A stretch of 64,000 bases of DNA from NCBI GenBank assembly GCA_963922205.1, contig CAWUHX010000004.1, positions 1,054,001 to 1,118,000 on the forward strand. Reading direction: 5' to 3'. The notes beneath the pieces are model-generated. The model did no database searches. It saw nothing but the letters and a program-made list of their open reading frames with translations, and was not told the origin of the DNA. The position numbers and the translations under genes were made by a program. The DNA is from Romanomermis culicivorax. Lineage: Eukaryota > Nematoda > Enoplea > Mermithida > Mermithidae. Of the stretch, positions 1 through 64,000 are shown piece after piece; the first letter of the stretch is position 1, and the number at the start of each line of letters is the position of its first letter.

Positions 1-79
1 TAAAAATTAGAAAAACCACATTCTTTTGGTTAACTATGAGATGAAAGATTTTTCAAATTTTTAGCAAAAACTGATATGG

Positions 80-266
80 TACTGAACCAACATGAACTTT
101 TTAGATCTTTCTCAAATAAATGGGACCCATGTGGACAGAAGAAACTATATCAAAGCTAAAAGAAGCGAAATTGCATTTAAAAGGTGATTATACTCCTTTT
201 AGTAGATTTAGTTCATGTTGGTTCAGTAGTTGAGTACAATCACCATTTAAAAGGTGATTGTACTCC
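80..266. repeat. Short inverted and direct repeats
   Basis: An 18-bp perfect inverted repeat is visible: TACTGAACCAACATGAAC at 80-97 and its reverse complement at 211-228. Inside and beside it, a direct repeat around AAAAGGTGATTRTACTCC occurs near 178-195 and 249-266. The remainder of 1-847 is AT-rich and I see no gene in it; the short open frames there have no recognisable motifs. Confidence 0.6.
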
Positions 267-847
267 AAAATTTGCGAAAAAATTTGCTAAAAAAAGGATT
301 CATTGTTATAAAAAGCAACGAACATGCTGTGAAAAATATGGATGCGTTGGCTATTTCCAGGAGACACATAAGAAGGCTAAAAATTCAGACAGATGAAACA
401 CTTGATCCGGAGGCACATAACATGCACTAGTGAAATACTCCTCAAAAAGCTTTTATTATTATGCCACAGCTGCTTGTTTATCATTTTGGATGTGGATGCA
501 TAAAAACAAGTCCTACAAAGTCCATTGATACTGAATACTGACAGCTGTTGAGTAATGAAAAATTTTTTGTTGAAAAATTTTCCTTTGTACCAGTACAAAC
601 AAAGCCCAGTTTGTACTCTAGACTGTTTCGTTTGCAAAGTACAAAAAAAACACTGGTAATTAATGCCAGTGGTTAGCATCAGAGGAAATTTTTGGATTTT
701 TATTTTCTACAGCATTGGAAAATGAATATTTTCATTATTTATTTCCTGCCTGAAAAGTCTAATTTTTGGTGAATTCAACATGTTTTCAGCTAGGCAATCC
801 CAAATCCAAAAATTATGCAAGTAATAAAGTATTTGGATGGCTTTTTC

Positions 848-1219
848 AGACAGAAGAACCTCTACCACTTTCCCACACTGATGATGTCTTATCATTTTCC
901 AAATGCAAAAAGTTATGTTCACGAAAGTCAAAATTTCTAAAGGACCACAAAACGATTTTGTGGAAATGATCTAGAAAAATCTCAGATTTTGTCAAATACA
1001 TTAAAAAACAATAGAAGCTCCAATATTCATCCATAACATGCTGATGTTCAAAAGCTATAAGCATAAGCTAAACCACATTTTCCAGATGCACAATGGAAAT
1101 GATACAAAAAATCATAAGTGATTTGAAATCTCGTGAGAAGCACCAGAAAATTTTTGATATTTTTTTAAATGCATAAAAATGCATCTTCAGACAGGAGACT
1201 CAGGCATGTAGCTGAGGAG
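848..1219 (+). repeat. Dispersed repeat, inverted partner at 19.6-20.0 kb
   Basis: This segment matches the reverse complement of about 19,632-19,992 over some 360 bp with many substitutions. Shared landmarks are CATAACATGCTGATGTTC-like text near 1,030, ATAAAAATGCATCT near 1,175, and GACTCAGGCAT followed by TAGCTGAGG near 1,197. It is immediately followed by the hairpin GGGAGGGAC-TTG-TCCCTCCC. No coding potential is recognised. It may be an interspersed non-autonomous element; its ends are not defined by target duplications that I can see. Confidence 0.65.
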
Positions 1220-1460
1220 GGGACAGGGAGGGACTTGTCCCTCCCAAATTTTATTCTAGACTACAAAAGACTGAACTTAGTGTAAGAAGTTGCGCAATGC
1301 AAGCTAATCTAATCACACATCAGCACATTGTTGCCAAATAAATAAGTTTTTTACATTCAATCATGTGTACTTCTGGCTGGCTTTTGACTGAAATAGCGTA
1401 TTTTTTCTAATCAATTATTTCATAGATATACAGCCATGATATAAGGAAAAAAAATTTTTG

Positions 1461-2669
1461 ATCCTACAGCAAAGTTTACTGTACCAAAGATGTAGGGTAC
1501 TCTGAAAGGAGTAACATAAGTATAAAAACCTGGGCCTTAAAATCATTAGGGTCTCTGCAAATTTGGAAAAACAGTTAAAAATAGGCAAAAACACACCCCT
1601 GGAATCTCAAAAGCTGTTGGGCCTAAAATCTAGATAATTTGTAGGTGTGCATGGGACCGAGTTTCATCAGTAAATTTATGAGGAAATTTTAATCAGGTTA
1701 CTCTGCATGGTATGGTAGTAACTCAAACTTTGAGTTAAAACTTTCCTCTGTACCACACTCATAGTTAGTTTAATTTTAAAATGAAGATATACGAAATACT
1801 GCTGGTCATGAGTACTAACCATCAGCCTGAAAAGGTAATGCATAATCTATCAGCCAGAAGTACAGAACTTTCAAACAGGTGGAATTCCTCCCTCCGTTCG
1901 AGTCCTGTCGGTACTTATCCAGTTTGGTCCACCTAGTACCTTGGCGTCAACCGCTGGGGTCTACAATAAAACAGCTGACGATTCCTGTTGAACAGAAATG
2001 CGAACCTACTGTTCATATTTCCATTCGAACATCCCCAATCCAATTTAACAATCGACAAAGATCAGAGACACCAAGGAAGTGGAGCCAGCAGCAAGAGCCG
2101 AAGCACCAAGGGTGCCAGTGCAGTGCTGTGCCCCTAAGCCTAACATTGGGTAAGCGCTTTTACTGATATACACAGGATAGCTGCTCAATTAGTGTAGATG
2201 CCAATGGTTGATGCTGCACCAGGTGGACCAAAGTGGATAGGTGCCGTCCTGTCATGCAGGTTCTCTAAACTGCATCTCCTGTGGCTGATAACTTGAAGCT
2301 TTCAATTTTTTGCAGTAACATAACATTATATTAGTGAAATAGTGGATATCTGACTTTGATGCAGACTGAGTAGGAACAGCATGATTTGCGAAATCCTAAG
2401 ACAAAGGCTTGATGCAATGCCCTCTAGGATGCATTGAGTAGTACCTCATATCACTGAAAATTTACTGATAGAATTCGACCCCATGCACACTCACAAAGTA
2501 TCTAGATTTTGGGTCAATAGTTTTTGATATTCTAGGGGGGTATCATTGCCCATTTTTACATTTTTTCTAAATTTGCAGCAACCCTGTTGATTTGAATGTT
2601 GTTTGTATACCTATATTGCTTGTTCCAGGGTACCCTACATCTTTGGTAAAGTGCACTTCATTGTAGGAA
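1461..2669. mobile_element. Long-TIR (foldback-like) element
   Basis: The two ends are imperfect inverted repeats about 200 bp long. The left arm (about 1,462-1,685) starts TCCTACA and contains ACCAAAGATGTAGGGTAC. The right arm (about 2,465-2,669) is its diverged reverse complement and ends TGTAGGA. Both arms also share CAAATTTRGAAAAA and AAAATCTAGATA blocks at matching distances. The roughly 780-bp centre is more GC-rich and holds an exon-like open stretch. I see no transposase. The structure fits a non-autonomous DNA transposon; the superfamily is unknown. Confidence 0.7.
1877..2150 (+). other. Exon-like open stretch inside the TIR element
   Basis: An open frame of about 90 codons is bounded by an acceptor-like TTTCAAACAG just before it and a strong donor-like GGGTAAGC at about 2,149-2,156. 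Base composition is richer in G+C than the flanks. The translation (for example WRQPLGSTIKQLTIPVEQKC) has no domain I recognise. It could be a captured host exon carried inside the inverted-repeat element, or chance openness. I would not call it a gene on this evidence. Confidence 0.2.
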
Positions 2670-2848
2670 CATAATTAATTATTCATAAATGATGGTACCC
2701 CCCTATGTGCATGTATGGTTTATTTGATTTTCCATTAGTAATACTGAACTTATTTCAATAGAACTTTTGCTCCATTGCAGTCAGGGTTGACCAGACAATA
2801 TTTCAGCAAAATCTTGTATTTGACAAGAACTTTACTATACTGTTTCAG

Positions 2849-3137
2849 ATAAAATTTTATTAGAGTTGAAAAATAGATTTACATCTGATGTGCAAGATTT
2901 ACTGTTGGCAATTGAAGCACTTTTAAATCCCTTGTCTCCCAACTTTTCTAAAATTGAAGTGATCAAGCCTTTGTTTAATGTTTATGGAAACATTATGATA
3001 ATGGACAAAATTTTACTTAGAAGTGGATCAATTGTTGCTAAAACAGTAGTGAAAAAATTGCCTGTAATGCTTGAGGATGTGCACAAATTAATTCCAATGC
3101 TACCGACTGATGCTTTTCCCAATTTGCTCAAATGCAT
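2849..3137 (+). CDS. Possible transposase-type exon (hAT/ZMYM-like), function uncertain
   Basis: An open frame runs from an acceptor CTGTTTCAG ending at 2,848 to a donor-like GTAAAT starting at 3,138. The translation begins in the style KILLELKNRF and continues with VQDLLLAIEALLNP and VIKPLFNVYGN. The pattern of an acidic/leucine-rich helix, an Arg-Phe pair and LNP recalls the middle of hAT-derived transposases of the ZMYM type, where a similar segment precedes the dimerisation domain. That similarity is from memory of family style only. No neighbouring exons were found, so this is either one exon of a degraded transposase or a host exon whose partners lie outside recognisable sequence. Confidence 0.35.
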
Positions 3138-4498
3138 GTAAATTCCTTTAACTATTCTGGTTTTTACAGCTAGCTGCAAACTGTCTCTTTATAATTGGTT
3201 AAAACTTTTTTGCCGAACAAAATCTCAGAAAGTCACACCAGCGACTTAAGCATCTTGTACATTAACAACAGAGCACCCCATGGGAGAGGGTATGGGGGTA
3301 TAACCCCCCATCTTAGATTTGGAAATTCATTTACTACCCACATAAAAACAGCTCACTATAGCAAAAAATTTTGGTAGACCTCATCCTCTCCCCAGTAGGT
3401 TATAGTAATTCGAGAAAAATTGCACAATGTGTGATTCTGAGGAATTACTCACTGCTCTTTTTGACACATTTGCTGAGCAAATCATAATGGGAAAGTATGC
3501 AACTTCTGTGCCATATAGCGATTTCTAAGAAAGGATATCAGCACATTAATATATACTACTTATAGGAAATCATTATAAATATAATTGGGAGATGAAATAA
3601 TGACTTATGTATATGTGATTTATCGAAAAATCGCCTCTTGGGAAGTCTTCCTCTTCATGCTCTCCTTTTCTTTTCCTCGCTTCTGCGTTGGGTCTTCTGT
3701 GCGCATATAGTTACCCAAACTGTGGCATACTTTCCTGCTATGAGTTGAGACATGTGAGGTCTGCTGACGTGGATCAGGAGTGGTACTTGGTTTCAAACTC
3801 GTAGTTCATAGTCTAATGGGATTAATAATACTAAAGCCACATTCAGCATCAGGACTCTCAATTGGAAGCACTGTTCCAAGCCTAATCAGTGATGGGATAA
3901 GCCTATACTGCTGAAGATGCTGGTTGAAACAATGTTTCCAAACGTATGTTGTGCCCGATTCTTGGAATGTGTAGGAATCAGTTGACACAATGGTCTTCAA
4001 AGTGTGACTATTCTGTACATATAATTAGTGCATTGAAGTTGCATGATTGGGAGCTGGAAAAGGGAGCTGAAATAGTAAATGTTTTTTGACTGTAAAAGAC
4101 ATGAAGTAGGGGCCTTATTCATTTTTGTAAGTTGTATGTGGTTGGAGTACTGCAACAACTCCCCCTCCTCTGCAAAAAAGTTGGGAGCAAAAAAAAAGGT
4201 CACGGCATATTTCATGTACTACCCTTAAAATTTACGATTTTACCCCTAACCTAAATTTTCCACCTTGGGGACCTCTGATTAACAAGCAACAATGCGAAAT
4301 TCTTGAAAATTTGAGAATAAATGATCTTTTTGCAATGAAATTGTATAGATCAAATATTGATGCTACTGCAGGCTTTTTGACATTGTACGGCATTTTAATT
4401 CTGTTTTAATTACGTTTTATTTTGCTTTAATTTTCTCGGTTTTTCGATGTTCATTGCTTTTTTCGTTTGAGGAATCATTTTAATGTATCTTAAAGCAT
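3138..4498. other. No gene seen
   Basis: Mixed, moderately AT-rich sequence. It contains a small palindrome TGGGGGTATAACCCCCCA near 3,293-3,310 and a few short open frames with no motifs. I see no tRNA, no transposon ends and no exon with convincing splice borders. Confidence 0.5.
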
Positions 4499-4506
4499 GT
4501 TCAGTT

Positions 4507-5483
4507 CACTGTTTTTTTCCACGAACTTTTTTCCACAAATGTGGAAAGGGCTCAAATTTTTTTGCACATGTGGAAAAAAATTTTTCGTCTTAAAATCCTC
4601 GTTTTTTGGTTAAAAAATGCTCACAGATGCTTTATCGCACTGTTTTTGAGCTTTTTCAAGCCTTGCGGTGTTTTTAGAGAAGTTAATTCATTAAAATTGA
4701 AGAAAAAATTGAAATGTTCAACTTAAAAGCCTAATCTACAAGCATTGTTGAACAAATTTTCTAGCAAACTATCCAAGGGCATAATTGACTTGAATTACAC
4801 AAGACATCAATGGTCAAGTACTCTATAAATTTTTTTGATTATATTGACATTCTGGGATGCTGGAAAATCAGTTTTCCGAACATTTATTTCAAGAATTAGA
4901 TTCCAATTTTGTGTTCAAGAGTCCTAATTCCAGAATTTTACTTGAAAAATTTTAAAACCTGTAATTTATTTCTAAACTCTCATGAACTTAGTCGAACATA
5001 TATGAGTAAGAAGAGTATAAATTTCCGAAAGATATTTCCATGAAACTTTTGCATTGATTTTACATTAGCAAAGAAATAATCACATCATAAAGCATAGAGA
5101 CTTGATGTATTGATCTTTCTCAAAAGGAAAAAATGTGAATCTTCATTAAATATTATGATTAAAAGCTGAAGATTACCCATTAAAACATGAGATACTACGT
5201 TTAAGATGATGAAAACTATTTTAAGATTAAGTGATAAATGAAGGTAGACATGATGAAAGCCGCGCCTGAGCTACTTAATGAATAATGATGATTATTAAAG
5301 TTATAACCGGCGCGAAGCGCCAGAAAATTTTGAGATTTGAACCCCCTAAAATGCACCAAAATGCATCTTTTCAATATGAAAACCCCAAATTTTTCTTCCA
5401 CATTTGTGGAAAGACCTCAAAATTTTTTTCCACATTCCAGATTTTTTTTCCACATTAGAGTGCAAATGTGGAAAAAAACAGTG
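4507..5483. mobile_element. Complete hAT-like non-autonomous element, word CCACA
   Basis: The element is flanked by a perfect 8-bp direct repeat GTTCAGTT (4,499-4,506 and 5,484-5,491). Its ends are perfect 16-bp inverted repeats CACTGTTTTTTTCCAC. An 8-bp duplication with CA(G/C)TG-type ends is the hallmark of the hAT superfamily. The subterminal regions repeat the motif CCACA or its complement TGTGG several times within T- or A-runs. A GC hairpin (GGCGC-GAA-GCGCC, 5,308-5,323) and the block ATGCACCAAAATGCATCTTTT-like lie inside. At 977 bp it encodes no transposase. Other copies of the family are at 23.66 kb and 53.6-59 kb. Confidence 0.9.
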
Positions 5484-5491
5484 GTTCAGTT

Positions 5492-6334
5492 TGTTTGTGC
5501 TAAATAAACTTTTTTTTACTTCTTTTACATGGACACTGGAGGTTGAGGATGTCATTCTAGGCTGTATATTCAATCCGAAATGTTCGTTGCAGAGATTTGT
5601 TTTCTAGCATGTATAAACTCGAAATTTTTTTAGCGCTCCGTGCTTGGGATAAGTAACAAATCGTCGGCACCCTGAGAAAAGGTGATAAATCCACTTTTTA
5701 TTGTTTGAAGAATATATATATAGTTAAATTCAAACTTGAAAATCTGAAAAAATTTGATATTTCATTCTCGAATTTTTGTAGTTTATATAACTTTTTCACA
5801 TCCAAAAGAGATGTGCCTGTAGAGGTCCAAAATAGTGATGGTAAGTCCAACGTGGATAAAATTGGATTTATCACCTTCTTGCATGGTATCAACAAAATTA
5901 CACTTTTCCAGCGATTTATAGAAAATAAACTTTCTCCAGTGCAATGTGCTGGAATAAGAAACAAAAACAAGATCAACAAGTCTAATCGGAGTCACAATGT
6001 GGTCATAGGAAGTCTCTCGTTACTATGCTTTCAACTGTTCTAAGACACAAATGTATGGTTGGTCGAACAACTCAATTTGACTGACCCGGCCATTTTTCAC
6101 CCAAAAATGACCACAATAGTTGGCAAGTTTTAGTTCAGAAAATCGTGCAGTTCATTTACTTTGATCGACAGCCAATATTGTTTAGACGAGATTTGATATT
6201 TTTTGAGCTGTTGAAACATCTTTCATGGAAATTCTGGTATCTGTGAAAAGAACATCATGGGTGGACAAATGCTAGATGCCATGGCACCAGTTCCTGGAAC
6301 TCACTATCCCTCTATTGCATGTGACATGCACCGC
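5492..6334. other. No gene seen; small inverted repeat
   Basis: AT-rich sequence. A 14-bp inverted repeat AGGTGATAAATCCA (5,680-5,693) / TGGATTTATCACCT (5,863-5,876) is visible. A 112-codon open frame (5,705-6,043) lies across it but has no domain, no splice borders and no homologue in the window, so it is not called as a gene. Confidence 0.45.
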
Positions 6335-6565
6335 AAGATTTTTCCATAGGGGGAGGATCTTCGGGCTGCTTATCCAAGAGAGTGGGTGGTGGAGAATCAG
6401 CAAGTAAAAACACAAAAAAAATTCCGCAATCATGTTTTTCATAAAAACTATGCATAAAAGTCATTAAAAAGCTGTCTTAGAAAAAGTACAGGATGAGATG
6501 TCTGACGATTTTTTTTCCGGCCAGGGATGTTCTGGGTCTCAGGTATGAGGATCCACCCGGGAACT
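6335..6565 (+). repeat. Dispersed repeat, second copy at 41.65 kb
   Basis: This block shares order and wording with 41,655-41,880: a GGGTGG-rich opening, a run around AAAACACAAAAAAA, then ATGCATAAAAGTCATTAAAAAG-like text, CTGTCTTAGAAAAAGT, TTTTTTTCCGGCCAGGG and a final GTCTCAGGTAY. Related tails (ACCCCCCTATGTGCATGTATG) occur near 2,697 and 41,860, and a shorter version near 59,020. No open reading frame is shared, so it is a noncoding interspersed repeat. Confidence 0.65.
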
Positions 6566-6566
6566 C

Positions 6567-6860
6567 TCTATGTCATTCTCATCTGTGAATATAAAGTTCT
6601 CTTTACTAATTTTAATATTTTTTGTTTTCATTGATTTTCTCATTATCTCTATTCATTTTTATTTTTCACTCTTTTTTGATATTGACTTTCTGTCGTATTT
6701 TTTATTTTCAATTTTTTTATGTCTCATTACTTTCATTGATTTTTCATTTTTTGTTAATTTTTTTCTACTCATTTTTTAACATAATTTTTTATTATTAATT
6801 TTTCTACTTTTTTATTTTTTCTTTTCATAATTTTTTCTTAATGTTTAGTCATTTTCCATG
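6567..6860 (+). repeat. T-rich tract of the F-box/LRR upstream type
   Basis: A pyrimidine-rich stretch of short TTTTTTCATT / TTTTCATTGATTTTT phrases. The same style of sequence lies immediately upstream of F-box/LRR copy A (28,790-29,120) and copy B (60,340-61,150). Here no F-box/LRR gene follows, so it looks like an orphaned upstream region or simply low-complexity DNA. Open frames across it encode only Phe/Leu/Ile/Ser-rich low-complexity peptides. Confidence 0.5.
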
Positions 6861-6896
6861 TGCATTAGGGGCCGATTGCAATATTCGGGTTTAAGC

Positions 6897-7095
6897 ATAC
6901 CTGTACTTGGGGGGGGGGGGGGGGGGGTTGGGGGGACCCCCCAACTTGGCCAACCATACACCCAACCCCCACCCCCTCCCAGTTTGGAAAAAATTAAAAA
7001 AATTGTTTTTTGAGGAAAATTTCAACTTTTTTTTACCCCTAACCCAAATTTTGGATCTACCCTTCCCCCCAACTGGTGGGACCTCTTACAGGTAT
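6897..7095. mobile_element. ATACCTGT-ended small element with G/C runs
   Basis: The ends are inverted, ATACCTGTA and TACAGGTAT. The flanks are an imperfect 10-bp duplication, GGGTTTAAGC (6,887-6,896) and GGGTTCAAGT (7,096-7,105), eight of ten identical. The interior has a long G-run, a run of C-rich CCCCAACTTGGCCAACC-type text, then ATTTC(A/G)ACTTTTT and CCCCCCAACTGG. The same body occurs at 23.83, 24.02, 41.17, 53.95 and 58.96 kb. Duplications of 9-10 bp suggest a MULE-mobilised MITE. Confidence 0.75.
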
Positions 7096-7105
7096 GGGTT
7101 CAAGT

Positions 7106-8280
7106 CCGAGGTCAGGATTATCTCCAACAAAATAATCGCGGGCTCGGGCGATCAGTGGTTGCAATAACCTTGGGATGATCCCGACGTTGGGATTATCTTG
7201 AGCAGTGTGGTTGTAATAAATTTTCTAGTCTACACTACCAGGGGAAACTAACCATTCACGCCGGTCGCATCCGGTCGAATTTTCTACATTATCAACTAAA
7301 CAATCACAAAGCAAATCAAGTTGGATTTTTTATAAATTTTGACAATAAATATTTGGTTTTGGCCTGTATCCAATGTTGCTAAAATTCGAATTCCGAATTT
7401 TCCTTCTTCTAAATTAAATTTTTTCCTTTCTGATTCTTGCTTAATAAATATATTTCATTCCAAAGGATCCACTTTTTGCCACTTCGGCTCTTCAACCATC
7501 AAACCTAGGCTTCCTAAATGAAACTTTCAATGAAACAGCACAATTTAGATAAACTATCGGATAACAGACCTTCCCAGATCTCTTGGAATGCTGCTGGTGT
7601 GCTCCTATGATGGTTTGAGAATTTTCCGAAGGTAGACAAAAACCAGGCAGTCCACCAACCGTTTTCCAAACTGCTTTTTTCCTTTCTCAAATCTCCTTTG
7701 CATGGCTTTTCACATTTTTCAATGTAATTCTTCCAGAGACCTATGGACAATGGAATTTTGTGCATCGTCTTCAGCATAGATTATATTCTAGACGTGGGGC
7801 CGGCTTCATTAAAGAAACTTAAGCTACAGCTGAGTTGCAGCTTAAGCAGTAGCTTAACTAGTAGCTTTACTATATATTATACCATTCTGGTAAACATACC
7901 GAGAACGTTAAGATGCAGCTGAGCTGTCGAAATCAAAAACTAATCAATATTCATCACAAATTTCTCTCAAAAGTACTTCTTTTCTAGGTGTTCACTTTGG
8001 AATGTGTTTTCTCCTTGAAACTACTTGAAATTTAAGCCGGAACAGAAGACATACCAACAGCAAACAGAAAGACAAACAATGTTGGGCACTGTTTTTTCAC
8101 CAACTTTTGTTTACTTTTCACTTCACCCACGTAATACAATGTATTGCCGACGTTTCCTTCAGGAAGGTCAAGATAATCGTGAGCTCGGATTTGTAAACCT
8201 GAGCACCAGGTAATTGCGAGCTCAATTTTTTTATTGCAACCCTAGAAAGATGAAACTGAGCATCCTTTTTCAACATCTAG
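7106..8280. other. No gene seen
   Basis: A phrase GTGGTTGCAATAACC near 7,155 is partly echoed in inverse by TTATTGCAACCC near 8,231, with GAGCTC/GGGCTC boxes beside both, so this interval might be the 5' part of the MULE described next. A cluster of AGCTTAAG-type words lies at 7,820-7,870. No exon could be defined. Confidence 0.35.
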
Positions 8281-10617
8281 AGTCATCAAGAGATTGTCAT
8301 CGATGGTGTCCTGCAGCAGTTCCTGATGTATGACTCCGGGCAACAATTGCTACCCAGTTGCATGCTTGCGTTTGCGACTAGACACAGTTTGCAACTTTTG
8401 GCTCAAAATGTGGAGTGGTTTTCGGAGGGCACCTTTAGTACAGTTCCGAATTTGTTTGGGCAGTTGTATACGATTCACGCCATCGTCCACAACTCTATTG
8501 TTCCCTTGGTGTACGCACTTCTACCCAATAAAACGAAGCTGTTGCAAGAACTACAAAATTTGCAAGTTGGTTTACGACCGCAGTATATCATGCTCAATCT
8601 TGAGCAAGCAGCGATCCAGGCATTTCAAGCCGAGTTCCTGGTGTCCAGATTACTGGATGTTTTTTTCATCTGGCACAAAGTGTGTGGCGCCGTGTGCACA
8701 ATGAGGGCTTGAAAGTGCGAATAACAAATTCAATTAACCTGCACATATATATATGTATATTGTATACCACATAAATACATTGGCGTTTCTTGATTATTTG
8801 TTTTTGATATATGTTCTAATTAGCGACATTCATACAGTTCTGTAGCTCAGAGGTTAGAGCGCTTGCTTCATGTAGGAGGTCATGAGTTCGAATCTCATCA
8901 GAAAAAAATGTGGTTGATTAAAACATAGAAACTTCATGATCGTTAGGCCTATGTATGCATACCATAATTATGTACGATTATATTTGAGTTTGTTACTGAC
9001 AAACACATCTATTGAATTTAAATCTTTTAGAAACTTTTTCAGAAACATCTATTACTTCAAAGCCACACAAATTTGTTGCGACTCGTTAGTGCCCATTGCT
9101 TTGGCAAATGATTGGGCGAGAAGGGAAATATAAAATTTTTCGCTAGAATATACTCTATTTTTAAACTACTAGGAACGATATACAAATGATCACTAATTCA
9201 CCAGATGGATCAGAATGATACCTGCATTGGCATTTGTCGATCCAAATCAAGTTGTTGGTGCGTTTGAAGACTTGGTTGGCGATGACGATTTCCCACCCGA
9301 TGCTATGCCGATTGCTCATTATTTGGAGGATAATTATATTGGGTGCATCATGCATCGTCGTGGCGGGCAAGCACCGATTTTTCCCATGCAATTGTGGAAC
9401 ATGCACCAACGCACTTTGCTTGGCCAAAATCGTACTAACAACGACATTGAAGGTACAATATGTGTATAATATATGAACAACAAATGAGCATACTGTTGGA
9501 GTGGAGAGTCAAATGTTCAATACTTTTATTTTATATCTTATATTGACAGAACCAGGAAAAAGGACATATTTTTAACATTTCCAACAAATGTCTAAAATTT
9601 GATGTTTTCTTTTTTCAAACTGGTCAGAAAATTTTTGAAGATTTTCGAAAATTTTTGAGAAAATTGTTAACAAAGCTGCAAATAATTTTATTTGACAAAT
9701 AATTAATTTCCGTGTATTTTTATCACTGAATCATTCGAAAATTTTGAGAAAAGTAGATACTATCAAAAATTGTGTTTCAAAAAAATTTGAGGAATCACAT
9801 GTTTGTCATTGTTTTACCTAGAGACGGAGCCACAAAATCACGTTTCTTGAAATTTTCAGAGTGGCAAATAATGCAATTTTATTACTATCATTGAGGCTTT
9901 GGTAGGAAAGCCCCTAAATGGGCGGAAATGACAATATGTTAAGCAGACATGTGTAATTTCTTGGAAAACCATTCAGTCCTTTCATTATCAATCTCAGGCT
10001 TAAAACTATCGAATATAATTTAAGTACATGATTATGTACATACTACATACGTGATTCTTTGGGATATAATCGGATTTGGTAAGAATCACTTCGTTAATCC
10101 TCACTCAAATTTTTGTCATTTCTGCCGATTTAGGGACTTGTCTTAGGTAGGGTCCAAACGCATATCCCCCCTACTCCTATGTCTGCTTAGGGGTTCCAAA
10201 ACCAAAGTACCACTTATCCTCGGTCTGCGCCGACATATGTTGGTGAATGTGACCCCAGAATGAGAAAAGCCTGCGGCAAAAAGTTATTTTTAGAAAAATC
10301 TTACAGCAAAATTGATGTGCCTTTTTGTCAGGCCTACCTCACCCAGAACTATTCCCACCACCAATGCAAAATGGTGGACTCGTGACTTTTGAAGGATAAA
10401 TCGCAATTTATTGCAGGCTGGCACAGATCGTTTCAGCAAACATGTGGTTCAGCGCACTTGAACATCTACAAATTCATTGAAGCACTAAAAAACAACACGG
10501 CCTTCGCCAATATGAAATAGCTCAATTGGTTGCAGGAATCCAGGCAACCCTCGAAACAAAAAATATCAGTCAATTGCCTGCCGAATCGGTCCAATTGTCG
10601 AAACTGGCAATCTGAAT
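8281..10617 (+). pseudogene. MULE (Mutator-like) transposase, decayed, multi-exon
   Basis: Exon pieces read in MULE order. 8,281-about 8,750 begins after an acceptor CATCTAG and carries the transposase core: WFSEGTFSTVPNLFGQLYTIH, then PLVYALLPNKT, the LEQAAIQAF stretch and, after a one-base frameshift near 8,640, a CFFH...VWRRVHNEGLK segment. A second exon from about 9,205 to 9,452 reads ALAFVDPNQVV...FPMQLWNMHQRTL...RTNNDIEG. It ends at a GT donor (9,453), and the intron closes with TTTATTGCAG at 10,416. The third piece, from 10,417, completes EGWHRSF and KFIEAL, with a further frameshift near 10,525. This order (catalytic DGTF-like segment with Glu in place of the Asp, C-x-H region, WN..R.L..RTNN.EGWH) is typical of MULE transposases. 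It is inactive as read. A tRNA-like sequence lies in the first intron. Confidence 0.85.
8836..8906 (+). tRNA. Degenerate tRNA-Met(CAT)-like sequence
   Basis: The D arm GCTC-AGAGGTTA-GAGC and the T arm ATGAG-TTCGAAT-CTCAT are well formed, and the polymerase III A and B boxes are recognisable. The anticodon loop reads TTCATGT, giving CAT. The acceptor stem pairs for only five positions (TTCTG/CAGAA), and the anticodon stem (CTTGC/AGGAG) has two mismatches. It is therefore most likely a tRNA pseudogene or tRNA-derived SINE head sitting in an intron of the MULE, not a working tRNA. Confidence 0.6.
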
Positions 10618-10701
10618 GTTATTGATTGCGGGGAATTGCCTACAATTTTGAATTTTAGTATTCAATTTTTTTCTAACTGTTATTCCGGTTGTTTTAGGAA
10701 C

Positions 10702-11320
10702 TGTTATACCAAACGTTCAGTCAATAAGGTTCTTTGCTCGTAAAATTGTTACTCATGTTGTAGTGTGTTTTCCGCCGATTTTCGCTGTTTTGTCAAAGCG
10801 CGTAAGAGGCCCGCAGGTGGCAAGTGGAGAGAGCAACGCGGACCATTAGCAGCCGTCTTACTGTAGCGCATGTCGGTACGGGTGCGCTGGTCTCTCTCTC
10901 TTGTTGTTATTGATTAATATTTTGTTCATTTTTATATATACTAGTTGTGCGCCTCGCTGGCCACCACTAGTCTCGCCATTAGCCACCTCCCACCACGCAA
11001 CTCTCTTTTCTTTTTCATCCCAGTGCGTGAGAGTTGATCACCTTATTTTTCTCGGCTCATTTTCCCGTTGGGTACGTAAGTGTTTTTCTTGTTTTATTGC
11101 GTAATATATAAAGGTAGAAAATTCTCGCCTTTCGATCTTGCGCAATAAGGGCGACAATTAAGGAACTTATACTTTTTCCTTAATTGGTGGGATATTTATA
11201 ACGAGTAATTAGGCTATCCGGTAAACGTGGGTGTGGGAAAATACGTACATTAAGGACGACCCTCGGAATCCCAATCCTGCCCACGATTCATCAGCTCCCA
11301 ACCCAAATACAAATACAACA
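10702..11320 (+). mobile_element. 5' LTR of element 1 (gypsy-type)
   Basis: The segment starts TGTTATACC and ends AATACAACA, giving the expected TGTT...AACA inverted termini. One base later (11,322) comes TGGTGACCG, a primer-binding-site-like sequence that also follows the 5' LTR of element 3. A TATATAAAG-like box lies near 11,105. The matching 3' LTR is not present in the window because the element is cut at about 15,478. The boundary call rests on the termini and primer site only, since there is no second LTR to align. Confidence 0.7.
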
Positions 11321-11698
11321 CTGGTGACCGCTTGGATTGTACACTTTCTTTCCCCGCCGTTGTGTTGCATCCGAAAACGCCCAAAAGTTCCAAAATTCGA
11401 CCCTGCTGCAGCTGCGCCCAAGGTTACAAAAAAAGGTTGCTATACCCTACGAAAAAAGATGCCAAAAGTAAGCCATACGCCGCCGGACTTCACATGTCTA
11501 CCATCGCGATCCAGTTCTCCTAACGCCGCCACAGCCACCTGCCGCGCCCTGAGTTTTGATCAAATGTTACTGCCGGGACCATCAAATATTGCGCAATAAA
11601 CAGTGGTACCCACAGTAAGCCTCCCGCCCCATAATCCGCCCTTGTCTACTTTTAGTACCCCTGCTTGGACGGGACAGCACAACCGCAAGTACCACTCA

Positions 11699-13462
11699 TT
11701 CCCGCAATGGCGGCGATAACCAATTCACAACCCCCGCTGTCGCTAAATCAAAACCCTCTCATTGCCCCTGTAAATTGCCCTAACGTGCCGGCCATACCAC
11801 ATTTACCGCCGCCAAGCACTGCTGCCTAAAGTAGCAAAGATCAAGCCATCGCTAGAACCAACTCTTCAGAATCCTTCATCAATATGGATCCACCGCAGGC
11901 CCCAGCCGCACACTTCAACAAACAATCACCGCAGCAGCCTAGCAATCGCAAATGCTAATGAAGTTCAAAACTTCCGAATTGAAGCACGGGACGCGTTGGA
12001 TCAGCTCAACACCCTCGCCGCGCGCATAACAAACAATGTTCCTATGGTACAAACGATTGATCAAATTATCGGCACCGTTTCTGATCAATTTCAAGCCCAA
12101 AAACTACGCATCCAACGTGAAATCCAAGAACAAACTAAAGCTACAAATGCGCGCTTCACCCCCCTCGCAGAGCAAATGCAACAGTTGATTTCAACAACCA
12201 CCGCCGCAACTAATGCGCGCAATCCGCCCACACCAAGACCACCGCCGGTGTCCTCACGGTTTCACGGCAAGGAAACGCGAGACATCTATATCCCAAACGA
12301 AACTCTCTATGAAACTGAACTGGCTCAAGTCTTTGGCTGACTGCCAAACCAGGTCAAACCTAGAGCGCCATCGATGGACACCTTGTACAATAACGAATTT
12401 TCCCACACCGCACGCGGAGACGATGAATTACCCCATTCCCTGCCTCAAAGACGTCAACGGCCCACGGCAAACCATTTCGGCTTCTCAGACTACCCGCCGG
12501 ATGATTATTATGATCACCCGCAACCTCAGTACAAAATGCCGCGTACATCTCATTGCGAAGAAGATAGCCGTATCAAAACAATTTTTGACAATATGCACCC
12601 GTTGACTATTGATGGCGCCATGACAAGTAAACGCCTATTACGCTTCTTCATTTGTCTGGAAATTGAGTTCGGGTACGACGCCTCCAAACACGTGAAGATG
12701 AGCGCACTCCCTCGACTCACCCATGATATGCCGAATAACATGATCCAAGACATGACGCGGTACGAAGATGCCAAAAATTTCCTCATGTTCCAATTAGCCC
12801 GGGATTGCAACCAAATGACTCTCAAATACGAGTTCGCATCAATCACCCCCGAAGTCCGAGAGGAACCCCCCACGTTTTTGAGTAAGGTAATGACTTATGT
12901 ACAATTATTATATCAGCATCAAGATCAAACTTTTTGGCACAAACAAGTAATTGACACCTTTTTGACAAAAATGCCTGTTTTCTATCAATTAACAATCGGC
13001 GAACAAGCTAAAAGTTTTACGAATGTCCAATAATTGGCTAACGCCCTAGCTAAAGCCCAAAGTGTCCTCGATGCCAGGAAAGCCGAAATCAGAACCGTGG
13101 AACGACCCATCCTTGTTAACCAAGTCGACTCAGAAGTGAAACCGCCGATGTCTCCATGGCCTTTTGATCGCTGTTTTGACCGCTGCGGAAGCATGGATCA
13201 CTCACAGAACCGCTATCGCGACTGCTCCTTTTCAACCGACTACTGCCCTCAAAATTTGGTGCCGCTGCCCACTAAATTTGTCTCATTCCAACCGCAGCCG
13301 CTAGAACAACCTCCGCTACCGCCACTGTGCACAGAGTTGCTTTTAGAGCAATTGATTCAAAGATATGATCGCGACGAGGAAGAACGAAAATCCCGCCAAC
13401 GCATGGAGGAAAATCTACCCAGTAATCGACAACAAAGCCCTCACCATCAATCTCAATCCTGA
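11699..13462 (+). pseudogene. gag: Element 1 gag, decayed
   Basis: A proline-rich, Asn-rich leader (ATG at 11,707) is followed by a long stretch in one frame (11,996-13,462) broken by stops at about 12,338 and 13,031. It contains a glutamine-rich helical segment (QAQKLRIQREIQEQT), a capsid-like region ([19 protein letters not shown] ... [10 protein letters not shown]) and a degenerate zinc knuckle around [18 protein letters not shown]. Its place between the LTR/primer site and the protease fits a retrotransposon Gag. The interrupting stops show that it is not translated as one product now. Confidence 0.7.
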
Positions 13463-15457
13463 GAGACATAGGCCAATTATTTCGACTGATCCACAAGCCG
13501 AGACCACTCTCGCATCACGCAACCCACAGGTCTTTGGTGCAACACCCACAAATCCCACACCCACAACACTGAAGACTGCATCTGGCTCAAGCGGCAAAAC
13601 GCTCAACAAACAACTCGGCAAGATTCCAACTATCCAACCTATGCCGCCCACTCACGGCAAATCGATTTTCGGATCAATTCCAACAATATCTGTGGCCAAT
13701 GAGATTGGAGACCCTGCCACCGAGCACCGCCTCAAAGAGGCACAAAGTACTCCTGCGGCAGGTGAAATAATTTTTATGAATTTAACTCTATACATCGCCC
13801 AAATGATTTTGTTCAGAACACCTACGTCGTCTACCCGAATCAGCAATTCCGGGCCCCATGGGAACAACACATTCACTACAATGCCGCGCCAGCCCCATAC
13901 GTTACAACGCCTACAGATTCCTCGGGCGCCAGTTTGCAGTCATCGGAGCTACAACTAGCCCTACTGGCGTTACCACCATCCACTACTGTATCAATGACCA
14001 CCCTTGATATGCGCACTATTAGTCAATCAACTTCTGCCGCCAATATGGTCATCCCATCTAAGGAAATAGCATCTCCCGCACTGAGTGCGAGCCCCGGGAT
14101 AGTCTGTTGGAACGCAACCGGCCGCGCTTTCCAAGATCCTTGTCACATCTGCTCATCCGTTTGTCAAATTGACAATCTCATGCCGTCCTCAAAGACTTTT
14201 GTTCGCAAATATGCCTCTATGAGAGCTTTCCAAATTCCAATTAAACTCGGAGCCGTCAAAGCACACGCGCTAATCAACACCGGTGCCCAATGCTCCATAT
14301 TGTCATCAGGATTAGTCAAACGCGCTTTCAACAAGCAATCACTCCAACTTCCAATATGTGGTAAAATCAAAATAGCCGATGGGGCCATTGTCAACGCCCA
14401 CGGCCCAGTAGTAGTTACAATGGAATCCGCATTTGGTGAACATATGATCAAGTGTGTAATTCTCGACGATGACGGAAATGATCAATGTATCTTCGGCACC
14501 CATTTTCTCGCACACCCAGATATCCAGGCAATGTTGAACTTCAAAGAAAATTATATGGAAATACAAGACGTGAAGTTGCCACTCAAGGTAATTGCCTCCG
14601 TCCGCCCTCAAATGGAATTGTTCCTAAATGCCGCCAATGATAACGTTCTGGAGGAAATCCCCGAAGAAGAGCGAGTATGCTTCTACCATGATAAATCCGA
14701 TATTTTCAGCCAACCCAAAGAAATCGAGGCTGAACAACCAATCCAACAAGCTCAACCTAGCCCACACCAACCCCCCCCCCCACGGCGGCTGGAGGTTACC
14801 GAGCTGACCGAGCCAATTTTCCTTGTCACCCAAGTATTGACTTCGATTTCGCCACATTGCCAGCAATGGGTTAACAGCACCCTCTTCCCCACAACAACAG
14901 AGACCATTCCAGACCTAATTCTTCAACCACTAGCCACTAGCAGTGTAGCCCCCCAGCTCCGAATAGAAACTGCAATAGTCAACGTCACCAATGGTCACTG
15001 TCTGCTACTTTTCATCAATAATACACCGAATAGCATCAAACTCCACCCGAACCAGCTTATCGCAATGGCAAAACATATGCTAGCCCACGCTGAATCCTCC
15101 GTTGATTGCCAGGTAGCGACCGCCACGGCAGACTGTGACTTGACTGACCATGGACCCGCCGCCCTCGATAAATCGTTCCCTTGCCACACCGCGCAAAAAA
15201 AATTGGAGTTCGCCATGAACAAAATGACCGAAAAGACTTACATCAATGCCGCACAAAAGAAAAAGGCTCCACCTGTGGACACTCAAACCCCACAAGCCCC
15301 CAGCACATCCGCCCCAGCTTTAGATCACCATGGCCAGCCCATTCGAAAGCCCGGACGTTACGAACACTCTGTGAAGCGTAAACAACACCTTCATGAAGAG
15401 GCGGAATATCGCAAATCCCACAAAACACGCACAACGGACGAACCCCGCACAAGGTGA
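13365..15457 (+). pseudogene. Element 1 protease region fused to a pol tail
   Basis: A frame change near 13,400-13,950 joins the Gag tail to a 507-codon frame (13,934-15,457). That frame contains a retropepsin-like domain: LINTGAQCSIL (Asn in place of the usual catalytic Asp) and, about 80 residues later, CIFGTHFLAHPD, the family's second hydrophobic motif. After the protease comes a linker, then abruptly a basic tail (RKPGRYEHSVKRKQ and onward) of the style seen at integrase C-termini. RT, RNase H and the integrase core are missing. The simplest reading is an internal deletion joining the protease linker to the end of pol. It is not a functional polyprotein. Confidence 0.65.
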
Positions 15458-15478
15458 ATGCCACAACCCAGTAGACTA

Positions 15479-18400
15479 CCCAAAGGGGATCCGCTATTAT
15501 GCAATCATCCTCGCTGACTAGGAGCAATTGCAATCTCTGAAAAGTGTGTTGACTAGACTGGAGGTTTTCCAAGGGGACGACATTCCCACGTATATTACCA
15601 CCGTGCCCAAACTGGGAATTCATGTTTTGAACAGAACGGGAGCTCTTGAGGAGCATTATATACAGCTGGTGGCTGGGATTCCAGTCACTGAGATGAAGTG
15701 AGGATCGCTAGGTCGCCAGATGGAGGCAAGAGCACCAGGTACCAAGTTGCTATTCTGACACACGCAGTCAGTAAATGGGTGGCATGGGGGTCCTTGACCC
15801 AGCTGTGTCTAATGGAGGTGGGGATATGCAGGCTTCCTCCTATGATTAGAGGTGGAGCTCAAACTATCTTGAGATCAGGGGTACAGTCTGTCTCGATTAA
15901 ATGAGTGTAAAGTGAGGAGCTAAGGTGGACTCAGTTGTAATGTGTTTATGTAGACTCGATTACCTTCACTTAGGGGGGCTAGCATTATTATGCTATGTGG
16001 ACAACCAATGGAGGCAGACTCAGGATTAATGGGGGACTCTAGTGCGGATATTATTAGGCCAGCTAATCAAGGCGTTTGAGTGTAAAGAATGATTACAGGG
16101 GGGCCTTTTACACTTTAGACCTAACCGGTGGTTGTGCCATAATTCCTGAGGAATTATTCAGGCAGGGACACTAAAGAAGATCATAGATGAGAAAGAAATG
16201 TGAGAAATTAGACAAGAAACTACAATGAGGTTGTCAACCTTTGCGATCATTAGACACAGGCAGTATCAACCACAAATGCCTAACTGTTGCGTAAGTTGAA
16301 CAACTGACCCAGCTGAGGTAGAGTGTAACCCATTCAAACCTGCAGTTAAAGCTTTGAAGGTGGTCACGTGCTGATCAATCAGTGCCACTACCCGGGCAGA
16401 CAACCTGATCAGTATCACGGACCAATTGCATCTCAGGTTGAGTGGGCATGTTGACTGATGTTTCCCAGACATCAGTGATACGCAAACACAACCCTTGGAC
16501 AAGAGCCATAAGCGAGAGGGTCATATTCCAGCAATCACCTATGACTGAAGTGGCATCTTGTAAACTCACAGTAACCCAGTGCTGATGTCAAAAGATGTGA
16601 TATCTCTATTACACACTCCGTGCTGACCTCAGGTGACTGGGATGTAAGTGCCATAGTCTCATATTGCAGTATGTACGTCAAAGGTAAGAGCCTACAGCCA
16701 CAGACCCCTTACGGCAACATGGAGCATTGCGGTTGCTGACACCAGAATAGGACTGTCAAGTCTCAATTCCAATACTGGAATAGAAACATTATCATTGTGG
16801 ACATCAGTAGGTAGGGCCCTAAGGCGAGCAACCCTGCTACGGCAACATGGGGCATTGCCATTGCTGACGTCAAAAGGTAATAGCTGAGTGTCAGCTACCC
16901 TACTGCAATGATGTGAGATGCAGTTGTTGCAGACGTCAGATGTGCGGTTTGTAAGGCCTCACTTCTCCGAACAACGGCACATAGCTTTGTTGTTGCTGAC
17001 GTCAAAGCCTGGAACGGGTATAACCGACCAATCCTAGTGCAATAACACGAACGTCTGCTGTTGCAGACATCAGAGAGACGGTGCCATAAAGTCACCATCG
17101 GGCAATGACAACATGTTACGTTGCCATTACTGATGTCAGAGGTAGAGCCAGAGGGCCAACGACCCCTCAAAGCAACAGCAAGGGATGCAGCTGTTGCAGA
17201 GGCAGGGGGGAGGATGCAGTAAACCAGCAACCCCTGAAGGGCTACATGCTATGCAGCCATTGCAGATGTCAGAGGCATGACCCAGCTAGCCACGCCTCAG
17301 TGCAACAGCAGCATGTGAGGTAGTTGCGGATGTCAGAAGTTGGGTCCCTAAGACACACCACCCCATAACAACAACACGATAAGTCGTGGTTGCTGACATC
17401 AATCGGTAAGATCATCAGCACGTGCAATGTCACACATTATATATAGATGACCGAGAAAATAAAAAGTAAAGTAAATAAAATAAAATTTGAGGCTGAAAAG
17501 ATAAGCAAGGTGATCTGCTAAGTACGATGTTATGTGTGTCAACAGTATGATTTGACTTGTTTGGCCGGAAAATGAGCAACTTGGCTAGTGCTGAGTGAAG
17601 ATAAGAAAAATTTTGAAAAAGTGTGTTGACACAAATACGAGACACAGATAACAAATCACGACCACACTTGACATCCAGAATCAAGGGTGGAAGGAGTACT
17701 GTATCTCGTGATCAGAGATCCCCAATCCTTCAGGGGCTGTAAGACCTCATGGGCTGTGATACTCAAGTACCCATACCCAGGTATACTGTAGTTAGAGTAA
17801 GTGCAAATTGCAGTTGTACTGTAACCAAATAGCTCTATGGCGGTACAGTAACCTATCAGATCACAAGCATTGGGGAAAGGCCCAATTTTAAAGAAAATGG
17901 AAAAAATGGAAGAAAAAGCTCAGAGGAGATTTAGGCAGAATACTCTATGTAAACTCGACTCTGGGAAATTGTGACTCTTGGGGATCAACTCTTGGGAAAA
18001 ACTAACACCAGGGGATTTATTAAAGCTTATGGGCAGTACAACACTCATAAGGCGATAAATTACACACAAGAGTCATCAATTTGATCACTTGTTGGGGCTA
18101 ATCTTGACTTACAGTAATGAAACTCTACTGAAACGTGGTGCTGTTTGAGTTGGTGATAAAACTCGAACATAATGGCCATTTCCGACCTTAGGGGCAGTGT
18201 ACCTGCCTAAGGGCGTATCTGACTTACTTGAGGGCAAAAGATCATTCTAAGGGTCAGTAGTCCCACTCAGAATGTGAATCAGCTGACCTGAGAGAGGTTT
18301 CCCCACTCAAGTGGCGATTCTCATAATCTGAGAGAGGTTTCCCCACTCAAACCAAAATTTTACCAAAGTGATAGAGGTATCTCCACTCAAAAGGGTAAAA

Positions 18401-19632
18401 GGTTCATTCCTAAGAGCTGTGAAGCCAGACTTAAAGGTCCATTTTCCAGCCTCGCCATGTCACATCAAGTAGATTGGGAGCCATGTCACACTAAACAACT
18501 AGGTGATCAGTCACATTGATGGGAAAACCCATACCATATCCCGTAAGGAATACGGCCATGACACTGTAGGTGACATGCTGTGACCCCGTTGGGTGGCTCC
18601 GTGAGGGTATCTACATCAGGAACCTAACCCAGCTGGTACTACCATAGGAAAACCCATGATGTACCTCGGCCTTGTCCTAGGGTTCAGCTGTAGAATAATG
18701 GACAATGCGGCCGGGTCAGGGGTGGCAATCCCTAGTCCTCATTCACTGAGAATGAGGGATGGTGCCATTTGTGGAATGGCTTACTGTAGGGGACCCAATT
18801 GTCAACCTAAATCCCCTAATTGGCCCTGACCTTAAGGGTTCAAGGGCTTTCTCAACTGAGGGTACTCTCAAGGGAAAACTAGCTTAAGGAGGATTCCCAC
18901 AAATATACCCTCAACAATAATAACCCCTGAGAAGACTCACTAAATCCTCTTCTCAAAGTACTCAGTGCCGGGTGACGGGCTCAAGGGGTCAAATGTGGGT
19001 CCTGCAGACAGCGGGGAAATGGATTCGATAATCCGAAAGAGATTCGGTGTGGAGGGTATGCAAAAGCAAGTCCGCGGGCAACAGTATCAAAACGTTCCTC
19101 AGGGAGGCGAAGGGGTTCTCAATCAACAGGCAACGGGGTAAACTCCTAAGGTTGGGTTACTGTAACTGGCAATGCAAGGGAGACGGAAGGCGAATATGTA
19201 AATTTATTATAGAGGTGGCGGATGCAGGTACAATATGCAAATTATAATAAAACAACGCAGGCAAATGCAGGAATGCAGGCTGTAAAACGCAAAAGACGAT
19301 TAGGCCCTAAAAATGAGTGCAAAATTAACCAAACAAGCCCTTTTAAAGGGCCCTGTAATCTACAGTATGCCTTGGGCGGAGCTAAGACACACCTAAACTA
19401 ACTTCTGCAGCGGAAATCACTGCTGAAGATGCCTATGGTCACATAGACATTTTCCAGTTCACTACGTTAAGCATTGGGGCGAAATTTCACTCTCCATGCT
19501 TAACATATGAACGTCATCTAGTGAGAATTTCCAACTAGGCATTTCATGTTGCGAAACGTCGCTAGTTTCTACTGATAAGAGGTGCACGTTGTGCTCCAAT
19601 TACAGTGATGAGCTCGGAGTCACCACCTCAGC
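15479..19632 (-). mobile_element. Element 2 copy, LTR plus leader only, inverted
   Basis: Read on the minus strand, the sequence matches 30.36-34.80 kb in order: LTR part, leader, repeat array, then leader end. Clear landmarks are the LTR text GCACAACGTGCACCTCTTAT (reverse complement near 19,585), the AGGTTTCCCCACTC phrases (18.29-18.40 kb) and AAAGGGGATCCGCTATTA (about 15,480). The copy ends at 15,478, abutting element 1, and at 19,632, abutting a dispersed repeat. It lacks env, protease and pol. No coding frame is preserved. Either a 3'-truncated insertion or a rearrangement breakpoint explains the junction with element 1. Confidence 0.85.
16560..17430 (-). repeat. Tandem array of TGACGTCA-hairpin units (about 65 bp)
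   Basis: On the minus strand, repeated units begin with variants of TGACGTCAGCAAC and continue into a small inverted repeat of the form GCAACNNC...GNNGTTGC. About ten to twelve units of roughly 65 bp are visible, diverged from each other. The matching array in the full element 2 copy lies at 32.9-33.7 kb. TGACGTCA is the palindromic core recognised by ATF/CREB-type bZIP factors. Whether it is used that way here is not shown by the sequence. Confidence 0.75.
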
Positions 19633-19992
19633 TAATGCCTGAGTCTCTTTTCTGGAGATGCATTTTTATGAGTTGAAAAAATACCAAAAATTTTCTGGTT
19701 CCTCGCGCTAAATTTCATCTGATTTATAATTCTTGGTATCATTTCTGCTGTGCATTTGGAAAATTTCGGCCAAGTCTATTCTTATAGCTTTTGAACATCA
19801 ACATGTTATGGATGAATGTTGGACCTTCTATTAGTTTTTCATGTATTTGACAAAAACAGAGATTCTTCTAGATTATTTTTACAAAATCGTTTTCTGGCCC
19901 TTTAAAATTTTCGACTTCCATGAGCATAACTTTTTGCATTTGAAAAATGATAAGATATCATCACTGTGAGAAAATGGTAGAGGTTTTTCTAG
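19632..19992 (-). repeat. Dispersed repeat, partner of 848-1,219
   Basis: Reverse-complement counterpart of the repeat at 0.85-1.22 kb, sharing the CATAACATGTTGATGTTC block, the TTGCATTTGAAAAATGATA block and the terminal TAGCTGAGG. It directly abuts the truncated LTR of the inverted element 2 copy. No coding potential is seen. Confidence 0.65.
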
Positions 19993-22900
19993 GGTTTTTT
20001 TTTGTTTTTTTCTGGATAGTCCATTTGGCTCCTAGGGTGAAAATTTTACAGGTCAGCAGGAATTCCAACAAGCCAAAATTGAAAAGTTTGTAATAAATGT
20101 GGCAGTAAAAAACGATGTTTCTTCAACAAATTTAGTCGAAAACTCTCTTCGAAATCACAGTAGAAGCCCACATCACAGATCAATAATTTTTAATACATTC
20201 TCAATCACACACAGAATAATAAGGCTCAAAAATAAGATCACTCATTATTCAAAAAAAGGATTAGGGACTTTTGCACAGGCCAGATTGATCTGTTATTTGA
20301 GGAAAAATTTGGTTGCACAGATTTTTACTTGCTCAATCAAAAATTGATTTCCCTTAATTTCATCAGAAAAATGATTGAAAGATACTTTCATCAGAAAAAT
20401 AATACATTCACTTCGCGTCAGTTCCTGACTTTTAAAATTGAATTTCTTGAGTTTTAAGTGAGAAATAGCCAAAGTAACTTGTTCAATGCCCTGCGCCGAA
20501 AAATTTTAATTCCGAGGCCTCTAAAAATGTGGAAAAATGCATTTTCTCAGCACATTCTACAGCAACTGACGATGACTGATCATGATCTTTTTACCATTTG
20601 ATTGGTGGAAGAGGTCAAACATTTTGCATCCATTTTGGATCTTATATATCTAGAGCTAGTAATTTACTAATCACAGTTATTTATCAAAAGCGATTGTTTA
20701 CATGATCTATAATATAAAGAAGCACGATAGGTATTTTACTTCAGACTTGATCTCTGGCGCTCAGCTCCGAAATAAAATTTTAGATTATGATATTCTATAG
20801 CGTTGAAAAATGCACACTTTCAATGTCTTTTTCCTGCATAAAGTTGTTTGCATAAATAAATTGTTGATCATCAATCTTTGTAGCAAATTATTCATATAAA
20901 TTATCGGATATTCAGGGTGTTTTTCTGCAGGTACACTGCCAGGCGAAACCAACCCTCAAAAATTCGCATCCAGAATTTTTTTCGGCAAATGCACAATGAT
21001 ACTGGATATGTCATTTTTTTCTTTCTAGTATGTGCGGTAAAGATATTTGTGCCTGTTCTTTCAGTCACAGGATGTAAAGTCTATTATTCCCAACATTTGG
21101 CTAAGCATACTGTATATGCACATTATTTATATTCATGCATCGTGATAATAGAAATAATATTGATCACGATTTTCTCCATGTCGGGCTGAAATATCCGAAA
21201 ATTATTTATTTAGCTGCGGAAGTCGTAGGATCATGAAAGTGTGGTGAACAAGTGTGACTATCACTAAGTGTGGAAAAATTTAAACGAGAAATAATTCATC
21301 AAGGAGATTGCAAATGAATATTTCATAGTGTACTGAATGTGAACATGAATTCAAGACCAAATTACTACAAGTTCTTCAGTCTTACTATTTTTCCGTCACA
21401 GATTACTATTTTTATTTTGATGCCATACAATTTCTCTCTCATGAAGACAATTATTTATACATGGAATAAAAAACAAACGATTACTGTACATTATGCACAA
21501 AAAATTTACTGAGCACTTTTATTCTGCGATTTTCGTAGAAAAGCATCAATTGCTTTGTGGCATGTTCTCCAAACGTCAGCATATTTTTCGTTTGTTTGGG
21601 GTGGAAAACAAGTCATAACAGTTTCTTTGATATGCTGAATACAATGGTTCTTTTCCTTGCACACCCCATACATTACTGTTCATTAATTCATGAGGTGTAT
21701 ATAGCTTTTGTAACATTTTTGTACAAAATGAATGCTGTTCGTTTAATAAGTCCAATTTTGCTTTGAGAAAGGAAATTTTGGGTCGTCATTGTTTGAGGTA
21801 CCTGTAATGACGGCAAACAAAAGATGGCTGAAGTAGGCAGAGGTCCAGCTCACTGTAGCATTTCAGTAATTGGTGTATGAATGGGATAATAGTCATCTTC
21901 ATTATGGTAATAGTCCGCCAGAGCGTTGGTTGGTGAGTTGGCCGCTATTGGCAGACTGTTGTGTTGTTGTACAGGGCGTTGTGAGCCTGTTTCTCGTCTG
22001 AATCACAATATTCAAAATTTCCGTATTAATTTGAATCATTTCTCTACTAGACTCCTTCAAAAGTGAAAAATTTTCAGACAAAGCTTTTGTATTTTCTGCA
22101 GATATTTTAGTGTACTCCAAAATTTCTTTCATGGTATTTTTCGCTTCAATCAGATTTGAATTAATTTGCTTCATCCTCCAATACCTATGCTGATTTCGAT
22201 GGAATGGAAGTCGAGTTTTCATTCAGACTTTTGCAGGCACCAAAGACTGATAAAGCCAGGCTTGAGTCATCACTGAAAGTTCATGCTGGTGGGCTACCTG
22301 TAGAAGAAAGCTGATTTTAAATTAAGCCAGTAATGCTTCTTATGAATTGATAAATGATAAACAAATCCAGTTTTCTGGTTTCATATTTTATTTTTTAGCG
22401 CACAATTGCAGCAAGTCAAAAGTTGTTGTTACATGAGAATTTACATGGAAATTTATCAGTTTCACATGGAAATGTTAAACATTTTGAAAGAAAGAATTGC
22501 ACTGGAACCCCTATAATTTTTATGCTGCGCGTGTATGCATTTACCTATTCATTCAAAATGTCAACACAAGGCATAATGTACTAAGTAAACTCCTGTTTTC
22601 TGTGTAAAATTTATGTCTACTCGAATTTTTTCCAGCAGATTTTAATTGGTGACCATAGCTAATGATTTGGTGGATGAAGTGCCTTTTGATGGACACTGTA
22701 ACCAGTGTTGCCAAGTTAGGGGTTATCCCCAAATCTAGGGATTTTTCGAGGGCGTTGAGGTTTTTCAAGGGGTTCTTTGTTTCAGGGTTTTTTCAGAGGT
22801 TTTTATTTTTATTTTTGAGGTTTTGGGGGTTTTTCAATGAATTTGCTTATTTGAATTTTGAGTGCTTGATGGAGAATTACTGTATAAAAAAAGAAAAAAA

Positions 22901-23650
22901 GCACGATGAAACTGAAAAAAAGAAAACTGAAATGAATATTGATTGAAGAGTGTGGCCAGTTTGTGTAATTTGCAATTGAATTGGCATTTTTTGGCTTAAT
23001 TACTGAATTTTGGCTTTTGGTGTGCAGTGTGTTTTTTTCCAAAAAATTTTCCTAAAGCAATGATAAATTTGAATGAATTTAGGGTATAAAAGCACTGAAA
23101 CACATTAAAATTTGATAAATCATGGTGGAGGTACATAAAAACATGTGCTATTTTATTTGGTATTTTATATAATGCCACGAAGCAGCCAAAAGTAACTATT
23201 TTACCCGATTAAAGTGCATTCAAGTTTAAAATGCTACATCTGGGAGAAGCTAGATAAAAACTTTTTCCCAGTATGGCTAATAGTGATAAATATTTTTCCT
23301 TTTTTTCCAAATTTTTTTCCCAAAATAAACGTAGTGGAGAAAAACCACGGCATTTTCGTTGGAACCATTTGGGCTTGACAACACTGCATGTGGGAAATCG
23401 ATAAATTTCCACCTCTATTAATTCCTTCGAATCGTTTCTAGAATATACTGTAGCCAAAAATTGTTTGAGAATTTGAGCGCTGGCTGTTCTCCCACCTCAT
23501 TTCGTTAACTAACTGATTCAGAATTTTCAAACAAAGAATTGTGTTTCAAAGATTGTTAAAATTGTTCCTATCTTCTGTTTGCTGTTCATTCCGTCAATAG
23601 CCTCGTGAAAAATTTTTTGGAATGTTCTGCCTATTTGGTTTAGAATTCCA
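19993..23650. other. No convincing gene; AT-rich
   Basis: Mostly AT-rich sequence with scattered short open frames. One minus-strand frame (22,222-21,902, 106 codons) has heptad-like helical content (IEAKNTMKEILEYTKIS...) and is preceded, on its strand, by TTCTTCTACAG near 22,304. It might be one exon of a coiled-coil protein, but nothing else supports it. A G-rich, Phe/Gly-coding stretch at 22,700-22,840 looks like low-complexity repeat. Confidence 0.4.
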
Positions 23651-23658
23651 GGTGAAAA

Positions 23659-23820
23659 CAGTATTTTTTGTGCCAAAACATGATTTTTGGCACGCAAATA
23701 ATTTGGAATGGCACACTAAATTTTGACTTTTTGTGCCAATTGGCATAAACATTTTGACTGATAAGGCTAATTTCATTAATTTTCAGTCGTTTAAGGGCTG
23801 AAAATGCAAAATTGTATTAG
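23659..23820 (+). mobile_element. Fragment of hAT-like element end, word GTGCC
   Basis: Starts CAGTATTTTTTGTGCC and repeats the subterminal layout of the 54.58-kb copy: GTGCC, then TTTTTGGCAC, AATGGCAC, TTTGTGCCAATTGGCA at matching spacing, then a diverged body with TTTCAGTCGTTTAAGGGCTG. No opposite end or target duplication is visible, so it is a truncated, older copy. Confidence 0.7.
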
Positions 23821-23828
23821 CCCCCAGT

Positions 23829-24219
23829 ATACCTGACTGACCAGTTGGGGGAAGGATAAATCCAAAATTCTGATGCCTCCTAACATTCCCAAATTTTTTT
23901 TGGACGTGAAGGGTTGAAAAATCCCAAGAGTCGAAAAAATTTCGAAAATTTTCCCAAAAGCCAGAATAAAGCCACTTGTTTCCTAATTTTTTTCCACATT
24001 TTTCGAGCTTGGGGGGGGTTGCATACCTGTCACTGGGCGAGAGGTCGGGGAATCCTCCCCAACTTGGGCACTCCTTTACTTAACCCCCAAACTTGGGAAA
24101 ATTATGAAAAATGTGCCTTTCCTTAGCCTTTTTTTGGAGAATTTTCGACTTTTTTCGAACTATGTCCCCAAAATTTTGGGTTTACACCACCCTAACATGG
24201 TTGGACCTCCTACAGGTAT
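23829..24219. mobile_element. Two adjacent ATACCTGT-type elements
   Basis: The first, starting ATACCTGAC at 23,829, is partial. The second is complete, 24,023-24,219, with ATACCTGT and TACAGGTAT ends. Its flanks are GGGGGGTTGC and GGGGGGTTAT, eight of ten identical. The interior follows the family body (CCCCAACTTGGG, TTTTCGACTTTTT, CCCAAAATTTTGGG). A further ATACCTGTACTT start lies at about 24,239 and seems truncated. Confidence 0.7.
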
Positions 24220-24600
24220 GGGGGGTTATGGAGGGTGCATACCTGTACTTAATTCAGTCCTACCTGCAAAACGCTTAGTTGAACCACAATGTAAGTTTGT
24301 GTGGAAGCTCAGAACAGCTGTTCCACAATTTAAGTTTGTACAGGAAAAAAGGCACTGTAATATAAATAAGGAAACCGAAAATTAGACTAGAAATAATCAT
24401 AAATTATTTTCTGCAATCCGTAATATGGGTGAAACGCTTAGTTGGAGCACACTGTAAGTGTGCATGGAAGCTCGGAATAGCTGGTCCACACTTTAAGTTT
24501 GTATATGTAGTTTGTACACGAAAAATTTGTATAGCTACAATATGCTATTTTTCACGTTTTGCCTATTAAGTTTCTTGACCCCTCTGTGTGCTGCTAGGAG

Positions 24601-24738
24601 GCCAGATGACCATAAAATGTGAAACCATGCGCCCTCCTCATCTGTTGACTCCAACAAATCAACCTCATCTGTTGATTCCAACAAGTCAATCAACAGATGA
24701 GGAGGGCACATGGTTTTGCATTTTTATGGTCATCTGGT
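24601..24738. repeat. Long near-perfect hairpin
   Basis: The left arm (24,601-24,648) and right arm (24,690-24,738) are reverse complements over about 48 bp with only a few mismatches and a 1-base bulge, separated by about 41 bp. Arm landmarks are CCAGATGACCATAAAA and CCCTCCTCATCTGTTGA. The loop repeats CATCTGTTGATTCCAACAA. The transcript would fold into a long stem-loop. It could be a very small foldback element or a small-RNA precursor-like structure. Confidence 0.8.
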
Positions 24739-24884
24739 CTCCTTTTTCTGCTCCACATCTGTTGATTCCTTGATAAACATGCTACCAATAAAAATATTCA
24801 CGTCCTGATAGTTTACTTTTCATAAGTTCATTTCCTTTTCAATATGGCCCACATACAAGCGATTATTTGCATCTACAAATTTTC

Positions 24885-26125
24885 GGAGAAATGAAGTACC
24901 TCGGTTGGCATCCCTATTAAATTTGGAAAAGTTTAAAAGCTCGCCACTACCAAATCAATCAATCTACCATTTGGCGTATTATGAACTTATACGATAAAAC
25001 AGGTTTGGTGGCTTACTTGCCAAATTCAGGATGTCCATCGACATATGACAAATTTGCTCGGATGATTACGCAGGAAACGTTGGATGAAAACCCAGAAAGA
25101 ACAACCAAAGAGCTCACAAAAGTTTTGGAAAATGTGGACGAATGATGTCCCTGAAGCTGGTAATTAAAGCTTGCAAAAACTTAGGTCATTTTTATATGAT
25201 TTTTTTAGGTATTTTTTGTTTTTATTTTATTTTATTTTAAGGTTGGTTGTAAGGCAAGGCGAGATACTGCCCACACATTTGTCCGAAAAACATTAGATTA
25301 CATTTGGAGTGGGCAGAAAAATAATGAGGGAGGTTGAGAATGGGTACACTTTTCATGATGTAATATTTTCGGAGGAATCTAAAATACAGTTGGAAACCTG
25401 GTGGAAAAAAATGTTATCGTCGAGCAGGATTTCCAGTAAGATATTTCACTTTATGAAAAGATTTTTTTTATTGATGTTTTAAGTTAAATTTTTTTCAAGT
25501 CCAAGGTCAATGGTAAGTTTAAGCATCCTCAGTCCCTGCTAGTTTGGGGGGGGGATATCGAAGAAGGGGTGCATCAACCTTATTATATTCCTGGGTATAA
25601 TGGATGCCGATTTCTTTATCAACACAGTTTTGGAGAAGGGTTTATTACCCTTTGCGCAATATCATTACCATGGCAATTATAAGTTTATGCAGGACAACAG
25701 TGAGCCCAAATTTTAGCTAAATAAAATAAAATGAGCAAAAAAATTTCGGATACAGATCCAAAATGCATCATTAGTGGCTAAAAAATACTATGAAAGCTGG
25801 TAAATCTATTGGTGGAAAACGTGGGTAGAAAGTCCCGACATCAATCCTATCAAGAACCTTTGGGCTCAAATGAAGCAGTACATTCTGTACGTACATATTA
25901 TGTGACTATTAATTATAATCGTTTTTAAATTATTCTACATTTTATGAATAACATAGGACTAAAATAAAACTGACAACTTTGAACGAATTAGTCACTGGAT
26001 GTCAACAGTATTGGCAAACTGTAGACCTTAAAAAATGCATTCGGTACATCCATCATCTATATAAAGTGATACCCACAAAAATAAAGAACAAAGGTGGGCC
26101 CACTTTTTATAAGTAAGTAAGTGTA
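24885..26125 (+). pseudogene. Tc1/mariner-type transposase, decayed
   Basis: Pieces appear in the order of a Tc1-like transposase. There is a helix-turn-helix part (QINQSTIWRIMNLY ... GCPSTYDK) at 24.93-25.10 kb. The VIFSEES segment at about 25,360 is the first catalytic position, here Glu for the usual Asp. LLVWGGISKKG follows at about 25,540 (after a frame change in a G-run), then LLPFAQYHYHGNYKFMQDN at 25.65-25.70 kb (second catalytic Asp). WVESPDINPIKNLWAQMKQYI lies at about 25,825 (third catalytic residue region), and the GGPTFYK-like C-terminus at about 26,100. Two or three breaks fall at intron-like GTAAT/GTAAG...AG intervals, and others are frameshifts. It is inactive as read. Terminal inverted repeats were not identified. 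Confidence 0.8.
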
Positions 26126-26336
26126 GTCTAAAAATTAAAATTTCCTTGATTTTATTTTTTTCAGTTTGGCCATGCATATGCTTCTGGGTCCACATCCCCA
26201 TGGCTGGGTATCACAACTAAGTGATAGCAGAAGGAAGCACTATTTTCTACTTTTTGTACATGTCAATTCATTTCTTTTTTTTGAGCTTTAGATTTAATTA
26301 ATTAAAAAATGTTTAATTAATTAGAAAATGCTAGAG

Positions 26337-27328
26337 GAACGGACTATTATCTACTCCCGACAATGATTGACCTGCATGACTGTTCATCTCATATAGAATC
26401 TATGATTAGTAGACCTTTTTCCAAAGGAAAAATAAGCATAGGGCCCAAAAAAATGCACATCTTCCTTGGAGACGATCCAGATTTTTCCGCCAGGTGTTCG
26501 GAAAAAATGGGAGATTTTCTCGAAACTAGAAGATTTTCTCCTGTAAGAATATTGCGCTGAAAATTGGAAAAGTCTTTAGATCATGGAAAAAGGGCCCCGA
26601 AAACCAAACTTTTTATCCTATTTATGAGAAATTTTAATTTTTTGTTTGTACAAATTTGCCACTTTCTTCCATTTAAAAATTTCTTCTATTAATTTTTCAG
26701 CTTTCAATTTATTTTTAATGACTTTATACTTATTGTCGAATTATACCTATTGTCAACTTATTCCTATTATTATCAACCATTTAACCAATTTAAAATGTCT
26801 TTATTTTCTGACATTTCAAAAGATGCAACACACTTTTAATTATTGTTTTCCTTTCCTCCATTTCTGTTTATCCATTTTCATCCACTTGCAGTCAATTTTT
26901 TACAGACTACTGCCTTGCCTTCCACTTTCGTTATTGGGGAGAATTTCTAGAAAATTCTAGAAAAACGGACTATATCTACTTGCCACAATGATTGACGTGC
27001 ACGACTGTTCCTCTCCTATAGAATCTACAATTAGTAGACCTATTTCCAAAGGAACAATGATCATAGGGCCCAAAAAAATGCACATCTTCCTTGGAGGCGT
27101 TTGAGGTTTTTTGGCTAGGCGTTTGGAAAAAATGGGGGATTTTCTCGAAACTAGGGGATTTTCTCCTGTAAGAATATTGCGCTGAAAATTGGAAAAGTCT
27201 TTAGATGATGGAAAAAGGGCCCAAAAAACCAAACTTTTTGGCATACTTTGAGAAATCTAAATTTTTCATTTATATAAATTCGCCACACTCTTCCATTTTA
27301 TATTTCTTCTATTAATTTTCCAGCTTTT
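26337..27328. repeat. Direct duplication of a 370-bp block
   Basis: The block at about 26,337-26,705 recurs at about 26,962-27,328, roughly 85-90 percent identical by eye. Landmarks in both are AATGATTGACSTGCA, GGGCCCAAAAAAATGCACAT, CTTCCTTGGAG and CTGTAAGAATATTGCGCTG. They are separated by about 255 bp of AT-rich sequence. Neither copy has a recognisable coding product. It is a local tandem duplication or two copies of one repeat. Confidence 0.75.
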
Positions 27329-28789
27329 GATATTAGCTTTGCTTCGTCGAGCCGTGCAATCTTCTTCAACGGATCCTCACACTTGACTGGCGAGACTTTG
27401 AGCATGTCCTCACCAAAAAAACACTGAAAACCAAAAAAATTTTGGTTTTGTTCAATAGTTGGTCGACCCGGATCAAAGAAGAAAGAAAAGAAACAAACTT
27501 AATTAATACTCCTTTTAGTTTCAGTTTTGTTTCCAACTGATTTATAACTCCGAGTTTTTGTTTATTTTAGGCTTTCCATAGTAAATCACACTGAAGTAAA
27601 TGAAGTAAAAAATCAGTATCATAATAAATGTGATAAGAAATTAACCACATTTATTTATTACCAAGTATATAATAAAATAAAAGAATAAATGATAAAAAGA
27701 TAAAATGCAAATAAAATAGATTGCAATCTACAATTTTTGCTCATGTCACACATTTTCCAAATGATTTCAACTTCGAATGGAAAAAATTTTCATGTGCAGA
27801 AATAATTTTGGGTCATTTCTGTACTGTGCGGATGAAGGGGTGCAGAAAAAACCCTGCTGGTTGGTTGCTGCCTGCTGGATGGAATAATGAAAGACAAGCA
27901 TAGAATATAGCTATCCTTAAATAAAATATTTAAGGTGATGTATTTCGGCAAATTTTGATTGTCTGCTTGGTTTTTTTGCATTAGGTAAACTATGTTTACT
28001 TTGTATACTAGGTATTGATGTTACTAACCTTTCGTGCAACTATTCTTCATTCATCCTTAACTGGGTTGAGGTATAGGGAGCCAGACCTTGAATGGGATGA
28101 ATGGAGTTATGTCAGCTGTGATGACTAGTCGGCACTTGTCATAAGTTAATCAGGAATTTTGAAAATCATTTAATGTCAGGATTATGAGGCATAATGAGTG
28201 GTACCTGAGTTTTTCCTGTGAATAATCAGACTCCTAACAGCTCCAATTTATTCAATTTTTGGTCAGTTGAGCTGAAATTTGCTTATACCTGTTACGTGTA
28301 TTATACATTTCTATACTCTATAGTACATATCTCTCCCCGTCCCCATCCCAGAAAGAATGGGGAAAAACTCGTCCTCACCCCGTCCCCGAAAAAACTGTCC
28401 CTATGACCGCTAGTTTGGCCATTTTGGGATCCCATATATAGATTTTTTTCTTAGATTTATCACCAAAATTTTTGCTCCTCTTTTATATTTTTATCGAAAA
28501 TACGAAAATTTCGGCTAGTTTACTGCATAATTAAGCAGATTTCCAGTCAAAATTATACTCCAAAGAGGCTTTTGTAGAGTTTATATTCTATTGTATTACA
28601 CCAAATTTAGCTTCTTTTTGGATAATGAAGATAGGAATCGGGGATGTTGTTTGGCCTCTTTAAACACCAATTATTTTTGGGATAACCTTGGTGGATGTAG
28701 TTGGACAGTGGCCATAGTGGAATGTTCATATGTTGTTCAATTGATAGTTATAGTGGAACATTCAAGTGACACAATCATTTTTTTTCATT
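27329..28789. other. No gene seen
   Basis: AT-rich spacer. It includes a CCCCGTCCCC-rich phrase at 28,340-28,400 and an A/T stretch of AATAAA-type words at 27,640-27,720. Short open frames have no motifs. Confidence 0.45.
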
Positions 28790-29130
28790 CTTGATTCTAA
28801 TTTTCCTTTTTCTCTTCAATTTGTTATTTTTTGATTTTAAGTTTTCTATTTTTAATTTTTATTTTTTCTTTTTTATTAGTTTTTATCTAGCTTTTTTCTT
28901 TTTTGTTTTCTATGAACTTTTTCATTGTTTTTATGTTTGATTCTAGGTTTTCTTTTTTTATTTTTATTTATTTTTTTAATACTTTTTTCGGTTTTTTTTT
29001 TGTCATTTTTTGATTTTATGTTTTTTCACTTTCATTATTTTTCTTTTTTATGCTTTTTTATTAATTTTGATCATTTTTTTGTTTTTTTTTTCATTTTTAT
29101 CATTTTGGATTTTTATTTGTCATCAGAAAA
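28790..29130 (+). repeat. T-rich tract upstream of F-box/LRR copy A
   Basis: Almost pure T with ATTTTT, TTTTCATT and TTTTGATTTTATG phrases, ending at TTGTTCAG, an acceptor-like sequence, 25 bp before the ATG of copy A. The equivalent tract upstream of copy B has the same organisation, including a TTTGTTCAG just before the gene. It may be a 5' intron with an extended polypyrimidine tract, or the promoter region. Confidence 0.5.
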
Positions 29131-29183
29131 AGTTCCTTCTTCTTGTTCAGATTGTTCGAGTCACCATCATTCACGTTATCAAT

Positions 29184-30128
29184 ATGAACAACGTCGTCGT
29201 TGTTATGGAGATCTCAAAATATTTTGATTTTGAAGAATTATGCATAGCGGAGCAAATAAATCGAAATTTCAAAGGTTGCATCCAATTCGAGTTGCACCAA
29301 TTGAGATAGATCGATTTTAGTCGAATGTTTATTCGTTATTGGACGAAAGTTATGAGGAAAATTCAAAGAAATTGCTCCGGTCTCCGCTATTTAAAAAATT
29401 TAGATACAGAGTCGTCTTTCATGGTTGAGAGAGAAAGGTGCTTGGATTCACCTAATCTACATGTAAATGCAGATTTTAGGAAAAATTTGCTTATCCTTCT
29501 TCGTATTTTAGAAAAACTGACATGTTTGGAAATTGATTCAAATTTTACTGAAATATTTGGCTGGGAAAATGCATTGAGTTTTGTGGAAAATTCTCACAAT
29601 TTGAAGCAACTTAGTGCAACTATTGACGCAAATAATATATTGAACCATGAAGTACGAGAGAAAACAAATAAAATTATTATTGACCATTGCGCTTTAACCA
29701 AATTGGAAATTATTCAACAGAATGATTTATGGATTGATTTATCGTCATGTCAAAATCTGACTCATTTCACATTGAAATTGAATAAACAAATGGACGGTCG
29801 AATATATGAACAATTGTGTGCATTGTTGGATGTTAATTTGAATTTAGAGAGTTTGGATATTAATTGAACATACAGTAATAATTCAAACCTGATCGAAAAA
29901 TTGATGATGTTGCCAAAATTGAAGAGTTTGTCCTTGGACATTCATCGGTCCCAGCTCGATGAAGATTCGGACAGAAATATAAAAGATGTACATTTCATTT
30001 GTTTGCAAAATATTGAGGTTTACTGTGAAAACTTTGAAAGTCATGCATTTGTCACTTTTCTATTAGCTCGTAGTCCCCTGTTGAAAGAATTTTCTTTGAA
30101 ATTGCTACCTGCCGACGAATTTCATTGA
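29184..30128 (+). pseudogene. F-box/LRR-like gene copy A, 5' part
   Basis: From the ATG at 29,184, one frame reads MNNVVVVMEISKYFDFEELCI and onward. It matches copy B (61,243 onward) almost residue by residue. The N-terminal 45 residues have the spacing of an F-box (I..YF.F.ELCIAE..N..F), and the rest has leucine-rich, LRR-like phrases (NLTHFTLKL, LPKLKSLSLDI, SPLLKEFSLKL). Two in-frame stops break it: TAG at 29,307, where copy B has a Tyr codon, and TGA at 29,865. The frame ends at 30,128, immediately before the LTR of element 2. The other half lies at 42,189. F-box proteins usually link substrates to SCF ubiquitin ligases; that role is inferred from family resemblance only. Confidence 0.8.
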
Positions 30129-30131
30129 ACA

Positions 30132-30840
30132 TCACGTGATTCACATCACAATTTTTTCGTTATGTTTTTCGTTACGTTTTGTCTTACAGTAATTTGCATC
30201 AATTTTACGTTTCGTTTTTATAATTTTTACATGCAATTTATGTGTGCACTTTTCATGTTTTATTTCTGTTTCATTTGTGCACATTTTATTTCCATTTGGA
30301 TTTATTATTTTGTTATACACGTAGACTACAGTATGTACCTGCTAGTCAAGAATTTCTGTTAGAGATAAGCTCTCCAAGCTCATCGCTGTAATTGGAGCAC
30401 AACGTGCACCTCTTATCAGTAAAAACTAGCGAGGTTTCGCAACCTGAAACGACTAGTTGAAAATTCTCACTAGTTGACATTCCTATGTTAAGCATGGAGA
30501 GTGAAAACTCGCCCCAGTGCTTAATGTTGTGAACTGGAAAATGTCTATGTGATCATAGGCATCTTCTGCAACATTTTCTGCTGCAGAAGTTAGCTTGGGG
30601 GAGTGTTAACTCTGCCGAAGGCATACTGTAGTTTATGGAGCCCTTTAAAAGGGCATGTTGTATCATTTTTGTGTCTTGACTTGTCTTGTCTTCGACTTTA
30701 ATTGGTTGTTGCGTTTCAGCCTTGCGTCTCGTCTTTTGCCGTTTGTCTCCTTATTATTATTATATTTTATTGTCAACTGTGTTCACTGCTCGTCGAATAA
30801 AATTTACATATTCTCACCTCCGGCCTTCTTATACGTTACC
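30132..30840 (+). mobile_element. 5' LTR of element 2 (3' limit approximate)
   Basis: The first 330 bp are confirmed by alignment with the truncated 3' LTR. The rest (to roughly 30,840) is matched by the minus-strand copy at 19.2-19.6 kb. It contains CTGCTGCAGAAG, TTTAAAAGGGC and the polyadenylation-like CGAATAAAATTTACATATTC. The exact end cannot be set because the 3' LTR lacks this part and no clear primer-binding site was seen. Confidence 0.6.
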
Positions 30841-30849
30841 ACTACAGTA

Positions 30850-33800
30850 ACCCAACTGTAGGAAGTCATCCCCATCGCGGTTAATTGGGAACCCCTGTCG
30901 CCCTCACCGAGGAAACATTTGATACCACCGCCTACCGATCGGCAGCCGCAGTACCCCATGTCGAATCCCTCGGATTTTCGTACCCGTTCATCACCATCCA
31001 TAGGACCCCAGCACTTTGACCCCAGGACCTGTCGCTCATTGCCAAGTAGGTTAAGAAGAGGGTTAGTAAGTCTTCCCTGGGGTTATTACTGTTGGGGGTA
31101 TATTTGTGGGAGTCTCCCCTAAGCTAGTTTCCCCCGGAAGTACCCTCAGTTGAGAAAGCCCTCAGACCCTTAAGGTCAGGGCCAATTAGGGGATATAGGT
31201 TAACAATCGGGTCCCCTACAGTATGCCATTCTCCAAATGGCACCGTCCCTCATTCCCAGTGAGTGAGGACTAGGGATTGACACCCCTGACCCGGCCGCGT
31301 TGTCCATTATTCTACAGCATAACCCTAGGACAAGGCCGAGGTACACCATAGGTTTACCTGTGGGAGTACCAGCTGGGTTAGGTTCCTGAAACGAAGAACA
31401 TTACTGGAGCCACCCCAGGGGGTCACAGCATGTCACCTACTGTGTCATGGCCATATTTCCTATGGGATATGGTACGGGTTTTTCCCGTCAATGTGACTGA
31501 TCACCCACTTCATTTAATGTGACATGGCTCCACTTCATTTAATGTGACATGGCGAGGCTGGAAAATCGACCTTTAAGTCTGACTTCACAGTCCTTAGGAA
31601 CGAACCTTTTGCCCTTTTGAGTGAGATACCTCTTTCAATTAGGTAAAATTTTAGTTCGAGTGGGGAAACCTCTCTCAGATCATGAGAATCGCCACTTGAG
31701 TGGGGTAACCTCTCTCAGGTCTGTTGATTCGCATTCAAAGTGGGATTACTGACCCTTAGGATGAAAATTTATGCCCTCATGTAAGCCGATACATCAGTAA
31801 GAAGGTACACTACCCCTTAGGTCAGAATAGGCCCTTATGTTCGAGTTTAACGCCAACTCAGATAGCACTGCATTTGAGTAGAGTTTAATTACTCTAGGTC
31901 GGGATTTGCCCCACGTGTGATTAAATTAATGATTCTTGCGTGTAACTTAATGCCTTATGAGTATAGTAATGCCCGTAAGCTTTGTCAGGTTTTCCCCAGA
32001 GTTGGTTCTCAAGACACATAAATTCCCAGAGTCGAGTAAATAGAGTATTCTGCCATAAATCTTTTCTGAGCTTCATTTTTTTCCATTTTCTTTTTCCATT
32101 AATTGGGCTCCACCCACTGTGTGTGATCGGATAGGTTACTTTACCGCCATATGGCTATTTAGTTACAGTACGACTGCCATTTGCATGTACTCTAACTACA
32201 GTACACCTGGGTACGGGTACTTGAGTATCACAGCCCATGAGGTTTTCACAGCCCCTGAGAGTTTCAGGATCTCCGATCATGAGGTACAGTACACCTTCCA
32301 CTCTTGATTCTGGACGTCAAGTGTGGTAGTGATTTGTTATCTGTGTCCAGTATGTGTGTCAACACACTTTTTCAAACTTTTTCTTATCTTCACTGAGCAC
32401 TAGCCAAGTTGGTCATTTTCCGGCCAAACAAGCCAAAATTTTACCGTTGACACATATAACACCCTACTTAGCAGATCACATCGCTTATCTTTTGGGCCTC
32501 AAATTTTATTTTATTTACTTTACTTTTTATTTTCTCAGTCTTCTATGCGTAACGTGTGACCCAATTATCATAACTTTTTCACCCAATAAATTTTCTTATC
32601 TCAAAAATCAACTCAAATAAAAACTAATAACCCATTTTTTCTCCTTTTTTTCTAAACAAACAAATTAAAATTTATCCTTTCTTTCTCTTTCCTACCAAAG
32701 ACAAATAATAAAAACATTCCCTTTTCACTTCTATTCAAATTTATCAAAAAAAAAACTTTCTCTTTTACCAGTCACACATAGGTCATAGTTGGCAACCATT
32801 CAGTAGGTCATTTTTATTATTTTTTCCACTACTGTACGGTCTTCTCCTTCTTTTCTCTCTCTAGGAGGTTGCACGTGCTGACGATCTTACCGATCATGAC
32901 CCCTGACATCAGCAACAACTACAATAGTGGTGTTGTTATGAGGTGATGTGTCTTGGCGACCCTCCCTCTGACGTCCGCAACTACCTCACATGCTGCTGTT
33001 GCACTGAGGCATGACTAGTAGGGTCAAGCCTCTGACGTCAGCAATAGCTGCATAGCATGTGGCCATTTAAGGGGTTGATGGTTCTCTGTGTCCTCCCCCT
33101 GCATCTGCAACAGCTGCATCCCTTGCTGTTGCTTTAAGGGGTGGGTGGCCCTCCGGCTCTACCTCTGACGTCAGCAATGGCAAAGTAACGGGTTGTTATT
33201 GCGGGATGGTGACCGTATGGCACTGTCTTTCTGATGTCTGCAACAGCAGAGTCTCGTGTTGATGCACGAGGAATGGTCGGTTATTCCGGCTTCAGTCTTT
33301 GACGTCAGCAACAACAATTCACCGTATTGTTGTTTGTAGATGTGAGGCTTTACAAACTGCACATCTGGCGTCTGCAACAACTGCGTCTCATATCATTGTT
33401 GTAGGATAACTGAGACTCAGCTATTACCTTTTGATGTCAGCAACGGCGATGCTCCATGTTGTCGTAGCAGGGTTGCTGGTCTGGGGCCCTATCTACTGAT
33501 GTCCACAATGATAAGTCTCTATTCCAGTATCCGAATTAAGACTTTACAGTCTTATTCTGGCGTCAGCAACGGCGATGCTCCGTATTGCCGTAAGAAGTCT
33601 GTAGCCGTAGGCTCATACTTTTTGGCGTACATACTGCAATATGAGATTTTGGCACCTACATCCCAGTTGCCTGAGGTCAGCACCGAGTGTGTGGTGGTGT
33701 ATATCACATCTTTTGACTTCAGCACCGGGTTACTGCGGGTTTCCAAGATGCCGCTTGAGTCTTAGGTGATGATTGGCGTATTACCGTCTCACCTACAGCT

Positions 33801-35250
33801 CTTGTCTAAGGGTTGTGTCTGTGTGTCACTGGTGCCTGGGAAACATCAGTTGACATTCTCACTCAACTTGAGATACACTCGGTCTGTGATACTGATAAGT
33901 TTGTCCGCCAGGGTAGCGGCACTGATGGATCAGCATGTGACTACCTTTCTAAGCTTTAACTGCAGGTTCGAACGGGTTTACACTCGGCCTCAGCTGGGTT
34001 GGTTGTTCAACATACGTAACTGTTAGGCATTTGCAGTCGGTACTGCCTGTGTCTAACAATCCCAAGGGTTGACAAATTCTCACATTTCTTTCTCATCTAT
34101 GATCTTCTTTAGTGTCCCCACCAGAATAATCCCTCAGGAATTAGGGCACAGCCACTGGTTGGGCCTAAAGTGTAAAAGGCCCCCCTGTAATCATTTCTTT
34201 ACACTCAAACCCCTTCATCAGCTGGCCTAATAATGTCCGCACTAGAGTCACCCTGAATCCTGAGTCCGCATCCGTTGGTTTGTCCCTTAGCATAATATGC
34301 CGCTAGTCTGCCTAAGCGAAGGTGTTCGAGTCGGCCTAAACACATTACAACTAAGTCCCCCTTAGCCCCTCACTTTACACTCATTTATTCGAGACAGACT
34401 GTACCCCTTATCTCAAGATGCCTTGAGTCTAGCCTCGATTCATAGGAGGAAGCCTGCATTTCCCCACCTCCATTTAGGCACAGCTGGGCCAAGGACCCCC
34501 ATGCCACCCATTTACTGACTGAGTGTGTCAGAATAGCACCTCAGTACTTGGTGCTCTTTATCTCCAACTGGTGACCTGCGATCCTCACTTCATCTCAGTG
34601 ATTCGAAACCCAGCCCCCAGCTGTATATAATACTCCTGGAGAGTTCCCGTTCTGTTCAAGGCGCGCATTTCCCTTTTGGGCACGGTTGAAGACTATATGC
34701 GAATGACATCCCCTCGGGATCCTCCTGTCTAGTCATCACACTTTTCAGAGTTCGCACTTGCTCCTAGTGAGTGGGGCTGATTGCGTAATAGCGCATCCCC
34801 TTTGCGTAATCTGGTGTGTAAACTAATTTTGTCCCTATCTATTTACACCCATTAAGTTTACTTTAAGTTGTCCCCCTTTACTTATTAATTCTTAAGCTAC
34901 TTCATGCGCTACTCCTGGTGAGTAGGACTTTGTCGGTTACGAGCCCTCCCATATCCAAAAATTGTAAACTAGCACAACGGATTTAACCTCCAAATAAAAT
35001 TCCCTTTTGAGCGGGTTTATCCGTACGTCCTCACATCGTCCTTTCTTTTATGGTTGGGAAACCACCATTTTTATTCAAATTTATTTACTTTTGGTTCAAA
35101 TAACTGGGTCTAGCCCCATTAATTTCTAAAGTCTCTGTATAACTTTCCCTTTCTTTACACTCGGGTTATCCCCTCTCTAAGTACATAGGTGACCAGATAA
35201 ATTCCCTTCTGAGTCAACCTATCTTACCTTCTGGCCATTCTGAGAGCTAA
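30850..35250 (+). other. Element 2 leader without reading frames
   Basis: About 4.4 kb separate the LTR from the first recognisable coding sequence. The same text is present, inverted, at 15.5-19.2 kb, so it belongs to the family and is not copy-specific junk. It contains repeated phrases such as GTGGGGAAACCTCTCTCAGA (31.66-31.72 kb), a duplicated CACTTCATTTAATGTGACAT near 31,510-31,550, and the hairpin array at 32.87-33.74 kb. No Gag could be found. The last 150 bp may be decayed envelope. It may represent a heavily decayed gag-env region or a genuine long untranslated leader. Confidence 0.6.
32870..33740 (+). repeat. Tandem TGACGTCA-hairpin array of element 2
   Basis: About eleven units with a spacing near 65 bp. 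Each starts with a variant of CTGACGTCAGCAAC and continues into a short stem of the form GCAACNGC...GCTGTTGC, for example GCAACAGCTGCATC...GCTGTTGC near 33,110. Two more copies, TTGACGTCAGCAACTCC and TTGACGTCAGCAATTCC, occur near the 3' end of the element (40,551-40,610). The unit combines an ATF/CREB-type palindrome with a hairpin. Its role could be transcriptional or RNA-structural. Confidence 0.75.
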
Positions 35251-35254
35251 AACC

Positions 35255-35677
35255 TTGAGTTTTGCTTTCTTCAAACAATACGTTTACAAGACTGAGCAAA
35301 TTGAAGTGGTCTATAACGGGTTGGTAAATTATACTGCTGGTCTATCCCTACAACCAGATACTATTTATCAAGCTGTTGCAGGGGTAGGGACTGACATCAA
35401 AGCCTCAATGGAAGGTGTTGGTCTGGCAGCAAACCATGTGATTACTGGTCAGCAGCACAACCTCATACAGGGCTTACAGTCTCTTTTGAGTCGACCAGTG
35501 CAGTTGATCTTTAACACACTAGTCACCCTGGCAGTGCTGACCAGTACAGGATTTCTCATCTACATTGGGATCTCCTATTACCTCAGTTACTGCCTGTGGA
35601 AAAGACAGGTTTGGTTTGTTAGCCAATACTCTCTGTTGAACCTCCTCCGGAAAGTTCAGCATTGGGTAGGTTTTCAC
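35255..35677 (+). pseudogene. env: Element 2 envelope-like C-terminal remnant
   Basis: A frame of about 140 codons starts in the style FFKQYVYKTEQIEVVYNGLV and matches element 3 near 47,080-47,400 position by position: NYTAGLSL, SDTVY/PDTIYQAV, GxGxD/A, HVITGQQ and the final membrane segment LIFNTLVTLAVLTSTGFLIY. Upstream the match fades into stop-rich sequence. Two stops (35,678 and 35,684) separate it from the next domain in the same frame. It marks the envelope module as lying upstream of protease in this lineage too. Confidence 0.75.
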
Positions 35678-35692
35678 TAGGCGTAGAACAAT

Positions 35693-36355
35693 GTGCCAAC
35701 TCAGTTAGACAGGATCACTCCGTGTTTTGTCGTACTGGTTGACCACAAGGAAACTCCTGCTTTCCTTGACACTGGTTGTCCACGGACCATCATTAGTCAA
35801 CGCCTTCACAAAGCCTTGATTAAAGAAAGTCGGAAGGTGGCGATGGCTTTCCAGCAACATCATGACTTTAACCCATTAATGAGTATCAATCAGAAAGCTG
35901 TCCATACTCTCCTATCGGGACCGTATGAGATCATGTTGCCTGGAACCCGTCAGCCACACACTAGAGTGGATATACATCTCCATGTGTGTAAGACTACATC
36001 TCCTTTCTGGGCACCAGTCGATCTGATTCTCCGATTGGACTTTCTAGAACAATTCCAGCATATCACGTTTGATTACCAACAGCACATCTGTTGGTTGAAT
36101 GTGGTAGAACTGCCACTTCTTCTGACAGTGGCTGAGATGGTTCAAATCGAACCCTGTTGGGAGAACACACGTTCACTATCAAGGGCCTCCCACAGGTCCG
36201 GGTCCCGATCCAGATCAAGGACTTCGTCCCTTTCTCAGCCACCCTCGCGAGCTTCCTCAGTTGCCTCATCCCGTGGGTCAACCAGAGGTAGCCGGACCTC
36301 TTCTAGATGGGCCAGCGGTCTTTTTATGACCAGGTCAGGGTCAAACCGCCCTTGA
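35693..36355 (+). pseudogene. Element 2 first retropepsin-like domain plus RS-rich linker
   Basis: The frame shows FVVLVDHKETPAFLDTGCPRTIIS, with the catalytic D-T-G, and about 100 residues later VDLILRLDFLEQF, resembling the second conserved retropepsin stretch (ILGxxFL). This is followed by a Ser/Arg-rich segment (SRASHRSGSRSRSRTSS and on). A second, canonical protease lies 350 bp further, so two aspartic protease-like domains occur in tandem. The first shows no close relative in element 3. It ends at a TGA (36,353), and the frame continues beyond it. Confidence 0.65.
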
Positions 36356-36445
36356 CCCTGGCCTAGAGCTTCTACAGTTACACTAGAGAGAGGCGGTTTT
36401 TGTGAGCCTAGTGATTCTGATGCACTTGCCTCCCCTGTACTAGAG

Positions 36446-37675
36446 GTGCCACCACTCTCTGACGCTGAGGTCGAATCATTAGGAGCTACTCAGAGCTCAG
36501 GAGAACGATCGGATCATGTACTTACTGTTCAGGTTCATCCCACTCCTGGGACCAATCCGGGAGCCTTGGTTGGTTATGCTCTGGTAGGATTACTCCGACG
36601 CACTGGTTTGCCAATACCGAGGCGAACCAATGCGCCAAAGTCGAGTTTTGATGACTCCATGCCTGACCCAGGTCATGTAGTGTCAGCTTTCTACCCTACT
36701 GAAATGAGAACCCCTCATATCAGAGTTCTACTGAACAATTGGGTGGAGGCCAAAGCTCTAATTGATACAGGAGCAGTTTTCTCGCTCCTGGATCACAAGT
36801 TAGCGGTTCAGTTACCCCACTTGGTACTCACAGAGACTAGGGCTCGCCCCATAGCAGCCAATGGGTCTCGGATTCTACTGCTAGGCGCTGCCTATGTCAC
36901 GGTGACAGTGGCTGATGTCTCTGAACTGATTCAGGTCCAAGTTCAAGAGAATTGTTTGGCTGAACTAGTCTTGGGGACAAACTTCCTCGGACAGTTCAAT
37001 TGTGTCAGCTTGAACTGGGAGAAATCCTTTCTTCAGTTCAAGGAACTTCCAGTTCTGTGTGAGGGCCTCATTCACAATCCTCCTTCCACTCGTGGGGCAC
37101 TACCCTTGCAGGAGTTGATTGTCCTTGGGCCTCGCTCGTTGACACAATTTACTGCGCCTGTACCTGCATTATACGCAACTGTACCCGAGGTAGCTTTCTT
37201 TCCTAAGCCTCTTTTGGGACAACAACACAGTGTGTACTTTGCTGGTACTGTGAGTACTGTGACTAATGGTCGCATACCCCTACAGGTAGTTAACCCCAGT
37301 ACACACTCAATGGTTCTCTACCCGCACACAACCATCGGTCATGTGCAGATGCACACTGATTCCTCACAGGGATCGGCGGTCAAGTCTGATACCATTCTTG
37401 ACCGTAAGTGGGTTGAAGCAAATGCTGTGATATCTTCAGATATCTCCTCACAGGATAAAATGGCGTTGCTCGACCTACTGGTCCCATTCACTGACCTCTA
37501 TGCTATTGAAGAAAAGGACACAGGTTCCACTGACCTCGTGCACCACGACATCAGCACCGGTGATGCTTGCCCAGTCTGCTGTTTCCCTTACGGCACCACG
37601 CCCAAGAAAAAGGATCTCATCAGTCATCATACAAGAAGTCAAAGCGCTCCAGGAAAAAGGCATTATTCAGCTTAG
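36446..37675 (+). pseudogene. Element 2 second (canonical) retropepsin and linker
   Basis: The protease motif ALIDTGAVFSLLD (about 36,757) and LAELVLGTNFLGQF (about 36,960) match element 3 (GMIDTGAVYSLID, ADILLGKNFLSRF). A shared post-protease linker follows (RSLTQFTAPVP..., PKPLLGQQHSVYFA). The domain would cleave the polyprotein as a homodimer. The frame overlaps that of the RT (from 37,500) and is abandoned near 37,600, which shows a frameshift between protease and RT. Confidence 0.75.
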
Positions 37676-38850
37676 TACCTCACCCTGGGCAACTAATACC
37701 ATCCTGGTTCACAAGAAAAATGGGTCACACCGGATGTGTGTTGACTTTTGTGGTCTTAACGAGGTCACGAAAAAGGATGTTTATCCTCTCCCACAGATTG
37801 ATGATATCCTCGACACACTCAAGGGTATGAAATACTTTACTACCCTTGATCAGGCTAACGCCTACTGGTCTATACCTATTGCCGAGGCAGACAAGGAGAA
37901 AATGGCGTTTAACACGCCTATTGGACTTTACAAGTTCAACTATCTGCCTTTTGGTCTTTGCAATGCACCTGGGACGTTTCAACGTCTTATGGACGTGCTT
38001 CTCACAGGACTGCAGTGGCGCACGGCACTGACCTATCTCCATGACATCTTGGTGTTCGGGAACTCTCACACCCAGATGCTTGAGCCCCTGAGGGATGTGT
38101 TTACCCGTCTCCGTCAGGGAGGGATGAAGCTCAGACTGAGCAAGTGCAAGTTTTTGCACTCTGAGGTAGAATATCTAGGGTACAGTATCCCACAGAACGG
38201 ACTAGAGCGGGATAAAGTCAAATTGGCTGCCGTCCAGGATCTACCCATCCTACAGAACGCCAAGGACATCAAGTCATTTCTTGGTCTCGTGTCTTACTAT
38301 AGGCATTTTATCCCTGGTTGCGCCCAGCTCAGCGAGCGGCTGACCAAGCTCGTATGGAAGAAAGTTACCTTCCTGTGGTCAAAACCTCAGCAAGCGGCAT
38401 TCGACGAACCCTGAAGGCTGTTGATGAACCCTCCTGTTCTGGGCCATCTGGACCTCACGAAATCCTTCATACTTCAAACTGATGCAAGTATTTCGGGGAT
38501 AGGAGCACTTCTAAGCCAGTTGGATGATAATGGATAGGACCATCCTCTTGCATACGCCAGTAGAGGGTTAACAGCAGCTGAGAAGAACTACACTATTATG
38601 GAGTTGGAGACTCTCCCTGTTGTCCATTTTGTCAAGCACTTTTGGCCTTACCTCTTTCAACATGTGGTGGTCCTCCAGACTGATCATACGGCTGTTAAGG
38701 CTGTGTTGGAGAAACCTAACTCTTCAGCTCAGATAGCTCGGTGGGGCCTCGCATTAGCTGAATTCAAACTGACAATTCCGCCGCAAAAAGGTCGGTCTAA
38801 TGGTAATGCTGACGCATTAATACACCTTCCTGATCCTAATTCCCTTGTCG
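37590..38850 (+). pseudogene. pol: Element 2 reverse transcriptase and RNase H, inactivated
   Basis: The Ty3/gypsy RT signature blocks are clear: VKALQEKGIIQLSTSPWATN, YPLPQIDDILDTL, FTTLDQANAYWSIPI, YLPFGLCNAPGTFQRLM. The catalytic box reads YLHD where YLDD is expected, so an essential Asp is lost. RNase H follows (FILQTDASISGIGALL, LETLPVVHFVKHF, TDHTAVKAVL, NGNADALIHLPD). In-frame stops occur at 38,412 and 38,535. It is unable to copy RNA as read. Confidence 0.85.
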
Positions 38851-39115
38851 GGGAGAGTATCGACAATACTCGCCTGTACAGACCTGAGGGAGAAATTATA
38901 ATGATTGCCGATGGTGTGCAGCATCTGGCGAGATCATCCCAAAGGACCACCCATGGTGCCCAGCGCCTGGCGAGGTCTGAGTCTTATGCTGAGATATCAG
39001 AGGATGCGCAGCACCATAATCTTCTCACAGCTCAATTTGAGGATCTAGAACTAGCCTCCATTCTTAGCCACTCAAACCCTACGGTGATCAGAAAGATGTT
39101 AATGGCTACCACCTG

Positions 39116-40279
39116 TTGGATAACATCCTTCAGAAGTGGACAGGCGAGTCCAACAAGATTGTTATTCCCCGCAGGTACCACTGGCCTTCCCTCAGTGCCG
39201 ATGTCAAATCCTTTTGTCAGCGGTGTGATCTTTACCAATGGAATAAGCCCGCGAGACAAAAGACCCGTGCAACTCTGAAACCGATTACCATTACTGGGCC
39301 GTTTCATCAAGTTGGTGTCCACTGTATGGGACCAATGACCACTAGTGAAAGTGGAAACCATTTTATTGTAGTCTTCATAGACTACTTTACTAAATGGGTC
39401 GAAGCTTTCGCTACTCCGGACATTACTGCGCAAACCATAGCACAACTTTTTGTTACACAAATTGTCTGTAGACATGGGGCACCACAGATTCTTCAGTCTG
39501 ATCCTGGTACTGATTTCACGTCCAAATTGATGACTGAAATCACTGCCATTTGTTCAACTAGAAAAATCCACTCCACCGCTTATCACCCAATGGCAAATGG
39601 AGAAGTGGAAAGAGCTAATCAAACGCTAGCTACACGGCTACGTATGTATGTCCACCAAGGTCATACTGATTGGGATGAACACCTGCCATATTCTGTGTTC
39701 GCTGTCAACATTAGCATGAATGAGTCCACAGGATATTCACCCTTTGAGCTCATGTATGGTGGTACGCCCATGCTACCTGTTGGTGCAGTACTCTCACTCA
39801 ACCCTCCATCCCATATCATAGATGTTTCTACTTATGATATGGAGGTCAAATGGCATCTCACAAATGCCTTGACCTTGATCCAGAGCCAAATCGAGAGATC
39901 ACAGGCGGCTCATGCTAGGTCATACGACCGCATGGCACGAGATGTCTCATACAAAATTGGGGATCAGGTGCTCAAACTGCGCACCACCAGCAATCGTGGC
40001 CTAACGCCTAAATTGCTGCCTATTTATGATGGGCCCTACTTTGTAACAAATTTGGCATATCCCAATGTCACCATTCGACTTGAGACTGACCAAGAAGATA
40101 CTGTGCATGTCAATCAGCACAGACGCTACGTGTCACCTGCTCAGTCTATTGAACCAGAGGAGGTACCTTCCACTTCACAGGTCATCAAGATGGTACCATT
40201 GTTGATTCCATCAACAAACCGAGATTTTACACAAGATCTCATTGACCTACATCTTGATGCAGAGGTCTCCGACCCCTAA
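39116..40279 (+). pseudogene. pol: Element 2 integrase
   Basis: The frame opens just after a frame change near 39,110 that removes part of the N-terminal HHCC zinc domain (only CQRCDLYQ is left). The core has FHQVGVHCMGPM, where the first catalytic Asp is replaced by His; QSDPGTDF with the second Asp; and NGEVERANQTL with the catalytic Glu. The C-terminal GPY-type module (PKLLPIYDGPYFVTNL) is typical of Ty3/gypsy integrases. A 3' untranslated part of about 490 bp with two TGACGTCA repeats follows before the LTR. Confidence 0.8.
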
Positions 40280-40777
40280 TCAATGGCTCTTCTCTTCTTT
40301 ACTTATGGACGGGGTCATCCTTTTTGGAAGGACCACCGTGCCCCTCACAGAACGCCCACTCTTGTTCCATGCTGGAATAGCAGTGTAAAGAAGAGAATGA
40401 GCAGCAATCAATGCATCTAAACTAGGGTATTGCCTCATACCACAGGCGCATCCATGCGATAGCCTATATCTCCCCCTAAAATTTTTCTTTTAGTCTCGTT
40501 TCTGATTTCACAAATAAATCGACAATTGGAAACTTTGCCAAACGAATCAATTGACGTCAGCAACTCCACGCATTCCCAATTGACGTCAGCAATTCCAGGC
40601 ACCATTGACATAATGCTGCAAGCCAAAACGCATTGAAAAACCACTGGACCATCGACCGCCCGCCGTCACCATCACCTGAACATTTCACCTCCAGGGACAT
40701 GCTGCACCCAACACAAGGACGGGGATGCCCTTTTTCGAAGGACCACCGTGTCACGTGCCGACAAATTTCCTCGAATG

Positions 40778-41106
40778 TCACGTGATTCACATCACAATTT
40801 TTTCGTTATGTTTTTCGTTACATTTTGTGTTACAGTAATTTGCATCAATTTTACGTTTCGTTTTTATAATTTTTACATGCAATTTATGTGTGTACTTTTC
40901 ATGTTTTATTTCTGTTTCATTTGCGCACATTTTATTTCCGTTTCGATTCATTATTTTGTTATACACGTAGACTACGGTATGTACCCGCTAGTCAAGAATT
41001 TCCGTTAGAGATAAGCTCTCCAAGCTCATCACTGTAATTGGAGCACAATGTGCACCTCTTATCAGTAAAAACTAGCGACGTTTCACAGTTTGAAATGACT
41101 AGTTGA
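40778..41106 (+). mobile_element. 3' LTR of element 2, truncated
   Basis: Matches 30,132-30,460 of the 5' LTR with scattered substitutions (for example CACAACGTGC versus CACAATGTGC). It stops at GACTAGTTGA, where TGTTTTGGCAG of a TIR element begins. The remaining half of the LTR is not found downstream, so it was deleted or replaced. Confidence 0.85.
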
Positions 41107-41168
41107 TGTTTTGGCAGTAAACCTACTAACTTCCCAGGGCTTTCTACAACTTTTACCAAATTTCGACC

Positions 41169-41387
41169 ATACCTGTAAGAGGTCCGACCAGTCGGGGGTG
41201 GGGGAAGGTAAAACCAAAATTTTGGGGATGGTTGTCCCAAGATATCCAAAATTTTGGGAAATGCGGTCCAAATGGTCGAAAAAATTTTGAAAATTTTCCC
41301 AAAAAGCCAATTTTTCCGAGTTTGGTTGGGGGGGTTGGGTATAGGGTTGACCAAGTTGGGGCTGGGGGTCCCCCAAATTACAGATAT
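41169..41387. mobile_element. ATACCTGT-ended element, nested
   Basis: Ends ATACCTGTA and TACAGATAT; flanks AATTTCGACC and GATTTCAACT agree at seven of ten positions. The body is the reverse of the 6.9-kb copy, with CCGACCAGTCGGGGG, AAAATTTTGGG, AAAAATTTTGAAAATTTTCCC and GACCAAGTTGGGG. It lies directly inside the left inverted repeat of the surrounding TIR element. Confidence 0.7.
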
Positions 41388-41400
41388 GATTTCAACTGTA

Positions 41401-41467
41401 GTGAGGTTTGAACTATGAACTTTGAATTTGTGAGTCAAGAGTGCTATGCACTAGGCCATCTGAGTCA
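41401..41467 (-). tRNA. tRNA-like sequence (SINE head or tRNA relic)
   Basis: On the minus strand, an A-box-like TGGCCTAGTGCATAG and a B-box-like AGTTCAAACC are correctly ordered and spaced, and the ends GTGA...CTCAC can pair. The anticodon arm is poorly formed, so no amino acid is assigned. It is best read as a tRNA-derived repeat. Confidence 0.4.
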
Positions 41468-41654
41468 CTTGACCCACAAACTCAAACTTCACCGTTCAAA
41501 CGTCACTTCAATCAAAATTTGGTAAAAGTTGTAGCAAGCCTGAGGAAGTTAGTAGGATTACTGCTGAAACGTCCCTAATCCATATTGTTCTGTTACATAT
41601 GTTGTATTGTTGCCTTATACCATGTGTTATAATAAAACATTTCACAGCAGGAAT

Positions 41655-41880
41655 TTTTCAGGTGGGAGGGTCCATGGACTTTTTCCCTGGGGGGTAAGGG
41701 GGTGGGTGAGCAAAAAAACAAAAAGTTCTGCAAGCCTGTTTGTCATAGAAGATATGCACAAAAATCATGAAAAAACCTGTCTTGGAAAAAGTTGAGGTAG
41801 GGGTGTTTGACCATTTTTTTGGCCAGGGGGGTGGCCAGTGTCTCAGGTACAGGGGTTTACCCCCTATGTGCATGTATGTT
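41655..41880 (+). repeat. Dispersed repeat, partner of 6,335-6,565
   Basis: Shares with the 6.4-kb copy the GGGTGGGTGAG opening, an A-run, ATGCACAAAAATCATGAAAA-like text, CTGTCTTGGAAAAAGT, TTTTTTTGGCCAGGG and GTCTCAGGTAC, and ends with ACCCCCTATGTGCATGTATG. It is noncoding. Confidence 0.65.
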
Positions 41881-42188
41881 GTAGAAGCCAAAAAACAGGC
41901 AGCAAAAATGAGCTTTTACAATCAGCTGCAACTAACATTCAGATGATCATTAGAATTGGTTTTCATTTAATTATTCCATCATAATGTTATCAAGTTGGAG
42001 CAACATTTTCTATTTCATAGTTTTTTGGTGGATCTAATTTTGTTATTACAGATATTTTGCATGCTGACAATCATGATAATGAAAATTTGATTTTTAATGT
42101 TTTTTCTGAATTGATGAAATGCTGGTTAAGTTGCCGCGCAACTTCTCGTCTTTCTGGGCAATAAATTTATTCTTAAATTTCCTTTCAG

Positions 42189-42631
42189 TGTGCATTGGTT
42201 TGCACAGGACGCTGGAGTTTTGACAATGATGCCTTGGTCGTCCTTGTTGAAAGGTATAGATTTGTACGATCTTCAACCAGTTTGCCCAGAGTCGTTGGAC
42301 TCCACCTTTGGTCTGTGTCCAAATTTACGCTTTTTCTCCGTCAACTTGCTGAATGGCGAACAAATGCGAGAATTGGCCTGGATAGCGCCCAACCTGCAAC
42401 ATTTTCGATTACGCGTAAAGCAAGCCACTACCCCGATCCTGGACGATTTAATCTACTTGGTGGAAAATTTGCCAAATTTACGCCAATTATTCATTGTTAC
42501 GATTCGAGCACATAAAACGTTTGCCTTCGAAAAATAGATTATCGATCATTACTCATAGGCATTGCCGTTCTCCAGACGACTTGATCAATGAATGGATTCA
42601 TCTTTGCTGCCAAGAAAACCCATCCACCTAA
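42189..42631 (+). pseudogene. F-box/LRR-like gene copy A, 3' exon
   Basis: The exon follows an acceptor TTTCCTTTCAG (ending 42,188). The frame reads MMPWSSLLKGIDLYDLQPV..., LCPNLRFFSVNLL, APNLQHFRL, LPNLRQLFIV, closely matching copy B at 62,294-62,765. It then departs: about 30 bp present in copy B are missing and the frame shifts, ending in a stop near 42,535. The nucleotide match to copy B nevertheless continues to the ancestral stop at 42,629-42,631. Together with the two stops in the 5' half, this shows copy A is a pseudogene. A possible additional exon (ENLIFNVFSELMKCW) lies at 42,050-42,120. Confidence 0.8.
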
Positions 42632-42801
42632 AATATTGGAACATCGAGAAACTTTGGGCGTCTTTTTTCTTCAAATCAGAATTTTTTCCCTTAGTTACTA
42701 AACGTGTTCTTGTTCCAATTGGCACATATCCCATTATTTTGTTTGCAATTGCATCCATGTACTGCGAATTTTTGACAGAACGGTTCAGTTTTGTAATCAT
42801 T

Positions 42802-43686
42802 TGTAACGTACCTGCTAAAGCAGTACTGTAAATATGTAGCATATTGTATGTAATAGGCATTTATTAGATATTATTTTTTTTTCGCATTTTACTGTCTCAA
42901 GGGTGTCTGGGATTCACACCCAAACATTCCTACAAAATTACGTGAAGTACTTTATTTTGATCCATTCACACCCCGGTAGCCCAATTAAGACGCCCTAATT
43001 AATTTGCACAAACGGCAGCTGTTCCCCTAGAACCTACACTAAACTACACATTCCACAGCTACCGTAATCCCCCGTAAAAAATCGTAAACAACACCTGCAC
43101 ACAGTAAAATATGTAGAAGCCCCGCCGTACAGTAGTCTCAAGTGTAACGGTAGCGGCAGCCCCACAAAACGTGTGTATACAGAGAAACCGATACAGGAAG
43201 CATGCACAGAAGCACAAAGGTGTGGCCAAGCCCACCGTAGAAAGCAAGTGAAGCACAGAAAGCATACGGTACCAGAAAAGCGTTAGAGAGGCGTAACTAA
43301 GAAAGCATAAAAAGCGTAGCCGGAAACAACGATTGGCGGAAGAAGATGGACAGAAGCTCGACCTCCCGCGACGCCCAGAGAGTGGCCAAAATCGCCGTAT
43401 AAAAGAAGAAGCAAGGCGTGATTTGATCATTCTTATTCTTGTATCGTTTAATTTTTCGACCCCGCGCCCGTATTTGCAAGCATTGTTTTGAGAGCGAGTC
43501 TCATTTTATTCGGAAGCAATTAAGCCGTGTATACTCGCCGCGTTATCGTATCATTGTCGTATCGACGTCTGAAGCAGCCGTCGAGTATTGTAAAGCCGCA
43601 TATTATCGCCCCCGTCCCGTATTTGTCCCGGCAGTATCGACCGATTGGTTAGAAGTAAAGTACCTCACACAAATCTGGTCGTTACA
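42802..43686 (+). mobile_element. 5' LTR of element 3
   Basis: Starts TGTAACGTACCTGC and ends CTGGTCGTTACA. It includes TATAAAAGAAGAAGC (about 43,398), a likely TATA box, followed about 30 bp later by TTCTTATTCTTGTATCG, a probable transcription start region. It lies 3' of the F-box/LRR copy A pseudogene, in the same orientation. Confidence 0.95.
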
Positions 43687-43691
43687 TATTT

Positions 43692-43709
43692 TGGTGACCG
43701 TACCATTAC
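43692..43709 (+). promoter_or_regulatory. Primer-binding site of element 3
   Basis: TGGTGACCG begins five bases after the 5' LTR. TGG pairs with the universal CCA tRNA tail. The same nine bases follow the LTR of element 1, which suggests a shared primer tRNA class. The tRNA identity is not assigned. Confidence 0.75.
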
Positions 43710-43929
43710 GTTAACCAGTGGAACTCCCTGCCCCCAGTTAGGTGTACTCTTATCCAGGCATTTAGAAGCATTAGATAATACAGTAGTAATCATTTCCTAC
43801 AGTAAGGCAGTATTAGTAGAAAGCAAACTGGAAATCCCCTCCAACGAGACATTAAGCGATACATTTAAACGAATACAGCGTGAAGCAAAAATTGAAGCAT
43901 TTAAGCAGAAATCCCATCGTAAACCAAGA

Positions 43930-46900
43930 ATGACCCACCAAACGCAAGATCATTTAGGAGAAATCGTTAGAGAACAGATAAACGATTTGTTTTCAGAACG
44001 TTTTCGTACCCTACGCACACAATTGAACCAGAATACAGTAAACCCTACCCTAATAGACGATTTAAGAACAGCAAACATTCGTAATAACATGGCAAACAAT
44101 TTCTACGCGAAACCTACAGTATTCACGGGCGGCGTGACCCAACATTTTGGTGAATGGAACAAAAGATTAGAACAATTCATGGCACTCCAAGGCATGAAAG
44201 ATACAGACGTACAGTTAAAGTTGGCATGTTTAGAAATTCATTTAGGAGGAGCCGCGTTAGCAAAATTCAAAAGTTTAGCAAATTCCGAAAACCCTCCCCA
44301 CACATATGAGCAGTATAAAGTCGCATTACAGGCATTTTTCCCAAACAATAGAGATAATGAGTTACATCAACAATTCTTACGCGAAAGAAAACAAAAGCGA
44401 TCAGAAACAGTAACGGAATTCTTATTTGATCTAGAACATCTCGCAACCCTCGCCTACCCTAACTTTAACACAGACGCACGAGAAATGATCATAAAACCCC
44501 TCTTTGTAGAAGGCATGCAAAACGAAATCAGGGAAGCAATTAAGTATAGAAGGTTTGCAACTCTAAAAGAAATGTCAGACGAAGCAGCTTACATTGAACA
44601 GCAAATTCTTAGAAATGAGTTAAAGTCTAACGCCCTTCCCTTCATACCCCCAAAACCCGAACCCATCTTTTCCCTCACCAAAAACACAGACCAACAGGAT
44701 CTTTTGCATCAGTTAGAACAACAAGTAAAAGATTTACAGTTACAGATCAAACAAAAACCTCAACCCCCACAACAGAGTAGCTACAACAATTTCAGTAACA
44801 ATACTTTCAGCAGGAATAATGCTTACAGGAACAACACCACCCCTAGGCAACCCACATGCTTCCAGTGTGGACAAATCGGACACGTAGCTCATAATTGTAA
44901 ATCAGTAGGCACCCGAAAATCATGTGAAATCTGTTTCCGTAATAATCACAGTACACGTGATTGTAAAAGCCGATGCATCCACTGTTCCCAAACAGGACAT
45001 AGATCAGATAACTGCCTTTCAAAACCCTACTCCAATTTCCAATGTTTTATATGCAAGCAGAGAGGTCATACAAGCAGGTATTGCCCAAATCAGCAGAGTC
45101 GTAATATTCAAAATTGCATTGAGTACAGGCAACCCCAACCCCTCATGGACATTGACGACCCCGCATTTTACTCAAAATTACCCGCCATAACTAATGGCCC
45201 TCAGACTACTTTAGGAACTATCATGCCCAACACCCACCGCCGTAGCGACGAATACCTCCTTGATCTGGACGTACCCGATTGGTGCGCCATGTCACCACCC
45301 CCCACGCCTGAAGCCGTAAAAATCGAAAAATCGCCGCCCACCATCCCCGTAGGCTACAAGATCCCCCGAAAGCAAGACACAACGCCGCCCACCACCCCCG
45401 AAACCCCGTCCAAAACAGGCCGCAACTTGTTATCCCTTCTCCATCGCCTGACCCCCGAACCCTACCAATTCCGCCCCCGCCAAACACTTCTACCGACCCC
45501 CATAAGTAAGCAAGTCCAAACCCCATCCCATAACTCAATTTCTAAAGTTTTACAGACCGTTCAGATTTCAAACCGGCCACCCCCCCAGCGCAAAACCGCA
45601 AAACGACAACACCAAAAACCGCCACGCCAAATCGAGCAGAGCGAAAAAACACAGTACCCTGCCGCCTCCACTAAAACACTACATTGGCCATTGTATTGTA
45701 TATTTTTATGTATAATAATCCCCACATCGTGTAGTGCCCAATTTCAGATGTGTGGAACTTCATTGAGCGGTCACTCAGTCAGCATACCAAAACTTGTATC
45801 ATGCATGCCCCCTTCCACAGTAGACAAACCCGTACAAACATTCGGAAAAATCTATATCCCCTCCACTAAGCCCCACATTACAGACGCATACAAATGCAGT
45901 GTTCGCAAACGCAAAATTTGTACTAATACAGGATTTTTTGGATCAAAAGGTATTGTCTTCGACAAAACTGAAATGCAAAATCTAACCCCACATGTTTGTA
46001 AGGCAATCGTTATAGACAAAGAACACAACGGTCAAAAATTATACGAAACCCAACCAGGATTTTGGTCAACAAATAACTCCCTAAGCGTAGAATACACATG
46101 GTGTTGTACAGACCATTGTACCTCGGTCACTAACGTCATCATAGAAATAGGACAAATAGCATCTTGGAATGGAAAATCTATGACAGGTACATTAGGTGAC
46201 CTGGGGTCATGCAAACCGACATCAGGTCATTGTGTCACAGCCGACGGATCTATTATCTGGAATGAAACAGCATTTGAAAACTTATGCCCTTTCGAATACA
46301 AAAACACACATCCCATCAAACTCACACAAACCCACATGATAATAGAAGAGCTACAAGGTGCATTCTCAGTTAAAAATACAGTTTTTTCGAACCCCAATTG
46401 CCCAGAAATCCAAGACAGCATTCTAACCGAACAAGGCATTATTGTACAATTAGACAAAAGCACACCACATCGTAACGCATTTTTAACCCCAAAAACCAAC
46501 AAAACTCATCCTACACTATACGATTTTGATGATTTTGAACCCATCAATGCAAAACTAAACTATCTAGCAGACAAAATACAGGAATTCGAAATTCAAAATT
46601 TCAAAAATGTATGGAATGAACTATGCAGACAGGCGCAGCGTCACCTTGATCTCGTATGGCAAATTCTACGTCTTGATGCAACCCTTGGAGCGCGTGCATT
46701 CCTACAGAGAACCGACATCATAGCAGAATTTACAGGAGAAGCCCTCACAGTCTGGCCCTGCAAGCAGGTAAACGCATCCAAAGTCTTTTACAACCATAAA
46801 ATCAACCAAACATGCTACAAACTCTTACCCATTCTAGTAGGAACCGAACTCATGTTTTCAAATCCAGGAGGCAACGATTTGACCCCTTTCTCACAAACCG

Positions 46901-49900
46901 TTGACTGCCATCACATGCATGTAGCCCTTTACAAACAGAATAATACATGGGTCAGTGAAACAGGATCCCCGCATGTCACAAATTTACCTTTAGAAATCGT
47001 CTGGAACCAAAATTTCTCCCTTTTTCATTTTAATACACCCGCCATTTTTCATGATCAACTTGCAACTATTTCAACCAACTTACTCTTTTTGAAACAATAC
47101 ATTTACAAAACTCACACACTCGAAAACATTGTCAAAAAACTCGTCAATTACACCGCCCAAATGTCTCTCAATTCCGACACAGTTTACAACATGATCTCAG
47201 GCACTGGCCAAGCACTCGGAAATACACTCTCTGGCGCCGGTCAAGGCATAGAACATGTAATAACCAGTACCACCCAAAGTCTCACGGACGGATTAAACAA
47301 TTTACTCAAAGGACCCCTGCAAATCATTATCAATCTCGCCGTTATTACTGTAGTTATTGCAGGCGTCTTTTATTCATTTCTCGTTCTTCGAAAATATCTC
47401 CCCTCTCCAAAGCATCATGCCACAAACGAACATGCATACGAAATACCATCAAACAACAGACATTTACATGAGACCATTCCCCCATCATTCGGCCATGCTC
47501 TCTTAGAATTAGCTAATCGTCGTGGGGCACAAACGCAGCAGAAATACGTCCTTGTCGATATTGATACCCCCCGAACTCCTGCAATCGAACTCATTAATCA
47601 AATTCACCAATCTGCATCAAATAAGCCACCCCAAAACGTACCTGAGAAACATACCCCTCATATTCCAATCACACTTAACGGCAAATTAATGACAAAAGGC
47701 ATGATTGACACTGGTGCAGTTTACTCACTCATTGATTCCCGAATAGCTCAAATCCTACAGTTAGACATGAAACCCCCGCTAGTCCAAGCAAAAGCAGCAA
47801 ATAATCTTCCGATTCACTCTGTAGGGACCACTTTTGTCACAGTGACAGCCCAAACAATCCAGGAAACGATAATGGTTCATGTCCAAAAAGATTGCACAGC
47901 AGACATCCTTCTAGGCAAAAACTTTCTCAGTCGATTTTCGGAATACACTATCAACAATCAAAAATCACAGGTCAAATTTGGCAATGTTATACTACCTTGT
48001 GATGGCCTAGAATATAGCCCTCTTTCAACTCTTGGTGGAACTTATTTGGATGAAAAATTAGAATTACCACCCCGTACAGTAACCGAATTTACTGTCCCCT
48101 TGCCCAAGTCGTACTTACAGGTCAAACAGCTTGAATTCACCCCGAAACCCAAACAGAACTCTAAAGTCCATTTCGCAGCTTGTATATCTGAGAATCAACA
48201 CGGTCGCATACGCATATCGGTCCTAAACACACAAGAAACAGCCCAAATTCTTTACCCTGGAACATGCATTGGTACAGTCTCCTGTTACATCCCCAAACAA
48301 AATACTCCCGGTAACATAACCCCTTCCACGCAAAACCAGCCCAACCGTTTTGATACATTCACATGGTTAAAAGAAAACGTTAATTTAACCTCCAGTGACC
48401 TGACAGAAACAGAAAAAATGCAACTCCTACGCGCCCTATCGAAATATCCCACATTATATGCTAAATCCAAAATGGACGTAGGTAGAACCACCCTTGTTTC
48501 ACATACAATTGACACCAATGGCTCCCAACCCGTACGTAGACAACTTTATCGGACGTCCCCAAAAGAAAAGCAAATCATACAAGCAGAAGTTGAGCAACTC
48601 GCAGCAGCAGGTGTCATAAGCCAAAGCAATTCCCCATGGTGTACCAACACAGTTTTAGTCCCCAAAAAAGATGGAGGCCATCGTTTATGCATTGATTTTC
48701 GAGGCCTCAACAAAGTCACAAAAAAAGATACCTACCCCTTGCCCCGGATAGACGAAATTCTAGACACCCTCCGTGGAATGAAATATTTCACATCCCTTGA
48801 CCAATCCAATGCATATTATTCCATTCCCATAGCACAAGCAGACAGAGAAAAAACGGCCTTTAATTGCTCAGCCGGCCAGTATCAATTCAATTACCTCCCC
48901 TTTGGACTCACCAATGCCCCAGCCACCTTCCAAAGGTTAATGGATGTTATTCTTTCGGGTCTGCAATGGAACACATGCCTTGTGTATCTCGACGATGTTT
49001 TGGTATTCGCAGACTCCCATGCCCAAATGCTGGAACATTTAGACACTATTCTTGCCCGATTCTCACAAGCAGGCCTTAAGCTAAACATACAAAAATGCAA
49101 ATTCTGCCAGCCCCAAGTCCAATACTTAGGCCACGTCATTTCTCAGCAAGGCATTTCACCAGACCCCCATAAGGTACAGGCCATTTATGACATACCCACG
49201 CCCAAAAGCTCAAAAGAAGTTAAGTCATTCCTTGGCCTACCCTCGTATTATCGCAGATTCATCCCAAATTGCTCTCAAGTTTCTAGCCCACTCACATCGC
49301 TACTCAAAAAGAATTCCGAATTTTCCTGGGGCCCCGAACAGCAAAACGCATTCACTAAACTCAAAGAATTACTCATCCATGCCCCAATACTGCAGCACCC
49401 CGATTTCACCAAACCATTTATTCTGCAAACTGACGCCTCAAAACTCGGAATCGGCGCCATTCTCAGCCAGCTGGATAGTAAAGGTCAGGATCGCCCCATT
49501 GCTTTTGGGAGCCGCACATTGAAACCCGCAGAACGCAACTATCCGATCACTGAGTTAGAAACCCTTGCAGTAGTCGAATTTGTCAAGTATTTCCGCCCCT
49601 ATCTTTTCCAGCAACATGTTATCGTACACACTGACCACACAGCAGTTCAAGCAGTCTTACAGAAGGAAAACCCGTCCCCTCGCATTGCCCGTTGGGGATT
49701 AGCCCTCTCCGGTATTCAGCTAGACATTCGACCCAAGAAAGGCACTGCTAACTGCAACGCAGATGCCGTTTCTCGATTCCCCTCACAAACAGCAAAGCAA
49801 TCCTTTGATATTGAGCAATTAGAAACCTGCCCCGAAATATCAACCATCAATTCAGTTTTGGAAGCCGAAGCAACTGAACAAGAAGAGCAACAGAAAAACT

Positions 49901-51158
49901 TTGCCGAACTCCAACGCACTGACCCAACTATCAAAAGTATTTTAGCAAAAATCGCCCGAAAACACCCCCTTACCCTTATCAAATTTGCAGTGCATCAAAA
50001 CATTCTCTTCCGTATAGTCGACAAACAGGCAAAACTATACATTCCCAAGTCCCAAGTCCAGCATCTCATCGCCTCACATCATGACAGCAAGTTCACAGGC
50101 CATTTTGCGGCCAGGAAAACTTTACACTTGCTCAGACAGAAATATTTTTGGCCCCAAATGAGCCGGGATATCAAACGTTACTGCAAAACTTGTCACCCAT
50201 GCCAGACACAGAAAGCCCTCCGACACAAAGTACATGCAAACTTGGTACCAATTCAGCCAACTGGCCCATTTGATCGAGTTGGTGTTGATTGCATGGGACC
50301 GTTACCCCTCACTGAAGACGGCAACCGCTTCATTGTCGTTTTCATCGATTATTTCACAAAGTATTAGAGGCATTCCCGACCCCTGACATCACTGCAGCCA
50401 CTATTGCCAAGCTATTCGTAACCAAAATTGTTTGCCGTCATGGGTCCCCAAAAATCATCCATTGCGATCGTGGCACCGATTTTGTATCCGATCTTTTCTC
50501 ACGGATCACCAGTTTATGTAATACTCAGAAAATTCACACTACCCCATATCATCCCATTGCCAATGGGGAAGTTGAGCGTTGCAACCAAACCCTAGCCACC
50601 CGTATCCGCATGTACATCAATTCAAATCACACTGATTGGGATACTTATCTCCCATATGCTGTTTTTTCGATCAACATTCATAAAAATGATAGCACTTCGT
50701 ATCCCCCATTTGAATTACTTCACGGTAGGCAAGCTAATCTGCCGTCAGATGCAGCTTTAAATTTTTTCCCCACGTCCTACATGGTTGATTTAGATGATTA
50801 CGCCCTTCGTGTAAAATCGCACTTTACAGAAGCACTCTCAACCATGCAGAAAAGTTTGCAAAAAGCCCAAGCCCACTACACCCGTCAGTATAACAAGCAT
50901 GCTCAGAACATACATTACAAGGCAGGTGATCTTATTCTCTACAAAAATCATTTGTGTAAACAAGGGCTGACTCCCAAATTCCTCCCTCGCCAAAACGGAC
51001 CCTATACAGTCACACATTTCATGTACCCCAACGTTACACTCAAACACCCCCATAAGAATATTACATTTACGGTGCATGTAAATGAGACAACCCCCTTCTA
51101 CCCTCCGAAAGCAACTATCGAATCTACCCCCACCCTTCCTCAACCTCGAAAGCCTTGA
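43930..51158 (+). CDS. Element 3 gag-env-pro-pol polyprotein (one frameshift)
   Basis: The first in-frame ATG after the primer site is 43,930, though the frame is open from 43,645. Approximate residues from that ATG: Gag capsid-like region 60-230; four CCHC zinc knuckles 310-385 (first CFQCGQIGHVAHNC); Pro-rich linker; hydrophobic signal-like segment 585-605; Cys-rich, glycosylation-sequon-rich ectodomain to about 1,130; membrane segment 1,131-1,157; retropepsin (IDTGAVYSL) near 1,260; RT with YLDD at 1,686; RNase H (LQTDASKLG) near 1,835; integrase HHCC near 2,050 and first catalytic Asp (GVDCMGP) at 2,120. A stop at 50,365 results from a single-base frameshift near 50,361. Beyond it the frame continues with the remaining catalytic Asp (50,466) and Glu (50,568) and a GPY module to 51,158. 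Everything except this break looks intact. Confidence 0.9.
45681..47400 (+). other. env: Envelope-like glycoprotein module within the element 3 frame
   Basis: The module lies in frame between the Gag zinc knuckles and the protease. It opens with a hydrophobic stretch (YCIFLCIIIPTSCSA) that resembles a signal peptide with a cleavage-like site. The ectodomain has many cysteines, including a CCTDHC cluster, a GHCVTADGSIIW phrase, and sequons such as NETA, NASK, NQTC, NNTW and NFSL. The section from WNELCRQAQRH (about 46,612) through ARAFLQRTDI to GEALTVWPC (about 46,735) has the layout of class III fusion proteins, the group that includes herpesvirus gB and chuvirus-type glycoproteins; that likeness is my inference. 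A C-terminal membrane anchor (INLAVITVVIAGVFYSFLVL) follows a Gly/Ser-rich helical stalk. Confidence 0.75.
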
Positions 51159-51176
51159 ACGAGGACGTTCAACTCC

Positions 51177-51189
51177 GGAAGGAGGGAAA
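51177..51189 (+). promoter_or_regulatory. Polypurine tract of element 3
   Basis: GGAAGGAGGGAAA directly precedes the 3' LTR (TGTAACG at 51,190). A purine run in this place primes plus-strand DNA synthesis in LTR retroelements. Confidence 0.9.
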
Positions 51190-52074
51190 TGTAACGTACC
51201 TGCTAAAGCAGTACTGTAAATATGTAGCATACTGTATGTAATAGGCATTTATTAGATATTATTTTATTTTCGCATTTTACTGTCTCAAGGGTGTCTGGGA
51301 TTCACACCCAAACATTCCTACAAAATTACGTGAAGTACTTTATTTTGATCTGTTCACACCCCGGTAGCCCAATTAAGACGCCCTAATTAATTTGCACAAA
51401 CGGCAGCTGTTCCCCTAGAACCTACACTAAACTACACATTCCACAGCTACCGTAATCCCCCGTAAAAAATCGTAAACAACACCTGCACACAGTAAAATAT
51501 GTAGAAGCCCCGCCGTACAGTAGTCTCAAGTGTAACGGTAGCGGCGGCCCCACAAAACGTGTGTATACAGAGAAACCGATACAGGAAGCATGCACAGAAG
51601 CACAAAGGTGTGGCCAAGCCCACCGTAGAAAGCAAGTGAAGCACAGAAAGCATTCGGTACCAGAAAAGCGTTAGAGAGGCGTAACTAAGAAAGCATAAAA
51701 AGCGTAGCCGGAAACGACGATTGGCGGAAGAAGATGGACAGAAGCTCGACCTCCCGCGACGCCCAGGGAGTGGCCAAAATCGCCGTATAAAAGAAGAAGC
51801 AAGGCGTGATTTGATCATTCTTATTCTTGTATCGTTTAATTTTTCGACCCCGCGCCCGTATTTGCAAGCATTGTTTTGAGAGCGAGTCTCATTTTATTCG
51901 GAAGCAATTAAGCCGTGTATACTCGCCGCGTTATCGTATCATTGTCGTATCGACGTCTGAAGCAGCCGTCGAGTATTGTAAAGCCGCATATTATCGCCCC
52001 CGTCCCGTATTTGTCCCGGCAGTATCGACCGATTGGTTAGAAGTAAAGTACCTCACACAAATCTGGTCGTTACA
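51190..52074 (+). mobile_element. 3' LTR of element 3
   Basis: Same length as the 5' LTR. The mismatches seen are GCATACTG/GCATATTG, TTTTATTTT/TTTTTTTTT, GATCTG/GATCCA (two), GGCGGCC/GGCAGCC, GCATTCGG/GCATACGG, AACGACG/AACAACG and CCAGGGAG/CCAGAGAG. It is followed by CATT, the right target duplication. Confidence 0.95.
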
Positions 52075-52078
52075 CATT

Positions 52079-53100
52079 TCCACCAAAAAAACTTTCTTGA
52101 AATGCAAAATTGCTCTCATAAAGTTGAAGTTAAACCTAGAAAAGTTCTAGATTTCCAGCCATAATTTCCTGTCTTTTATTCACCTTCACAAAAAACAGCA
52201 AAACATTTTTGAGAAGTAAAAATTTTATTATAATTTGGATGTCAAATTGAGAGTAATAGCAACTTCTTGCCATAATTTTCAATCGTTTCTATAAAGAAAG
52301 CTGAAAGATTTTTTCAGGATGCGAAAAATTTTCCATAATTTTGAACTAAAATTCGGGAAAATTGTAATTTATTTTCGTATAATTTCTGTTAGTTGATGTT
52401 TTTTGCAGAAAAATCTGGGAAATTTTCATGAGATGCGAAAATTTTTTCCTGATTTTGACGTAAAATTTACATAAATCGCAATTTTTTAGTAAATTTTTCC
52501 ATCATTTCCATTGAAAAAACCTAGCAAACTTCGTCAAAATGCAAAACTTTTCTCATAAAATTGGAAACATTCGGAAATTATTGCCATGTTTTCCATTAAG
52601 CTGGAAAAATTATCTAAAATGCAGAAAAATTTCTCCCAGTTTTAAAGTAAACTTGGAAAGAAATCGCCATTTCTTGCTATAATTTTCTGTTTTCCAATCA
52701 TTTCTACAAAAAAAAATGGAAAAATTTTTAAAAAGTAAAAATTAAATGATATTTTCGACAAGAGAAATAGCGATTTATTGCCATAATTTTTCAATTGTTT
52801 CTATACAGAAAAACCAGGAAAGTTTATTAAAAATGCGAAGAATTTCCCATAATTTTGAACTAAAATTCAGAAAAATCGTCAATTATTTGTATAATTTTCT
52901 GTTTTTTGATTTTTTTTATCGAAAAACCAGGAAAATATTCTCAAGATGCAAAAACTTATCCTGATTTCGACGTAAAATCGGCACAAATCGCAATTTATTA
53001 GTGTAATTTCCCATCGTTTTCAAAAAAAGAACCTGCAAAAGTTATCTAAAATGCAAAAATGCTGTCATAATTTCGAAGTAACTTTCTTTACTTTTGTAAA
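52079..53100 (+). repeat. AT-rich degenerate tandem array 3' of copy A
   Basis: Loosely repeated units of about 110-130 bp carry AAAATGCGAAAAATTTT, CCATAATTTTGAACTAAAATT, AATCGCAATTTATT and CATCGTTTCTATAAAG phrases. The same array with the same order of units follows F-box/LRR copy B at 62,920-63,690. Together with the gene, it is therefore part of one duplicated block. No coding sequence is seen. Confidence 0.75.
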
Positions 53101-53624
53101 TACATTACATGAATTTCCGGCATTTCAGTTGTTTTTGAAATAATCGTAAAGTTGATAGTGACAAATAAGTGTCTCTGTGGGAGCGTTTACTGTAGGAATT
53201 TCCTTTTTTCCCAGGTGCTTTGATGATTCCTTTGACTTTGTCCCACAAAGAAGTAATATGGGAAATTATTAATTTTAGCGCCTATAGATCGCTCGAAACC
53301 AAAATTCACTTATAAAAATTCGTCTTTTCTTGATTGATGAACTAATAGATAGAAATATGGAGGAAGCAGAAATGCAAATTTTTCAGAGTGAAATTCTACA
53401 GTATTATCTTGTGTGAATAATTTTGATGACAGAAAGTACCAATCTTGTCACTCCTGTAAAATTATTGTTTAAGAATACCAAATCATGTAATAGAATCTTT
53501 ATTTATTTCGGTGATAATTTGTGAATTTTCCTCTAGCTGTCATGTTTGATATATCAGACAAAACATTCAATATTTTCGAAAATTACTGTCAAACATTGTG
53601 ATTCGGATCCACTGTTTTTTAGAT
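53101..53624. other. Right flank of the duplicated copy A block, no gene
   Basis: It shares with 63,690-63,920 the phrases AAATTCTACAGTATT, GGTACCAATCTTGTC/AGTACCAATCTTGTC and TCGAAAATTACTGT/TTGAAAATTACTGT. Homology stops at about 53,600, where the hAT-like cluster begins. Confidence 0.6.
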
Positions 53625-53632
53625 ATTTGCAC

Positions 53633-54573
53633 CACTGTTTTTTTTCCCCAAATCGTGCTTTTTGGGAGAAAAAAAATTCGGAAAGGGGGAAAAAATTTTG
53701 GGCTCTTTCCCCATTTGGGGAAGAAAATTTTGGGGATCGGATACAGAAAAGATGCATTTTGGTGCATTTTAGAAGGTCATAATCTCAAAATTTTCCGGCG
53801 CTTCGCGCCGATTATAACTTTAATAATTATTATTATGCATTACTTAGCTCAGGCGCGGCTTTTAGCACGTCTACCTTCATTTATCATATAATCTATAATA
53901 GTTTTCATCATCTTGAACGGATTATCTCATGTTTTCATTGGTAATCTTCATACCTGTACTTGGGGGGGGGGGGGGTTGGGGGGGACCCCCCCCAACTTGG
54001 CCAACCCAGTACCCAAAATCATTTTCCCCCAACCCCCCCCAGTTTGGAAAAAAAATTTCAAAAAAGTGTATGTTTTTTGGCCTTTTTTGGGAAAAATTTC
54101 GACTTTTTCCTACCCCCCCCCCCCAACTGGTCGGAGGTCTTACAGGTATGGGATTTACCCCCCCCCCCCAACTCGGCCAACCCTATACCCAAAATCATTT
54201 CCCCCCCCCCAACCCCCCCCCCAGTTGGGAAAAAATTAAAAAAATTTGTCAAAAAGTGTATGTTTTTTGGCCTTTTTTGGGAAAAATTTCGACTTTTTCC
54301 TACCCCCCCCCCCAAAATTTCGGATTTACCCCCCCCCCCAACTGGTCGGAGGTCTTACAGGTATGGGATTTACCCCCCCCCCCCAACTGGTCGGAGGTCT
54401 AACAGGTATGGTAATCTTCAATATTTTATCATGATAATGAAGGAAGATTCGCATTTTTTCCTTTTGAGAAAGATCAGTACGTCAAGTCTCTAAGCTTTTT
54501 GATGCGATTATTTCTTTTCTAACGTAAAATCAATTCAAACGCTTCATGGAAATATCTTTCGGAAATTTATACT
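53633..54573 (+). mobile_element. hAT-like element, left part, word CCCCA
   Basis: Begins CACTGTTTTTTTTCCCC. The subterminal skeleton carries CCCCA, GGGAG, GGGG, CCCC and GGGG at the same spacing where the 5.4-kb copy has CCACA/TGTGG. The body (TGCATTTTGGTGCATTTTAG, GC hairpin at 53,796-53,810, CTCAGGCGCGGC) is the reverse complement of 5,200-5,350. It is interrupted by an ATACCTGT element (53,950-54,409) and then by the nested element at 54,582. Its body continues after 56,520. The right terminus was not found. Confidence 0.75.
53950..54409. mobile_element. ATACCTGT element with perfect 10-bp target duplication
   Basis: Flanked by GGTAATCTTC on both sides (53,940-53,949 and 54,410-54,419). 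Ends ATACCTGTA and AACAGGTAT. The interior is a head-to-tail series of the unit C-run / AACTGGTCGGAGGTCTTACAG / TTTTTTGGCCTTTTTTGGG, repeated two to three times, with G- and C-homopolymers up to about 13 bases. The open frames across it are artefacts of Pro/Gly-rich low complexity. The perfect 10-bp duplication is the best evidence in the window for how this family inserts. Confidence 0.85.
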
Positions 54574-54581
54574 CTGCTTAC

Positions 54582-56512
54582 CAGTGTTTTTTTTGTGCCA
54601 AAACATGGTTTTTGGCACAAAAAAATTTGGAATGGCACAAAAAATTTTGAGCGTTTGTGCCAATTGGCACAAAATTTTTGGCTGATCAAACATTGAATTT
54701 CCTTGATTTTTAGACGTTTCAAGGACTGAAAATGCAAATATTTTTCGGCGCTCCGCGCCGAATCAATGAATATCATAATATTTCCTACTCGTTATATTTG
54801 ACCCGAACCAGTGTTTTTTTTGTGCACGGACTTTTGTGCCAATTGGCACAAGAGGCCAAAAAAATTTGTGCCAATGGCACAAAAAATTTTTTTCTACTAG
54901 AAAAATACTGAAAGCTGCGGTAAAGTTTTATGCCAAAAGTTTGATAAAAGGTTGAGGAGTTTTTACAGATGACGGTGGCCACGCCGAAATTGGCTGTGGC
55001 CACGCCGAACCATTTGGCCGTGGTCACGCCGAAACATTTGCAAGAGTCTCTACAGCGCTGCGCCCTTGGGGCGCAGCGGCTGTACCCTAAGCCTAAGCCT
55101 AAGGAAAATTTTAAAGGTAGGGTAAATTCGGTGACCACCGTTATCTGCAGTTTACCCAAAGGTTAACGTTTAAAACGCATTAATTTTTTGTAAAAATCGT
55201 GCTCAACCTATTTTTCAGCTAAACCATGTCATGTCAGTCAGATAAGAAAGAGCTGTGCAAGAAAATGGTTCACGACGACTGTAAAACAAATGGTGTATGG
55301 AATGCTGACAAAATTCTAAAAAGTCTAAAATTGTTTAGGAAGTTCAAATAGATTCACTTTTCGAATTTGACTACGAATATGAATTAAAATCTCTTATACA
55401 TTCAACAACTACGTAAAGACTAGGGAAAATAAAATCGAAAATTGTGTGAATTTTCGGTCAAAATATTGTACCATTACTAACGATATCGATTTTCCTATTT
55501 GAATCAATCAAACACAAAAAGTAAGAATTACAGTTTTGAATCCAAATCTGACTGAATTAACAGGAGAATATTCAAAATTTCTTCTCATTCATCAGTCATT
55601 GACAGCCTATAAAATTTTCTGCAATGATACTAATACACTGTTCGAAGAGAAATCGTGCGCTTTTGGGTCAAATATAGGAATAGGAAATATTATATTCATT
55701 GACTCGGCGCGAAGCGCCGAAAATTTTTATCATTTTCACCCCTAAAACGTCTAAAAATCAAGGAAATTTAATGTTTGACCAGCCAAAAATTTTGTGCCAA
55801 TTAGCACAAACGCTCAAATTTTTTTTGTGCCATTCCAAATTTTTTTGTGCCAAAAACCATGTTTTGGCACAAAAAAAAAACACTGACCCGAACGCGAACG
55901 ATTTCTCCTCGAACAATGTACCAGTATTGTTGCAGCAAACTTCATACGCTGTCAATGACTGATGAACGAAAAGAAATTCTGAATTATTCTCTGTTCATTC
56001 AGTCAGATTCGGATTTAAAACTGAAATTCTTACTTTCTGTGTTTGATTAATTCAAACTAAAAAATCGATATAATTGGTGCAATGTTCGGACCGAAAATCC
56101 ACAAAATTTTACACGTTATTTCCTCTAGTATTTACATTGTTAATAAATATATAGATATTCGTAGTCAAAAATTGAATCAATTTGATCATCAATTCTAGAG
56201 CCCTAATTTTCTCGGCATTTCATTTCTTTTTGAGTCGCCGCGAACTATTTTCTTGCACAGTTTTTCCTTATCTCACTGACATGATTACCTGAAAAATAGG
56301 TAAGGCTGGACAGGGCACGATTTTTACAAAAAATTAATGCGGTTAAACTTAGCCTTAATTTATATTTTTATCAAACTTTTGGCCAAAAATCTTTCCACAG
56401 TTTTCAGTATATGTTTGTAGTGGAAAATTTTTTTTTGTTCCATTGGCACAAATTTTTTTGGCCTCTTGTGCCAATTGGCACAAATGTCCGTGCACAAAAA
56501 AAAAAAACGCTG
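54582..56512. mobile_element. hAT-like element, word GTGCC, outer of a nested pair
   Basis: Flanked by a perfect 8-bp duplication CTGCTTAC (54,574-54,581 and 56,513-56,520). The left end is CAGTGTTTTTTTTGTGCC and the right end is the complement of CAGCG-T12-GTGC. The word GTGCC and its complement GGCAC recur four to five times in each subterminal region. GC hairpin at 54,746-54,760. It contains a second copy of its own family (54,809-55,885) inserted in opposite orientation. Without it the length is about 846 bp. No transposase is encoded. Confidence 0.9.
54809..55885. mobile_element. hAT-like element, word GTGCC, inner nested copy
   Basis: Flanked by a perfect 8-bp duplication ACCCGAAC (54,801-54,808 and 55,886-55,893) within the outer element. 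Ends CAGTGTTTTTTTTGTGC and its complement. Its right half matches the left arm of the outer element and its left half matches the outer right arm, so it lies in inverse orientation. GC hairpin at 55,705-55,719. It includes three GTGGCCACGCCGAA-type or GTGGTCACGCCGAA repeats near 54,975-55,035 and GCGCAGCGGCTGTACC near 55,070. Confidence 0.9.
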
Positions 56513-56988
56513 CTGCTTACTCATAAATTTTCGACCAAGTATGAGAGTTTACAAATAAATTATACTGGTTTTAAAATTTTTCAAGTAAAATTCTAGAAAT
56601 TACGACTTTTGAACACAAAATTCAAATCTAATTCTTGAAATAAATGTTCGGAAAATTGATTTTCCAGCGTCGCAGAATATCAATACCAAAAAAATTTTTC
56701 TGGCGCTACGCGCCGGAAAGATTAACATTCATTTTGGGTTCTCACTTGTCATCATAGAGAACTTAACCATCGATTTCTCATGTAATTCTCAAAGTCATTA
56801 TGCTTTTGGATAGTTTGCTTGAAAATTTGTTCCAATGCTTGTACATTAAATTTTGAACTCGAAAATTTCAATTTTTTCTTCAATTTTGATGAATTAACGG
56901 GTATAAAAACACCAGGAGGCTTGAAAAGGCTCAAAAACACCTAAATAAGGCGTCTGTGAGCATTTTTAAGCGAAAAAACGACTATGAT

Positions 56989-58011
56989 CACCGTTTATTT
57001 CCTCAAAGATTTTTTTCTGCATGAGAACCGGACCCAAAATGTTTTTCCTCATTTTCCAAAAGTTTTCCATATTTTTAAAAACGCTTATAATGTGGCTATG
57101 GATACTTTTTTATGCATTTTAGGAGCATACTCAAGCATTTTGTTGTATTTGTAGTCAGAAACCTGCAAAAATGAGGGAAAAAATGAGAAAATTCTGGTTA
57201 TGTTAGTCAAAATGAGCTCATGAAGAATATATTGGTGTTCTATAGGAGCGGATAAAGCAAGTTGACGATAGAGTTCTCATGAATTTATCTGCTATCAACA
57301 TTTCTGTGATTCCGATTAGAATCATCTGATCTTATTTAATTCTTGGTCCGGCGCGGAGCGCCGGAAAAATTTTTTGATTCTCACTTTCTAAAACGCTGGA
57401 AAATGAACCTTGATAGCGTTGGGAAATAAATTAAAATCAGACTGATGAAGTGTAATTTGCTTCCCATTCCCGCGTGAAGCGCCGGAAAAATTTTCGGGTT
57501 TTTGTATTCTAAAATGCTGAAAAATAAATCTCTCCAACAGATAATTCGTGAACAAATGTTTTAAAATCGCGTTCTAGAGTAATGTCTTCAATTTTCACCT
57601 TCAATAAACGTAAAAGTTCAGATTGCAAACGTTAAAAAAATTCCAAACATCGAAAGAAAAAATTGAGAGACTTGATGAAAAATCTCTATTTTCGGCGACA
57701 TAATTGATTGTAAACGATTAGAAAATGAAACGAGCTAACTTGATTGATAGAAACTGTTGAGCATTAATAAGTAAGTCGAAGTAGATATGCTAATGGCCGC
57801 GCCTGATAGAAAATAGTTGAGATTATACCCATGACCGGCGCCAAGCGCTGGAAAATTTTGAGATTTTGACCTTTTAAAGTCCACTAAAACGCATCTTTTC
57901 GGTTTAGAGTTCTCCAAAATTTTTTCCACAACGAGAACCATACCCAAAATTTTTTTCCTCATTTCGAAATTTTTTTCTCCAAAAGACCCCAATTGAGGAA
58001 AAAAAACGGTG
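56989..58011. mobile_element. hAT-like element, word CCTCA
   Basis: Flanks ACTATGAT (56,981-56,988) and ACTATAAT (58,012-58,019) agree at seven of eight positions. The termini are CACCGTTTATTTCCTCA and the complement of CACCG-T8-CCTCA. The word CCTCA/TGAGG recurs in the subterminal regions. Several GC hairpins lie inside (57,349, 57,471 and 57,836). It is inserted in an older member of the same family whose body resembles 4,590-4,870. Confidence 0.8.
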
Positions 58012-58019
58012 ACTATAAT

Positions 58020-58484
58020 GTGGAAGTAAATCGGAAATTTTGTGGTCTTTCAAGTATTTTCAGCTCTTTCGAGTATTCTGATATTTTTAGAGTCATTATT
58101 TATTTAAAATTTAATGAAAAGTTGTAATTTTCTGTGGAACAAGCAGGTTTCCTGAAATGTATCCAACAGCTAATAGACTTCTGCAAAAACAATTTTCCGA
58201 AGGTTTATTGCGAAAATTAGATTTGAAATTTCTGTTCAAAAATCGAGATTTCTAAAAATTTATCATTCGAAAAACTTCAAAACCAGTAATTTATTCGCAA
58301 ACTTTTATTTACTTGGCCAAAAAGCTTTGAGTAGGAAGAGTAGAAATTTGCCGAAAATGCTTCCATGAAGCTTTCAAATTCAGTTTACGTTGAGAAAAGA
58401 ACAATCACTTCAAAAAATCTCAGAAAATTTACGTGTTGATCTTTTTTGAAAAATGTGGATGTTAAGTGATTACCGATTAACACA
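58020..58484 (+). mobile_element. Older hAT-like body fragment
   Basis: Resembles 4,640-5,200 of the complete element: AAACCAGTAATTTATT, GAGTAGGAAGAGTAGAAATTT, TTCCATGAAGCTTT and ATGTGGATGTTAAGTGATTA-like phrases occur in the same order. It forms the spacer between two inverted copies and is cut at 58,484 by the next element start. Confidence 0.6.
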
Positions 58485-58963
58485 CGAGGTAAGACCACCG
58501 TTTTTTTCCTCAAATGGGGTCTTTTGACGAAAAAATTTCGAAATGAGGAAAAAAATTTTGGGGAATTCCAAACCGAAAAGATGCGTTTTGGTGGACTTAA
58601 AAGGGTCAAAATCTCAAAACTTTTCGGTGCTACGCGCCGGTCATGGGTATAATCTTGATTATTTTCTATCCGTTAGCATTTACTAATTAATGCTTCACAG
58701 TTTAATTTACTAATTAATGCTTCACAGTTTCGATCAATCAAGTTAGATCGTTTCATTTTCTAATCGTTAGTAGTCAATTATGTCGCCCAAAATTGAGATT
58801 TCTCATCAATTCTCTCAATTTTTTCTCTCGATGCTTGGGATTTTTTCTACGTTTTCAACCTGAACTTATGGGTTTATTGAAGATGGAAATTGAACACATC
58901 ATTCTAGACTGCGATTTTAGAATTTCTGCTCATGAATATCTGTTGGAGAGATTTATTTTCCGC
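58485..58963 (+). mobile_element. hAT-like element, word CCTCA, truncated inverted copy
   Basis: Starts CACCGTTTTTTTCCTCA and is an inverted repeat of about 57,530-58,011 over nearly 480 bp (shared CAATTATGTCGCC, TCTCAATTTTTTCT, TCTGTTGGAGAGATTTATTTT). A short duplication TTTACTAATTAATGCTTCACAG occurs near 58,680-58,730. It is cut off at 58,963 by an ATACCTGT element; no right end is seen. Confidence 0.75.
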
Positions 58964-59019
58964 ATACCTGTACTTGGTTGAGGGAGGGTTGGGGAGGGAG
59001 GATCTCAGGTATCAGGTAT
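58964..59019. mobile_element. Short ATACCTGT element
   Basis: Ends ATACCTGTACTTGG and CAGGTAT with a purine-rich GGGAGGGTTGGGG interior. It is followed by GGGGGTTTACCCCCCTATGTG, the tail also found in the 41.65-kb repeat. It is very reduced relative to other copies, and the target duplication is unclear. Confidence 0.5.
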
Positions 59020-59039
59020 GGGGGTTTACCCCCCTATGT

Positions 59040-59920
59040 GTAACCCAAATTTTTATTCGATTAGCTGATTGAGAACATCCGCATTTTGTTAAAGCCTGAA
59101 CATCATTAGACTGGAAAAGTCAAATTTTAAATCGTGAATTCAGTGTTAAAAAATTCATCTTCCAATGTTCTGGAGTATTGGAATCCGAAAATTAAAGAAA
59201 AGAAAATCCGAAGCAACAATGATGCAGTTTATGATTCTTCATTTTTGCTAAGCACAGATATGTCAGCTGTCGAATTTGTATTAAATTTTAGGTTTTTCGC
59301 GCCTTGGTTTTTTGTTTCTAAAGCTATGAATTTTGATAAATTCTTATCATATTTTGAGTCGAAAATGAAAATTTTTGTTTTTTATCGATTTTCGATAAAT
59401 TACTGACTGTGCAAAAAAACAATATTTTTTGTATTGTGATAACTATGGCTGATTTGTCAATTTTTCTTTCTTTTTTTTGTTTGTTTTTGAAGCAGTTTTA
59501 CGCAGAACTTATTCTTTCGAAAAGTAATATTTTTAAAAAAATTTCATTTGCTGGTTTTGGCCGGTTTTTAAGGCATCTTTGGCCGGTTTTCGTTTGCCAA
59601 TCTGGCAACACTGGTCAAGATTTTGGTCATTATTGTCATTACTGTTTTTGCTCTGTCAGCATTGCTTTCCAGAGCTCCCTCATTTTGAGCCGTCATCTTG
59701 AGTGTGGCCTACATCATACATCTTTGTGGTTGTTTTGCACCATTTGCACCCTGAATCATAGGTCTGAGGACCCTGCCTCCTAGAAAATTCTTGCCGTGCA
59801 TTTCTGGCGTCGATCATAATAAGATTTACATGATTGTACTAGTTTTCTAAGTTGGGACAGAACGAAAGTTTGCATTTAGCACAGTCCAGATCCGGTCGTC
59901 TCACATTACCAACTCACAAA
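59040..59920. other. No gene seen
   Basis: AT-rich spacer. Two open frames (59,134-59,406 and 59,409-59,783) have no motif or splice context and no homologue in the window. Confidence 0.45.
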
Positions 59921-59929
59921 CCAAAACGG

Positions 59930-60335
59930 CAAAGGTTGCAGGAGCAAATATAACCAAATTTCAAAAGTTGAATTGAATCAGAGTTGCATCGATTTTGATC
60001 GAATCTTCGCTGATTCTTGGATGAAAATAATCAAAAAATATTGTATCGGTCTGCATGAGTTAACATCTTTCATTCGGAAAAACAGGTGTTTGGTTCCGAC
60101 TCATTAATTTGTACTTGGGGATTTCAGGGATAATTTCATCATCCTTCTTCCTAGCCTCCAAAAACTGAAAAGTTTTGAAATTGACCCAGATTTTCTTCAA
60201 ATGTTCAAGTGGGAAAATTTACTGTTCTGTGCAAATTCTCTTAATTCTCCACAACTTAGTGTGTATATAAACAGGGATAAATTATATTCCAATGAATTAC
60301 GACAGAGGATAAAAAAATTTAATTCATTATTTTTG
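59930..60335 (+). pseudogene. F-box/LRR-like gene copy C, decayed fragment
   Basis: Despite frame breaks, the translated order follows copies A and B: a stretch corresponding to the residues after the F-box (SCIDFDRIFADSWMKIIKK in the local frame), then IILLPSLQKLKSFEID, FKWENLLF, and LYSNELRQRIKKFN. The sequence then enters the T-rich tract that precedes copy B. It lacks a start and a C-terminal half. It lies in the same orientation as copy B and is presumably an older tandem duplicate. Confidence 0.65.
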
Positions 60336-60339
60336 TCTC

Positions 60340-61150
60340 TTTTTCTAATTTTCACATTTTTTTGTTTTCATTGATTTTTTCTTTTTTATTGGTATTCATT
60401 TTTAGTCGTACTTCTATTTTTTAACAATTTCATTCACTTTTTCTTTTTCATTTCCTAATTATTTTTATTCATTTTTTATATTCCATGCTTTGTTTTTATG
60501 TTTCATTACTCTTAATCATTTTTCTTCTTTTCTTTCAATTTAAATTAACTTCTTTGTACGCATTTTTTACCTCGATAGTTTCTTATTTTTTTTCTCTTTT
60601 TTAGTCAATTTTTATTATTTTCATTTATATTTCAATTTTTTGTTTTAATATTTTTTCTGAATGCTCAATAACTTTTCATACGTATGAGGCCTATATACGT
60701 TTTCTAGGCCTATCAAAATTTACACTATTTTCTTTTATACTTTGTGCATATAACATGTCAAAAATGGTCCATTTTTGGTCGTTTTCTCCAGAAATTTTTT
60801 TCCTTCCATTTTCTCAAATTTTTTCTTTTCATTTCTTAATTATTTTTATTCATTTTTTAGTTTTTTGTTTTTTTATTTTCTATCGGTTTTATTCATTTTT
60901 CATTCTTATCTATTTTTTCCTTCTCATTTCTTATTTATTTTCATAGGTTCATTTTTTCTTTTCGTTTCCAGCCAATTTTTTCTTCTCATTTCCTATGTAT
61001 TTATATTCGTTTTTATTTTCTATTTTTTGTTTTTTGCTCCATTACCTTTATTGATTTTACATTTTTTTCTCTTTCAATTTGAATTAATTTTTTTGTACTT
61101 ATTTTTTAACCCAATTGTTTCTTATTATTTTCATGAAATTTAGTTTTTTG
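60340..61150 (+). repeat. T-rich tract upstream of copy B
   Basis: Two consecutive T-rich stretches with TTTTCATTGATTTTT-type phrases, the second ending about 90 bp before copy B. Low-complexity open frames across it encode Phe/Leu/Ser-rich peptides that I do not regard as genes. A TATAACATGTC sequence lies near 60,748. Confidence 0.5.
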
Positions 61151-61242
61151 ATTTTTATTTGGTGTTTGCATCATGGTCATCTGGAGAAAAAGTTGTTTCT
61201 TTTGTTCAGATATTTAGAATCTGCATCGATCACGTTATTCAT

Positions 61243-62765
61243 ATGGACGACGTCGTCGTTATTATGGAAATCTTAAAATATTTCAACTTCCAAGAATTAT
61301 GCATAGCGGAGCGAATAAATCCAAATTTCAAAAGTTGTGTCGAATGGGAATTGCATCGGTTAAAATATGTCGATTTTGATCGAATATTTACTGGTTCCTG
61401 GATAAAAGTTATAAACAAAATTGAAGCGTGTTGCTTGGGCCTGCGTCATTTAAAAAATTTCAGCGGGGGTGACGTCTTTCGTGGTTAAGAAAAGGTGCTT
61501 GGATTCGCCTGATCCACTTATAGAAGAGGATTTTAAGAAAAATTTCTTTATCCTTCTTCGTAGTTTAGGAAAACTGACATGTTTGGAAATTGATTCAAGT
61601 TTTATTAAAATATTCGGCTGGAAAAGTGCATTGACTTTCGTGGAAAATTCTCACAATTTGAAGCAACTTGGTGTTGCTATGGACGCAGATGAAATATCCA
61701 ACAATGAACTACGAGAGAAAATAAATAAAGTTGTTATTGGCCATTCCGCCTTGACGAAATTAATAGTTGCTCAACGTTACGATTTATGGGTTGATTCATC
61801 ATCGTGTCGAAATTTGACTGATTTCACACTGACATTATATGGAACAATGAACTTTCCTAAATATGAACAATTGTATGCATTGCTGGATGTCAATCTGAAC
61901 TTAGAAAGTATGGATATTTTTATAGCATCACACAAAAATGTTCAGCTGATCGAAAAGTTGATGAGGTTGCCAAAATTGAAAAGTTTGTCTTTACATATTT
62001 CCACTGGCGATTCGNNNNNNNNNNNNNNNNNNNNNNNNNNNNNNNNNNNNNNNNNNNNNNNNNNNNNNNNNNNNNNNNNNNNNNNNNNNNNNNNNNNNNN
62101 NNNNNNNNNNNNNNAACTGCCCAGAAGTAACATGAACTACGATGTATTGCCTGTCATTCACCTGTCATGTGCATCATTACTACAATTTGCATATTTTTAA
62201 CTGCTAAAAAACCTGGATCCTGTTTTTTTAATCTGAGTCGATCGTTGAAGGTGGTAAACTTGAACTGTTTTTTAATTCTTAAATTTTTTTCAGTCTGTCT
62301 TGGTCAGCAAAGGCTACTGCAGCTTTGAAAATGATGCGGTCCATCTCTTCAGTGGAAGGTATAGATTTATACGCTATTAATTCTGCTTCCCCAGGATCGT
62401 TCGACCTCATTTTGGATCAATGTCCAAATTTACGTTATTTTTCCGTCGACATCCTGAATGCCGAACAAATCCGGAAATTGCCCCTTAAAGCGCCCAACTT
62501 GCAATATTTCCTAATAGACGACTGTTCAAGGAGGGACTTATCCCTAATCAAAGACGCATTAACATACACAGTTCAAAATTTGCCAAATTTACATCAATTA
62601 TTCATTCCTGAGGTGCTGTATGATTTATTGGTAAGACTCGAGACGATCAAACGTTTGTCTAGGCAAAAAAGATTATCGATCATTACCGGCTGGCATTACC
62701 GTTTTCCAGACGACTTGATCAATGAATGGATTCATCTTTGCTGCCAAGGAAACCCGTCCACCTAA
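61243..62765 (+). CDS. F-box/LRR-like gene copy B (best preserved, with gap)
   Basis: Exon 1 starts MDDVVVIMEILKYFNF at 61,243, an F-box-like N-terminus, then leucine-rich stretches (LTCLEIDSSF, NLTDFTLTLY, LPKLKSLSLHI). A single extra base in a GGGGG run near 61,464 shifts the frame relative to copy A; this may be a sequencing error or a real lesion. The 100-N gap (62,015-62,114) removes the end of exon 1. Exon 2 runs from an acceptor AAATTTTTTTCAG (ending 62,293) to TAA at 62,763-62,765: GIDLYAINSAS, CPNLRYFSVDIL, APNLQYFLI, NLPNLHQLFIP, FPDDLINEWIHLCCQ. Family role would be an SCF ubiquitin-ligase substrate adaptor, inferred from layout only. Confidence 0.7.
62015..62114. other. Assembly gap (100 N)
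   Basis: Exactly 100 unknown bases, the conventional size for a gap of unestimated length. It falls in exon 1 or intron 1 of copy B. Confidence 0.98.
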
Positions 62766-62919
62766 AATATTGGAACATGGAGAAACTTTGGGCATCTTTT
62801 TGCTTTAAATCAGAATTTTTTCCCTTAGTTAGTTGTTGTTCCGATTGGCATATGTCCCATTATTTTGTTTGCAATTGCATCAATGTACTGCGAATTTTCC
62901 ACCGAACTTTTCTATTTTT

Positions 62920-63690
62920 TAATCATTTTCACAAAAAAACTTTCTTAAAATGCAAAAATGTTCTCAAAAAATTGTAGTTAAACCTGGAAAAGTAGAGGTT
63001 TCCTGCTATGATTTCCTGTCTTTTCTTCATCTTCACAAAAACAAGATTACATTTTTGAAAAGTAAAAATTTTATTATTATTTGTATGTCAAATTGAGAGA
63101 AATAGGAATTTCTTGCCAAAAATTTCAATCGTTTCTATAAAGGAAGCCGAAAGATTTTTTCAGAATGCGAAAAATTTTCCATAATTTTTTACTAAAATTC
63201 GGAAAAATCGTAATTTATTTGTGTATACTTCCAGTATTTTGATGTTTTTATGCAGAAAAACCAGGAAAATTTTATCGAGATGCGAAAATTTTTTCCTGAT
63301 TTTGGCGTAAATTGACAGAAATCGCAATTTTTTTGCAAAATTTCCATCATTTCTGTTGAAAAAACTTGGAAAACTTCGTCAAAATACAATAAATTTCTCA
63401 TAAATTTGAAAATAAATTTGGAAAAAATGCGCAAACTATTGCTATATTTTCCATTAGGCTGGAAAAGTTCTCTAAAATGCTAAAAAAATTCTATCAGTTT
63501 TGAAGTAAAATTGGAAAAAGGTAGCCAGTTGCTGCTTTAATTTTCTGTTTTTCAATAATTTTTACAACAAAAACCGGAAAACATTTTTAAAATGCAGAAT
63601 TATTTGATAATTTCCATCTAAAATTGAGAGAAATAGCAATATTGTTATAATTTTCAATAATCGTTTCTATCAAGTAGAATTGAGCATTTT
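62920..63690 (+). repeat. AT-rich degenerate tandem array 3' of copy B
   Basis: Paralogue of 52,079-53,100, with AAAACTTTCTTAAAATGC, TTTTTTCAGAATGCGAAAAATTTT and AATCGCAATTTTTTTGC in matching order. Its start, AATCATTTTCACAAAAAAAC, is the uninterrupted version of the site into which element 3 inserted beside copy A. Confidence 0.75.
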
Positions 63691-64000
63691 CCAGAGGGAA
63701 AATTCTACAGTATTGATCTGTGTAAAAAAATAATGATGACGACAGGTACCAATCTTGTCGCCTTCAAAAAATCATTGTATGAGAATATAGAATCCTCTAG
63801 TAGAATTTTTTGTCAGGTTGATTTTTTCTTGTCGGAAATCTGTTCTAGTTGCCATGGTTACCCTTGCGAACAAATTGTGACATTTTCTTGAAAATTACTG
63901 TGAAATTATGAAATCACGGGTAGGACACAGGGTTTCTTTTTTGCACACAGCAACCAAATTTTTTCTGCCAAGTTGCACAGTGCAACTTGAAGCCTGACTG
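63691..64000. other. End of the duplicated block, no gene
   Basis: Homology with 53,380-53,600 continues to about 63,920 and then ends. The last 80 bp include TTGCACACAGCAACC and AAGTTGCACAGTGCAACTTG, a palindrome at 63,971-63,990. No coding sequence is seen. Confidence 0.5.

What the first reader, a model, noticed from the sequence alone, without database searches (positions are those of the whole stretch)
43930..51158. Retroelement with the order gag - env - protease - pol in a single frame
Retroviruses and env-bearing gypsy or BEL elements normally carry env downstream of pol. Here a membrane glycoprotein module (signal-like segment, Cys-rich ectodomain with sequons, membrane anchor) is inserted in frame between the Gag zinc knuckles and the retropepsin. 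The whole set is one open frame apart from one frameshift in integrase. LTRs about 99 percent identical, a 4-bp target duplication and an intact PPT indicate a recently active element, so this order was very likely functional.
Basis: partly seen in the sequence, partly recalled or inferred. Interest (0 to 1): 0.92.

Follow-up and report, generated by a model that had tools for sequence, protein, structure and literature searches.

The report
Retroelement with envelope inside its polyprotein
A young, high-copy virus-like mobile element in an invertebrate (probably nematode) genome carries a herpes/chuvirus-type membrane-fusion protein in one continuous reading frame between its capsid and enzyme genes, an order rarely reported among retroelements.

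The parts
42798..42801 (.). target site duplication CATT (5' side)
42802..43686 (+). 5' LTR (TG...CA), 885 bp
43692..43709 (+). candidate primer binding site (TGGTGACC...); tRNA not identified
   Evidence: sequence; not tested
43930..45084 (+). Gag: capsid-like domain and four CCHC zinc knuckles (44857-45084)
   Evidence: Pfam Retrotrans_gag, zf-CCHC, Ty3_capsid below cut-off; motif positions
45085..45678 (+). proline-rich in-frame linker between nucleocapsid and Env
   Evidence: shared syn:nonsyn 40:46 against singletons 78:169
45679..45738 (+). signal-peptide-like segment, likely cleaved after CSA
   Evidence: by eye and hydropathy, no signal-peptide program available
45739..47310 (+). Env ectodomain, class III fusogen (gB-like)
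   Evidence: Pfam PF24664 at 46498-47037, E 2.4e-19; models and fold matches
47311..47400 (+). membrane anchor (hydrophobic segment, then RKYL)
47401..47664 (+). in-frame linker between anchor and protease
   Evidence: shared syn:nonsyn 28:7 against singletons 11:18
47665..47934 (+). retropepsin-type aspartyl protease
   Evidence: Pfam gag-asp_proteas 1.4e-8
48523..49710 (+). reverse transcriptase and RNase H
   Evidence: Pfam RVT_1, RT_RNaseH, RT_RNaseH_2; RT start approximate
50041..50367 (+). integrase zinc-binding domain and start of the core; frame ends here
   Evidence: Pfam Integrase_H2C2 2.2e-21
50316..51158 (+). rest of the integrase in another frame (frameshift in this copy)
51177..51189 (+). 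polypurine tract
51190..52074 (+). 3' LTR
52075..52078 (.). target site duplication CATT (3' side)
35255..40279 (+). decayed copy of a related family: Env C-terminus with anchor, then protease, RT, integrase in the same order; its gag and Env N-terminal part were not found in the window

Best explanation
A Ty3/gypsy-type LTR element that acquired a class III membrane-fusion glycoprotein from the chuvirus/mononegavirus/herpes-gB sphere and keeps it inside its single polyprotein. Most likely the unspliced RNA is translated as Gag-Env-Pro-Pol. Gag is made in the cytosol; the internal signal peptide then directs the ribosome to the ER, the Env ectodomain enters the lumen and signal peptidase frees its N-terminus from Gag, the anchor stops transfer, and Pro-Pol is made in the cytosol as the tail of Env until the protease cuts it off. 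This is the logic of flavivirus and alphavirus polyproteins (recalled), here in a retroelement. Shown: order, single frame, signal-like and anchor segments, class III fold prediction, recent spread, purifying selection, same order in other families. Inferred: polyprotein translation, ER insertion, cleavages, particle formation and cell entry.
Against: No RNA, ribosome or protein data. A polyprotein gives Gag, Env and Pol in equal numbers, unusual for particle assembly. Signal peptide judged by eye and hydropathy. Most elements looked at do have in-frame Mets before the signal segment, so a separate start is not excluded for them. Some pol relatives carry no recognisable Env: P0016 (RT 63%, gag 34%) has about 310 residues between gag and protease and no Env match. 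In the RT tree the env label needs 5 changes, at least 2 forced by strong branches, so env has been lost or gained more than once; truncated frames may count as false losses. Genome searches score only the best candidates, so a copy without env could be missed. Model confidence is moderate (pLDDT 68, pTM 0.42).
Confidence: 0.65

Rival explanations
1. Env is made from a spliced subgenomic RNA, as in ordinary retroviruses; the in-frame position is an accident of where it was captured.
For: Splicing is the usual way for env (PMC10309623, passages). Donor-like sites exist in leaders, e.g. CTGGTGAGTA upstream of gag in two related families, and acceptor-like sites lie 5' of the signal peptide in the window. 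6 of 8 elements have in-frame Mets before the signal segment.
Against: No donor-acceptor pair around env was seen in common among the families scanned (simple consensus scan only). Linkers differ in length yet stay in frame, linker sites are constrained, and 2 of 8 elements have no in-frame Met before the signal segment.
Confidence: 0.19
2. env is an in-frame retained intron: spliced RNA gives Gag-Pro-Pol, unspliced RNA gives Gag-Env-Pro-Pol, so splicing sets the ratio.
For: Keeping env open and in frame with both sides is what this would need; it would solve the stoichiometry problem. Metagenomic relative P0016 has no Env match but keeps one frame from gag to pol.
Against: No copy with a precise env removal was seen: the 3 short LTR-paired copies keep env, wholly (2) or in part (1), and lost pol sequence, with 4-9 bp overlaps at the breaks. 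No conserved splice pair seen.
Confidence: 0.1
3. The module is a captured glycoprotein used inside the cell (membrane targeting, or blocking of related viruses) rather than for entry into new cells.
For: No evidence of particles; solo chuvirus-type glycoproteins in mosquito genomes have been suggested to counteract viruses (PMC7642597, passages).
Against: The class III module with anchor and cysteines is conserved across families and was selected in source copies.
Confidence: 0.12
4. Assembly artefact or a one-off insertion of env into a normal element.
For: Would explain an odd order in one copy.
Against: 104 contiguous junctions in the genome and related polyproteins from other sources.
Confidence: 0.01

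Closest known systems
Burro / GYPSM1 giant gypsy elements of planarians (PMC6431247, section 7 read whole)
   Same: env homology in frame between gag and protease within one polyprotein; stated there as the first case of in-frame env between gag and pol
   Different: Burro exceeds 30 kb with a 4,873-5,140-residue ORF1 and many extra domains (BCL2, BIR, ankyrin, dUTPase); its Env was matched to gypsy Env, said there to share homology with baculovirus, retrovirus and paramyxovirus fusion proteins, with hits to arthropod and fish mononegavirus fusion glycoproteins. Here 9.3 kb, no such extra domains found by Pfam, class III (gB-like) fusogen. Sequences were not compared here.
Anakin, BEL/Pao elements of mosquitoes with a chuvirus glycoprotein (PMC7642597, abstract and passages)
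   Same: LTR element with a captured chuvirus-type glycoprotein
   Different: BEL/Pao family; the passages describe the env-like genes of Roo, Tas and Cer-7 as downstream of pol, and a figure legend lists Anakin's glycoprotein last. Here Ty3/gypsy-type Gag and Env upstream of protease.
Errantiviruses and gypsy (largely recalled; PMC6431247 section 7 says separate ORF)
   Same: env-bearing Ty3/gypsy elements
   Different: env as a separate ORF, after pol and class I F-type (recalled)
Cer1 of C. elegans (PMC10309623, passages; Ty3/gypsy placement recalled)
   Same: nematode LTR element with three CCHC fingers and no stop between gag and pol
   Different: no Env recognised; the ORF after pol is part of the RNA-export factor CERV
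Atlas virus of hookworm (PMC9094657, start of abstract in listings)
   Same: nematode retrovirus-like element with a captured viral fusogen
   Different: Env related to phenuivirus Gn-Gc, class II

Membership tests
Ty3/gypsy (Metaviridae) | Gag of Ty3/retrotrans_gag type with CCHC knuckles | tested here: met
   Retrotrans_gag 28.8 bits (cut-off 24.1) and zf-CCHC 23.3 (20.8); Ty3_capsid below cut-off in the window, above it in the L090 family
Ty3/gypsy (Metaviridae) | pol order protease-RT-RNase H-integrase, TG..CA LTRs, PPT, short target duplication | tested here: met
   these features do not separate it from BEL/Pao
Ty3/gypsy (Metaviridae) | RT places with reference Ty3/gypsy clades | tested here: inconclusive
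   RT tree of 122 rows without a named reference set; among the listed pol relatives one is named Ty3-gypsy subclass (P0029)
Retrovirus / errantivirus layout | env downstream of pol | tested here: not met
   env lies between gag and protease
Class III fusogens (gB/G/chuvirus type) | sequence family PF24664 above cut-off | tested here: met
   69.2 bits, cut-off 27
Class III fusogens (gB/G/chuvirus type) | gB-like multidomain fold with long central helix | tested here: met
Class III fusogens (gB/G/chuvirus type) | trimer, fusion loops inserting in membrane, fusion activity | not testable with these tools
   motifs GFFGS and WCC are candidates for loops by eye only (positions)
Burro | in-frame env between gag and protease | tested here: met
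Burro | giant polyprotein with BCL2/BIR/MATH/ankyrin/dUTPase domains | tested here: not met
   none found by Pfam in the pieces scanned; open frames mostly up to about 2,600 codons in this family
Anakin (BEL/Pao) | BEL/Pao RT lineage | not tested
   no Pao reference sequences used

The most novel reading that the evidence does not exclude
A lineage of retroviruses, spread over several invertebrate hosts, that makes its envelope by a flavivirus/alphavirus-like polyprotein strategy: one chain crosses the ER membrane twice and leaves protease and polymerase tethered to the cytosolic tail of Env, so that Env rather than a Gag-Pol fusion could carry the enzymes into particles.
Probability: 0.3. Interest if true: 0.88.

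Novelty: new variant of a known kind. Interest (0 to 1): 0.7.

Why it matters
Retroviruses are described as gag-pol-env with Env from a spliced RNA. A compact, recently multiplied group that holds a class III fusogen inside the Gag-Pol frame, under selection, departs from that layout at high copy number in an animal genome and makes it testable how such an element produces Env, sets its protein ratios and packages its enzymes. It also adds the class III (gB/chuvirus) type to the fusogens found in frame between gag and pol.

Tried and rejected
Extra ectodomain in two other families: a weak hydrophobic segment between knuckles and signal peptide suggested a second glycoprotein; reading the stretch showed a low-complexity Pro/Arg-rich linker, so rejected; for the same reason the L090 family does not count among elements without a Met before the signal segment. 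Sequence match of Env to solved structures: none at E up to 10. Pfam match of the decayed family's first DTG stretch (35693-36352): none at E up to 0.01. Keturi virus, best viral fold match, is listed under Chrysoviridae in the source table, so not used as donor evidence. Donor of env: not determined. Host: unnamed. The nearest named Env is from the mermithid nematode Romanomermis culicivorax (P0006, 53% over 46% of the query), whose protein has a best match of 80% in this genome, so a related species is likely but not shown; a COX1 copy reads without stops under the invertebrate mitochondrial code. No env-less copy was found by LTR pairing, but only 40 of 2,819 candidate LTR places were scored, and 11 of the 40 had no listed partner and were not examined. 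pN/pS of 0.03 from copies picked by Env protein score was set aside as biased; LTR-picked copies give 0.126. In one search one of 30 loci was dropped (holds N); copies with indels may add false singletons. The second junction search (env-anchor-protease) did not complete. Dating in years not attempted (no rate).

Literature: 10 searches of one open-licence library. Statements about what is not in print go no further than these.

Full report
What is there. The window holds an LTR element at 42802-52074. The LTRs are 885 bp with 8 differences (K2P 0.0091), bordered by a 4-bp CATT duplication, with a polypurine tract next to the 3' LTR. The repeat that it landed in occurs a second time, diverged and without it, at about 62272-63670. 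One frame is open from 43594 to a stop at 50365-50367, with its first ATG at 43930. Read in pieces it gives Gag with four CCHC knuckles, a Pro-rich linker, a hydrophobic signal-like segment, a Cys-rich domain with sequons, a hydrophobic anchor, an aspartyl protease, RT, RNase H and the first part of integrase. The integrase core continues in another frame to 51155, so this copy has one frameshift.

Does the order recur. In the window's own genome (359 Mb, 595 contigs), the Env C half matches 111 scored places, 110 without stops; 63 of 111 lie in open frames of at least 2,400 codons. A query that spans knuckles, linker, signal segment and ectodomain start matched over its whole length in 104 of 104 scored places, 96 of them without stops. 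Both searches score only the best of more than 3,400 candidates, so they show many intact junctions but could miss copies without env. Of 40 loci of about 4.1-4.3 kb around env, 25 have knuckle, Env and protease motif in one open frame. Picked by LTR DNA instead (40 scored), the 11 long LTR-paired copies other than the window's all have Env at the expected place, 7 of 11 without a stop in the C half; the 3 short ones keep gag and env (one only part of env) and have lost most or all of pol; 11 unpaired LTR matches were not examined. LTR divergence of the 11 pairs is 0.001 to 0.015.

Wider distribution. The genome holds other families with Env at 44-58% identity to the window's and open frames of 2,471, 3,018 and 3,100 codons; the three examined by Pfam show gag, Env and protease in this order (the capsid match is below cut-off in two of them). 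A decayed member of the 3,018-codon family lies in this window at 35255-40279. In the protein collection, 6 long proteins with a related Env were found in one search; the 4 in which Pfam finds protease have it after Env. P0056 (2,338 residues) and P0128 (2,294) run gag, Env, protease, RT, RNase H, integrase in one chain at 40-42% pol identity. Against a simple picture, P0016, one of the nearest in RT (63%), has no Env match between gag and protease, and in a quick tree of 122 RT rows the seven Env-bearing rows need 5 label changes, at least 2 forced. Some rows counted as lacking Env may be truncated frames.

Is Env used. Changes shared by copies were mostly inherited through transposing copies; singletons are mostly later decay. 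In 12 sequences of the Env C half (11 LTR-picked and the window), shared changes are 48 synonymous to 9 nonsynonymous, singletons 48 to 55, one-sided Fisher p 1.8e-6. In 29 protein-picked copies (one of 30 dropped), the Env N part gives 25:8 against 43:108 (p 6e-7), the linker after the anchor 28:7 against 11:18 (p 0.0007), protease 27:2 against 28:15 (p 0.005), the linker before the signal segment 40:46 against 78:169 (p 0.01), and the knuckle region 10:10 against 32:89 (p 0.03); neutral expectation is about 2.5-2.8 nonsynonymous per synonymous. The Env C half in that set (89:11 against 54:18) is biased by how it was picked. Sites and copies are not fully independent. Still, Env, and more weakly the linkers, look translated and kept.

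How it works. The best reading is a Gag-Env-Pro-Pol polyprotein with an internal signal peptide and a stop-transfer anchor, which puts Gag and Pro-Pol in the cytosol and the ectodomain in the ER lumen. Supporting this, linker lengths differ (222, 237, 453 residues in three families) but all are in frame; an in-frame Met before the signal segment is absent in 2 of 8 elements looked at (P0010, P0011) and present in 6; and no common splice pair around env was seen (a simple scan). Translation mode, cleavage and particles are inferred.

Comparison. In the literature that I could search I found one report of an in-frame env between gag and pol: Burro elements of planarians, called there the first case (PMC6431247, section 7). 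Those are giants with many extra domains. Chuvirus-type glycoproteins in LTR elements are known from mosquito Pao elements, Anakin (PMC7642597, abstract and passages), and near Gypsy and BEL-Pao fragments in insects, with two nematode glycoprotein relics among those flanked by simple repeats (PMC10084718, abstract and passages). I found no report joining the two features: class III Env in frame between gag and protease of a compact element, in several young families. Hence a new variant of a known kind.

Host. Not named. The nearest named Env protein is from the mermithid nematode Romanomermis culicivorax; its best match here is 80%. A related nematode is a fair guess, no more.

Noticed in passing
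window 35693-37675: The decayed related family has two DTG-bearing stretches between the Env anchor and RT; in the window's first stretch Pfam finds nothing, and in the intact relative L089 only the second is a clear protease. A possible duplicated protease or another DTG domain.
   Followed up: partly
window 12374-15457: A further retroelement remnant on the + strand with a weak protease match (gag-asp_proteas 1e-4, below cut-off); whether it has Env was not settled.
   Followed up: no
window 15473-19619 and 30372-34812: Inverted repeats of about 4.2 kb at 81-84% identity, the second lying 5' of the decayed related element.
   Followed up: no
window 8836-8906: ARAGORN calls a tRNA-SeC (tca); Rfam gives a tRNA at 43.7 bits.
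   Followed up: no
G000 C26 1366932-1384599: Two elements of the family in tandem sharing the middle LTR (three LTRs at 8,391-bp steps).
   Followed up: partly
P0016, residues 354-665: A metagenomic relative close in RT and Gag keeps about 310 residues between gag and protease with two hydrophobic segments but no Env match, perhaps an in-frame loss of the ectodomain.
   Followed up: partly
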